Positions 1-64,000 of a DNA stretch of 64,000 nt are shown in pieces (within the stretch, counting starts at the first letter, position 1; each line of letters opens with the position of its first letter). Both the position numbers and the translations under genes were made by a program. Origin of the DNA: Oncomelania hupensis (Eukaryota > Mollusca > Gastropoda > Littorinimorpha > Pomatiopsidae); contig CM072515.1 in the NCBI GenBank assembly GCA_036898135.1, positions 67,663,567-67,727,566 of the forward strand, written 5' to 3'. The notes beneath the pieces are model-generated. The model saw only the letters and a list, made by a program, of their open reading frames with translations. It made no database searches and had not been told where the DNA came from.

Positions 1-371
1 GTGAGTTGCTTTTATTAATGTGAGTTGCTTATGTTAATGTGAGTTGCTTATATTAATGTGAGTTGCTTATGTTAATGTGAGTTGCTTATATTAATGTGAG
101 TTGCTTATATTAATGTGAGTTGCTTATATTGATGTGAGTTGTTTATCTTGATGTGAGTTGTTTATCTTGATGTGAATTGTTTACATTAATGTGAGTTGCT
201 TATGTTAATGTGAGTTGTTTATCTTGATGCGAGTTGTTTATTTTGATGTGAGTTGTTTACATTAATGTGAGTTGCTTATGGTAATGTGTGTTGTTTATCT
301 TGCTGTGAGTTGTTTATCTTGTTGTGAGTTGTTTATTTTGATATGAGTTGTTTATGTTAATGTGAGTTGAT
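1..371. repeat. 19-bp minisatellite at left edge
   Basis: About 19 tandem copies of a 19-bp unit of the form GTGAGTTGCTTATATTAAT run from the window edge to about 371. Drift is mainly at the C/T of GCTT and in the ATATTAAT part (ATCTTGAT, ACATTAAT). The array probably continues beyond the window. It lies in an intron or upstream of the first visible exon of the plus-strand RNF213-like gene. No coding potential is seen. The following 372-769 holds only low-complexity CAT/TCC runs around 620-705. Confidence 0.93.
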
Positions 372-769
372 TGAATGCGGATGGTTTGTGGGAGTTATTT
401 TAACTATTATGAATCTTGACTTGTAATAGATTTTACCAGCATTATTAGGTGCATCTTATTATCAGATGGAAGTGGAGGAATTGTAGTGTCACCTCAAGGT
501 CCTTTAAAGTGACAGCACTAATTTTTATGCATTATTGCCTCTTTTTGTTCCCTCCCCTTTCCTCACATCTGTTTCTGTCAGCAGTCAAACCTGCTCCCTC
601 GTTTTTTTTTCTAGGCTCTTCTTAATCTCTTCATCGTCATTAGCATTGTCATCATCCTCCTCCTCATCATCATCACCATCATTATCATCATCATCATTGT
701 CATTTAATATTTTAAAAATAGCCATCTTTTGTTTACGTGTATATTATTGTGTTCTCTTGTTTGTTGTAG

Positions 770-3700
770 AATGTGGACAACGTGTTGAAGACTGCAAACA
801 GGATGATTGTTGCTGATGAGAGGAAAGGTTAGTGTTGCAGCTGTGTTTTGCTGCTAAAAAACAATTGCCATTGTTTCACTTTCAGGAAGGCTTTATAGAT
901 AACGGTGAGATTTGTGAAAGGAGAGGAGGAGTCAGAAAGGGGGAGAGAGAAAGAGAGGGAAAAATTAGGAATACCCCTGTCTGTCATTTGTAATGCCTTG
1001 CAGTTTGGAGCACAGACTCTCTCCTGCTGATGAGAGTTTACACCAAGGTCTAGTCTGTGCGAGGGGACATTCCGTCAAAGGAACTTTAAAGATGATGATG
1101 CGCTTGTGCTGGACCAGTGGGTGCCAGCTACACTAACCCCAGCACACCCTGCAAGTACTGTAGGTCGCTTCCTTCCACCTTCTTCATTGTGCTCAGTTGT
1201 CTGCAACATTAGACAGTGCACTAAGGCATTAAGTGGGCGTCTAGAGCCAGGTCCTGTACGGGCCACAGCCTTGAATGGCTCCTGAGCTGGAAGAACGCTA
1301 CATAAGAACGATTGAAAATAAATATAGAGGGCAGCATTGTTGTTGTTATTGAGGCAGGCGTTGATGGGCTGACTGCGTGCTTCAGGTAGCAACAGAGAGC
1401 TGCTGTCCCTCGTGTACGAGACTGACAACAGTAGTGCCACCGACATCGTCGTCAACGCTCGCAGCATGGCCAACCTTGTGCATCACCCGGCCGTCTGGCG
1501 CTATCGCCCGCGCATCACCGTGGAACATTTCTTCCGGCAGTTCCACCTCAATGTGGAGTCCCGCCCTGACATGCAGGGCAAGTTCCAGATCATCAGGCTG
1601 GTCAAGGCAGAGGTGAGATGAGAGGCACGCATAATAATCATCATAGTGATAGTAATGACAATGGTAACAATAATAGCAAAAGTAATAAGGGAAAGCCTCT
1701 TTTGCTGTTTCACTTTCTCATTTGGCCTCTTTACTACAGGAGCTCACATTGGGGTCCCACTAATTGCATTATAGAGACCATTGTCGGCTATCATGAAAGT
1801 AAAATCGCTGTCACTGCCAGATACCACAAACCTGACTATAGTTAAATTGGCTTAAAAAATATAGGTGAGATCCATTTAAAGAGGGTTCCTCTGTCCATTT
1901 TTAGATCAGAACTGAAGAAATGGAGAGAAAAAAAATGTCTTCAAATTATTTTCAAACAATATGGTATAGCCATAATAATAATTGTAAAACAAAACAAACA
2001 TTTTTTAATTGACTTTTAAGAGGTTTCTTATGCAGTATGCCAATAGTAAACAAATGTGTTCTTGTGGTATTTGCAACTTCCACACGAGAAAAGAACCCAA
2101 CACCTAAATAAATTCTAAAAGACAAAACCAGAAGTAACAAGACAATTTCTTTATTTCACTCACACATTCACACTCAAAATTAACTCCCTTTTTCCCACTT
2201 CCCAACCTTCCAACCCTCAACCCCACTAAAACAACCCAAACCTAATACATAAACAGTTCGCTCAAAAATAATAATGATAATTAAATCAAAAATGGAAAAT
2301 GACTAACTACAAAATGTACAAAAGATTTATAATAATTATGGCTGAAACAGCTTACTGACAACAAGGTAAATAACAGTAAGCAATTGCTTTGAATCCTTAT
2401 AAATATTCTAACTTTGTTTCACTTAAACTTCAAATAGGTGCAACAAGTCTTTTATATTATATAAAGCAATAAAGAAAACTTATATTTTATACAAATAGAA
2501 TTTGTAAGAAAATATCTAAATCATTAACTAGTAAATATCTGGCGAATTAATTCCCCCAGACAAAACTATACAATCACAAGGCTACTTAATCAGGTAGGTA
2601 ATATTACTCAAACAATGTTTATTATTTAATTCAAATTAAATATATTTCAATGTGCTGTAATTTATAATTTATCACATGTAAGTCAATTTTTATTTCTCAC
2701 AACTGTTTATCAATGGTTATGGTTATTTGTTGTGAATTGTGGAGTGTGAGTGTGTGTGCTTTTTAAACAAAATAAGGTTTCCTTTTCGAATACCGCAACC
2801 TTCGCAACTGAGGTTGACCCACGGAAACACCGGCGTCATAGGCCGTGGCACACCAGCGTCACACCAGCTAGGTTTCAGCACCCCAATCAACGATCTGGTT
2901 TAAGGTTTTTGGTTTTGGTACATCTGCAGCAATACATACAAAAATACGCAACCATTAATAATTATATTACAATATATTGCACAAGCATTCCGCTGTCAGA
3001 ATGGTTGTCTCCCTTTCACTATTCTTACTCATACTCCCTGTCATAACTTCTGTCATCGCACATATACATTCACATTCACCTCCTTTCTGTCATTTCTTCG
3101 CTACATAACAGCGAATTCTCTTATATTAATTTATAATCATTTAATTTATAATTCAGTTTAGACAATTCTCTCTCTCTCAGTATTTATGCAACAAATAATA
3201 TGAAATATAAAATAGAATTAAGAAAACATAATTAACTATCCATTCACACTGCACGCATAACCCAAACCCCCGAACGATATGGCCAACTGAGAAATTGAGA
3301 TAAGCAACTTACGCTACCAGTGGGGATCCTCCGGCCTGTTGACAAAGACACACAAACGACGGGACAAACACACAGGCACAGATGGTTAGACAAGGTGGTA
3401 TACAGGCAGAAGAAGTCCTAGACGGAGTCACAGGTCACCCGACGTTATACGTAGATAACTCAGATTTCACTGAGAATACACAGCAGGTATTCTAAACAGC
3501 TTAGGACGGTTCCAGTTAATCAAACACTTCCAAAGTGTTCCCAAAATAGTCCTCCTCTTCCGATAACTAGGCTCTCTTTTTCGTTGACAGTCTGATCAGT
3601 ACGACCCACAGACAAAATCACTATCTGACACCTTGTCAAAAACTCAGATCCGTCGATTCTGGCTACAAAAGCGATATGAAAATGTTTCTGCTCCTCTCAA

Positions 3701-6700
3701 AAAATACAGTGCATGGGGTTTTATACGGTTAGCCTAGAATGTTCTAGAACATACTCATTACAATTATAATTCGTTTCCTGCACCGTTCGCGATTAGAGCA
3801 CGCATTCCACACATAGCATATCACATGGCAGCAATCAATCTTCCCAATAATAAAATAGCCCACTAATGTTTTCTAACAATAGTGCGTTCTGCACGGGCGC
3901 AATACATTCGCTACTTCTATTAATTATAAACCTAATTAACTTTATTCTGATACTCTCCCCTTACTACCGTAACTTTTAACCTCTATGTACAGGCTGATGA
4001 TTAAACTATATACATAGGCGCACGACTGCAAACTGCGTAGCGTGACAAACCATATGAAAACTGCTACTCTGCAATGGTGGACTCAGCCCCGATGCTTGAA
4101 TCTTGTGTAACGTTAATTTGTTATCCACCCAACCCGTTCACTCAGCAACCAGGCAAGAGTCGTCGCTATGAGGTTTTCCAACATTATTCAGCAAACAGCA
4201 TCAACAACTGCATGCAAGCTCTTTCCAAAACTCACTGCTCACTAGCAGACAGCGTGCTACTGATATAAAGTCTATCAACAACCCAGAAACATGTGGAACG
4301 TTCCAGAATGACAATAATCAGCCAATCAAAATTAAACTCATCATCGGAGGTATGCACTAATGTCATAGTACTTTCTATATTCATCTTGAAGATTCCAGTA
4401 GTCACAGTATTTTGACCGACAGAAACAAATAGACATTACGTAAGGCCTTTCAAGCAATGGCAAAGGTCAAAGAAAAGTAAACGCCATTATTGCTTCATGC
4501 CTGAATACAATAGCCATTTGAAATCAAAGAGAGCGTCTCAATCATAACAATAAAAACATATATTTGAAAATGGTGAAATCGAGATTGTGTTCTCTTATAT
4601 CATAAAATTGCATTGTGTGTGCTCTACAGCGCCACATTTTACACGCCATGCACTACGTGCCTGCCATTCTGGCTGGTCAGCGACGGCTCAGGATGCAGCT
4701 ACACCGACGTCTGAACAGAGTCGAGGCTGCCACGCTAACCATCGAGCAAGTCCGCAACAGAAAAGGTTTATATTATCTCCCTTAGTTCAGTTTTGATTGT
4801 AATGATTTTCATTATTGGTGTGTGAATGCATGAGAATTGTGCTTTGAACTGAGTTTGTATAGAAAAAGGTGCTATATAGATATCCTTATTATTATTAATA
4901 CTAGTAGTAGTAGTAGTTGTGATAGTAGTGTTTTTGCAGAATGTCACAGTTATCACCCAACAAGAAATTGACTGGGCATGACATATTGTAAATGTTTGCA
5001 TATTATTTCCCTCTTCATTTGGGTTTGGATTTTGTTCTTACGCTTCTTCTAATGACTGTACCATATACATGCTGCATACATAATTATGCTCTTGTCTATG
5101 CTCAGTCATGAGGTTTGTCCATAGTGCAATTTGATGACATGGCGTATGTTGGTCAGAAACAAAACATGTACTTGCAGAAGTTGAAGTTGAACGTAGACTT
5201 TATAAGTCTTTGTGGACTTTGGGCTTAGTGGAACATCAAGATTACTTGGGATTTAGATTGTATTGTATGTATCGTAACCACTTTGGGCTTAATGGATCAT
5301 CAAGATTACTTGGGATTTAGATTGTATTGTATGTATAGTAACCACTTTGGGCTTAATGGAACATCAAGATTACTTGGGATTTAGATTGTATTGTATGTAT
5401 CGTAACCACTTTGGGCTTAATGGAACATCAAGATAACTTGGGATTTAGATTGTATTGTATGTATGGTAACCAAGTCAAAAGTGACAGCAAACATGGTTTG
5501 GGTTTCAGACTGTGCGGGAGTGACTGAACTGCTCAACAGTTTTGCCAAAGCTTGGGACATTGTCAAGGAGCTTCTAATCACATACAGTAAGACTTTTTTT
5601 TTCTGTATTAGGGGTGGGAGAATATCTGCTTTGTTGTGTTTTTATCTCATTTATTTTACATAAAGAAAAAAAATGGTTGATAATTTAGTGGAATTTGAAG
5701 AAGTGAAAGTTGAAGGCTTTTTTTGTTGTTGTTACAAAATGTGCCTCATCTCAACCTAAATGTGTCAATAGACATTAACATTAATGAAGGTCTGATTTGA
5801 TTGTAATTGTTTGAAAATCATATTCATTCTCTTTGTATTCATAAGATGTATTGGATTTTATGTATAAAGTCTATGCATCATTTTTCTTGTAGTGTGAATG
5901 ATTTGTCCTTTTTCTTTCCTTTCCTTCTGAGTTTAGCATCCTCTGAGACTATTGACTATACGTCTTATTGCGCTAGTATCATACATATTCTTTCTAGTCC
6001 TCCGCGTACACCTAAACCCTTTTTCTGGATTCCCAGGCCAGGTGCCAGAAGAGTTTCAGAACAGCCAGATGACGGTGTCGTCACCCTTAGCAGTTTTGTT
6101 GCCGTCCACGCAGGGTCCAGGCATGTGCTCGTACATTCTGCTACAGTTCCTTCTGCATCGCCACAACGACTTCCTGCAGCGCTACTGCCCTCTTGCCAAG
6201 CAGGAGTGAGTTCATTGTTGAATTTCTTCCCCATTGCAACCAATTATAATTATGATATTTCCCGTCCAGGTTGGGGTGCTGGGGTTTTCTGTATAAATAG
6301 TATCGCCACCTTGTAGAAATTTAATGCTTTAAATTACCACTGTTTCTGTCATTCTCTTTTTTTTTTTCGCGTTCTTAATCTGTTCTATCAGTCTACTATA
6401 TCTTCTTCGCTAGACCAGTCACCTACCTTTTTTCTTGAGAACTCCCCAAACCCCTCATTTGTATATGAGGTCTGCTGGGTCAGCTTGGGGATATTGGACA
6501 CACTGCCAAATGTATTGTAACTAGGGCTTTTTATGATATTATTATTTAGTAATGTAGGCATTTCATATGTATGTGTTTGTTAATATTTTATAATGATATT
6601 TATATTCTATTTTGTTTTTGTAAACTGGGGTTTGATAAATTAGAGTAAAAACTCAGCGTCCCCTGCATGGGATGCCTTTATTGTAAAGTGACCGGCTGGT

Positions 6701-9700
6701 GGAGTGCCTTCAGTGTTACCATTAGGGTTATTTCAGCAGATCTTTTATACGTATGAGGGATGAGTCCTCTTTCAACTAAGTTGTTGTCTGGCCTGATTCC
6801 GCTCTTTGCAGTCTGCTAGACCCTATAAACAGTGACTAACTAACTAACTATGATATTTCCCAGAGGATAGTGTCCAATAATATCCAAGATCTTATAAAAA
6901 TAAAAATAAAAATAAAAATACAAGTCCTATCTCTATAGATGAGACAGATACTGCTTGCGTTCTCAAAACTTTTTTTGTCTCCTAAATGTCTATAGCCTGT
7001 GCCAGGACTCCATACAACATTAACATTGAAGTTTAAACCCACCTTTTTGGTCATATGGCAGTAGGGGATTACCATCCAAGGGGCTAGAGAGGGAAAGGAT
7101 CTAAATCAACACTGAACCTCCAGAGCAATCATAGTGCTAAGATGGGCAGTGAAAGGGGCACTACGGGATTTAAACCTGGGTCATCTGTGTGCCAGATGAA
7201 CATTCTACAACTGAGCTGTGGTGGTGGGGGGGAGGTGAAAGACAGAACTGTGATTTTGTGTTAGAACACTGGGCTTAGTGAGGAAGTGCGCACATTTTGG
7301 CTCAGAGCACGAGGGAAAAGTGTGACTGGGGAGCTGGCCGCATAAAACGTGGACAGTCCAGTTGGTGTTGGCACTAATTCATGCTTCACGCAGTTATCCC
7401 TAAGGTATGAAATCAAAGTAACCTCACATTTCCCTCGCAGCTACAACAGTCTACCAGAGGTGGCAGTGCGAGCGGTGACAGAGCGCCACCTGGTGGGCTG
7501 TCACCCTGAGCAGGAGTTGCTGCCCTTGGTGCTGGGCCAGTGCAACTACAGCCTGAGGGTGGGTCAGGCTGCCACGCTGGAGTACGACTTTGATGCTTTC
7601 CAGCAGCAACTGTCTGACACGCTGCTGCAGTGCAAGGCCAGGGTGCAGAGGTCACCTCTTGGCTTTTTTGAGGTAAGAAATATAATCCAGATGGTGAGAG
7701 TAGCTTTCTTGAGCTTGTTATAGATAAGAAATACAGAGCAATGCAAACTTTCTTTGTGGAGCATGGAGAATAATTCAAATAACATTTTGTGACGTTGTAT
7801 GCTGCCATGGCAAAGCTTTGAGATGAGGTCAGGTTTGCAATTTTCTTCAAAAAAATTCAACGCTAGTGTTGACACGTTTTCTTAATTTCACTTATGAGAG
7901 TCCCTTAACAAGTTTGTAAACATAGTTTTAAATGTTAAGGTGAGAATACTGTGCAAACCTTGTAGAAGAATGTGGATAAGACCTGGCCTTTGGGAGAAAC
8001 TCTTCCAATGGTGTGGACAGGAAAACAGATTTGCAGGGGAGTGATGATGGATTGGATAAGTTTGTTGTAGCATGTTATCCTGTTCATGCAAGTTTGTCCT
8101 TTAAGTAGTAATGATGTTTTGCCGTTGTGCCCTTGTTTACAGTTGGATCTGATGGTGTACCATGCGGACATGACCAGCTCTAGGCTGTTCAGAGTTTTGC
8201 GTGAGAAGATTCCACAGGTGCGCACTGGTTTTTTTTCTTGATTTTCTTGATTTATGTTTTGTTTATTTTGGTGCTGCTTGACTCCAGTCCTTGTTTAGGA
8301 GAGACACCTGGGAGCTTTATTTTACACAAAACTTTTGTCTCATTTATTTTATTTTATTTCTTTTAATGTTTTTTTTTCCTATTGGATTTGTTTGAATGTT
8401 TTATTTTGCATTTTAGCAGTTTTGTTTGCTGGATGGTTGTTTGACCAAAGAGTAATAGTTAATTTTTATGATACTCTTTGCTCAATTTGCTATGGTAACA
8501 CGGCTCCACACGCTCCAACCACCGCCAGCAGAGAGAAGGGGAGATTAATCTTTAATTGCTATCATCCCAGCAGAGAGAAGGGGAGGTTAATCTTTAATTG
8601 CTATCATCCCAGCAGAGAGAAGGGGAGATTAATCTTTAATTGCTATCATCCCAGCAGAGAGAAGGGGAGATTAATCTTTAATTGCTATCATCCCAGCGGA
8701 GAAAGGGGAGATTGATCTTTAATTGCTATCATCCCAGCAGAGAAAAGGGGAGATTGATCTTTAATTGCTATCATCCTAGCAGAGAAAGGGGAGATTGATC
8801 TTTAATTCTATCATCCCAGCAGAGAAAGGGGAGATTGATCTTTAATTGCTATCATCCCAGCAGAGAAAGGGGGAAATTAATCTTTAATTGCTATCATCCC
8901 AGCAGAGAAAAGGGGAGATTGATCTTTAATTGCTATCATCCCAGCAGAGAAAGGGGGAAATTAATCTTTAATTGCTATCATCCCAGCAGAGAAAAGGGGA
9001 AATTAATCTTTAATTGCTATCATCCCAGCAGAGAAAAGGGGAAATTAATCTTTAATTGCTATCATCCCAGCAGAGAAAAGGGGACCCAGCTAACCACACT
9101 TTCGGGGCCCGATGGGGCCTCCATCGGGCAGCCCGATGGGGCCCGGATCGGGCTACCGATCGGGGCCCGATCGGGCAAATGGAAATTGGAACCGACTCGG
9201 GCCTGATTCGGGCAAAGATCGGGCGATCGTCGGGCTACCCGAAACTTACCCGATCGTAACCCCACGTTCGCCAAACAGTAGCCCGACTTTCGATAAAGAT
9301 TGGGCGATCGTCGGGGTACCCAAAACTTACCCGACCGTAACCCAACCTTTGCCGAACGGTAACCCGATTCCGGCAAAGATCGGGCATACGTCAGGATACC
9401 CAACACCAACCCTATTGTAACCCAACTTAAACCAGAAACAACCCCGATAATGCCCCATCCCTGGCCAATGCTGATTTACCCTAAAATCATATCCCACATA
9501 TTGTTTATGATATGTGATTGCATGAAGAAAGAATTGAGATGTCTGCATGGTGTTAATAGGGACTGTCGGCACAGGCGTTTTTGTTTTCGTAAATCCTTGG
9601 TGTGGCCCCACTTAAGTATTTACACACCATTTCGATAACGATATAGCCTATATTAACGTGATCCTCGTCGCTATCGAAATCGTGTGTAAATACATAAACG

Positions 9701-10887
9701 AAAGGCAAAGCACCCAAAAAACAACCACAGTGAAAATAGAAATAGGTTTTCGCAGGCAAACACAATATCCGAGCACATGCAACTGTAGAACTTAGAAGAA
9801 AACTGTAGAAAATTGGCGCCTAAGTACAACCGGAAAAGACCAGCAGTAATGGGCACGGAAATTTACCCTTGACTTATAATGTATAAATAAATACAATAGT
9901 TAAAAGAAACACTGTAACAATATTTTACATATTGTATGATAAAAATTAAGAATTATAAGCACAATTAAATAATTATATCTTGCTGAATTGATTTTGCATA
10001 AATATTTTTCACATACATACGCCGCAGCATATGTGAAGCAGACGAAACATTCCAGACAGTTTAGCCAATTAGAAGCGAGAGTAGGCCTATGTTAGCGTGT
10101 GCGCAGCGTGGCTTTGTGGTGGGGCAGAATTGGGCGGCACACGGGAGAGCGAATCGTTACGCATCTACATTTCTCGACTCCGCTACGCATCGGGTTTTTG
10201 TAGGGCTATGTGGGTCCCTACTAAAACCTGACAAAAGTCGGGATGCCCTATGCGGCCCCAGTGGGGCCCCGATCGGGCTGGTTTGCTGGGGAGATTGATC
10301 TTTAATTGCTATCATCCCAGCAGAGAAAAGGGGAACTTGATCTTTAATTGCTATCATCCTAGCAGAGAAAAGGGGAGATTAATCTTTAATTGCTATCATC
10401 CCAGCATTTCTGGAGGTCAGCATCTAATTTCATGTCCAACATGCTTGCATGGTTGCAAGTTCCGGTTGTCCAACATGCTGGCATGGTTGCAAGCTCCGGT
10501 TGTCCAACATGCTGGCATGGTTGCAAGCTCCGGTTGTCCAACATGCTGGCATGGTTGCAAGCTCCGGTTGTCCAACTTGCTGGCATGGATGCAAGCTCCG
10601 GTCCCGTCGCTTTAAGCCAAACGCTTTTATCCCCTGCATGTGTAGTACACAGACCTTTGGTCTCCCTCTTAAACTTTGACTGCTGATGATTTCTGTGTCA
10701 CAATGTGGGAATGGGGGCTGAGTGGGGGTATGCATCAAGCATCACAATAGTCATTCACTCCTTTATCATTATGAGTTGATTATAGCTATTTCAGCTCTCA
10801 TCATTACAAGGGCTTTCCTGTGGGTTTTTTACAGCAAGGTTAAATTTTTGTTCTTCATTCATCATTTTGTCATTGTCTTTGGAAGAA

Positions 10888-10945
<58 letters not shown>

Positions 10946-13900
10946 GGAAACTCCAATGGTATAGCAACGTCACCAGAGCATCAGGCCTTGCCAAAACCAT
11001 CCTGCAAGGAGCCAGAAGAAGAGAGACTAAAAAAAGAGGTGGGAGGACAACATTCGAAAATGGACTGGTTGAACGAAGCCATGAGGGTTGCTGAGGACAG
11101 AGAAAGATGGAGTACGCTAGTTAAACAATCACCTGTGGTGCCCCAACAACCTTTGGGTTGGGATAGGATAGGATTATTAATTGAATTCATTTAAAAATAC
11201 GCTTCATCCCTAGTAAAAGCTGTACGCGCAATACAATGCCAGGCAAAGTTAGAATAAAACTAAAATCAAAATAAGACATTTTAATGTTAATAACACTTAA
11301 ATACATCCACAAAACTTTAAAACTGTGTACATGCATGCATGCCTCAAACGTTTACAAAATAAAGGGAAAAAGGTACGGGCATAATAAATCAGCCACCATT
11401 TAAAAAAACAATGGCTTTAAATTCCCACTACCGCTGTCTTTCTCCTTTGTTCTTTTTCATTCTGTTCTATCAATCTACTATATTATCTTCTTCTTCGCTA
11501 GACCAGTCACCTACCTTTTTTCTTGAAAACGCTTCCGGGACAAAACTCCTCATTTGTGTGTGAGGTCTATTGGATCAGCTTGGGAATATTGGACGCTTTC
11601 TGCCAGGTGGTCACTGGGGCTTCCTATGATGTTATTATTTGGCAATGTAGGCATTTTATATGTATGTGTTTTGTTGATATTGTATAATGATGTTTGTATT
11701 CATTTTGTTTTTGTAAACGGAGTTTCGATAAATTACAGTATATAGCCTCAGCATCCTCTGCGTGGGATGTCTTTATTGTAAAGTGACCAGCTGGTGGAGT
11801 GCCTTCAGTGTTACCACTAGGGTTGTTTCGGCAGATCTTTTTTGCGGATCAGGGGAAGTTGTGATCTTGATTTTGTGGTCCTGATTCGGCTCTTTGCAGT
11901 CTACTGGACCCTGTAAGCAATGAATAACTAACTAACTAACTAAAAAACAATGAAACAGAACTTTACATGCACATTTGATTGTTAAGCGACAACTACATGT
12001 AAAGTAGGTGACAGCAACAAAAAGGTAAGTTATTCTATTCATTCCAGCAGATGAGTAGAAAACAGAGGGTTTTTTATGTTAAAGTTTTTTTTAAGTTGTT
12101 ATTACTATTGTTGTTGTTGTTGTTGTTATTACACTCCCTATTTCTATTAGGAATGCCTCGACCCAGCGGATCGGCGTCAGATCATGGACGAGCTGATTCG
12201 AAATGATCTACCAGACATCTGCCAGTCCATCGACAACCTCAACACTGCGCTGTCTTTCCTCAAAGCGCTGGGCGGATCTCCTGGGGACATGCTGGCCGCC
12301 TTCATGTCAGGGCCCCTCAGGATGAAACGTACCGTTCACAGTCAGAAGGTATGCTTGCACGTGCCATTCAACACTGCGTGCAATGACGGTGATTTTTATC
12401 TCTGAGTAGGGAGGGGCTGCGTTGATGTTGATAGTTATTCTACACTTTTTGGGTCTTCTCACCCTAAACCCTGCCACACTTTACCTTCTTCCCCTACGAC
12501 CCCTTTACGCGTTTTAAACATTGTCTTTCTTTTGCTTTGCGTGTGTGTTGTGTGTGTGTGTGCACTTGCATAAACATACAAATGGGTACCAGACCTTGCC
12601 TTTCTTAGTTAGAAATGGGTTCATTTGCAAGGAACCCACTTTTTTTCAGGACCCCATTTTTTTAAGTACACAGGAGTGCTCTTTTAGTGCACAGGAGTGC
12701 AGTTGTAGTGCACAGGAGTGCAGGTGTAGTGCATGAGAGTGTTTTAAGTACAAGGGAGTGCTCTATCCGGGACGGAGAAAATACCTATTTCGTCCCCTAG
12801 AGGAGATGAACTGGGTCAACTTTTTAGATGGAGTGAGCCAATTTTGCATCAGATTCTAACATTTTTAGATGAATTTTGCGCTCTTTCCTTAAACAAAAAA
12901 ACTCTTTCCGATTCCTACATTCTTAAATAAACCCAGTTCTGTTGTTTTGCAAATATATGTGTGTGTGTGTGTGTGTGCAAAATATTGTTTGACAGCAGTT
13001 TTGACTGAACCTTGATGGTAGTTGAGCGTCAGAGATGTGTATGCACATGCCCTCAACAGTCTCTGACGCATTGGGGTCAGAATTGCTATCAGGCTGACTG
13101 CTTGTATAAAAGTTTTTTAAAAGTCTGATTGTCCCACGGGTACCTGCGCTATACAAGATTTTGCCATTGCCATCCTTTCCATGGTGAATAATTGAGAGTT
13201 AATTGTTTTAATATTAATGTGCGTGTTACTTTGTTCGCTGTTGTTTTGAGTGTTGTGGCCGAGTGGTCTTGTTCACAGGCCAGAAACCAATGGTGCCTGA
13301 CAGGTGTGGGATCGATCCAGCATCTGGGCGTTATGTTTCTCCAAATATTATGTACTTTCGACTCAGACAACATCTCGGGGGTTTCCCCCGCTCACTCCGG
13401 TTTGCTTTCCCCAGCAAAATTTTAAAAAACCCACAAATAATATTAGGTAGGACGGATTGGGGCGCGCCACAGGCTGTGACTACGCCTTTCCCAGAGGAGG
13501 CCGCCCCTAATTCCCGATAAAAATGGACAATAAAGTGTCAAAAATAAAAAATAAAAACAAACAAAAAAATAAAAAAGTCGTTATGCACATTTTTATTCAG
13601 TATAAATGTAATATGATTGTTCTGGATCTTGTATAGTGCAGTTTTAATATCACACCAGCTCAATTCCTATGCGAGCAGCACTGTTTAGTGCCTCCACATT
13701 TTGCTTGCTGCGGGCTATTTATAGCTTGCCTGCACCCTCCCTTCCAGTGAAAGGAAAGGAACGGAAGCATCGGCGAAGCTATTTATAGCTAGCCTGGCTG
13801 ACCTTTCCTCAGAATCTAAAAAGCTTCGGTTGAGCTGCTGTGATATGCATTTTATCTTATGCCATGTTTTTGTTAATTGTTCACAGACATTTTAATATGA

Positions 13901-15800
13901 CTTGATGCGTTATTTATTTATTTATTTTTACGTGAATGGCCCTTTTATTTTACATTTGATTAAATCGTGCTGCTTTGCCTATGTGGTGAGATGTGGTCTT
14001 TCAATGTTATCATGTTATTGTCATATGTATTGTGTGTAATATGAATGTGATTGTGTTGATTCTGTGTAATTCAATTCAGCAAATCTTTCTTACCTCATCA
14101 AGGAATTTAAACAGGCGCAGAGATCATCACTCCAGTCAACAAATAGCAGTTAAATGTACAAATTACAAGCGAAATAATTAATCAAAAAGCATGTAACTAA
14201 AGGAAATAATAGTAAAAAGTAGAATTTCTGAACATAAAAAAAATATTTTCATAAGTAATGTGTCACAAAAAGAAAAAGTGTGACTAAATGAAAGCAAAAA
14301 ACCATGGCATAATTCTATAGTTGTTGTATGCAAGGTAATATCATTGTGATTGTGTGGTGTAGTTTTGAACGTGATGGTCTTTACATTCAGGCCCAGCAGC
14401 TGTGTAGGCTGAAGCATGTCCAGTCGCTATGGCTTATCCTGTGTTACCAGAGAGCCTCCATGCTGGCTGTGGACAACACAGTAAGTCCGTGGACTTTTTG
14501 CTCTTTTGTCGAATCTGTAAGGTGTTCGTGTAAATATTTATATTTTACGGTTTATATTACATGTCACTTGTGTGGGCCGAATTTGGGTTACCTTCTCAGC
14601 GAATGTAGCAGCAGCCACAAGAGCAGCAGGGCAAGGAAGGGTAACAGAACCCACTTTCTAGTATTCGTAATGCTGTTCATTAAATCCTGTCAATCTAAAT
14701 TGTACAAATAAACTAGAAGGTCAAAGCCCCTATGACGCACATGCTCCTTATGGAACTTGCAATATTTAGCATCAGAATGAGTGTCCAGAATTTTTTTTTT
14801 TTTAATGAAACGGTGGCATTAAAATAAAAAGTAATACCGACTTTGATCTGTATACGCTCTTGACCTTGAGATGACCCCGTTTATTTATTTTTAAGGTATT
14901 TATTATTTTATTTTTATTTTATTTTTCATTTTTATTTATTTTTAAGGTATTTATTATTTTATTTTTATTTTATTTTTCATTTTTATTTATTTACTTTATT
15001 TTTATTTAGTTTTTTTGTGAATTATTTATTTCTTTTACTTGAGTTTCATTCTTTTATTTTCCATTTTTGTTGTTGTTGTCGTCTAAAATTACTTTATTGT
15101 GACGAGATGAGAAATTAAAATATTGAATTGTATGCACTTTGAGTTTAGTTAGACTAGAGGAAAAGATGTGAATAGAATCTCGAGTGTCATTACTGCATTA
15201 TTATTACTGTTAGCTTCGCATCAGCAGCTTGCTAGACTCCAATGCCCAAGTTACTAAGAGAAGGCTGTTAGGGAATTTCAAAAGGATCGGTGATCACTGA
15301 TGTATAAAACACAAAATAAAATAAAAATAAAATAAAATAAAAGATACCCCGATTTTGCAGTTTTTATGCTTATTATTATGGTAATCCACATGTTTGCTCT
15401 CAGGATGCATTTGACGGGTTGGCCAAAGAGGTGCAGGAAGAGTTGATGCCTGAACAAGGGAGAGAAGTGGAAGAGATGTGTCAATCCATGTCTGTGGAAC
15501 AGCTGGAGTTGTTGCTCCTGCATCTCTTTGAATGCATCATGCTGCGACTGTCTGAACCACACCAACAAATAGACGATGACACTCAGCCTCACAACTTTGG
15601 GTAAGCTTTTACAATCATTAGAAATAATAATAATAATACAACAATTTATAACCTGCACGCATCTCACAACATAATATTATAGTGATTTTGAGGCTCAGAA
15701 ATGTGAAATCATTCACAAATTATGTGAGTGTATATGTTGGTACAGATGGCCGCACTGTGAGCCTGACTAGTGATTTAGGGAAAAGTGCTTATATCGCATC

Positions 15801-15865
<65 letters not shown>

Positions 15866-16246
15866 CCTGTGCTGTTTGTTAGTCTGCTTAATTGAGGCTT
15901 GATGTAAAACTTCAGGCGTTGGCCAAACTAGTCAGCCAGGTTGACAAGAAGGTCAGAGAGAGACGAGCAATGAAAAGCTCAAAACAGAAATCAGTATGTA
16001 TAGGCCAGTACAGTATACTGGGATCAAACATTCTGATCTTGCTTTGATTTTTTTTTCAGACTGAAAATCATTTTGATGAGCAGCCTGGAGGCACCGTTGT
16101 ACCACACGGAGCCTGTGGAGGTCAGACACATGCAGCTGATGGACACGTTCGCCACCTTCCCTGATGGTCTGCTGGGACGTCACGCCTGTGCCGCTTGGCT
16201 TCTTTGTCGCAAGCAGCTCACCATCAAACGCCAGCAGATGCTGTAG
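770..16246 (+). CDS. RNF213-like E3 ubiquitin ligase, C-terminal exons (gene copy 1)
   Basis: Eleven exons are read from splice sites and matching phases: 770-827, 1386-1612, 4630-4765, 5509-5586, 6037-6205, 7441-7672, 8143-8217, 12151-12348, 14391-14480, 15404-15600, 16060-16246 (TAG). They join into about 549 codons with no stop. The residue pattern resembles the C-terminal part of RNF213 (mysterin), downstream of the RING and RZ-finger modules; that family consists of very large AAA+ E3 ubiquitin ligases acting in innate defence and lipid-droplet biology. Recognisable stretches are PAVWRYRPRITVEHFF, LLPSTQGPGMCSYILLQFLL, HPEQELLPLVLGQCNYSL and DLPDICQSIDNLNTALSFL. The 5' part lies outside the window. 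The inverted copy at 53826-64000 supports the model: its last nine introns are at the same positions and several exons have identical length (136, 78, 232, 75, 90 bp). Introns carry many insertions. The exon structure is secure; the family name is a recognition by eye. Confidence 0.82.
1613..4629. other. 3-kb intron of RNF213-like copy 1
   Basis: It holds no exon of the host gene. The part 1613-2130 is unremarkable AT-rich sequence. From about 2135 to 4310 the base composition and motif content change (TATA box, HSEs, donor site and AATAAA on the minus strand), suggesting an insertion or an antisense transcription unit. I could not find terminal repeats that would define its ends. Confidence 0.5.
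3719..3749 (-). promoter_or_regulatory. Heat-shock-type promoter inside intron (HSE + TATA)
   Basis: On the minus strand a TATAAAA box (3719-3725) lies 11 bp downstream of a perfect three-unit heat-shock element (GAA-N2-TTC-N2-GAA, 3737-3749). A second perfect element of the same form is at 4296-4308. A transcript starting near 3690 would meet a consensus donor GTAAGT at 3312-3307 and an AATAAA at 2154-2149. No protein-coding exon was recognised downstream, so a spliced noncoding RNA, a retro-inserted heat-shock promoter or a mobile-element promoter are all possible. It sits antisense in the 3-kb intron 1613-4629 of the RNF213-like gene. Confidence 0.5.
5217..5472. repeat. 64-bp tandem repeat, 4 copies
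   Basis: Four almost identical 64-bp units start at 5217, 5281, 5345 and 5409 with CTTTGGGCTTARTGGAWCAT and end with a GTATGTAT-GTAACCA stretch. The array ends about 35 bp before the acceptor of the exon at 5509, so it fills the end of that intron. Confidence 0.92.
6268..6850 (+). mobile_element. Short retroelement, family A (copy 1)
   Basis: This is the first of several dispersed copies of a 450-700-bp noncoding repeat (others at 11395-11945, 27155-27590, and inverted at 49251-49953). Shared landmarks are a TATAAATAGTATC block, the TTTAAATTNCCACTG block, CACCTACCTTTTTTCTTG, GTGGAGTGCCTTCAGTGTTACC and a 3' end with simple repeats, here (ACTA)n at 6835-6849. The inverted copy has a 16-bp target duplication, which marks the family as a target-primed retroelement (SINE or 3' end of a LINE). 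Confidence 0.75.
8521..9084. repeat. 42-bp minisatellite, about 13 copies
   Basis: Tandem units of about 42 bp contain GGGGAGATTAATCTTTAATT and GCTATCATCCCAGCAGAG. Some units lose one or two bases, so the reading frame breaks. Because 42 is a multiple of 3, single frames translate as a repeated 14-residue string; this is a by-product, not a protein. The same array resumes at 10291-10405 (three more units) on the far side of the insertion at 9085-10290. Confidence 0.95.
9085..10290. mobile_element. Nonautonomous insertion inside the 42-bp minisatellite
   Basis: A 1206-bp block interrupts the minisatellite. Its ends are imperfect inverted repeats (CCCAGCTAACCA on the left, complement CCCAGCAAACCA on the right). 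Flanking bases fit a 2-bp GA target duplication (9083-9084 and 10291-10292), and removing the block with one GA restores an intact minisatellite unit. A 5-bp GGGGA duplication with slightly different ends is also possible because of the G run. The left 350 bp and right 40 bp are rich in CCCGATCGGGC-type palindromes; the centre (9860-10020) is AT-rich. No transposase was recognised. Confidence 0.7.
10437..10605. repeat. 34-bp tandem repeat, about 5 copies
   Basis: Tandem 34-bp units contain CATGGTTGCAAGCTCCGGTT and GTCCAACATGCTGG, starting directly after the last 42-bp minisatellite units. Open frames on both strands come from the repeat and are not genes. Confidence 0.93.
10890..10942. repeat. 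(AAT)n microsatellite
   Basis: An uninterrupted AAT run of about 53 bp lies at the 5' edge of a LINE fragment (10945-11185). Confidence 0.97.
10945..11185 (+). pseudogene. LINE 3' fragment (same family as 37611-38516)
   Basis: The translation contains SGLAKTILQG-like, GRPKK-like and AEDRERWSTLVKQS-like stretches in shifting frames. They match the C-terminus of the LINE reverse transcriptase at 37628-38516 (SGLAKTILQG, AAEDRERWSMLVKRSS). The end, GGGATAGGATAGGAT, matches the tail of that element. It is a heavily truncated, frameshifted copy in an RNF213-like intron. Confidence 0.85.
11395..11945 (+). mobile_element. Short retroelement, family A (copy 2)
   Basis: It shares its order of landmarks with the copy at 6268-6850 (TTTAAATTCCCACTACCGC, the CACCTACCTTTTTTCTTG block, GTGGAGTGCCTTCAGTGTTACC) and ends in (ACTA)n at 11928-11944. 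No coding sequence. Confidence 0.75.
12664..12764. repeat. 21-bp tandem repeat
   Basis: ACAGGAGTGC recurs every 21 bp (12671, 12692, 12713), with degenerate flanking units. It lies in the intron after the exon ending at 12348. Short TG runs follow at 12957-12977. Confidence 0.85.
13250..13535 (+). mobile_element. tRNA-derived SINE
   Basis: A polymerase III A-box (TGGCCGAGTGG, 13256-13266) and B-box (GATCGATCC, 13310-13318) lie about 44 bp apart, as in a tRNA-derived SINE head. A 200-bp body and an A-rich AAATAAAAA tail (about 13520-13570) follow. The intervening sequence does not fold as a tRNA that I can recognise, so I call it a SINE and not a tRNA gene. Confidence 0.7.
15799..15864. repeat. 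(TAG)n microsatellite
   Basis: An uninterrupted TAG run of about 65 bp in the last intron of RNF213-like copy 1. The serine run in one frame is a by-product. Confidence 0.96.
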
Positions 16247-16792
16247 TGGGAATGCTGTAGTGGGAATGCTGTGTTGCTTTTAACCTGTGTATCGTGTACC
16301 ATTCTGTGCCATTGCCTGCCTACAATAGTGCCTCTGGACTTGGATTAGTGTAACATTGTGTGCTGTTGATATAAAATCGATGGATGCCCTGTGTCGCCGT
16401 CTTCACTGGCACAATTAGTTTGAAGATTTGTAACATAAATGCAGCCCTGTTTGGCATAGTGCATGACCGAATACATGACATACTCCTATAAAAGAACAAA
16501 ATATCAACTGTCTCCACCATCAGCCTCGCCAGTTACAGAAGGTTTTCACTGTGCAATACTAGGACAATTCTCGAAACTGACGCCTCTTCAAAAAGTTAAA
16601 TAACAAATTTCCCAAAGTTAGCAACGCTATTGTTTAAAGACATTTTGTAAAATCTATGTTGATGATGATGATAATGCCATCTTGTATAGCATTGTTCTCC
16701 ATCTCAGTAGACATGCTCAATGTGCATCTACTATGCTACTATGTCATGATAAATGTGGTTGCTGTTTTAACCCTGAAGACTATTGTAAACTA

Positions 16793-16798
16793 AATAAA
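16793..16798 (+). promoter_or_regulatory. poly(A) signal of RNF213-like copy 1
   Basis: AATAAA lies about 550 bp downstream of the TAG at 16244-16246, giving a 3' UTR of plausible length. A GGGAATGCTGTAGT-type tandem duplication follows directly after the stop (16247-16270). Confidence 0.6.
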
Positions 16799-16815
16799 GG
16801 GGTTATGAGAATGCA

Positions 16816-17570
16816 GATATGATTGACTTTTTACATCCATTCACCAACATTTTTTAACAGAACATTTAGATTCCAACATTTTAGTTGTCATGTAAGTTCA
16901 AAAATGTACTTGTCACTTTACTTCCAAAAGTTTATTTGCCACGTTACTGTACTTGCTCCCAGTGACATTATACAGCCTCAGCAGCACTGTCTCATGGCCA
17001 TGTAGTTTTGCATATCGATGCTTTTCTTGTCTTTTGTTGGTGGTGCCTGGAAATCCAGACACAAGATCTTGAGGCCTGACTCCCACGCATTGTGTTAAGG
17101 GTTTTAGTGAAGACTGGTAAACTCCAAACACTAGTGACAGAGAAAGGAGAGAGAGTTGGGTCTTGCCTACCATTCTCTTTATTCCCCGATCTTTCCTATC
17201 ATTCCTTTATTCCCAAGACTATAGTATCTAAAAAGGATTGTGTGCTTGATCTCCAGGCTCGTCGGTTTTGGAGAGACAACTACTGTCTCTGAGTTATGCA
17301 AGCTGCATGTCTTCATTTGCTTACAATGTTGGTATTTTGGGATAATGACTCCTTGCTAGAAGTGAACAGGGCGGTCATTTGTGGACAGAAATAAAAAAGC
17401 TGTCTTATCTTATCTAACTTTTCTTGTATTTGCGTCTTTGGATTTTTTGGGATTATGTTACTAATGTTGTACAGTAGTAAGTTGTTTTGTTTTTTTAAAT
17501 TCTAGCTATGAATATTCGTTTTTTACCTGGTTCCGTTTACAGTGTTTGCAAATGGCTACAGGATGATTCA
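16816..17570. other. Intergenic sequence, nothing recognised
   Basis: AT-rich sequence between the poly(A) signal of RNF213-like copy 1 and the SINE that hosts the 7.4-kb transposon. I see only short chance reading frames, no repeat and no RNA gene. Confidence 0.5.
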
Positions 17571-17575
17571 AGGCG

Positions 17576-17784
17576 CAGCAGTGTGGTGGTCTGGGTACAT
17601 GCTAGCAACGGTTTATGTTAAGTTACTTCGGGAAGGGTTAGTACTTGGATGGGTTACCTTGCTTGGAAGGCAACCACCAAACAACACAAACAAGTTTTAA
17701 ATGAGCACGCGACACACCCCAGTCTACCTACACACCCCAGTCTACCTACACACCCCAGTCTACCTACACACCCCAGTCTACCTA
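17576..17784 (+). mobile_element. SINE head with 5S-like box and start of its VNTR
   Basis: A segment like the internal promoter of 5S rRNA (GTTAGTACTTGGATGGGTTACC, 17638-17659, split here as GTTAGTACTT + GGATGGGTTACC) marks the head of a 5S-type SINE. From about 17706 four units of an 18-bp VNTR (CCCCAGTCTACCTACACA) follow and stop at the left end of the transposon at 17791. The VNTR and the SINE tail resume at 25215. The sister SINE at 19974-20285 has the same box and tail without the VNTR. Confidence 0.75.
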
Positions 17785-17790
17785 CACACC

Positions 17791-17808
17791 CAGAGCTGCC
17801 AAGTGCTA
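17791..17808 (+). repeat. Left terminal inverted repeat
   Basis: CAGAGCTGCCAAGTGCTA, preceded by the target duplication CACACC (17785-17790). It pairs with 25197-25214 at 17 of 18 positions. Confidence 0.9.
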
Positions 17809-18391
17809 CGCTTTGGGCGTAGTTTGCAACGCTAGAGTTGACATGGCTACGCTGTTACGCCCGGTCTCGATTTGCTACGCCCGGTCAAATTTTGTTTAGC
17901 GTACCACTTTTTGACAAGAAAGTGGCTGTGTAAAACTCGCACAGCAACAGCAAGTCGCCGTGTGACCGTTTTGTATCTGCCGCACGCACGCACACTGCGT
18001 CTGTGTTAGCCAATCGGAAAGCGCAGTACAAAATTACAGGAAACGCTTAACCGCCATCTTAGTTCTTCATGGTTTTAGTGCTATCTTGCGGAAGTGCAAG
18101 AAGGCAGCCATGTCTGACTGAATGACTTGTGTGCATCCAAACACTATTTTGCCAGTTGGGTGGTTGGTGTGTCACTGTGTGTGTGTTATTGTATTAAAGG
18201 TAATAGAAAGGCAGTTTTAAAGGTTTCAGAATGCACACACAGTATACGTCTCGTTCATCCATGTTATTCCGGAAAACTGTTTGCATACCTAATCAACTGC
18301 CAATATTTTCTGCAAAAAATATAATTTAGCAAAAAGTTTCGCCGAGCGAGCAACAAGCGTCGTCTGCTTATCCAAGTCTCAAATATTCTCG

Positions 18392-18420
18392 CGCGCATGC
18401 GCATAGGCATCGTGACGTCA
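18392..18420 (+). promoter_or_regulatory. NRF1-like and CRE sites upstream of the transposase gene
   Basis: CGCGCATGCGCA (18392-18403) fits the NRF1 consensus. A palindromic CRE, TGACGTCA (18413-18420), lies 66 bp upstream of the chosen ATG. A matching TGACGTCA lies 85 bp upstream of the other gene in the element (24986-24993). The sites are seen; their function is inferred. Confidence 0.55.
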
Positions 18421-18485
18421 TGTGCAGGGTGAAAGATGAGGCGAATAGCGAAAGTAAACATCCCGTTCTGCTGCTTATCACCGCG

Positions 18486-21400
18486 ATGCCGAAAGAATGC
18501 GCTGCTGGCGAATGTAATGAGCTGCAAGTGCCTGGAAGTCAATTTTCCTTTCACAAATTTCCTTCGGACAAAGATTTAAAACGAGAATGGGCTTTGAAAG
18601 TTAACAGGGAGGTGAGATGCCCCAAAACAGGGAAAAAGATGCTGTGGATGCCAGCAAAACACGACGTGTTGTGTTCCCGGCATTTCGCGCCGGAATCTTT
18701 TACGCAAAGAACACGTCTGGCACTGACGGACACGAGCATTCAAAACCTAAAATTTTTACCAAAGTTGGTTGATAATGCAGTGCCGACTATTTTTGAATAC
18801 AACATCAGCAAGAGAAAGAGAGAGGAAGAAGCAACAAGGAGGAGATCAGCTGTGTCAAAGAAAAAGCAAAAAACACAAGTAAGTATTGTCACATATATCC
18901 TACTTAAAGAAAAATTCCACTTGTAAGTTGGGGAATTTGTAGAAAATGTTCTTCATAGGTAGGGAGAAGGGGGAAATGTGCTTGTGCATGTCTGAATACA
19001 TCATTTGCAAACTAATTAAGTAAATGGTTTCTGCATGTAAAAAAAAAGATAACCAAAAATAAATAAATAAAATTTAAAGAATATAAATAATACCAAAGAT
19101 TTTTTTACCCTTCTTTATTATTAGAGTTTCAGTTCTAACACCCTCATTTGTTGTTTACACAGGAACTTGGGACACTTTTGCAGACTGCAACACCTCCCAG
19201 TCTGGAACTCGTGGATGCTGGTGCTAGTGCTATGCCCATGTGTTCTGATGACACCTGTTCTACCACTAGTAGCACAGCCAGCATTCCACCACCTACTTGC
19301 ATGCAAGACATTGGGATCCAAGTTACACCGGTATATCATTTTGCATCAGAGTTGGCTTACTGTTGCATAAACTCATATCATTGTACATGTAACCTGTTTC
19401 AGTCTTTCAAAACTTGTATCAGACTGTAACTGTAAAATTAGTGAATTTGAAGGAAATTGTGTGGTTAAAAAAATCAAAACACGTTTTATGTGTGTGTGTG
19501 CGTGTTATGTGTGATAACAAGCTTTGTGATTTTCAGATCGTAGTGAATACAAAGCAGCAAACATTGCACAAAGCAATTGCTTGCTGTGAAGTGCAGACTG
19601 AGTGGACTGAGCCAGAAAACACTGAGGCAAGAGAGATTGCTCCTCACATGTCTTCCAAGCTCACCCAAACTGATCTAGTCGGGTAAGGGTTGAAAAAATG
19701 CATTCACTTTCTAACTTCCAAATAGAAAAAAATCCAATTATAATGCACAAATCTCCAACAGACACATGTTGTTTATAATAATAATAGTAATAATGTTAAA
19801 AGATCTAATTGCTGGATTTTATGGTTTGTGATGATAACTGATTGCTGTGGCAGGCCTGAGCTAGAAGAGCATGTAGAGGAAGAGAACACAGCTGCAGATG
19901 ATCCAGAGGGGAAATATCAATCACAGCAGACTACTCCAAGGTAAAACTTGTACTTATTTTTGAGTTTCTCCCTGGGGTGTCGGATAGTGCAGTGGTTGGA
20001 GCACTCGCTACTGTGTCGAAAGTGAAGCACCGTCCGGTGCGGTTAGCACTTGGATGGGTGACCGCTAAGGTGTGAAGCGACAAACAACAACGCCCCCAGT
20101 TGACTCAACTGTGATTGAGTACCTACTCTCTTGAGGGTGGGGAAGGTAAAGCAGCGAGGGAGAGAGTTGGGCATCACCCTCATTACGCTGGCCCAAGATA
20201 AGTGTGATCTCCAACATCACGCTCCCCTACGGCCACAAGGCTATGGGACTACCTTTACCTTTACCTTTACCTGCGTATAAGGAAAAAAATTGTACTTTGT
20301 CAGTTTTGAGTGCCCTGCACACATACTGTAAAAAAAAAAAAAAAAATTTAATATTAGAAACAAATCGAAATCTTTATTTTTTAAACTTGCTTGCCAAAAC
20401 GTAATACGTAAGTAACTAATGCAATTAAGGGATTAGACATGAAAAATGAGCAAATCCTGTTGGCTTTTTTTCTTTTCCAGACGCCAACTGACTGAAGACC
20501 TTCACTCTGTGGATCCATTCAAAGAGCGTAAATATATAGTGTTTGAGAGTCAGCTTGAGACCTTACTGAGTAAGTGTCAAAAGTGTCATCAGCCATGTCA
20601 AGTCATCAAGAAAGGGGAATGTGGCACTAGTGTAGAGTTCTCTTGTGAGTGCAGCCTTGCTACCTGTGGCCACAAGTACACCTGGCGCTCTCAGCCCTGC
20701 TCACAAAAACTACCTCTAGGTAATCTGGTTATGGCAGCTGCTACATTTTTCACAGCATGTTCACCTAGTAGACTCATCAATGCCTTGAAGCAGGCAGACA
20801 TAGCATGTTTCAGCCTACAGACTTACAACAGCATTCAGTCATCATATCTGGTGCCAGCAGTGCGAAATGTGTGGCAAGTATGGCAGCAGCGCCTTTTTGC
20901 AGCAAGGAGAGGAAGATCAGTCAAACTTGCAGGGGATGGCAGATGCGACTCGCCAGGACACTGCGCCAAGTATGGCAGTTACACTCTGATGGATGCAGAA
21001 ACAGCTGAAGTTTTGCACAGTGAACTGATACAGGTATACTTTCACAAAACAATACTCACACTTTCAGAATACAACTTAAAGCTTCACGTGGGTGCAAATA
21101 TGGGCTAAAGAAAGAACATGAGGTTATATCTAGCACTCAATCACTGACTGAAGAAACCTTAAAGGCCAAAAATTTTCAAGACTATTAAAAGAGGAATGTT
21201 TATACTTCTTGTGTTTGTTTTTGAATAGTCTTTTGTATATATAAAATCTTCTTCAGAATTTCACAATCATTGCACAATGAATGTAATGAAGGTCCCAAAT
21301 GTGTCTGTACAGAGTAGCCAGGTGAAAAACTCTCATGCCATGGAACTTGATGGCCTCAAAAAAGGGCTGAGAAAGGTGAAAGAAGAGGTCAGAATCAGTC

Positions 21401-22970
21401 ATCTCATCACTGATCGACATGTTAGTGTAAAGAAACACATGCAAGAAAATGAACCAAGCATCACTCATCACTTTGACATTTGGCACATGGCAAAAGGTAA
21501 GGTGCTTTTGTCAATATGATTTATTATTTTAATTGCATGCATAATGATACACCATGCAGTGTGTCCGTCTAAACTTGGCTTACACTCAGTTTACTGACCA
21601 TACATGTACTATGCATTGTCACAACCTTTTTGGCTTGTATACACTTTTTTCAGGTGTTGGTAAGAAGATAGACAAAGCTGGGAAGAAGCGTCAGAATGTA
21701 CACCTGGCTCTTTGGTCACAGAGCATTGGCAACCATATGTACTGGTGCTCTACAACCACTCCAGAAGGCCCCAACAGAACTAACATTATCAAGGAAAAGT
21801 GGTTGTCTATCCGCAACCACGTCGCTAACATCCATGAAGGTCATGGTACCTTGTACCCCAGATGTGAGCATGGTGACTTGGAGCCTCGAGCCTGGATCAA
21901 ACAAGGTAAACAAGACAATAAGTTATTTTTTTTCAGTGTATGATTTTTTTACTTCCAAATTTTATTATAAAATGAACCTTTTGTTATCTTGAAGTAAAAC
22001 GTTAATATGGGGTGATTTTTTTCCCCAGGAACAACACAATATAGAACTCTGGACAATATTGTGAGCAGTAAATATCTTTTGCGAGACATTGGCCTGTTGT
22101 CTCCAGACGTACAAACAGCAAGCTTGGAATCCTATCATGCAACAGTCTGTCATTTCGCCCCAAAACTGAACAGCTTCACATTTTCAGTGATGCAAGCGAA
22201 GTATGACTTTTTACATTGGCAGAATTAAACACAATGTTGTTTCTTCTTTAGATCAAGTTTGTAATGATGAGACGCTGAGTATATATTTTTTCGCCTTTTT
22301 TAATTTATGTCAATGGTTACCTTGTCTTATGTGTAAATCTCTTAGGTATATGAATGTTTTTTTTTCTTCTTCTGTATGAATGTTTTTTTCTTCTGTATCA
22401 GTTTCTAAGATTAAATTTTCTCCTGTGTTACAGGCTCTACCTTGCAGCCATGCACTTCAATGCAAATGCTGACCGCAAACAAGCTGTCACTGCTAACGGG
22501 GACCTTCAGTGGATAGTTGCTCATCCTAAATCTGCCAAGGGAGTGGCAGTAGCAAAGCCAATCAAGGTGCCACAAACAAGGAGTATGTTTAACTTTGATC
22601 TATTCTGAAATTCTCTTTCTCCAAACTTTATAGCAAGATTTATGTAGAATTGTACGCTAGATTAAGAATAACAGAGTTGTCTATATTGAACGCAGTACTG
22701 TAATATATATTTATATTGTAAATGATGGAAGGTGTGTTTTGGAAGTTATAAATCCTATTTCTACCTACAGGTTACATTCAGGAGCTGTATCAGGAGGTTA
22801 TCCTGCTGCGCCTCGAAAACCAAAGCTACAACAAGGCCAAAGAAGCCCAGCAAGATTATTTGGACACAGTTCCCCTACCCCTGAGCAAATCGAAAACTCC
22901 AGTAAACAAAGCAGATGTAGTTGCTCATCACTGCGCGCGACTTAACTGGAACAGAAGTCACCCCAACTAG
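18486..22970 (+). CDS. THAP-domain DDE transposase
   Basis: Ten exons with consistent phases: 18486-18878, 19163-19330, 19537-19682, 19854-19940, 20481-21033, 21313-21496, 21654-21905, 22029-22200, 22434-22582, 22771-22970 (TAG). They encode 767 aa without a stop. The N-terminus is a THAP C2CH zinc finger (ligands C5, C10, C63, H66; the AVPTIF signature at 98-103), a DNA-binding module. A low-complexity linker follows. A catalytic-type core has a Cys-rich segment around 290-335, GDGRCDSPG (D417), ITDRH (D483), HHFDIWHMAKG and SLESYH (E628); I infer D417/D483/E628 as the DDE triad. It would bind the element ends and cut and join DNA in the nucleus. The start at 18486 gives the usual MPKEC THAP start; an in-frame ATG at 18420 would add 22 residues. 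It lies wholly inside the transposon, convergent with the ballast gene. The GDG and AMExxG patterns recall Kolobok-like transposases, but I am not sure of the superfamily. Confidence 0.87.
19974..20285 (+). mobile_element. SINE in intron 4 of the transposase gene
   Basis: An A-box-like TAGTGCAGTGG (19985-19995) and a 5S-like GGTTAGCACTTGGATGGGTG (from 20041) mark the head. The body contains GGTAAAGCAGCGAGG, also found in the SINE tail at 25980-26000. The 3' end is a (CTTTAC)n tail near 20258-20280. It is related to the SINE that hosts the transposon, and it inserted into the transposon's gene without breaking the frame. Confidence 0.75.
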
Positions 22971-23206
22971 ACTACATCTGTTTTGCTGTGAACACTGCTA
23001 GATTACATTAGTTTTACTTTGCAGCACTCACAATAAAAAAAAAGTTCAATCTTCTCTTTATTTACAAATACATGTAGTTTGTTTATGCACTACTCTTTTA
23101 CACTTTCTTTGGCTTTCATGGGACTTGGGTTTTCAAGACGAAGCAGAATAAAATATGATAGATATCTTGAATATAAAAGTAAACAAATAAAAGTAAAAGT
23201 TACCTT

Positions 23207-24901
23207 TTACACTGCATATCTGAAGCCTGCATACTCTTGTGATGGAAACTTCTTCCGTATCGCAGCCACAAGGCAGGCTGGCAACACTTTCCTGTTCCCC
23301 TTGCCAGTTGTCCCCCAAATCCACCTCACAAAGTTGCAGTAGGCAACATGCCGGTATGTCCTGAAATAAAATATAAGGTTTTACTATATATGTTATATTT
23401 TTGCCTCAGCACAGTATATACTTGTGTCAACTGGTCAGGTCTGCTTTACAAAGTTTTCTGAAAAGCTGGGCTGGAATAACTGAAACATGGCTAAAAGATG
23501 TTCTATAGAAAATAATTAATATAAACTCTTAACTCCATGGATTTTTAATCCGAGCTTTCGCACTATTTATTGTGCTTCATTAGAAAAACAACAATATATC
23601 ATATATATATATAGCTATTTTCTTTCCTACAGTGGTAATTAATACATATAGTAACAGAACAGATACCTTGAGACTTACCTATGTGGATGATCTCTCTGTA
23701 CCTCATTCCGGTAATATTCTCGAAGTTTCTGCTTCAGCAGGACAATTGTTGTTTCAATGGCGTATCTGTGATTAAAAACATCATAATAAGACTTTAGCAC
23801 TAGTAGATCTATAAAACAAATTGGTGTTGCAATACAAATTGTGTCCATAATAGTTAGAATTTGTTGTTTAAAGTTCTTTAGGCAAAAAAACAACTCTTAT
23901 TTGGAACTTGGTAGATATATAGTTGATTTTGATTTTGTGCTGTGTTTAATTAAAGGGGGAAAATTATGAGCAAACCAAATGCGGTAATGAATGTACTTTT
24001 TTGTAACATTAAAATGTGCTTGTAAGTGTGTCCTTGTGCTTTAAAGACGTGTGTAGGTGTGTGTTTGTATACGTGTGTGCTCTTTGATCTTTGTGAGGGT
24101 CAGTGCCTTATAAATAATGCATTATTATTATTATACAATAAAATGTAATGAAATTTTAAGATGCACATAAAGGTTTCTTCTTGTAATTGTGTGGCATGTG
24201 TACATTAAGCCTGAAATGAGTTTTACACACACCTTGACAAGCAATTCACAAATGCCCCTTCATGGTCAGTGATGCAAAGGGGGCCATCCTGTAGGTGGGA
24301 CTCAACCTCCTGATAGAAGTGGCAGCACCTCTTTTCAACATCTTTCTGCCCTGGCCACACCTCACATTTTTTACATTGGCAGAATGTACTGGAACAGTGA
24401 TGTAGGTCCAAGATAACAGTCGGTTGTTGAAACGTTACTTTGATGGTTACACAGTCATGCATCACTACATTTATTACTGATCAAAAGTTTGACAATTACA
24501 ACATTGCACTGTTTCAAACTGATGTTGACAAGACTAGTAGTACTACTACTAGCAGCCCCTTCACTTGTAAAGGCAGACATGAACATCGATGCCTAAACAA
24601 AAATTAAACACTTGAATGGTTCTCAAAGTATCTGAATCAATGAATTAGAGAACGACGCTGAAGAAACCAAAGTCAAAGAAATTTAACTACAAGGCAGTAT
24701 TTGAACAACAAGATTTTCATCACAAGACATAACAATCCGAGAGCGCCAGGAGTGAATGTGCTTTGTTTACCTTGCATCGTCTGCAACATGTGCTGGTTCC
24801 CCCTGCTCTTCATTTTCACTCTCCTCCGATTCCCACTCAATGCCGATGTTTTCCATGGCCGAGGCCAGTGGCTCGAACTGGTACCCTGCATATTCGGCCA
24901 T
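23207..24901 (-). CDS. P2X7-ballast-domain-like protein of the transposon
   Basis: Four exons on the minus strand: 24901-24771, 24388-24233, 23765-23679, 23360-23207 (stop TAA). All phases agree and give 175 aa with no stop. Start: MAEYAGYQFEPLAS. Residues 21-40 are acidic. A cysteine-rich part follows (CQCKKC at 47-52, CC at 65-66, CITDHEGAF at 82-90), then a basic C-terminal part (YRHVAYCNFVRWIWG 127-141, GNRKVLPAC 146-154, IRKKFPS 159-165, YAGFRY 168-173). This order of Cys and aromatic motifs matches the cytoplasmic ballast of vertebrate P2X7 receptors, known to bind zinc and guanine nucleotide. No membrane segment or P2X channel part is present. It lies tail to tail with the transposase, 236 bp apart, inside the same terminal repeats. 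A role as accessory DNA- or nucleotide-binding protein in transposition is inference. Confidence 0.85.
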
Positions 24902-24985
24902 TCTCAGCTTACGCAAAGTAAAACGGTGGTACACAATTGATGATTGAGCTGCGAAAATGTTGTGTCGGAGAAAGTCTACTGCAGA

Positions 24986-24993
24986 TGACGTCA
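24986..24993 (-). promoter_or_regulatory. Palindromic CRE upstream of the ballast gene
   Basis: TGACGTCA followed by CGTG, 85 bp upstream of the ATG at 24901. It mirrors the site at 18413-18420 upstream of the transposase gene, so both genes of the element may answer to CREB/ATF-type factors (inference). Confidence 0.5.
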
Positions 24994-25196
24994 CGTGTTT
25001 AGGCCTACTTCCAACCGTCTCGCGATACTCTCGCACCAAGAAATAATTGGGTCAGCAAACTGCCTTTCTACTACCTTTAAAGTGCAAAAGTAAATAAGCG
25101 GATGACCTTGTTCAGGGTTAACATTTTGTTGAAATGCTACTCCCAAACGCCATTTTGCTACTCCCAAGTTGCCTTTTTGTTACTCCCGACCAACAA

Positions 25197-25214
25197 TAGC
25201 AGTTGGCAGCTCTG
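25197..25214 (-). repeat. Right terminal inverted repeat
   Basis: Its complement reads CAGAGCTGCCAACTGCTA. It is followed by the target duplication CACACC (25215-25220) and then by the SINE VNTR. Confidence 0.9.
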
Positions 25215-26095
25215 CACACCCCAGTCTACCTACACGCCCCAGTCTACCTACATGCCCCAGTCTACCTACACTCCCCAGTCTACCTAATCTACCTACACGC
25301 CCCCAGTCTACCTACACACCCCAGTCTACCTACACGCCCCAGTCTACCTACACGCCCCAGTCTACCTACACGCCCCAGTCTACCTACACGCCCCAGTCTA
25401 CCTACACGCCCCAGTCTACCTACATGCCCCAGTCTACCTACATGCCCCAGTCTACCTACATGCCCCAGTCTACCTACACGGCCCCAGTCTACCTACACGG
25501 CCCCAGTCTACCTACACGGCCCCAGTCTACCTACACGGCCCCAGTCTACCTACACGCCCCAGTCTACCTACACGCCCCCAGTCTACCTACACACCCCAGT
25601 CTACCTACACACCCCAGTCTACCTAGTCTACCTACATGCCCCCAGTCTACCTACATGCCCCCAGTCTACCTACACGCCCCCAGCCTACCTACACTCCCCC
25701 AGCCTACCTACACGCCCCCAGCCTACCTGCACGCCCCCCAGCCTACCTGCATGCCCCCCCCAGTCTACCTGCACGCCCCCCAGTCTACCTACACGCCCCC
25801 CCTCCTCAGTCTACCTACACGCCCCAGTCTACCTACACGCCCCAGTCTACTCACACGCCCCAGTCTACCTACACACCCCAGTCTACCTACACGCCCCAGT
25901 CTACCTACACGCCCCAGTCTACCAACACACCCCAGTCCACCTAGCTGTGAATGGGTACCTAGACATGTTTTACAACCAGGGAAGGTAAAGCAGCGAGGTA
26001 GAGGAGATTGGCACCTCCCTCATTAAGCTGGACTAGAGAAAAGGTGTCACAAATGCTTCCCTCTCCAATGACTGAAAGGTTACAGGGACACCTTC
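25215..26095 (+). mobile_element. Expanded SINE VNTR (18-19 bp units) and SINE tail
   Basis: About 40 units of CCCCAGTCTACCTACACG with CACA/CATG/CACGG variants run from 25215 to about 25943. The array continues into a unique tail (GCTGTGAATGGGTACCTAGA, then GGTAAAGCAGCGAGG) ending near 26095. The tail resembles the body of the SINE at 19974-20285, so the VNTR is an internal expansion of a SINE. The long frame rich in Pro, Thr and Tyr across the array is a by-product of units that are multiples of three. Confidence 0.8.
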
Positions 26096-26099
26096 ATCA

Positions 26100-27150
26100 T
26101 TTTACAAGATCATGTGTATATTAGTTTAAAAGATTTACTTTTTTTTTTTTTCAAAGCTCAACAATTAATTACCTAATGAACTGTGTTTGTGTGAAAGACT
26201 TGGATTATATATATAATTCTTATAGAGTGCCGTTCCAGCTCAAGAGATTTTCTTGAATTGAAATGTTTCTTTATGCAACTAGTGGTATTGTAACTGCTTT
26301 ATGTTATCAATTGTAATTAGATTTACAATTTGTACATAACAGGATAACAGGAATTTATTTCGCCAATTGACATGTAATAGATACAACAATCGTAATATTA
26401 TTTGGTGTTGGACAATGGCAGAATGTTTTATATTTAACAACATGTGGTTTCAAGCTCAACATATGATTGTGTAACTGTTTTGGGTTGTTTTGGTGTTGCA
26501 TGATCTGAATTTTGTTGAACTGAATTATCCCATGGTTTATTTTGTACAGCAGTGGTAATGTAGCTGCTTGACATATTGAATATTATTTGTGTGTGAACGT
26601 TTAGTACTTCTGTATTAGTTCTTTAATATAAACAGTATATGACTGAATGTTAATAATACATTTGTGTGAGCAATGCTGTGTCAATATGTTGCAATATGAA
26701 TTAGTGATGGAACGTTTAACCACAAAGTATCTGGCTGCTATGGGAAGCAGAGTTGACGGTTTGTACAAAGATGGATTGTAAATTGGTGCCATTCAATGCT
26801 GAACTACATTACATTACATGGTTATTGCTTTAGGTCCAGTGCTGAACTATATGTGGGCTTCATGAATGAGAGTATACATAATGAGAGTATAAAGCAGTAC
26901 TGTGATTATAAAAGTGCAAGCAAAGTTGTGAATTTCTGAAACGATTTCTCACATTTTTACATCAATTTTCCTTATGGGGTAGCAATGTAATTATAATAAT
27001 TTTGTTGAACATTTTGTGAATTTGATACATATTTTGTTATCATGCTTAATACTACACAGGATGTACAAAAGTCAACTTTATTCTGTTTTCCTCATAATTA
27101 GCATGTAGGATTTTTTTTTAATCTACAGCTTCACATTTTTACTTGCAGAT
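26100..27150. other. AT-rich intergenic sequence
   Basis: No gene recognised. A short family A 3' end in minus orientation, with an ATTAC run, lies at about 26805-26850. Confidence 0.5.
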
Positions 27151-27154
27151 CACA

Positions 27155-27590
27155 TCTCTTGCTGTTCTATCAATCTACTATGTTCTTCACTGAAACCAGT
27201 CATCTACCTTTTTTCTTAAAAAACTCTCCCAAAACTCCTCATTTGTGTATGGGGTCTGTTGGGTCAGCTTGGGGATATTGGACGCTTTCTGCCAAATGGT
27301 CATTAGAGCTTTCTGTGGTATTATTATTTAGCAACATACGCATTTTTTATGTATGTGTTTCATTAATATTTTATAATGATGTTTATATTCTGTTTTGTTT
27401 TTGTAAATGGAAGCTCGATAAATTAGAGTCCAGCCTCAGTGTCTCCTGCACAGGATGCTGGTGGAGTGCCTTCAGTGTTACCATTAGGGTTGTTTCAGAT
27501 CTTTTGTACAGATGAGCCCTCTTTAAACCAAGTTGTGGTCTTGATTCGGCTCTTTGCAGTCTGCAGGACCTTATAAAAATGACTAACTAG
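27155..27590 (+). mobile_element. Short retroelement, family A (copy 3)
   Basis: It carries the CATCTACCTTTTTTCTTA block, the GTGGAGTGCCTTCAGTGTTACC block and the GGCTCTTTGCAGTCTGC block in the family order, with a small internal deletion near 27460. Its 3' half is also the left edge of the 3-kb direct repeat that recurs at 48877. Confidence 0.7.
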
Positions 27591-27786
27591 CTTGCATCTC
27601 TTGTGTATTGTTTGTGTTCCCGATCTGATGTTTATTATCATTAGACCATACAGAACAATGCCTGTGTATTGTTGGTTTGCTGGATGTTCACATATTTTAT
27701 GTTGCATGTGGTCTTTTATTTCAATGCATAGGAGTGTTAACATCTCCTTTGTAGCGTAACAGATGAGAAATGCATCAATCAATCAA

Positions 27787-27788
27787 AT

Positions 27789-27864
<76 letters not shown>
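27787..27864. repeat. (ATG)n microsatellite
   Basis: An ATG run of about 78 bp in repeat B copy 1. The equivalent run in copy 2 (49986-50044) is shorter. Confidence 0.97.
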
Positions 27865-27866
<2 letters not shown>

Positions 27867-29493
27867 GTAACTGAGCTGATTATCTCTGTCACAGCATGCT
27901 TAGGGCACATGGAAAGAAAGGGAAATCCTGGGTGAATTGTTTGAGTTTAGATCTGAGAAGGGTTCTGTTGGAGGAAAACAGAATTAGCTGAAATGTTGAA
28001 ATTTTTTCTCCCTCTAATTTCCTGCAATGGACGATACATGATAATAATAACACAGATGATTGGGTTCTTATTTTTTGTCCTCATTTGTATTTCATATTTT
28101 GCTTAATAAAGTACACCAAACAATATTTTGGGGAGGGTCAGTGTTTGTGTGGTTTGACGACGTTTTAAATAACTGCAGTTCTGGGAAGTACACTACATTC
28201 ATTCGTAGGTCTCCATATTCAGTCAGCGTGAACACTGACCTGACTGGAATGACCTTTCATGCTTGTAGTATATTTCGGCTTTACCAGAATAGGGAATTGC
28301 AGGTGGCACTGTGGTTGAAGAATATTATACAGGTGTGATGCACAGTGTATGAACAGTGGGTAGTAGTACACAAAAGTTCAGGCAGACCGTTGGGACCACC
28401 ATACCCCACCCCTCTCCAATGCTTTCCACACCACTCGCATTAAAAAAGAAAGAACGGAACATTGCCTTTTTATTATTTTTAATGTCAAAAACATTTCCAA
28501 AATACAAAGTTCATAAATACAATGCACATTAATGAACTTCTCAAACACATATAAAGTAAAATCACTTCAAACCAAAGGACATCTAGAAAACCAACAAATA
28601 AAATGTAACCAAAGCAAAAGAACACACAAAATGCTGTAAAACAATGAATATTATGAATGCTGAAGTGGAACTACAAAAAAATTATAGTATATGCTAACCG
28701 TAAACCTTAACCCTAGTATAAAACATATTAAAATACAAGCAGCCCTAGATATGAATACTGGTTATTTGTAAATATTAGTTGACTTGTTAACTAACGTGAT
28801 CATGCGTCTGACTGAAAATAAAAGCATCCCAAAAAGACTGAAATATCTACACAAATGAACAAGCATTAACAAAGAACAGCTCTGGAGAAGAAAAAAAAAC
28901 CTATGGTGCCCACACCCAACTTTGCAATCAACATCAAAACACTCAAGACTATGTTATATGTCTCCCATCAACATGCTCCAGAAAGATCTAGGCACAGATT
29001 GGCTCATCAGCCACATACACAAACACTTGGACCCACTGCGGTCCCCAACCATATACAAAATTACTTATGTCTTATGTCTTACACTGAAATCACTGGTCAT
29101 CGTCTTGACAAACAGGACAAATATTCTAAATTCAATGACAAACAACAGGACAGAGCAAGTAGTGCCAAAATGGCAAAGATCAACAACAAAACAGCAAATG
29201 ATACAAAAAAATCAATGATAAACATGTCACCAACACGTATTCAAAATTCAATGACAAAAACGACAGGACAGAGCACAATATTACAAACATTCAATGATAA
29301 ACAATTCAGAACCCGTAATCAACATTCATTGACAAATAACACAACAGGGCTAACAATCAGCTTACTGGAAAACTGAAAGACACACTTTTTGAAAGCCCTC
29401 TTTTGCCAAGTCTAGAACCACAGTCACACTCCAGGGACTGTATACCAATTTACTTGTTACTCAAATGGCTTTGTGAGGAAGCAACATTTTACC

Positions 29494-30532
29494 CAGTGAT
29501 CGTCCTAGGGATTTGCAAAACTGGTACAACGTCACAGTAAACAAACCCACTGGAACACAAACCGGTAGGCCAGTCACGGAAACCGGTATGACCCATAACA
29601 AAGCTTAATAATGCGTCACTATTTTTGCCACCGAAAATCTGCCGACGAATGCAGTGATTAATTTATTGCTCACCGTAAAGCCGACTATAACTGAAACGAT
29701 GTTTGCCAAAAATAAAAGTAAATAACAGACCTTTCTTACCTATTTCCGTCGCATTTTGCTTTTCTCGAACACCTCCCTCGCTCTGTCGACGTCGAATTCT
29801 TCTAAAGACTTTCCGTCCCATCTCAGCATCATGAGCTTGCTAACACGGGCCTCGCTGAGGCGATTGCGGGCTGATGTTTTGATGGTGTTCTGCAGACTCC
29901 ACAAAATCAGGATACTGCTGCCACAGATTACGGATTCCACACTTGCAAGCTGCCTCGAACGAATCCAAACCATAGTTCGCTAAAGCAGCAGTCTTGAAAG
30001 GTGAAAAAGCCCGTCGCGTTCTCTCAGCGTTGATGACAGTCGTGTAGTGACGTGTCAAAACATCCAGTTCAGCTTCACCGTATTTTCCGAGTCTGTCTCT
30101 GTCAGCTGGGTAACGCTCAACATCATACACTGTTGCAAGAGCAGACAAAACAGTGACTTCAGCATCCGGAAAACGTGCACGAAATGCATCTATCAGACTC
30201 TGAATAAAATCTTCCCTGATTTGCTGGTACTGATTACGATGATGAAGGTGTGTCAGTTCTGTGTTCTGAAATGTTGAACCCTGCAGTGAGTTGACAAACT
30301 CGGTCTCATTTTCACCAGGTGTTTGGACAAGTTGATTCAGTGCATGATTGGTACTTTCTACCATTGGTTTGATTGAAGAGAGGTTGATACTGTCTTTTTT
30401 TTTCTCTTTTCCTTTATTTTTGAAACCAGTCAAACAAAATAAGAACCGGTAGGCTCTACCGGCTACTGAGTTTTCAACCGGTATTTTTATTCTCAAACCG
30501 GTAAAATACCGGTAAATTCCGGTGAAATCCAT
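29494..30532 (-). pseudogene. Truncated hAT transposase
   Basis: The minus-strand frame 30532-29840 encodes about 230 residues (FIQSLIDAFRARFP, VLSALATVYDVERYP, FKTAALANYGLDSF). It continues after one frameshift near 29890 into 29742 with a hAT C-terminal dimerisation-type end (NRLSEARVSKLMMLRWDG, FDVDRAREVFEKSKMRRK). The N-terminal half is missing. The left end starts CAGTGATCG; the right end, rich in CCGGTA motifs, lacks a matching terminus, so the element is cut off there. Copy 2 of repeat B lacks the block, which dates the insertion after the duplication of B or shows a deletion. Confidence 0.75.
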
Positions 30533-31692
30533 CTATGATCAACTCAACTAAAAAAAAAACACCTAAATATAGCTAAAACATTTATGAAACATTTAACATA
30601 CCAAAACATTCCTATAATTGAATTTTTTTTCTCAAACATGTAACATACTAAAATTAATATTTCTATGGCTTAACATATTATCAAAACAATTAAACATATT
30701 AACACTTTTTTTTTAAATTACAAAAACAACAACAAAAAACTCAAACAAAACGAAAAAGCAAACAAACCAAAAACATAATATGACAATTTAGCTTTTTTAT
30801 GAAATTGATACAAAACAGCATGAAGTACACAAATTATGTACATTAGATATTAATCTCCTGGATATTAACTATCATATAATCATACCACAAAATAATATCA
30901 AAAGTTCTTCATAACCAAATTCAAGATGTAAATCGAGGCTAATTCATAATGGGCAGAGTTCTTGCAGAATATAATCAAGAAGATAGCAAAATACACGTCT
31001 TACAAACACAGTTCAAAAGTAACAATACTCACCAAGTTGCAGAGTTTTGTTATGTCCGAGCTATCTCCCTCAATTTCGTACTCTTTTTTCACATCAAGGA
31101 GCATTCTGGCTGCCTTGACATGTTTCTTGATATTGTTGAAACAGGTAAACTGGTTGATCCTCTCCTGCACCCAGTTATCTTCCTCACCTTGCAGCTTTTC
31201 CAGCTATTTCCCCAGCTCATCATAGCGGTAACAAGAAGCAGGGTCTGCACGGAACAGGCTGAAGACCTTCTCCGTTTCAGCCAGTGTGATGGTGCCGTTG
31301 GCCATTTTGGTGCACAGCGCCTGCCATTCTTTGTCCATCTCTTTCCACAGCTGTTGAAAGGTACGCCAGAACTGCTGCCCGCTCAGGTCTCCTTTGTCCT
31401 TGGCCGCATCAGTGAACATGGTCTTGAATATGTATGACTTGATCCTCAATCCAAACTGCGGCAGTACAGCCAGCACGTCAGGCGCCAGCTGCCAAGGGTT
31501 GCATGTGGGTCTGTATACTTTCAAATCTTTAATGCTGTCTGGTGCAGCTATCTGACTCACTGCAGACAAGGGGAGGGTGGAGTTGTTGCGAAGATTTTCT
31601 ACCTGCTTTAGAACAGCCTTCAAATCCCCTGGAACACAAAGGCCCACAAAGCACAAACATCAACATCGCGCATAGAATTGAGGCATGGCAAC

Positions 31693-33041
31693 CAGAGGTG
31701 CCAACCCCCTCTGTGGTTTTTCAGTAGTAATTACAAAAATTTTCAGTAGTTTTAAAAATGTTTCAGTAGTATACATCACTCAAGGTGCACAGCGAGAAGC
31801 CGATGGAATTTAATACCCATGTTATACAAACAAATATCAAGAAGAGTTTACATAACCAAATAAAAATTTATAAAATTTCACAAAGTCTCTTTTGGCAGAA
31901 ATGTTGATTAACGATTTCAACACAAACACACACTTGACACTGTCTTGCTTCCCATTATACTGCTTGTTCATTCAATGTAACAGCTTCAAAACATGTTCAT
32001 ACACACAGAGCACATTATTTACAGCAATGTGGCCCTCTAGAAATTATTCTTTGGGTAACTGTTGAGATGTTGCTGATTTGCATTTCTTAAGGAGACGGTC
32101 ACTTAGGACAGTGTCATAGCAAGGACAAGTTGCTCTGGATTTAAGTGTCAAGATTGAAGGCAGGGTACTGCTTCCCATCGTTCCATGGAAGTCATTGTCA
32201 CTGACACTGTCGTCATCTTTCTTTGCACTAAAGTAACTCACCTGTGTTACTCCTTTTAGGGCTGATCCTGCACGAATATGTTTCAGCGACTTTGTATGCC
32301 GGAAAACATCGTCATACCCACCATGGGCGACCGAAAAATCTGACTCACATATTGTACCTCTTGCGTAAGAATTTGAAATGCTAGAAGGCTTAATGCAGGG
32401 AAATTCATTGGTATAGGTCGATTTAAAATGCTGACAACTTGACTTGGCCCCACAGCCCTGAAAATGAAAAAAAGGTCCCACTAGCCTTTGGCTAGTAGCT
32501 TAAAAATTTTACTAGCCAAACTAAAAAAAAGTTCATTTTAGCGCACTCGCATTTGGCGACTGAAGTTTTTTTTTTAGTCGCCAATTTTTTTTTTCACTAT
32601 CCATGGCGATTAAATTAGTCGCCATTTTCAGGCCTGCCCCAGGTGCAAATGCTGATGGATCACTACTGCTTGGCCGTTTTCTTGGCCGTCCTACACCCCT
32701 AGCACTCATGATTCTTGTAAAGAAAGTAAACTACAGTGGCAGAGAAATCCCACACAATGAAACTTTCATCAGACTTTAATTTAAGCAGCGAAAGTGAACA
32801 ATATAAATTTTCTGATTGGCTGATTAGCTTAAGTCATGTGACATGGCTTGTGCATCTGCGATCGGTTCCACACTGTCAGTGCCTCGACCGTTGCGCATTG
32901 CGCTAGGTGTGAAAGATAAATGTAAAAAAAATTTCAACTGCTCAATTTTTTTCCGTAATTATTTCGGCAAATCCGTAATTCCGTAGTTTTTCATTTTTTC
33001 TGTAAATTACTACGGGAAAACCGTAGGGTTTGGCACCTCTG
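31693..33041 (-). mobile_element. Nonautonomous hAT-like element, 6-bp target duplication
   Basis: The ends are inverted repeats starting CAGAGGTGCCAA on both sides. GGCAAC flanks both ends (31687-31692 and 33042-33047), a 6-bp target duplication. On the minus strand an N-terminal piece (MSARGVGRPRKRPSSSD at about 32708, AT-hook-like) and a BED-like finger (ARGTICESDFSVAHGGYDDV...H...H, within 32481-32044) remain, but no catalytic region, so this is an internal deletion derivative. The coding part is interrupted by a 184-bp MITE (32453-32636). It lies in the large intron of the RNF213-like fragment. Confidence 0.8.
32453..32636. mobile_element. 184-bp MITE nested in the hAT-like element
   Basis: Terminal inverted repeats CAGCCCTGAAAATG and CAGGCCTGAAAATG (13 of 14 match) and a 5-bp CCCCA target duplication (32448-32452, 32637-32641). 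Removing it with one CCCCA rejoins the minus-strand frame of the host element (FAPGA to KSSCQH). The interior has GGCGACTAATTT- and GGCTAGTA-type motifs. Confidence 0.8.
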
Positions 33042-33047
33042 GGCAAC

Positions 33048-35530
33048 TCAGACGCTGCAGTTTAGTGTAACTTGTGGAAAAATGCACTCTTTCCCCCTTT
33101 CTCCTGCTCTCCTCATTAGTGGTACCAGCATGTGTACCAAAGGTAACCCAGTGCAAATAGGCATCTCTCTCTCCTTCTCCCCTTCTTTCTCTCTCTCTCT
33201 CTCCATCTCTCTTTCTGGCATGACTGGCCTAGACAGCTGATAAGCAGATTCCCGCCTGTGAGCAAGTCTCTGTTTAGGTCGGTCTGATGTAGGAATTTTA
33301 GTTGCAAATTGTTAAGAATTATGATTTGGCCATAGAATGCAATGTTTGGATACTATTAGGTAGGGTTCATATATGGATTATTTGTGATGCAAGAGTAAAG
33401 TTATAGTTAGAAGAAGGATGTGAATTTTATGTTAGGGACTATATTGTTTGTGGAAGGTTCATGGTAAGCGATAGGGCCTCCTTTTTATAAGTGGTAGTGC
33501 CAGAGTTTCCCTCCTTTTTCCTTCTCTGGAAATCCTAACATGTGGTTCCAGACACCCACCATAATGTAGAAAACCGGCTCAGTGAATTGCAGCTATGAGT
33601 TTTTCTCTTCTTGGGGAAAAACCTCTCCCCTGTTATGAGGTATGTAAACTGTTAATTGTGTGGCATTTTTGATGATTGTTATAATACAAAAACAGTATGA
33701 GCATTGTAATTGAATTGGTTTTTTTGTGTAAGTTGAACAGTTAGAAGCACTAGTTAAGGGTTTAAGATGATGGTGCTTAAATTGTTTAGTTTGAGTGAGT
33801 CTTAATTATTTGCCTCTGTTCTTGTATTCTGTTTATAAAACAAAAGGAAGAAATATTTATCTTTCCTCTGTTTAATTGTCCCCTGTTCTCAATTGGAAAT
33901 TATTGTGGTAGGTTGAGGCCACGTGGTTGGTCAGAAATTTAATGTGAATAAGTACAGGACAAGCAGTGGTCCTAGTATGTAGTTAAGAGATTGTGGATTG
34001 TTTCTATTCTTTATTGTTGACACATGTTTTGTTGCATATTTGGGTGGACGTTTTCTGTTTTATTTAGCTGAGGTCTTAGAATGATCTTGTTAGTGGTTGG
34101 TCTTGTAATGGAGTTGCTCATACTAGTATGTGCAAATTACAGGAGGCTGAACCATAGTGGTATGGCTGAAGGTGACTAAGACACCACCATGGGTAGCTAA
34201 GGGTCCGTCACCCTGAGGTTGGTGTTTTGTGCTTGTGTATTTTGATTGCTTTAATTTTATTTCATGATGCGATGATTGTTTTAATTTTGTTTCATGATGT
34301 GATGTGTGTATGTATTATTGAATCCAGCGATAAGCGTTGGGTTGCTTATCTCCACATGAGATTGTTTATGTTTTCTGGGGCCACCGAATTAGGCTGGCAC
34401 CACTTCTTATGTCATGCCATTATGAGTTCAGCACAACCTCTGTATTCATGATCGATGTTCATGCCCTAAATGGATGTTTGGTGTGATTATACTAATGCTT
34501 GAATCCAGCCTCGTTGCTGTATTCACGCATTATAGTCTTTTTCAATTATTATGAATGTCTGAATTCAGTATTTGCTGAATTCCTGTTCTTTTTTTTATGA
34601 TAAATATTTGAGCTCAGCATGACTGCTGTGTTCTGATCAATGTATTATTGTCAGTGCTAATCTATGCATAGGATTCCTGGTCAAGATTGATTTTCTTCTC
34701 TTGACATTATTATGTAATGTATCGTTGCTTGTTTTTGTATACAATGTATTATTGTCAGTGCTAATCTATGCATATGATTCCTGGTCAAGATTGATCTTCT
34801 TCTCTTGACATTATTATGTAATGTATGTTTGCTTGTTTTTGTATGTATTTATGTGTCATTGGTATGTTGTTACAGGTTGCTTTGTTTGCTGCTTTGCTTG
34901 CTGAGGTTGTTTGTTGTTTGCTGATTGAACGTAAATAAAATGGGCCAAGAAATGGGAACAGATGGCTCCTGACTTCTTCCTTTCTTCTCCTCCTCCTTCC
35001 TCTGCGGACCCCTTCTGCCGCACCACCTCTCTCCCTATCCCACTACATTAGGATAGAGATAAAAATAGACTGCCTGACCACTACCACCTCTCCAACCACT
35101 CCCATGCCCCTCAGTTCCCCTTTCTTTCTGGAGGCCCCTTGCATTCCAGGCATCGTTGCCACCGCTATCAGACCTATCACAGTACAGCATGCAGCACACA
35201 TCCAACAACATTCAAGTCAATTATAAAGTGTTAATTTTAGGGATCAGCCTTGAATGGTGTGACAGATGCACAAATGATACATCTTAGAATGTAATCAGAA
35301 TAGCATCACAATATATAGCTCACTTTTCAAACTTGTTTAAAAAAACAGAAGTGACACAACAACAAGGAAATAAATAAACAAACAAGCTTCAGCCTATAAT
35401 GTTGTTACAGGATAAAATGAAAAAATTAGACACCCCTCTACACTCCCCTCCCCTATCCAACACCTCTTTATTCTCACCCCCCAATATGTAGGTTTCTCTA
35501 ACAAAACAGAGCAAACATAATAGGACTAAC
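33048..35530. other. Intron of the RNF213-like fragment, one 104-bp tandem duplication
   Basis: Mostly AT-rich, with CT-rich tracts near 33160-33215 and 34975-35150. A 104-bp unit is duplicated in tandem (34638-34741 and 34742-34846, starting CAATGTATTATTGTCAGTGC). No exon or RNA gene was recognised. Confidence 0.6.
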
Positions 35531-35957
35531 CTGTCTTGATCGACTGTGAACAGTATTCCAGCAGGACATCCAGTTCTGTGGCTGTGGCATGGTATGCATG
35601 CAGTTCATGTTTTCTCAGTTTCAACAAGTTGCAGGCTGCATCTTTATCTTTGCCACATGCCTTGACCAAGGCAAGGAACCGATCCATGTTTCCTACCAAG
35701 AACTGCAGGGTTTCAATACTGATGCTGCCATCTGCCAGACTATCAAGCTGGTGAAGAATGCTTGCTATGGCTGTTTCAATGTTCTTTACTGCCAGCTTGG
35801 AGAAACCGCTGGTACTGCTTCGTTCCCCTGCACATAACAGCAAACTCTGTTACAAATGTATAAACAAAAATCTAGAACATAAATGAGCTGAATGGTTGAA
35901 AGACAACTGATTCCAATGTTTCAGTACCCAATTGTCTTACACAAATAATTTATATAT

Positions 35958-36420
35958 CAGTGTTCCCTCCACACACAAAAAATGAGAGTCCTTGGGACTC
36001 CCATGTATACAATTTTAAGAGTCCTTGTGCACATTTTGAGAGTCCCCAAATCGATGGATGAACGGGTTTTGGGCCCAGTCAACCAAGTCAGAAGTGACAT
36101 GATCGTGTATGATAGTTCTATCAAAGAATGGATTAACGAAGATTTCTTCTGTTCAGTGAATGTATTGCTTGGAGGAAGTTTACAATGCGCGCGCATGCGA
36201 TATTTAAGGACGACAACTCCCGACACAATCTTTAATCGTCTGCAATGGCAATCTCAGTTGGGTTCTGATTCTGATTATGCCGTGAATTAGTTCGCCACTT
36301 GTTGGTGGTATTTTCGACTTCAGCGATTCGTCCTCAGGACGCAAACATGCAAATTTTCCTGCGTCATTTTTCATATTGTGTGCGTAATTGACGCACTACT
36401 GTGCGTAATCGGAAACACTG
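35958..36420. mobile_element. 463-bp hAT-like MITE
   Basis: The ends read CAGTGTTCCC on the left and CAGTGTTTCC on the complement of the right. Both flanks are TATATAT, compatible with a 7-8-bp target duplication in a TA-rich site. It lies in the intron between the exons 35531-35827 and 36508-36667 of the RNF213-like fragment. No transposase is present. Confidence 0.65.
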
Positions 36421-36667
36421 TATATATATATAATATATCACGTCACTATATATATAAATAATATAGTTTTCAGTATATTTATATACAAAAAAGTACAACT
36501 TTCTCACTAAATCTCTTGACATAGTTGACCATAGGAATCCATGTGATGACAAAATTCAAAACATCCTCTTCTCTCTTCACTTGATCACGCCATTTCTGCT
36601 CAATGAACGTGGACAATAGACTGACCAGGTGAACACTGCTGTCCCAAGTCAACTGCTGAGAGTCCAT

Positions 36668-37610
36668 CTGCAGATGAAACAGATCAAATGTACACTGTGT
36701 ATTTCGAAACCAAGTGCTAAACTGAACACCAATCAGTCACAAAACAGGGCCACAAGCTGCAGCTTTTTTTGTCTAATGTAAATCTTACAATGTAATTTTT
36801 GTATTTCCACACTTCTCTGGAAATACTTTCAAATAGTCAGGAGGAATCAGAACGAGCCAAATGTTGGTCTGCTGGTCTGTCTGTCTGTCTGTCTGTTCGT
36901 TGGTAACCATATCTCAAGAACCACAGAGGATTTCAAAGTCAAGGTCACAGTAGTCATTTTGTTGTTAAACATGTTTTTCTCAATATCTCAAAAACAGCTG
37001 AAGTGATTTTGTTGAGCTTTGCTATACATATACTTCAAATCATGGGCCATCCTTCAGTAATAATCTGGTTGTCAGTCGTTCCGTAGCTCAAAACGTCACT
37101 TTTTTGCACAAAACACACTTTTTGCCAATCTCAATGTAGCCGAGTGGAGTATTTGAATCCCGTCGACTCTGTGCCATGCCCTTGAGAACATGGCCCGACC
37201 CGAACTGTTTGTTTGAATTGCCCCTCATAACAGAGACATAACAAGTTATTGCCTTGCAAGGCGGGGAAGCATATTGATAGTAAACCGGATTGCCGGCTAC
37301 TATTGCCACAACACTCTCTGCACGTCACTGCCACAAACCTGCATTAAATGCCAACCGACGATACAGTCCTGCTCACCACCAAAAGCAGAAGACGAATGGT
37401 TATGTGGGCAGAACATATACCGTGTCGCCTTGTCCTGCATAATCCAAGGTCCACAACCAAAGGATTCTGCACAGAAGGAGCCACTCAAGGCCAGAATAAC
37501 CCATCAAAGGGCAGCCTCAAGGGAGACAATCTCTCCCAAGCATGATCAGTCACCTCCCATTCTGCCACATCAAGAATTACCCAGTGTTCCTGATTATGCA
37601 CAGTTGTGCA
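36668..37610. other. No gene recognised
   Basis: A short (TCTG)n run at about 36877-36898 and otherwise unassigned sequence between the RNF213-like fragment and the tail of a LINE. I did not find an upstream exon of the fragment here. Confidence 0.45.
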
Positions 37611-38516
37611 TCCTATCCTATCCTATCCTAACCCGTAACCTGGAGGTCATACCGGGGCACCACAGATGATCGTTTAACCAGCATACTCCATCTTTCTCTG
37701 TCCTCAGCAGCCCTGATGGCTTCGCTCAGTGTCAAACCAGTCCATTCTTGAATGTTGTCCTGCCACCTCTTTTTCGGTCTCCCTCTTCTTCTACCTCCTT
37801 GCACTGTGCCTTGCAGAATAGTCTTTGCAAGGCCTGATGATCTGGTGACGTGGCCATACCATCGGAGTTTCTGTTTCTTCACCACTGTGAGCAGGTCATC
37901 GTGTTGTCCAATGGCTTGTGTGATGGTCTGTCGGACTTCGTCGTTGGTGATGTGTTGGGTACAGGAAATGCCCAGAAGTCTTCTGTAGCACCTCATCTCC
38001 ATGCTTTGTATTCTTCGTTGGAGATCTGCTGTGAGGGTCCATGTTTCGCAAGCATATAGGAAGATGGAGATGACAAGGGAGTGCAGCAGTCTTACTTTGG
38101 AATGTAGACTGATGGTCCTGTCTTTCCAAATGGGCTTCAACCTTGTCAGGGCAGCAGTTGTTTGTGCGATCCTGGAGAGGACTTCCTGTCGGGACCCATT
38201 GTCTGATACAATGGCTCCTAAATATTTGAAGCTATGCACTGTGTTGAGGGATTGGCCTTGGACTTTGATGTCCGTGTTGATGCCATTGGTGTTGTTGGTC
38301 ATCATTTTGGTCTTCTCTGCACTTATTTCCATTTCATGAGCTCTGGAGGTGGTGTCAAGCCTCTGTACCAGCTGTTCAAGTTCGTGTTCCTCTCCAGCCA
38401 ATCCATCAATGTCATCCGCAAAACGGAGATTGGATATTGCTCTACCCCCTATGCTGACTGTGCCTTCATGATCTGCAAGAGCATCTGACATGATGCGCTC
38501 TAGGAAGATGTTGAAG
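37611..38516 (-). pseudogene. LINE reverse transcriptase, C-terminal part, split by an insertion
   Basis: The minus-strand frame 38521-37628 has an RT core with NLRFADDIDGL (FADD catalytic box), KYLGAIVSD, FLYACETWTLT, then RWYGHVTR and GRPKKRW near the C-terminus. This architecture is common in RTE-like and related LINEs. The 3' tail is (TAGGA)n (37611-37628). The frame ends at FNIFLERIM and resumes 9.4 kb away at 47878-48876, because another LINE inserted here with an 11-bp target duplication (38506-38516). Confidence 0.88.
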
Positions 38517-38910
38517 ATCAATCAATATTTCATTTATTGTCTATTCACACATTCAGGTGATATTAGACATTAATTAATAACAACAACAATATAATCAAAT
38601 CACAATTAAGAACCTTATAACAAAATGGAATGAAAGGGGATTGGGAATCTTGAGGGATTTAACACCAAACTATAAAAGTCTACCAATAGGAGTCGCCATT
38701 GCAATAATTTTCACAACTGCTGTTATCTGTGAATGATGTAATACATCATCTAAAGAATGTCATATTCAGTCAAATGATGTCCTTGGTTTTCATACAGTGC
38801 ATTTAAAACTGGACATTCTAATAAAATATGGTAAACTGATATGGAATACTAAATATTCAGCAGATATTCAGTGTATGTGTGGCAAAAATATATCAGTTTA
38901 CCATATTTTA

Positions 38911-42620
<3,710 letters not shown>

Positions 42621-43034
42621 ATTTTACTAGTGTAATTTTTTTACCTTACACTCACTTTAATTTTAATGAGGAATAGATATATATTCTGTATTTATTTATT
42701 TTAACAAAAAGTGCATTTGTATTATAATCCTTAATGAATAATTTACATGTTATTGTTTTCATGTAATTATGTGTTGGTTTCTTTTCTTCACTTTTTTGGT
42801 AAATGTGAAACAAGTCTTTGTATTTTTCATGACAATTAGTAGAACTGCCAATTTTTGTTCCACCAATTTTCCCTTCGACGGTCACATTTTGATCTAACTT
42901 TTTCCCATAGGAGCCAATTCAGGTGACGCCCAATGTTCTTCGCCAAGGTTGCTGTAGCTCTTCGGTTGGGTTGTACTCCATCAGGACAATCATATTTTGA
43001 CATTCTCATGTTGAAGGAATGAAATGTTCTTGAT

Positions 43035-45275
43035 ATACTCAGGCATACGTTGGCTGAGGTAGACTGGAGTAGTATAAATGGTATAACTAGTGTTGAAGAA
43101 AGCTGGTTGTTAATTAAAACAAATATTATTGCAGCTATGGAGCAGCATATCCCCAGGACAAAAGTTAATGTACAGATGAAACTGAAACCCGTATGGTTCA
43201 GTAAATCCTGCCTAAAGAAAATAAAGAAAAAGTATGACCTTTATAAAAGATACTTAGTGACCCGTGATGGGTTAGACTACCAGCGATATATTAAGGTGCG
43301 AAATAAATGCACAAGAGAGGTGAAAAAAGCTAAAAAGAATTTTGAGAAAAATATTGCAATAAATTGTAAAAATAATCCGAAAGTGTTTTGGAAATATGTA
43401 CGATCTAAAACTAAAGCATCTTCGGGTATCAGCCCACTGGTAAAGGAGGATGGAGATATAGCAGGGAGTGATGCTGATAAAGCAGAGGTATTAAATAAGT
43501 TTTTCTCTAGTGTTTTTACTCAGGAGGATCTAAATAATATACCATTTTTAGACCTTGCATCTAGATCTGACAATGTTACTTTAACTGAAGTTCTTATAAC
43601 TCCGAAAGCAGTTCAGGAGAAGTTGAGCAAGTTAGATCCAAGTAAGGCTTTTGGCCCAGATGGTATACCGTCAAGAGTCTTAAAAGAAGCAAGTAAAGAG
43701 TTATCAGTACCACTTTGCCAACTTTTTAATAAGTCCTTAGAGGAGGAGGGAGTTGTACCATTGGACTGGAGAAGAGCCAATGTCACCGCCTTATTTAAAA
43801 AAGGCAGTAGAAGTGATGCAGGAAACTATAGACCTGTCAGTTTAACTTGTATTTTATGTAAAGTGCTTGAATCATTTGTCAGAGATGCTATCGTTAACCA
43901 TATGACTCTTTGCTCTCTGTACACGGAATGCCAGCATGGTTTTCGTAAAGGTAGGTCATGTGTGACGCAACTCTTGCAGGTAATGGAAGACTTTACGAAA
44001 ATGTTTGACAGTGGGGAGAGTTTTGATGTGCTTTACTTGGACCTTCTCAAGGCATTTGACTCTGTACCTCATGCAAGACTTTTAGTTAAACTAAAATCTT
44101 ACGGGATCACTGGGCACGTATTACAATGGATCAAGTGCTTTCTGGAAGGAAGAACCCAGCGTGTCAGAGTTAGAAATTATTTCTCAGGTAACGAGCCAGT
44201 GCTGAGTGGTATACCACAAGGCAGTATTTTGGGTCCCATTCTTTTTACAATTTTTATAAATGACTTACCTGACAAAGTATCTAGTAATTGTAGCATTTTT
44301 GCAGATGACACTAAACTATATAATGTGACATCTAAGTGCGATAAATTACAAAAAGATATAGATAGTCTTCTGAGTTGGTCAGATACCTGGCAATTGCATT
44401 TTAATGCATCAAAATGTAACATACTCCATATGGGTAAGAAAAATCCTGGACATGACTATTTGATGACCACAGGTGACGACAGAGTGACGATTGACCATAA
44501 TAGTGAGGAAAAAGATTTGGGGGTTACTTTTGATACAAACCTAAACTTTGATAAACACATAAACAATGCAATATCCAAGGCTAATAAAAATGCTCGGTAT
44601 CATACGCCGATCTTTTACTTACTTGGATAGTGATACCTTAACCCGCCTGTATAAATCGCATGTAAGGCCACATCTTGAATATATTGCGAATGTGATATGG
44701 TTTCCGTATCTTAAGAAGCAGTCATCTGCTTTGGAGAGAGTACAAAGAAGAGCGACTCGGATGATTAAATCGCTGAGACAATTGCCATACTCAGAGAGAT
44801 TGAGAGTTTTGGATTTGCTGCTCTGAAATTTAGAAGATTGAGAAGTGACCTGATCCAGACTTACAAGAATTTTAATGGGATTGAAAACATTGATGTTAAC
44901 ACTTTGTTTCAGTTGAATACTAACTCTAGAACAAGAAACTCACAGGACAATATTCTTATAAGACATTGCCGCACAAACAAAAGAAAATACTCATTCTCCT
45001 ACAGAGTTGCGCCCATATGGAATAAATTGCCAGTTGATACTAAAAGAGCTAACAACCTGAACACTTTTAAAAATCTTCTGGAAAAGGTAATTTCCATACA
45101 GAAATCAAAATTTGAGTATGATGACTAATTAGCATACTATCTTTAGTATTCCCCTAACAACCGCAAATGGAACCGGACAAGTAAAAATGCCCAAAATAAA
45201 AGGGACATTCAAAAAGCCGCGAGGCTTATACAAGTCCCTCCAAACTAAACTAAACTAAACTAAACTAAACTTGAT
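43035..45275 (+). mobile_element. 5'-truncated CR1-like LINE nested in ORF1
   Basis: It is inserted in opposite orientation to its host LINE. CTTGAT occurs at both junctions (43029-43034 and 45270-45275), and removing the block with one copy restores the host ORF1 frame (VSELFEIK joined to NISFIPST). The 3' end is a (CTAAA)n tail at about 45243-45269. The 5' end is truncated within ORF2 upstream of the RT. Confidence 0.85.
43050..45128 (+). pseudogene. CR1-like reverse transcriptase with two frameshifts
   Basis: The first frame (43050-44630) carries the RT: DPSKAFGPDGIPSRVLKE, NYRPVSLTCILCKVLE, HGFRKGRSCVTQLL, LYLDLLKAFDSVPHARLL, GIPQGSILGPILF and the catalytic IFADDTKLY (about residues 415-422). 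A frameshift near 44585 leads to KMLGIIRRSFTYLDSDTLTR, another near 44820 to LRSDLIQTYKNFNG. The end FKNLLEKV...FEYDD stops at 45128. It is about 690 codons if the shifts are ignored. The endonuclease is lost by 5' truncation. Confidence 0.9.
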
Positions 45276-45742
45276 TTCAAACAATTCCGACACCAATACA
45301 GCATTAAAGAGACATCTTTTTCTCTCCAAATCCTGATGACCAGTTGGCGCTATTTTGCTTAATACGAACTTCGTCAAAGGCTTCTCTGTTACAATCTTCT
45401 TGATCTTGGTAGCCAGGTTCAATGCAGCTGCTCTCGGCTCTTTCTTTTTCAAATCGTTGAGCCCCACGTGAATAACAGCAGCATCAATTAATATGATCCT
45501 CAATGGTAGTTAGAACGTTATCTGCAGTGAACATCTTTTTGTGTACAGGGTTCCTGTCAGCCGATATCTCTTCAAGGAATTTTGATAGATCTTCTGTTGT
45601 AGATGCCTTCTTGTGAAACGCATGGAACCCGTACGATCTTCCAAGCCGTTTTCCATCAACATTTCTGATCACAGAATCTCCTATTATGGCTACTTTCGGA
45701 AGCTCCGCGCTGTTATTCAAGTGCATGTGGTCTTGTGGTCGT

Positions 45743-47246
45743 CAGGGTCGGACCTGGGAAAAGTCGAAGGGGGGGTTACAGATTCAGCGAAGGCGCGAAG
45801 CGCCGAGCCTTCTAGGGGGGTCCGGGGGCATGCCCCCCCGGGAAATTTTTTTTTTCAAGGATGCAAAATGGTGCAATCTGGTGCAATCTGAACCTTGAAA
45901 AAGCCATTTGTGATGGTCTGGGACTTTGAGCTTTTTTAACAATTGAACTGACAAACTCTAGGGTACAAAAATAATCTGCCCCTGCCTTAAAAAAACAACA
46001 ACACACACACAAACATTTATAAAAATCAGCAGAGATGTTTTGTATACTATTATTATTCACTACTTTTTGTCGATCGGTAACGGTATAAAGCTTTACCTTG
46101 TAGTTTATGAACATCACAGCCCTGTTTTCATTTTCAGTCTTGCTGCACTAGGTTCCTCGGCATTAGTACCATTTGTTACTTGTATCTTCCTGCAAAACAG
46201 TTCACTGCCTCTTTGAAGTCAATATCAACATCCCTGTGCACTTTCAGTAAAGCAAGTCCATTGAGCCTCTGTTGCCCCATTGTGGAGTGCAGGTAATTTT
46301 TCAGGTTGCGCAACTGACTGTTTGAACGCTCACAATCGGCAGTAGTGACAGGCAGGGTGCAAAGGTACTTTAGCATGATGAACAGGTTGGGATAAAAATC
46401 CCTGTCACAATGTTTCAGTGCTTCTGATGCCGTGGATGGGATGATAGCTGTCGCATTCTCAGCAGCACTTCGCCATTTGCAAACCCACTGTTGGTATTCT
46501 GCATCAAAGGTAGTGTTGTCTGGTAGGCCAGACTCCCACAACATTGCCAGTGTCTTCATCCCTTCTGGAACTTGCATGAAACCGTCCTGGTTGTCTATTA
46601 AAGTGCTTGGCACCAGACCATCAACTGCTACGTCAGCAATTTTGAACCTCGAGTCCAATTCGGTTGACAGGTGTTCCAAGAAAGGAATGGCAATGCTAAT
46701 CTTGAAATATTCTTCTGGAGTGGCCGCAGGTTGGTTGTCACGGAGAGTCTGTCGGGATGCTTGACGAGGAACAATAACATCAGTTGTCAAAGCATTTACC
46801 ATTTTGCTAACTTCACCAAACCAGGCAACGAACGCTGTGTTCATAATTATCAACTTAGCATCTTTAATATTTCTAAAAAGTCGTTTTTGGGGGATTAGGG
46901 CAGTATCAAGGTGAAGGTGCTGGAAGAGGCTTGCGGCCAGAACAGGAAAATATGGCTACATTTACTCATTTAGGCTGAGGGGTTGGGTTACTTGGTCGTT
47001 TCAACGGGAAAACGCTTTGGACGTTTCAACGGATCCCTTGAAATGGATATTTCCGTTGAATTGTCTAAATAACTCTTTGTACCTTGGACCAAAAGTGACT
47101 AAAAACTGCAATGTTTTTAAAACATTTATTTAAAAATTGAAACTCTTTGCATTAAATAAAATCTTTTTTTTTTTTTTTTTACTTTGGAGGGGGGGTTTCG
47201 GAACCCAGGTAACCCCCCCCCCCCCTCCCTCCTGGATCCGGCCCTG
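45743..47246 (-). mobile_element. hAT element, internally deleted, 5-bp target duplication
   Basis: The ends are inverted repeats CAGGGTCGGAC and CAGGGCCGGAT. GTCGT flanks both sides (45738-45742 and 47247-47251). Near the left end a GC-rich palindromic stretch (GGGGGCATGCCCCC) occurs. Only the C-terminal part of the transposase remains (46853-46176). It sits inside ORF1 of the 9.4-kb LINE. Confidence 0.82.
46176..46853 (-). pseudogene. hAT transposase, C-terminal part
   Basis: About 225 residues with PEEYFKISIAIPFLEHLSTEL, ALKHCDRDFYPNLFIML and the dimerisation region LPVTTADCERSNSQLRNLK...MGQQRLNGLALL. This is the standard hAT C-terminal pattern (CERSxSxLRxLK...RLxxLALL). The catalytic N-terminal part is absent, so it is nonfunctional as a transposase. 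Confidence 0.9.
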
Positions 47247-47877
47247 GTCGTCATATCTTTCATGACGTCATTCTTTCTGGCATCCATGACGTAACTTTTA
47301 CTTTTTTGCGATTTCTTTTTTCCTGAGACCCCTGATGACAGACCTAGGGTTGACAACGATTTAGGAGCAGACTGAGAAGCAGACTTGGAAGACACGACCT
47401 CAGCGTACGATCGTGCAAAGATGGGGGTTAGTAGTGGTTTTTTCATGGTCGGAACGTTGTTGCCACTGACTCAGTGACTACCGTAGATTCGGATATTTTG
47501 TTCTTTCCCTGCTCCCTCACCAAACCTTCTATCGCCACGATCGTTCTTTTAGATCGGCCATCATTGAGAACAGTTTATCGCAACTGACCTGATCATCTCT
47601 GGAGTTCTTGAAAAAAGATTGTTCTTCAGTTTGAACAATCACCTCTCTGGTGTCTTTTTCTACACCAAATCCAAACTTGAAACAACGATACATATTTTTG
47701 CACAAAAAGGCCCACTTCGCCATGAGATGGCACATCCAAATAATGCACTTCATTTTCACGCACAAAAGCGTATCAATATTCCTCAGGTTGTTCATTTATA
47801 TTTCCGTGAAATATCGAAAAACAATGGATGCGCTTTACCAGCCCAGCTGATGATTTGGGACCGGAAGTGCGTCCCCC

Positions 47878-48876
47878 AGATGTTGAAGAGTGTTGGAGAG
47901 GGTAGGCATCCTTGGCGCACACCGATTGTTGTTCTGAACCAGTTCCCGATAGCGCTGTTGTGGAGGACTGCACTGGTAGCCTTGTCATACAGGATTTTGA
48001 TGACTTCAATAATTTTAGGGCTGATGTTGTACACTTTCATTGTTGCCCATAGAGCTGCATGCCAGACTCGGTCAAACGCCTTCTTGAAGTCTATGAACAC
48101 ATGATATAGATGTTGTTGGTGCTGTAGGTATTTCTCACAGATTATTCTGAGGTTGAAAATCTATTCAGTGGTTCTTCGCCCTGCCATGAATCCTGCTTGT
48201 TCTTCAATAATCAGCTATGATTTGTTCAGCTTGGGGTTTCAACCTGTTGAGTATTATTTTCAGGAGGACCTTGTTGGGATGGCTGAGGAGGCTGATGATG
48301 CAGTAATTTTCACACTCCTGAAGGTTACCTTTTTTGGGAAGAGAGGTGACAAGCGACTGGGTCCATGGTATAGGCCACTCCCCACTCTGCCAGATCTTGT
48401 TACAGATAATGGTGAGGGCATCAATCATCGCTTCTCCTCCTGCTTGTTGCAGTTCCGTGGGTATGTTGTCCACTCCCGCTGACTTCCCTGTCTTTAGCGA
48501 TTGCACTGCTGCCTCAACTTCTTCCCGGAGAATTGGGAGGATTAGAACTTCTTCTCTGTTCTCGGGACATGCTAGAACTGATGGGTCTCCATTTGGTGTG
48601 TATGGTTGTAAAAGTTAGAGCAGTACTCTGTCCATCTGTCCAAGACTTCTTGTTCTTCTGTAAGGCATATGCCAGACTTGCTTTGAATTGTGGAGACTTT
48701 GGGCTGTTTGACACTTGTCAGCAGCTTCACAGTCTGGTAGACCTTCTTGCTGTTGTTCTTGTTCAGACTGTTCTCTATTTCCTGGCATTGATCTTCTATC
48801 CAGTTCTCCTTTGCTGTGCGCATGCCTTTTCGGATGTCATTGTTGATTTTTCGGTAGACATCAGCTCCCTGTGAGA
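47878..48876 (-). pseudogene. LINE reverse transcriptase, N-terminal part, continues at 38516
   Basis: On the minus strand: KENWIEDQCQEIENSLNKNN, KSAGVDNIPTELQQAGGEAM, WPIPWTQSLVTSLPKKGNLQ, FIDFKKAFDRVWHAALWATM and IGVRQGCLPSPTLFNI, in frames broken by several small indels. The last block joins directly to FNIFLERIM at 38516, which proves that both parts belong to one LINE split by the insertion. The 5' part is cut off at 48876, where repeat B copy 2 begins. Confidence 0.88.
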
Positions 48877-49986
48877 TAAATTAGAGTCCAGCCTTAGTGT
48901 CTCCTGCACAGGATGCCTTTATTGTAAAGTGACAGGCTGGTGGAGTGCCTTCAGTGTTACCATTAGGATTGTTTTAGATCTTTTATACAGATGAGCCCTC
49001 TTTAAACCAAGTTGTGGTCTTGATTCGGCTCTTTGCAGTCCACAGGACCCTATAAATATGACTAACTAGCTTGTATCTGTTGTGTATTGTTTGTGTTCCC
49101 GATCTGACGTTTATTATCATTAGACCATACAGAACAATGCCTGTGTATTGTTGGTTTGCTGGATGTTCACATATTTTATGTTGCATGTGGTCTTTTATTT
49201 CAATGCAAAGGAGTGTTAACATCTCTCTTGTAGCGTAACAGATGAGAAATTGATTGATTGATTGATTGATTTATTGTTGCTTTAGGTCCAGCGGACTCTT
49301 CCGAGCCAAATCAGGACCGGACAACCCCCGATCCGCATAAAAGATCTGCTGAAACAACCCCAGTGGGAAAATTGAATGCCCTCCACCGGCCAGTCACTTT
49401 ACAATAAAGACATCCCACGCGGGGGACGGCTGAGGGTTGACCTCAACTACGCGAACCCCCGGTTACAAAAACAAAATATAATACAAACATCATTATAAAT
49501 CATCAACAAAACACATACATATAAAATGCCTATAGTGCTAAAAAGTACAATCATAGGAAGCCCTAGTGACCACCCGGCAGAAAGCGTCCAACACTCCCAA
49601 GCTGATCCAACAGACCTCATACACAAACAAGGAGTCTTGTCCAGGAAGAGTTTTCAAGAAAAAAGGTAGGTCATTGATCTAGCGAAGAAGAGTATAGCAG
49701 AGTGAAGGACAGAGCAGGAATAGGAAAGAGTAAATGAGGAAGACAGCGACAGTGGGAATTTAAAGCACTAAATTTCCATAAAGTGGGGATACTATTTATA
49801 CTGAAAACCCCCGGCACTCCAACGGGGGGTACTGTTGCCGCAGTGAATCTGTCTTGCCTATAAAGGAAAGACAGGTTTTCAACTGTGGCTTTCACTGTTC
49901 CCTTTATAGGTTTGAACAATCTACAGTGGCAAGATTGCTCATGACCCCAAGGGGTAACAGATGAGAAATGCATCAATCAATCAAAT

Positions 49987-50046
<60 letters not shown>

Positions 50047-52095
50047 GTAACTGCGCTGATCATCTCTGTCACAAGGGAAATCCTGGGTGAACTGTTCGAG
50101 TTTAGATCTGAGAAGGGTTCTGTTAGAGGAAAACAGAATTAGCTGAAATGTTGAAATTTTTTCTCCTTCTAATTTCCTGCAATGGACGATACATGATATT
50201 AATAACACGGATGATTGGGTTCTTGTTTTTTGTTCTCGTTTGTATTTAGCATTTTTCATATTTTGCTTAATAAAGTACACCAAATAATATTTTTGGGAGG
50301 GTCAGTGTTTGTGTGGTTTGATGTTTTAAATAACTGCAGTTCTGGGAAGTACACTACATTCATTCGTAAGGTCTCCATATTCAGTCAGCGTGAACACTGA
50401 CCTGACTGGAATGACCTTTCATGCTTGTAGTATCTTTCGGCTTTACCAGAAGATGGAATTGCAGGTGGCACTGTGGTTGAAGAATATACAGGTGTGATGC
50501 ACAGTGTAGGAACAGAGGGTAGTAGTACACAAAAGTTCAGGCAGACCTTTGGGACCACCATACCCCATCCCTTTCCCCCCCCCCCTTCCATCCCCCATGC
50601 TTTCCACACCACTCACAGTAAAAAAAAAAAGAACGGAACATTGCCTTTTTATTATTTTTAATGTCAAAAACATTTCCAAAATACAAAGTTCATAAATACA
50701 ATGCACATTAATGAACTTCTCAAACAAATAAAAAGTAAAATAACTTCAAACCAAAGGACATCTAGAAAACCAACAAATAAAATGTAACAAAAGCAAAAGA
50801 ACACACAATACTATGAATGCTGAAGTGGAACTACAAAAAAATTATAGTATATGCTAACCGTAAACCTTAACCCTAGTATAAAACATTAAAATACAAGCAG
50901 CCCTAGATATGAATACTGGTTATATAAAAAAACAATAGTAAAAGTTTTGAACAAAAAAAAATAATGCTGGAAACAAATTTGACAGCAACCCATTTGTAAA
51001 TATTAGTTGACTTGTTAACTAACGTGATCATGCGTCTGACTGAAAATAAAAGCATCCCAAAAAGACTGAAATCTCTACACAAATGAACAAGCATTAACAA
51101 AGAACAGCTCTGGAGAAGAACAAAAAAAGTATGGTGCCCACACCCAACTTTGCTATCAACATCAAAACACTCAAGACTATGTTATATCTCTCCCGTCAAC
51201 ATGCTCCAGAAAGTTCTAGGCACAGATTGGCTCATCAGCCACATACACAAACACTTGGCCCCACTGTGATCCCCAACCATATACAAAATTACTTGCGTCT
51301 TATACACTGAAATCACTGGTCATCGTCTTGAAAAACAAACAAACAGGACAAATATTCTAAATTCAATGACAAACAACAGGACAGAGCAAGTAGTACCAAA
51401 AATGGCAACGACCAACAACAAAACGGCAAATGATACCAAAAAATCAATGATAAACGTGTCACCAACACGTATTCAAAATTCAATGACAAAAACAACAGGA
51501 CAGAGCAAAATATTACAAACATTCAATGATAACAACAATTCAGAGCCCGTATTCAACATTCATTGACAAATAACACAACAGGGCTAACAATCAGCTTACT
51601 GGAAAACTGACAGACACACTTTTTGAAAGCCCTCTTTTGCCAAGTCTAGAACCACAGTCACACTCCAGGGACTGTATACCAATTTACTTGTTACTCAAAT
51701 GGCTTTGTGAGGAAGCAACATTTTACCGGAACATACAATAATTGACTATTATCAACTCAACTAAAAAAAAAACACCTAAATATAGCTAAAACATTTATGA
51801 AACATGTAACATACCAAAACATTCCTATAATTGAATTTTTTTTCTCAAACATGTAACATACTAAAATATTTCTATGGCTTAACATATTATCAAAACATTA
51901 AACATATTAACACTTTTTTTTTTTAATTACAAAAACAACAACAAAAAACTCAAACAAAACGAAAAAACAAACCCAAAACATAAAATGACAATTTAGCTTT
52001 TTTATGAAATTGATACAAAACAGCATGAAGTACAAAAATTATGTACATTAGATATTAATCTCCTGCATATTAACTATCATATAATCATACCACAA
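48877..52095. repeat. 3-kb dispersed direct repeat B, copy 2
   Basis: Counterpart of 27418-30895. It starts abruptly next to the 5' end of the split LINE. Compared with copy 1 it has the family A element (49251-49953) and lacks the hAT fragment. It includes (ATG)n at 49986-50044. No gene recognised. Confidence 0.85.
49251..49953 (-). mobile_element. Family A retroelement with 16-bp target duplication
   Basis: GTAACAGATGAGAAAT flanks both sides (49235-49250 and 49954-49969), and repeat B copy 1 has the empty site (near 27755). The element reads on the minus strand from CCCCTTGGGGTCATGAGC to a tail of (AATC)n at 49251-49272. It is the longest and best-defined copy of family A, about 700 bp, without a reading frame of note. 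Confidence 0.88.
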
Positions 52096-53571
52096 ACTAA
52101 TATCCACCATCAAATAATCAGACCGCGCCATTTGCATTTAAACCAAAACCTAGCTAAAACATGCAACACTAGAAACAAGCTTGCCGTATAAACAACAAAC
52201 TGATACTACCTAAGACAGACACAAAGTGTGTGTAAAGACACAGGTAGCAGTTGCCTCGCCTGAACAAATAGAACTGGAGTTACCAATGGCGAGCATCTGG
52301 GATATAAATCATCCTTACTTACTGGATGCTGTTCTCCAGGGAACAAGGGAATGGAACTTAGAAAGGGATACAAACTGACATCATCCATGTTTTGAGACAA
52401 ACGATTTTTTTACGAATACATATTAAAGCCTGCGTAGTGCTTTCACATTCGAAACAAATATAATGTCTCTCGGTGGAACGTGGCACAGCTAAAAGGAAAC
52501 GTACAAAACAAATGTCCGCTTGTGACAACAGAAAATAAACATCACGTCTGACATTCACCGGTAAGAGGCATTTTACATGGCCTCAAGCCATAGTAAAAAT
52601 GTTGATTTAGTTGCAAAGCATTCTAGCATTAGTAATCTATTGGAAACAAGAATTAAAAGAATGTCATAAGATTGTTCTAGAAGTAAAGAATGTCATAAGA
52701 TTGTTCTAGAAGTAAAGAATGTCATAAGATTGTTCTAGAAGAACAGACAGGAACAAACACTGAAAGGAAACACAAATTTCAATAAGACGAAATTATAAAC
52801 AAAGAATTATCGTCCAATGGAATGAATTAATAAGCTGTGAATGTGCTAGGAAATAAATAATCTCCACATTAACAAATGAAATTCAGGTTTTCCGGCAAGA
52901 AAGAACAAAATGTAATGCACTAAAAAAAAAGACACCATACACCCACAAAACAACTTATTATTGGTACAACTTCTTAATTAAACTTTGCTGTTGACTTTAT
53001 ATAGTCAATTAATGAATTTGAACTGCTCATCTGAAAAAAATAGATTACCTGCACTAGAATATGATATGAACAATTCAAATCAACGACACAAATATTCTGA
53101 AATGAAAATATATCAAGGTCACCACCGTCTTCTCACAATTGTTATGTTGACCGTGTAATCCAAAGTAAAACTTTCCAAAATGTCTCTTATACAACATGGC
53201 ATCCACACGAACCAAACATCAATACTTGTCAAAATAGAATCTATGGTTCTAACAATCAGTAATGCATGCAATTTGAAGTCTATTTTGACCTGTTGAAGAC
53301 GAACCCTTTTTCTCCATTTCAAAATTGGTATTGAACACCAAAAGAAGTGAACAAATATAAACATTTAAAACAAAAATAATGCATTTCAGGCATCTGGACG
53401 AAACCATTTTAACTATTTCAACAATAATTTGATTAACAAACGTTAACAATTAAAAAAAAGACAAGACAGCTGAAACAAAATGACTGTCACGTCTACGCTA
53501 TCCTAAAAACATGAACAGATGTGTTTTCCAAAAGGCACAACTGTATGCATTTGACAAAGTGATTTGATGAT
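52096..53571. other. Intergenic, one 29-bp tandem repeat
   Basis: No gene recognised. Three 29-bp units containing GAATGTCATAAGATTGTTCT start at 52657, 52686 and 52715; each holds TTCTAGAA, half of a heat-shock element. Confidence 0.6.
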
Positions 53572-53577
53572 TTATTT
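53572..53577 (-). promoter_or_regulatory. poly(A) signal of RNF213-like copy 2
   Basis: AATAAA on the minus strand, about 250 bp downstream of the stop codon at 53826-53828. Confidence 0.55.
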
Positions 53578-53825
53578 CAAACAGTTACCAATGCCATCTA
53601 TTATGCACGGCTTTGTAAACCCAACACAGAAATGTCAACATTCGTTTGATAAATTTATAGTCCCCGACACATTGAGCATATAGGAGACTGTAACGTCAAC
53701 AAACTATTGAAAGCCTTTATATATACTCCCGTTAACTGTCCCCAAGTCAGGTAAGTTCTCCATTTTTAAAATGAAGATTATACTCCCAGCTGGCATTGCC
53801 CTCTGGTTCATCAATCAGCTGGTGT

Positions 53826-56800
53826 TCACAGCAGATGCTGCCTCTTGTTGACCAGTTGCTGATGACATACCAGCCAGGTGGCCGTGGAGTGTCGACCTTG
53901 CAGGTTGTCAGGAAAAGTCTCCAGGTCGGTGACTCTGATCATCCCAGACTTCATCTCCGTGGGCTCTGTGGCGTAGAGCGGCGCCTCCAGGTTGGCCATC
54001 AGCACATCACGCAGCCTGCAGGCAACCACATAGTACAAGTAGTTCAGTTTCCATTAACAAAATCAAACGGTTGTGAGAAGCAAATTGTGTTTGATATTGA
54101 AAAGCAAAGTGGACCAGTGCCACCAGCACATACCAAATCCATCTTGGAGGTAATGAAGTTAATAATACAGGACTCAAAGCGCGGCGATCTGAAGAGACAG
54201 CTATTACAGAAGACAAGAGAAGTCAATTTTTATTCTTGAAATTTAGACTGACTGCATCCAAAACCTTTATTGAAGGGAGGTAGGAAACCGGAGTACCCAA
54301 AGAATAACCCTCGGTGTCCTGAAAAGTCTTGTACTTAAAGTTATGTTGTGTTGTGGTGTTGGGTTGGGTTTAGTTGTGGTGTGGTGTTGTATTGCGGTGT
54401 GGTGTTGTATTGCGGTTTGATGTGGTGTTGCATTGCGGTATGGTGTGGTGTTGCGTCATGTTGCGTTGCATTGTATTGTACTATTGTATTGTATTATTAT
54501 ATTGCATTGTACTGAAAGTAAATAGAAAATACTGTCAGCAATGGGCACAAGAGAAATCAGGCCTTATTTTTTTAGTAAAAAGGTCCTAAAGCCAGAAGCA
54601 AGCAAGTGTCTTACTTGTAAGCTTCTGGCTTGCCATCATCGTCCTGACTCCTGGGCTCAGAGAGGTGAAGCATGATGCACTCAAACAGCTGCAGCAGCAG
54701 CAGTTCCAATCGTTCCACAGACATGGCCTGACACATGGCGTGGAGGGCTTTCTCCTGCTCTGCAGACAGCGCCGCACGCAGCTCCTTGCTAGCACTGTCA
54801 AATGCATCCTACAAAGCACAAGTCCCAAGTCAAGTCATGAAATTTTTATGACCTCAAAGGAGAATCTTCATGGGAATTTGTATGGTAAAACTGGCAACGT
54901 GAAAAACAGTTACAAACAAACACTGACTGTTCTACAAAACAATCACTGACTGTTCTACAAAACACTTCCAGGTATTGGAGTCCTCTTCTTCAGTTGTGAT
55001 GACAATAAACAGCAGCAAGAGCTCAACAATCTCAACAATCATAATTTCTACAACTATTGAACACAAAGAACTGAATAAATAAAAACGTTTACAACGAGAA
55101 CAGCACATATTTCTATAACTGAAAGACCCCAACTATGTTGAATTTGTTTAATTTGTTTGATTTTGTTTTTAAAGTAGTAGAGGATTTTCCGTACAGGAAT
55201 CAATGACTGCACAGTGTTCCATTCCCTTACAGTTCTAAAAACATGTTAGTTTAAAACAAACGTTTATTATTAACGAGACAAGTTCACAAAACATGGAATA
55301 CATAAATGGTCCATAAAAGCAAAGCTTAAGCAAGCTACCAGTTAGCCTACATGTTAAACAATACAATTTGTGTAATAACAGAGGAGACCCCCTCAAACAC
55401 GTCTACAGGTCAGCAGCATGACTCCAAGCTACACCAGTGTGCTCGTTCAATGGTCCCATTCAAGCACTAACCAGTCTTATCCAAATACTATCTGATCTAC
55501 TCCAAGTACTAAACCAGGCTGTTTATGTAACTTGACTTTGGTTAGTACATTTTAACATGAGCAAAAACGTGGAATATACTAACCAAGCGGTTGACAGCAG
55601 AAATGGCCGTCCGGCGTTGACAGAGGAGGAGCCACAGGGACTGGACGTGCTTCAGCTGACACAGCTGTGTGGCCTGCCAACATCACACAACATAGCAATT
55701 ACACTCTCTATCTAATAATAATTTTATATATTTAGAGAGAGAGAGAAAACTCCTTGTTTCTGGGAACATGCTAAAACACTGTTTAAAAGTGACGGAAAGA
55801 GAGGAATTTTGCTACAAGGGTTTGGGTAAGGGTTAGTTGTAGATCTATCCCTAGCCCTTGCCCTAACCCTTTTCTCTACAAAAATGTGCTTTTTCCTTCC
55901 CAAAAACCCATTTGCCTTCTTGGATTCTTAAATTGTATGAAACCAAGTGAGGACACTATCCGGCGTCAATAAACGGTTAGAAAACATTCTCAAACGGTTT
56001 GTAAAAGACAGTTGACCTAGAAACAAATATAGCGTGACCTAATTCGTCGCCTAGAGGAGACGAAACTTACTTTTTCTTGCGTTTTCAAAGTTACCTTGGA
56101 TGTGGGGACATTCGCATGTTCCCAGATACCAAACTGCGTTCCCAGATGACCGTACAAAAACAAATATACCTTGTTTCTGGGTACATTTATAAGACTTTTT
56201 TCCTAATTTTAAAGCGCAATTCACACGCATTCACAAACCAATACAGAAATCATTACACACAAAAAAGAACCCCAAAAAGGTATACATCAAAGAGAAAAAT
56301 AGGAACAGCAAAATAATGATATAAACAGGCTTTATACACAATGTGGCAGATGTGGGGTGGCAGGGACCATGCAGAACAAACCACTGATTGGGAAGATGGT
56401 TAATGAGCAAATTCCACATTTGAATGTCACAAACAACACAGTCAAATGGAAAAACAAACCACCACCATTCCATAGATATAAACGTTGGCTAGGATGTCTT
56501 GAAATCATTTTGTAATCAACAGACTTTTCCCCCACTGGTTTTGTCAACAGTATGTCTTCCTCCTTACTGGGCCCTTCTACAAGCACACAACTTCTGAGAA
56601 GTAATCCTTTGTGTAACTTGCATGCAAACAGGCTCAAAACAATGTGTACTGAAACTGCCACTTCTGCTACTAACTACTTGGAAAATTTTTCTATAGCGTC
56701 GTCATCATCATCAATCATCATCATCCATTCGGTGTAAATGTTTTCTGAAGCTGCGACAGCTTCTAGAAGATATCTTCTGCTTAGTCTTGACAGCTGTCTG

Positions 56801-59800
56801 GAATATTGTGGGTGACACCGACAGCGGTGAGGGGTTGTTAGTCATCGATTGGTCCTGATTTGGCTCGGAAGAGTCCGCTGGACCTAAAGCAATAATCATG
56901 TAATGTAATGTAATGTAGTCATCGATATAGATAAAAGGACATGACAGAGAGAGTGCTGGGTAAAAAAACTGTCTTGCCAAGCAATCTTTGGCTTCTCTAG
57001 GTGACAAATTAGGTCAAACTGTCTTTTTAGAACAGCTTGAGAATATTTTCGAACCATTTATTGACGCCGGATAGCATCCCTCACTTGGTTTCATACAATT
57101 TGGGGATCCAAGAAGGTATATCAGTAATTAAGATGGAGAGAGCGCAATCTCGTAGAGAAACCTAAAATAAAAGCATTTTGTCAGATTCAGATTGTATGTT
57201 CAATTTGTCAGAACGAATCCTGATTTATTTAATCTCTAAATTCTCTTCATCCTGTAGAAATCGGCACTTTTTTCGTCCTTTACTTTTCTTTCGATGACTC
57301 CAGCCCCTCAGCACTGTCAGAAGGCGTCTCCCAGAATATTCCAGTCAGCTGTCTTGACTGAGCAGAAAATATCCTCAACAAGCCGTCGCTGCTTCACAAA
57401 ATGTCTACAACAGGTGCATCACCATCATCAGTCATCATTATTATCATCATTATCATTACCCACCTTGAGGCTGTGGATGGTGCGTTTCATCTTGAGGGCA
57501 TTGGTCATAAAATGGTTGAGCGGCCGGTCAGGCTCACCGCCCAGAGCTTTGAGGAAAGAGAGCGCTGTGTTGAGGTTGTCAATGGACTGGCAGATGTCTG
57601 GCAGGTTGTCACGCAGGTCTTCCACAATCTGACGACGCTCTGCGGGACTCATGCACTCCTGAGACAATGCGCAACAGAAGGCAAGATTTGAAAACTTGTC
57701 ACACACCTAGATGTTACACCGCAGACCGTGTACACCGAGATGACTACTGCTTGGTGCGTGCACAGAAGTTTTGAGACGTTGACAAAGGCAATTTCAAATG
57801 GGAGGGTTGGAGAGGGTGGGATTTGAAAACTTGTCACAGCTAGACGTGGAAAGTGCACAAAAGACTGAGGTATTAATAATGGCAGTATAAATTGGGGGAT
57901 TTGAAATCATGCCACAGCTTGAAGTTAAACAGAAAGCGCTCAATTTGAATTTACTGTGGACAGAGAACACTCCAGACTCAACCTGGTACAGGCAAGTATT
58001 ATCGTAAGCAGCAGTGAACCATTGATTCAAGTATTGTATATGGCAACAGCAATGTATATAACCACTTACAAACACTTTGTGAGAACAAAAAGTAAAGTTG
58101 ATATAAGAATACGTAGGCTTTTCAAGAGACATTGTTTACTGCTCCTCATTTTTGTCATTTTATTTCAGAAACAAACAAAAGTTCTGAAAGATAACCATAT
58201 GGCAATGCGAGCTCAGTATTGACTACTATCACACGGTTTACCTGTGGTATTTTCTCCCTCAGGACTTTGAAGAGCCTGGAGCTGGTCGTATCAGCACGAT
58301 AGACCATCATCTCCACCTGTCAAACACGCGGACATACCAAAACAGCATTTTATTCAGGAGGAATGGAGAACTTAAAAGGTTTCTTTCTATCTAACAAATG
58401 GTTGGGATGATTGTACAAAGAACTGTAAAGAACTGTAAAGAACTCTAAAGTCAAGCTACACCACGCAAAACAATACAAAAATCCTCCCTTCCACAAAAGT
58501 ACAGCAATCCCTCAAAGTCACATCAGTTTTTAAAAAATTCCCTTTTTTGTCCTGCCTCCAATGCGACACAACCTTGCATCAATTTCTCCTCTTCCACCAT
58601 CCCTTTTCAGTGCCCTGAGAATGTTACTTGCACGTATGACGCTGCACCATACAATTAGCTGCCATCCTCATCATTAATCTCCCCAACAGTATTGTAGCAC
58701 AGCCACTCACCTCAATATGTCCCAGTGGTGACCTCTGCACCCTGGCCTTGCACTGCAGCAGTGTGTCGGACAGTTGCTGCTGGAAAGAGTCAAAGTCGTA
58801 CTCCAGCGTGGCGGTCTTACCCACCATCAGACTGTAGTTGCACTGGCCCAGCACCAAGGGCAGCAAATCCTGCTCTGGGTGACAGCCCACCAGGTGGCGC
58901 TCTGTCACCGCTCGCACTGCTACCTCCGGTAGTTTCTCATACCTATTGATTCAAATTTTCCCAAATGTTAAAGCGAGCTTGAAAGTCTAATACAAGACAA
59001 GATTGTAGTCTTGTTATAAAATTTGCTTATAACACTAGCACACTATATTTTACGCCGGTCATGTGCAAATTGATCCAAGCAAGCAAAGCCACTTGGATAT
59101 TATTTCGAAGGATTGGAGAGTACTTTGAGTAATGTAATGTGGACACATTCATTCCTAGTTGATAATACTAAGCCACTGTGTTTAGTTTTCTTGATTTTCT
59201 AATGTTTAGATTTTTTTTAGAAATGGATTTATGTGCAAGACACTAACAAAAAAATCATGCATCCCTTGAAAGAAAAACTCATCTTGAATTTAGTAGGATT
59301 TGTTACAATTAAATATTAATTGTTTAGATTTTAAAAAAATTTTGTGTGTTTTATGGGGTGATGTATTATGCGGAGTTGCTTCTCTTGAGCTGCATTTTTC
59401 TCATTAGGCAATGTGAGGGCGGTCTGCCTGAAAAAAGGTTAAGCTAAACATCCAAACTAACAAGCAGGGCTCAGAACTTTATTGAAGTAACGATAGCGTT
59501 TCACAACACCTTTATCAGTTGTAATAAGATGGGGCGTCCTGCCTCACGCAGGTGCAGTACTGTTTGGGGACACTGTCAGCCTCTTCTCTTATAATCATGA
59601 ATCCACAGGCAAATACAAACTTCTCTCATGTTATCAAAACTACCACAACTACTACCATCAACCAACTACACTACACACACAAACACAAACCCTGCTTACT
59701 TCTGATTGACCATGGGACAGTACAAATGTAGGAAGTCATTACTGCGTCCCAACAGGAACTGCAGCAGGATGTAGGAGCAGATGCCTGGACCGTGAGTAGA

Positions 59801-61441
59801 GGGCAACAGCATGGCGACTGGGCTGTTGCGAGTCACCTTGTGGTTGTGGAACTCTTCTGGCACTGATATATACCCTTCTGTGGGCTCCACACACCCTGAA
59901 AAATAGGTGAGGATAATGCAAAGGAAATAGTCTAGGCGAGGATAATACAAAAGAAATAGCAACACAAAAACACAGATAAATTAAACAGGTTTGCTTCTTT
60001 ATTCACAATCTGAAGATAATGTTTTTTTTTTTATTCAACAAACCATGGGATGACAGTGCTAAATCTATACTTTTCTCAACAAGATATGGGTGGAACAAGT
60101 TAAACCCACACTGTTCTGTTTTAATAAACGCACTGCAAGATAAAGCTTGCATAAATTTCTTTTTAAAAGAAAATGCTACTTACGGAACTGAATCAAGTGT
60201 TCTTTGACAATCTCCCAAGCCTTGGAGAAGTAGTTCAGTAGCTGATCCAGTCCAGTTCTTTCTGTCAACAACAAAACATCACAATGTAGGCATCAACAGG
60301 TGTGACTGTCTTGGTGCCTCTATGTGCTGAGAGAATGGCTTGTCAGTGAAACATGAGTGAAAAGCCAGTGCAAGCAGCAAGTGTGACTGTGCGCGCCTCC
60401 AAAAGACAAAGACACATCTCTTCTACAGAGGTGCCTACCCCCAGTCTGACCATTTGTGTACTGGCTGCATGAAAAATGTGTATTTTGTGTAATGTCAGAT
60501 TTCGCGCAACTCGCAACATTTGATCAAAGAATTATTGTCATGAAAACTGCCACATTCACAAAACATCAATTCATACTAATTCCAGCTCACCATTTTAATC
60601 CTCTCATGAAACAAAATAATATAGAACTCAACAAGTTATGGACACAAATGCACACTAATATATTATTTTTTGTGTTGTATTTTACTCCATACACCCCCAC
60701 CTCCTCCAAAGGATCTTCATATTGTCCAACAATTAATATGAATTATGAATATATATAAATGCATCATTATTTTCGTATATTCTGCTGAAACTGGCAACAC
60801 TTTTTGTTTTCTGAGCATACTAGAGTGTTCTGCATTTTGTTGTGTAAATACAGTGCCTTTTTATCCACTTTGTATTAATTTTAGACACCTAAGCCTAAGG
60901 CTGAGCCACTTTTGCCGGGAAAAACAAGTTTTATTTTATGTGAGGGTTACCTACTTTGAACAGTTGTATGAGTGCCTTAATATTGACCTATTTTAAAAAT
61001 TTAAATTTTTTTAATCTTCTAAAGGTTTGTACTATATAATAAAAACAAAATAAAACATCCTGAACCAAAATAAAATGTTTGTCCGTAATACCTAATCTAA
61101 GTGTCGCTGAATGTCGTATGCAGAGCAATGCTGAACTCTTTGTTGCAGTGAGCATAATGAACTCCTTTTGAAGATTCGATTATTCCTCAAAAACGTTCAC
61201 GGTATTCGCGTAAGAAATGTTGTCGCGCTTTTTGCTTACTTGCAACCTTATCCCGCTTTTCTTCAGACTCGCTCTCATCGTCACTCTCGTGTAAACGCTT
61301 TCGCAACACCATGTTTAGCACAATGGCGGATACAAAGTCTCGCACTACCTCTCACGCACGAGATTTCACTTTTGCTCATGCGCTCTAGGGTCAGCAAGTA
61401 AATGAAATAGCAGATCAAAACATATATAAAATCAGTGTGAA

Positions 61442-61473
<32 letters not shown>

Positions 61474-62572
61474 ACGAAAATGCGTATTTTCAAGGACTTG
61501 CTCGTATTGTCGTATTTTATGTTGAAAATTCGTAAAAATACGCGCCAGCGCGTTAGGTAGGCACCTCTGCTTCTAGTCAAAACCAGCTGCCACTGACCAG
61601 GAGAAAGACTTTTAATTTCCTGATGCTAGCTGTTAATTGTAGCATAATTTGTTAACCCATGCTATTGCCAACCAATGAGTCTCTGTGGAACACGATGGAC
61701 ATGAGGAACCTGGTGCGAGTCACAGTCAAGACAACAAATCTGCCATGGTTTGGTCATGTTACCCATCACAATAGTCACCCCAAGACCACCCTACCTTGAA
61801 CTGTACAACAGGGAGGGGAAATGTGTTCGACAGAGAAAAAAAACAAAAAAAAAACAACAACAGCACATTACCATAGGTCTTCATGACATCGTTGATGGTC
61901 AGCAAGGCAGCCTCGGCCCTGTCCAGGCGTCGGTGTAGCTGCATCATGAGTCGTCGCTGACCAGCCAGGATGGCAGGCACATAGTGCAGAGCGTGCAGTA
62001 TGTGGCGCTGTGGAGCACACACAAATATCCCACCATTGAAATAATCATTGTCTTCACCACACACCATCCATCCACTGAGCTAACCATTGTCTCATACCTC
62101 ACCGCCACAAAGTTGCCAGGGTCCTAAACAAAGCTCAGACATAGCTGAAGTATGCGCCTGCAAATCTTTCAGCTGTCAACATCTTAGCCCCTTGAAACAG
62201 TTTTCTCCTGAGACCAGATATGTATCTCCATTCTTTAAGCCGTTTTCCCTCATCAACGTTTTCCCTCGTAACAGCTTTTTTGAGGTACAAGTTTTATTCC
62301 AGGGCTGATGTATGAACGCGGTAATAATAATTTATTTATTTAATTTATTAAGCTTTCCATCAGAAGAAACTCAAAAGTTCAGTTACAGCCAGAAAAAAAC
62401 AAAATTGCATAACTGTAAGGGGGAGACAAACAACAAGAGTCAAAGATTTGTAGCCATGAAGCAACCATGATGAAAATGTTATGAGACAAACCAGGTGCTC
62501 AGACCACTGATGATATGTGGTTTTGTTAATAAGAGACTGACTACCTTCCAACATTTTAGGCGAATTACTCGG

Positions 62573-62632
<60 letters not shown>

Positions 62633-64000
62633 TATTTTATAAAGAGCAAATTCCAAGCTAGTAGTCTGCTTTAAGCGCTCGTACGCAAGTACACAGACAC
62701 TTGCAAGTTAACAAATAATTAAATGACATCAGCAGTTACAGTGACATGAGGCACACATAAAAAAACATAAATTGTCCAGTAAAATATATGTTTTTATACA
62801 GTCCTCACTAACGATCCGTCTCCTTCTCTGTTCTCCGCCCCTCTCCCCCTTCTCTCTCTCTCCCTAAAAACTGCCACTACTACTACTACCACTACTACTA
62901 CTACTACTACTAATAATAATAATAATAACAATATCCATAACAATAACGACAGCAACAAAAATATTAATTTAGCTATAACTTTTTAAACTGAAAATGCAAT
63001 TATAAAAAGAGCTATGGCACTTTAAAACTGAAAATAAGGCAAAAACAAAAACATATTAATAAACAAATAGTAGAATAAAGTAGTATAAAACTTACATGTC
63101 AGAGAATAAGAAACTAATGTATATAGTTAATGACCATAAAAAGGTAAAACTTATAACATAAATTCACAACGTACCAAATAAAATCAAAAACGTCCTGCCT
63201 AGGTAAAGACGACTGTGATCAAGCACAAATGGTATCAGTCTATGTTTTAAGAACTATAATCGCTAAGGAGGGAAATGGTTGCTCTAGTTGCAGATGTTTA
63301 CAGAACAAATGGGTTTTCAGAGACTTTTGAAAGTATTGAAGCAACTGAGAATGGCAGAGATCAGAAGGTAGTGAGTTCCACAAGGTTGGAGCATAGGTGG
63401 TGAAAGACCTTTTACAAAAAGTGTTTAGAGAATATCTTGGACCTGCAAGGATGGAACCCACTTGAGATCGTAAGGAGCGGGTAGGTCGATACGCACGCAG
63501 GAGTTCAGATAAATAGGATTCCTTAGCAATACTCATCAGCACATTCGTCCCCTATACGCTTATGTATCCGGGGACGTTAATCTATAAAACTAAACTAAAC
63601 TCATCAGCTGTAACTACCCTATCAATGATGGTTGATAATTGACATTAAACAGTAGGTGGACATCAACTAGTCATGACGATTGAGTGAAAGACAGCTACTG
63701 ATTCTACAGCAATGTATGGTCTACTACTTTGAGGATTGAGCTGACTCTGTGGGAAATCGCGCTATACAAAAACCTTTAATGATAAAATTGTTGTATTAAC
63801 TAATAAAGAGCTGCAAACCTCATCTTTGAAGAGCTTGATGACCGGGAAAGCCTTCTGCTTTCCTTTCTGAGACTCCACTTCCAGGTGGAACTGCCTGAAG
63901 AAGTGGTCGACTGTGATGCGAGGTCGGTAGCGCCACACGGCAGGGTTGGTGGGCAGCTGGTGAAGGTCGTGGTTGGGTGCAGCTGGTGCGTAGGTGTCTT
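53826..64000 (-). CDS. RNF213-like E3 ubiquitin ligase, C-terminal exons (gene copy 2, partial)
   Basis: Ten minus-strand exons: 64000-63819 (runs off the window), 62007-61872, 60261-60184, 59895-59700, 58942-58711, 58316-58242, 57658-57464, 55673-55584, 54808-54615, 54015-53826 (TGA). All phases match and no stop interrupts the roughly 512 codons. The protein parallels copy 1: exon RADTTSSRLFKVLREKIPQ differs from copy 1 at 6 of 25 positions, and the 30-residue exon at 55584-55673 at 12 of 30. One exon is 27 bp longer (59700-59895) and two are 3 bp shorter. As a member of the RNF213 family it would be a cytosolic AAA+ E3 ligase; only its C-terminal domain is visible, without RING or AAA+ motifs. 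It faces copy 1 across 37 kb. Copy 1 and copy 2 have diverged clearly, so the duplication is old. Confidence 0.82.
54345..54500. repeat. Degenerate GT-rich repeats in intron
   Basis: Degenerate GTGGTGTTGTATTGCGGT-like repeats in the intron 54016-54614. Chance frames only. Confidence 0.8.
55914..57118. repeat. Long inverted repeat (about 106-bp arms, 1-kb spacer)
   Basis: 55914-56018 and the complement of 57012-57118 match closely. Both contain CTTCTTGGAT, AAATTGTATGAAACCAAGTG, CTATCCGGCGTCAATAAA and AAAAGACAGT. The spacer holds a family A 3' end (about 56840-56925, with an ATGTA tail) and no gene. A foldback-type element or an inverted duplication in an intron of RNF213-like copy 2 are both possible. 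Confidence 0.8.
60426..61569 (-). mobile_element. Nonautonomous element, CAGAGGTGCC ends, 6-bp target duplication
   Basis: The ends are inverted repeats CAGAGGTGCCTACC on both sides. CTTCTA flanks both (60420-60425 and 61570-61575). A minus-strand start ATG at 61312 opens a 43-codon piece rich in Glu, Lys and Arg (MVLRKRLHESDDESESEEKR), like the first exon of a transposase. The rest is AT-rich and includes a T run at 61441-61468. It lies in the intron between the 136-bp and 78-bp exons of RNF213-like copy 2. Confidence 0.82.
62573..62631. repeat. (AAT)n microsatellite
   Basis: About 59 bp of AAT repeats in the first visible intron of copy 2. A shorter ACT/AAT run follows at 62876-62925. Confidence 0.97.
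63240..63545 (-). pseudogene. LINE reverse transcriptase, C-terminal end
   Basis: One hundred residues with LLRAYRPTRSLRSQ, KRSFTTYAPTLWNSLPSDL and FQKSLKTHLF, the usual C-terminus of CR1/L2-type LINE ORF2 proteins. No RT core is present, so this is a short 3' fragment. A CTAAA-type tail in plus orientation at 63583-63600 belongs to another short LINE end. Confidence 0.8.

Follow-up and report, generated by a model that had tools for sequence, protein, structure and literature searches.

Two convergent genes lie in the 64-kb stretch of DNA analysed here (the window). The plus-strand gene (18486–22970) encodes a 767-aa transposase in 10 exons (18486–18878, 19163–19330, 19537–19682, 19854–19940, 20481–21033, 21313–21496, 21654–21905, 22029–22200, 22434–22582 and 22771–22970), with an AATAAA signal downstream at 23032–23037 and two more at 23147 and 23186. 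The minus-strand gene (23207–24901) encodes KolX, a 175-aa protein of the P2X7-ballast type, in 4 exons (24901–24771, 24388–24233, 23765–23679 and 23360–23207), with an AATAAA downstream at 23057–23062. These exon models are predictions, made by visual inspection of splice signals and open frames, and the exons are backed by similarity to relatives. All introns are GT-AG (9/9 in the transposase gene and 3/3 in the KolX gene) and the exons join in frame, which agrees with the original prediction of two convergent genes at this locus.

A THAP domain was detected by Pfam at residues 5–103 of the transposase (E 1.9e-11), with an AVPTIF box at residues 98–103. The catalytic motifs are D417, D483 and E628, along with DIWH at 504–507 (D504xxH507), and an H2CH finger at 566–583 (H566, H571, C581 and H583) is positioned between the DxxH and the last E. 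These features bear out the THAP-DDE transposase that had been predicted. Among 16 aligned proteins, D483 and D504 are invariant (16/16); the E628 position is E in 14 of the 15 proteins having a letter there and D in one, and the 16th ends early. The protein collection contained 91 relatives of the transposase core, the nearest being from Nucella lapillus (62% over 92%).

None of the Pfam catalytic-domain models matched the window transposase at cut-off, MULE reaching E 0.081 and 13.8 bits as compared to the 27.6 required. Pfam searches with the 16 aligned transposases, some of them partial, found THAP in 10 and the Mutator-like PF20700 in seven, and the window protein is not among these seven. 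P-element or hAT models matched none of the 16 at E 0.01, and a P-element or hAT identity for the transposase was rejected on this basis. The Kolobok motifs given in sections of PMC6004289 are a THAP domain, usually with AVPTIF, a DDE core with C/DxxH and an H2CH finger before the last E. The word THAP is absent from the main text of PMC9587614.

Inner and outer boundaries

The genes are enclosed by two sets of ends. The outer unit (17791–25214) interrupts a host 18-bp VNTR, detected with TRF at 17712–17790 on the left and at 25215–25943 (40 units) on the right. Its end, CAGAGCTGCCAA[G/C]TGCTA, begins at 17791 and has an inverse copy finishing at 25214, the two agreeing at 17 of their first 18 bases. 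End comparison placed the two copies of a CACACC target duplication at 17785–17790 and 25215–25220, and removal of the unit plus one CACACC restores the VNTR. Both the terminal repeats and the 6-bp duplication are thus as originally described.

Because the outer unit has neither a TTAA duplication nor a 5’-RR start, the window was searched for TTAA-flanked inverted repeats. Published Kolobok elements duplicate TTAA and start with 5’-RR, as stated in parts of PMC9587614; the 10 full-length Xenopus copies in Table 5 of PMC6004289, a source used in part, all start with AG and have intact TTAA flanks save for one right end. All pairs of TTAA in the window with a spacing of 200 to 15,000 bases were compared (n=35,874), and the pair 18194/25080 ranked top with 19/20 bases alike, followed by a runner-up at 15/20. 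In 100 windows shuffled within 200-bp blocks, which contain more TTAA than the real window, none attained 19/20; the best score was 17, seen once, and the others ranged from 14 to 16.

The inner element delimited in this way (18198–25076, plus strand, 6879 bp) has 20-bp terminal inverted repeats (TIRs) of the sequence AGGTA[A/G]TAGAAAGGCAGTTT at 18198–18217 and, inverted, at 25057–25076, and its end sequence is AGGTARTAGAAAGGCAGTTT. In this one copy, the 4-bp TTAA duplication (18194–18197 and 25077–25080) follows the Kolobok target rule and the AG..CT termini follow the 5’-RR / YY-3’ terminus rule. The boundary TTAA-AGG...CCT-TTAA (18194–25080) takes in the transposase and KolX genes completely. 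It is drawn from TTAA, TIRs and family rules, the empty-site evidence of the host VNTR applying to the outer boundary only. When the left TIR was compared with nine of the 13 distinct Xenopus TIRs in the part of PMC6004289 consulted, 11 to 12 of 16 bases were common with three of them, and the remaining six agreed at 5 to 9. Whichever register was used, the outer end had 4 to 8 bases alike with the same nine.

The outer boundaries at 17791 and 25214 had been proposed as the ends of both genes. This is made very unlikely by the tighter, TTAA-flanked inner boundary, which encloses the genes and fits the transposase family. Recent activity had also been proposed, in part from the near-identity of the outer ends, but near-identity of ends is no proof of it. 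A Kolobok variant making 6-bp duplications was dropped once the inner ends had been identified. IS3EU, for which passages of PMC10045372 give 6-bp duplications but TA..TA ends, was likewise discarded.

Without the inner element, the outer unit amounts to 541 bases. Its left arm (17791–18193) starts with CAGAGCTGCCAAGTGCTA and its right arm (25081–25214) ends with TTGGCAGCTCTG, and TG[CT]TAC[GT]CCC occurs twice in the former and three times in the latter. These are the only five occurrences on either strand of the window, with none in the inner element; although the motif was defined after the arm repeats had been inspected, its confinement to the arms suggests that they form one separate element. 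Two other elements with CAGAGGTGCC ends were found in the window, at 31693–33041 (6-bp duplication GGCAAC) and 60426–61569 (CTTCTA). Among 299 candidate end pairs in the window, a 6-bp match was seen in three alone, namely the outer unit and these two elements, and four further pairs had a 4- or 5-bp match and poorer ends. The CAG..CTG ends of the outer element are presumably hAT-like. The arm motif, the 6-bp duplications of the three CAGAG-ended elements and the hAT6 group, described in parts of PMC12730594 as a hAT group with 6-bp duplications, together point to a hAT6-like unit. The 6-bp duplication is common to the group and the outer element, whereas the outer element itself has no transposase. 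Having no coding sequence, the outer unit would be non-autonomous, and its ends together with the 6-bp duplication make a hAT6-like element its most likely identity. This nesting implies an order of insertion in which the 18-bp VNTR received the hAT6-like element, which in turn received the Kolobok.

KolX and the P2X7 ballast

The stand-alone, P2X7-ballast-like nature of the 175-aa protein was confirmed by matches to the Pfam model P2RX7_C (E 2.7e-12) and, among PDB entries, to chains of P2X7 (best E 7e-6). Its nearest relatives are from Pomacea and Littorina (53%). Like Nucella, the source of the nearest transposase relative, these are snails, and the host is probably a gastropod. The data suggest that a Littorina KolX (P0002) and a Littorina transposase (P0005) are located on the same chromosome, which does not imply that they are neighbours. 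A check by structure prediction had been proposed for the ballast fold; the predicted fold of a relative, P0001, is ballast-like, and this result concerns P0001 and not the window protein.

Residues were tabulated for 13 of the 23 KolX matches, P0096 and P0104, with cysteines missing, being left out. According to sections of PMC9587614, the P2X7 ballast has seven zinc-ligand cysteines, arranged around two zinc ions. Equivalents of all seven are present in KolX (C47, C49, C52, C65, C66, C82 and C154, corresponding to P2X7 477, 479, 482, 498, 499, 506 and 572), and are equated with zinc ligands by conservation. Each is found in 13/13 tabulated relatives, except position 482 (12/13). Basic residues R128, H129, R148 and R160 are kept in 12, 12, 13 and 12 of the 13 relatives, respectively.

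The guanine-nucleotide site of the rat protein comprises R546, H547, R574, R578 and K583, as given in parts of PMC7016195. Three of these five are kept in KolX (R546 = R128, H547 = H129 and R578 = R160), as is the equivalent of Y550. The other two are replaced, R574 by V and K583 by S, and are missing in the relatives too; according to passages of PMC7016195, P2X7 of fish and amphibians lacks the same two residues, and H547 was not found in invertebrates. Contrary to the latter statement, the aligned sequences place H at the 547 position in 12/13 tabulated relatives, including 8/9 rows named as molluscs or jellyfish, and this histidine is common in invertebrate KolX.

KolX and the P2X7 ballast are alike in sequence, in predicted fold (that of P0001), in the seven cysteines and in the equivalents of R546, H547, Y550 and R578. 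They differ in that KolX is a stand-alone protein and in that R148, which is R in 13/13 tabulated KolX relatives, corresponds to F566 in both P2X7 sequences of the comparison. In addition, the ballast part of KolX is spread over exons 2–4, with exon borders close to residues 44, 96 and 125, whereas the P2X7 ballast is described in parts of PMC7016195 as lying in exon 13. This difference suggests that the captured copy had fewer introns in this part, or that the KolX gene of the window gained introns, or that P2X7 lost them.

A ballast protein serving as a transposon accessory and as the source of the P2X7 tail, as envisaged in the original prediction, had already been described. Kojima and Bao (2022) state, in the sections of PMC9587614 used here, that KolX is encoded by Kol0 elements and adopts the ballast fold, and that fusion of a P2X4-like gene with KolX gave rise to P2X7. 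Descent of the P2X7 tail from KolX is thus already published. Rump et al. (2020) reported ballast proteins across Metazoa, and the portions of PMC7016195 consulted include an ORF from Ixodes whose N-terminal domain is printed ‘TAHP’; the word stem ‘transpos’ is absent from the text of that paper. Among the papers listed by the literature searches, none besides the works cited here was seen to treat the link between KolX and P2X7, other papers having been judged by title and opening lines.

A very probable Kol0-type Kolobok and the proposed role of KolX

The TTAA duplication, AG ends, THAP domain with AVPTIF box, DDE core and H2CH finger are published hallmarks of Kolobok and identify the inner element as a canonical member. 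We are highly confident that 18198–25076 is a canonical Kol0-type Kolobok, inserted into a non-autonomous hAT6-like element of ~540 bp (17791–25214) that itself lies in the VNTR. Very probably, this Kolobok encodes both the THAP-DDE transposase and the convergent KolX, an accessory protein of the P2X7 ballast fold. By published description, the Kol0 group (Kolobok-1_XT and relatives) shares with it the TTAA duplication, the AG..CT ends, the THAP domain with AVPTIF, the DDE core with DxxH and H2CH finger, and a separate KolX gene of the ballast fold. The window copy differs in being intron-rich (10 and 4 exons) and in being nested in another element. Parts of PMC9587614 describe the Kol0 group as lacking a second CCHC finger downstream of the first D, and describe KolobokP, KolobokE, KolobokD and KolobokH, which also combine a Kolobok transposase with an accessory protein, as having nucleases or a helicase and not KolX. 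The kind of element is known already, and what is new is an intact-looking, fully bounded Kol0 copy with KolX.

The locus could also be read as one transposon of 7.4 kb, in which the encoded transposase acts on the CAGAG ends and generates the 6-bp duplications, and the inner inverted repeat is an internal feature. The likeness of the outer ends (17/18) and the restoration of the VNTR are what such a transposon would produce. However, the inner TTAA-flanked TIR with AG ends obeys the published Kolobok rule, the arm motif, albeit chosen after the fact, is missing from the inner part, and tblastn found no KolX match in the other two CAGAG-ended elements (31693–33041 and 60426–61569) and only one chance-level transposase stretch, in 60426–61569 (E 0.53). 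A single transposon is accordingly very unlikely. P transposases carry a THAP finger as well, and the outer ends resemble those of hAT elements, so acquisition of a ballast gene by a P-element or hAT transposon might be considered. The Pfam results for the 16 aligned proteins speak against it, and the DxxH followed by an H2CH finger, together with TTAA, fits Kolobok, which leaves this origin scarcely credible. The intact frames would also suit a host gene pair of Kolobok descent that was domesticated and is no longer mobile, and domesticated Kolobok transposases have been reported in Xenopus (parts of PMC6004289). Such a fate is highly improbable at this locus, as the element retains its two TIRs and its two flanking TTAA copies and the surroundings are a VNTR.

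For the Kolobok favoured here, a mechanism can be outlined from the family. The THAP finger would bind the Kolobok ends, and the DDE core, together with the H2CH finger, would carry out cut-and-paste transposition, cutting and joining at TTAA. KolX, a small protein whose C-terminal half has conserved basic residues, may be stabilised by zinc and aid the transposase-DNA complex. This helper role is put forward tentatively, as one possibility, and is favoured because the cysteines as well as basic residues of the C-terminal half are conserved in the family. Alternatively, KolX could switch transposition in response to zinc and guanine nucleotides, in which case nucleotide binding by the P2X7 tail would be a legacy inherited from a transposon regulator. 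The retained equivalents of R546, H547, Y550 and R578, and the widespread H at the 547 position, lend some support to this idea; the loss of R574 and K583 from the window protein and its relatives weakens it, and a switch is very unlikely. The Kol0 copy with KolX provides material to test the function of KolX, and hence the original purpose of the P2X7 tail. It also illustrates that a nested insertion can mislead boundary calls, since the visible ends and the perfect target duplication are most likely foreign to the enclosed genes.

Other features of the window

Intron 4 of the transposase gene contains a SINE-like piece (19965–20285, plus strand, limits set by eye). Part of it (20140–20191) recurs at 87% at 25979–26031, just past the VNTR, which suggests that the VNTR may have grown within a SINE copy. 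The CAGAG-ended element at 31693–33041 has an open stretch of 151 codons on the minus strand (32047–32499) with no Pfam match, which includes a zinc-finger-like motif of a sort seen in hAT elements. A separate hAT remnant is represented by an open frame at 46179–46955 (minus strand) with the hAT C-terminal dimerisation domain PF05699 (E 8.3e-12). A near-identical exon-like peptide (PEVAVRAVTERHLVGCHPEQ...) is encoded at 7346–7720 (plus strand) and at 58627–58950 (minus strand, no Pfam match), and is perhaps a repeated host gene or a repeat. Reverse transcriptase frames (RVT_1), probably LINE-type, are present at 43023–44627 (plus strand), 40146–41648 (minus strand) and 37631–38521 (minus strand), and a perfect (TA)53 run at 40176–40281 overlaps one end of an open frame for reverse transcriptase.
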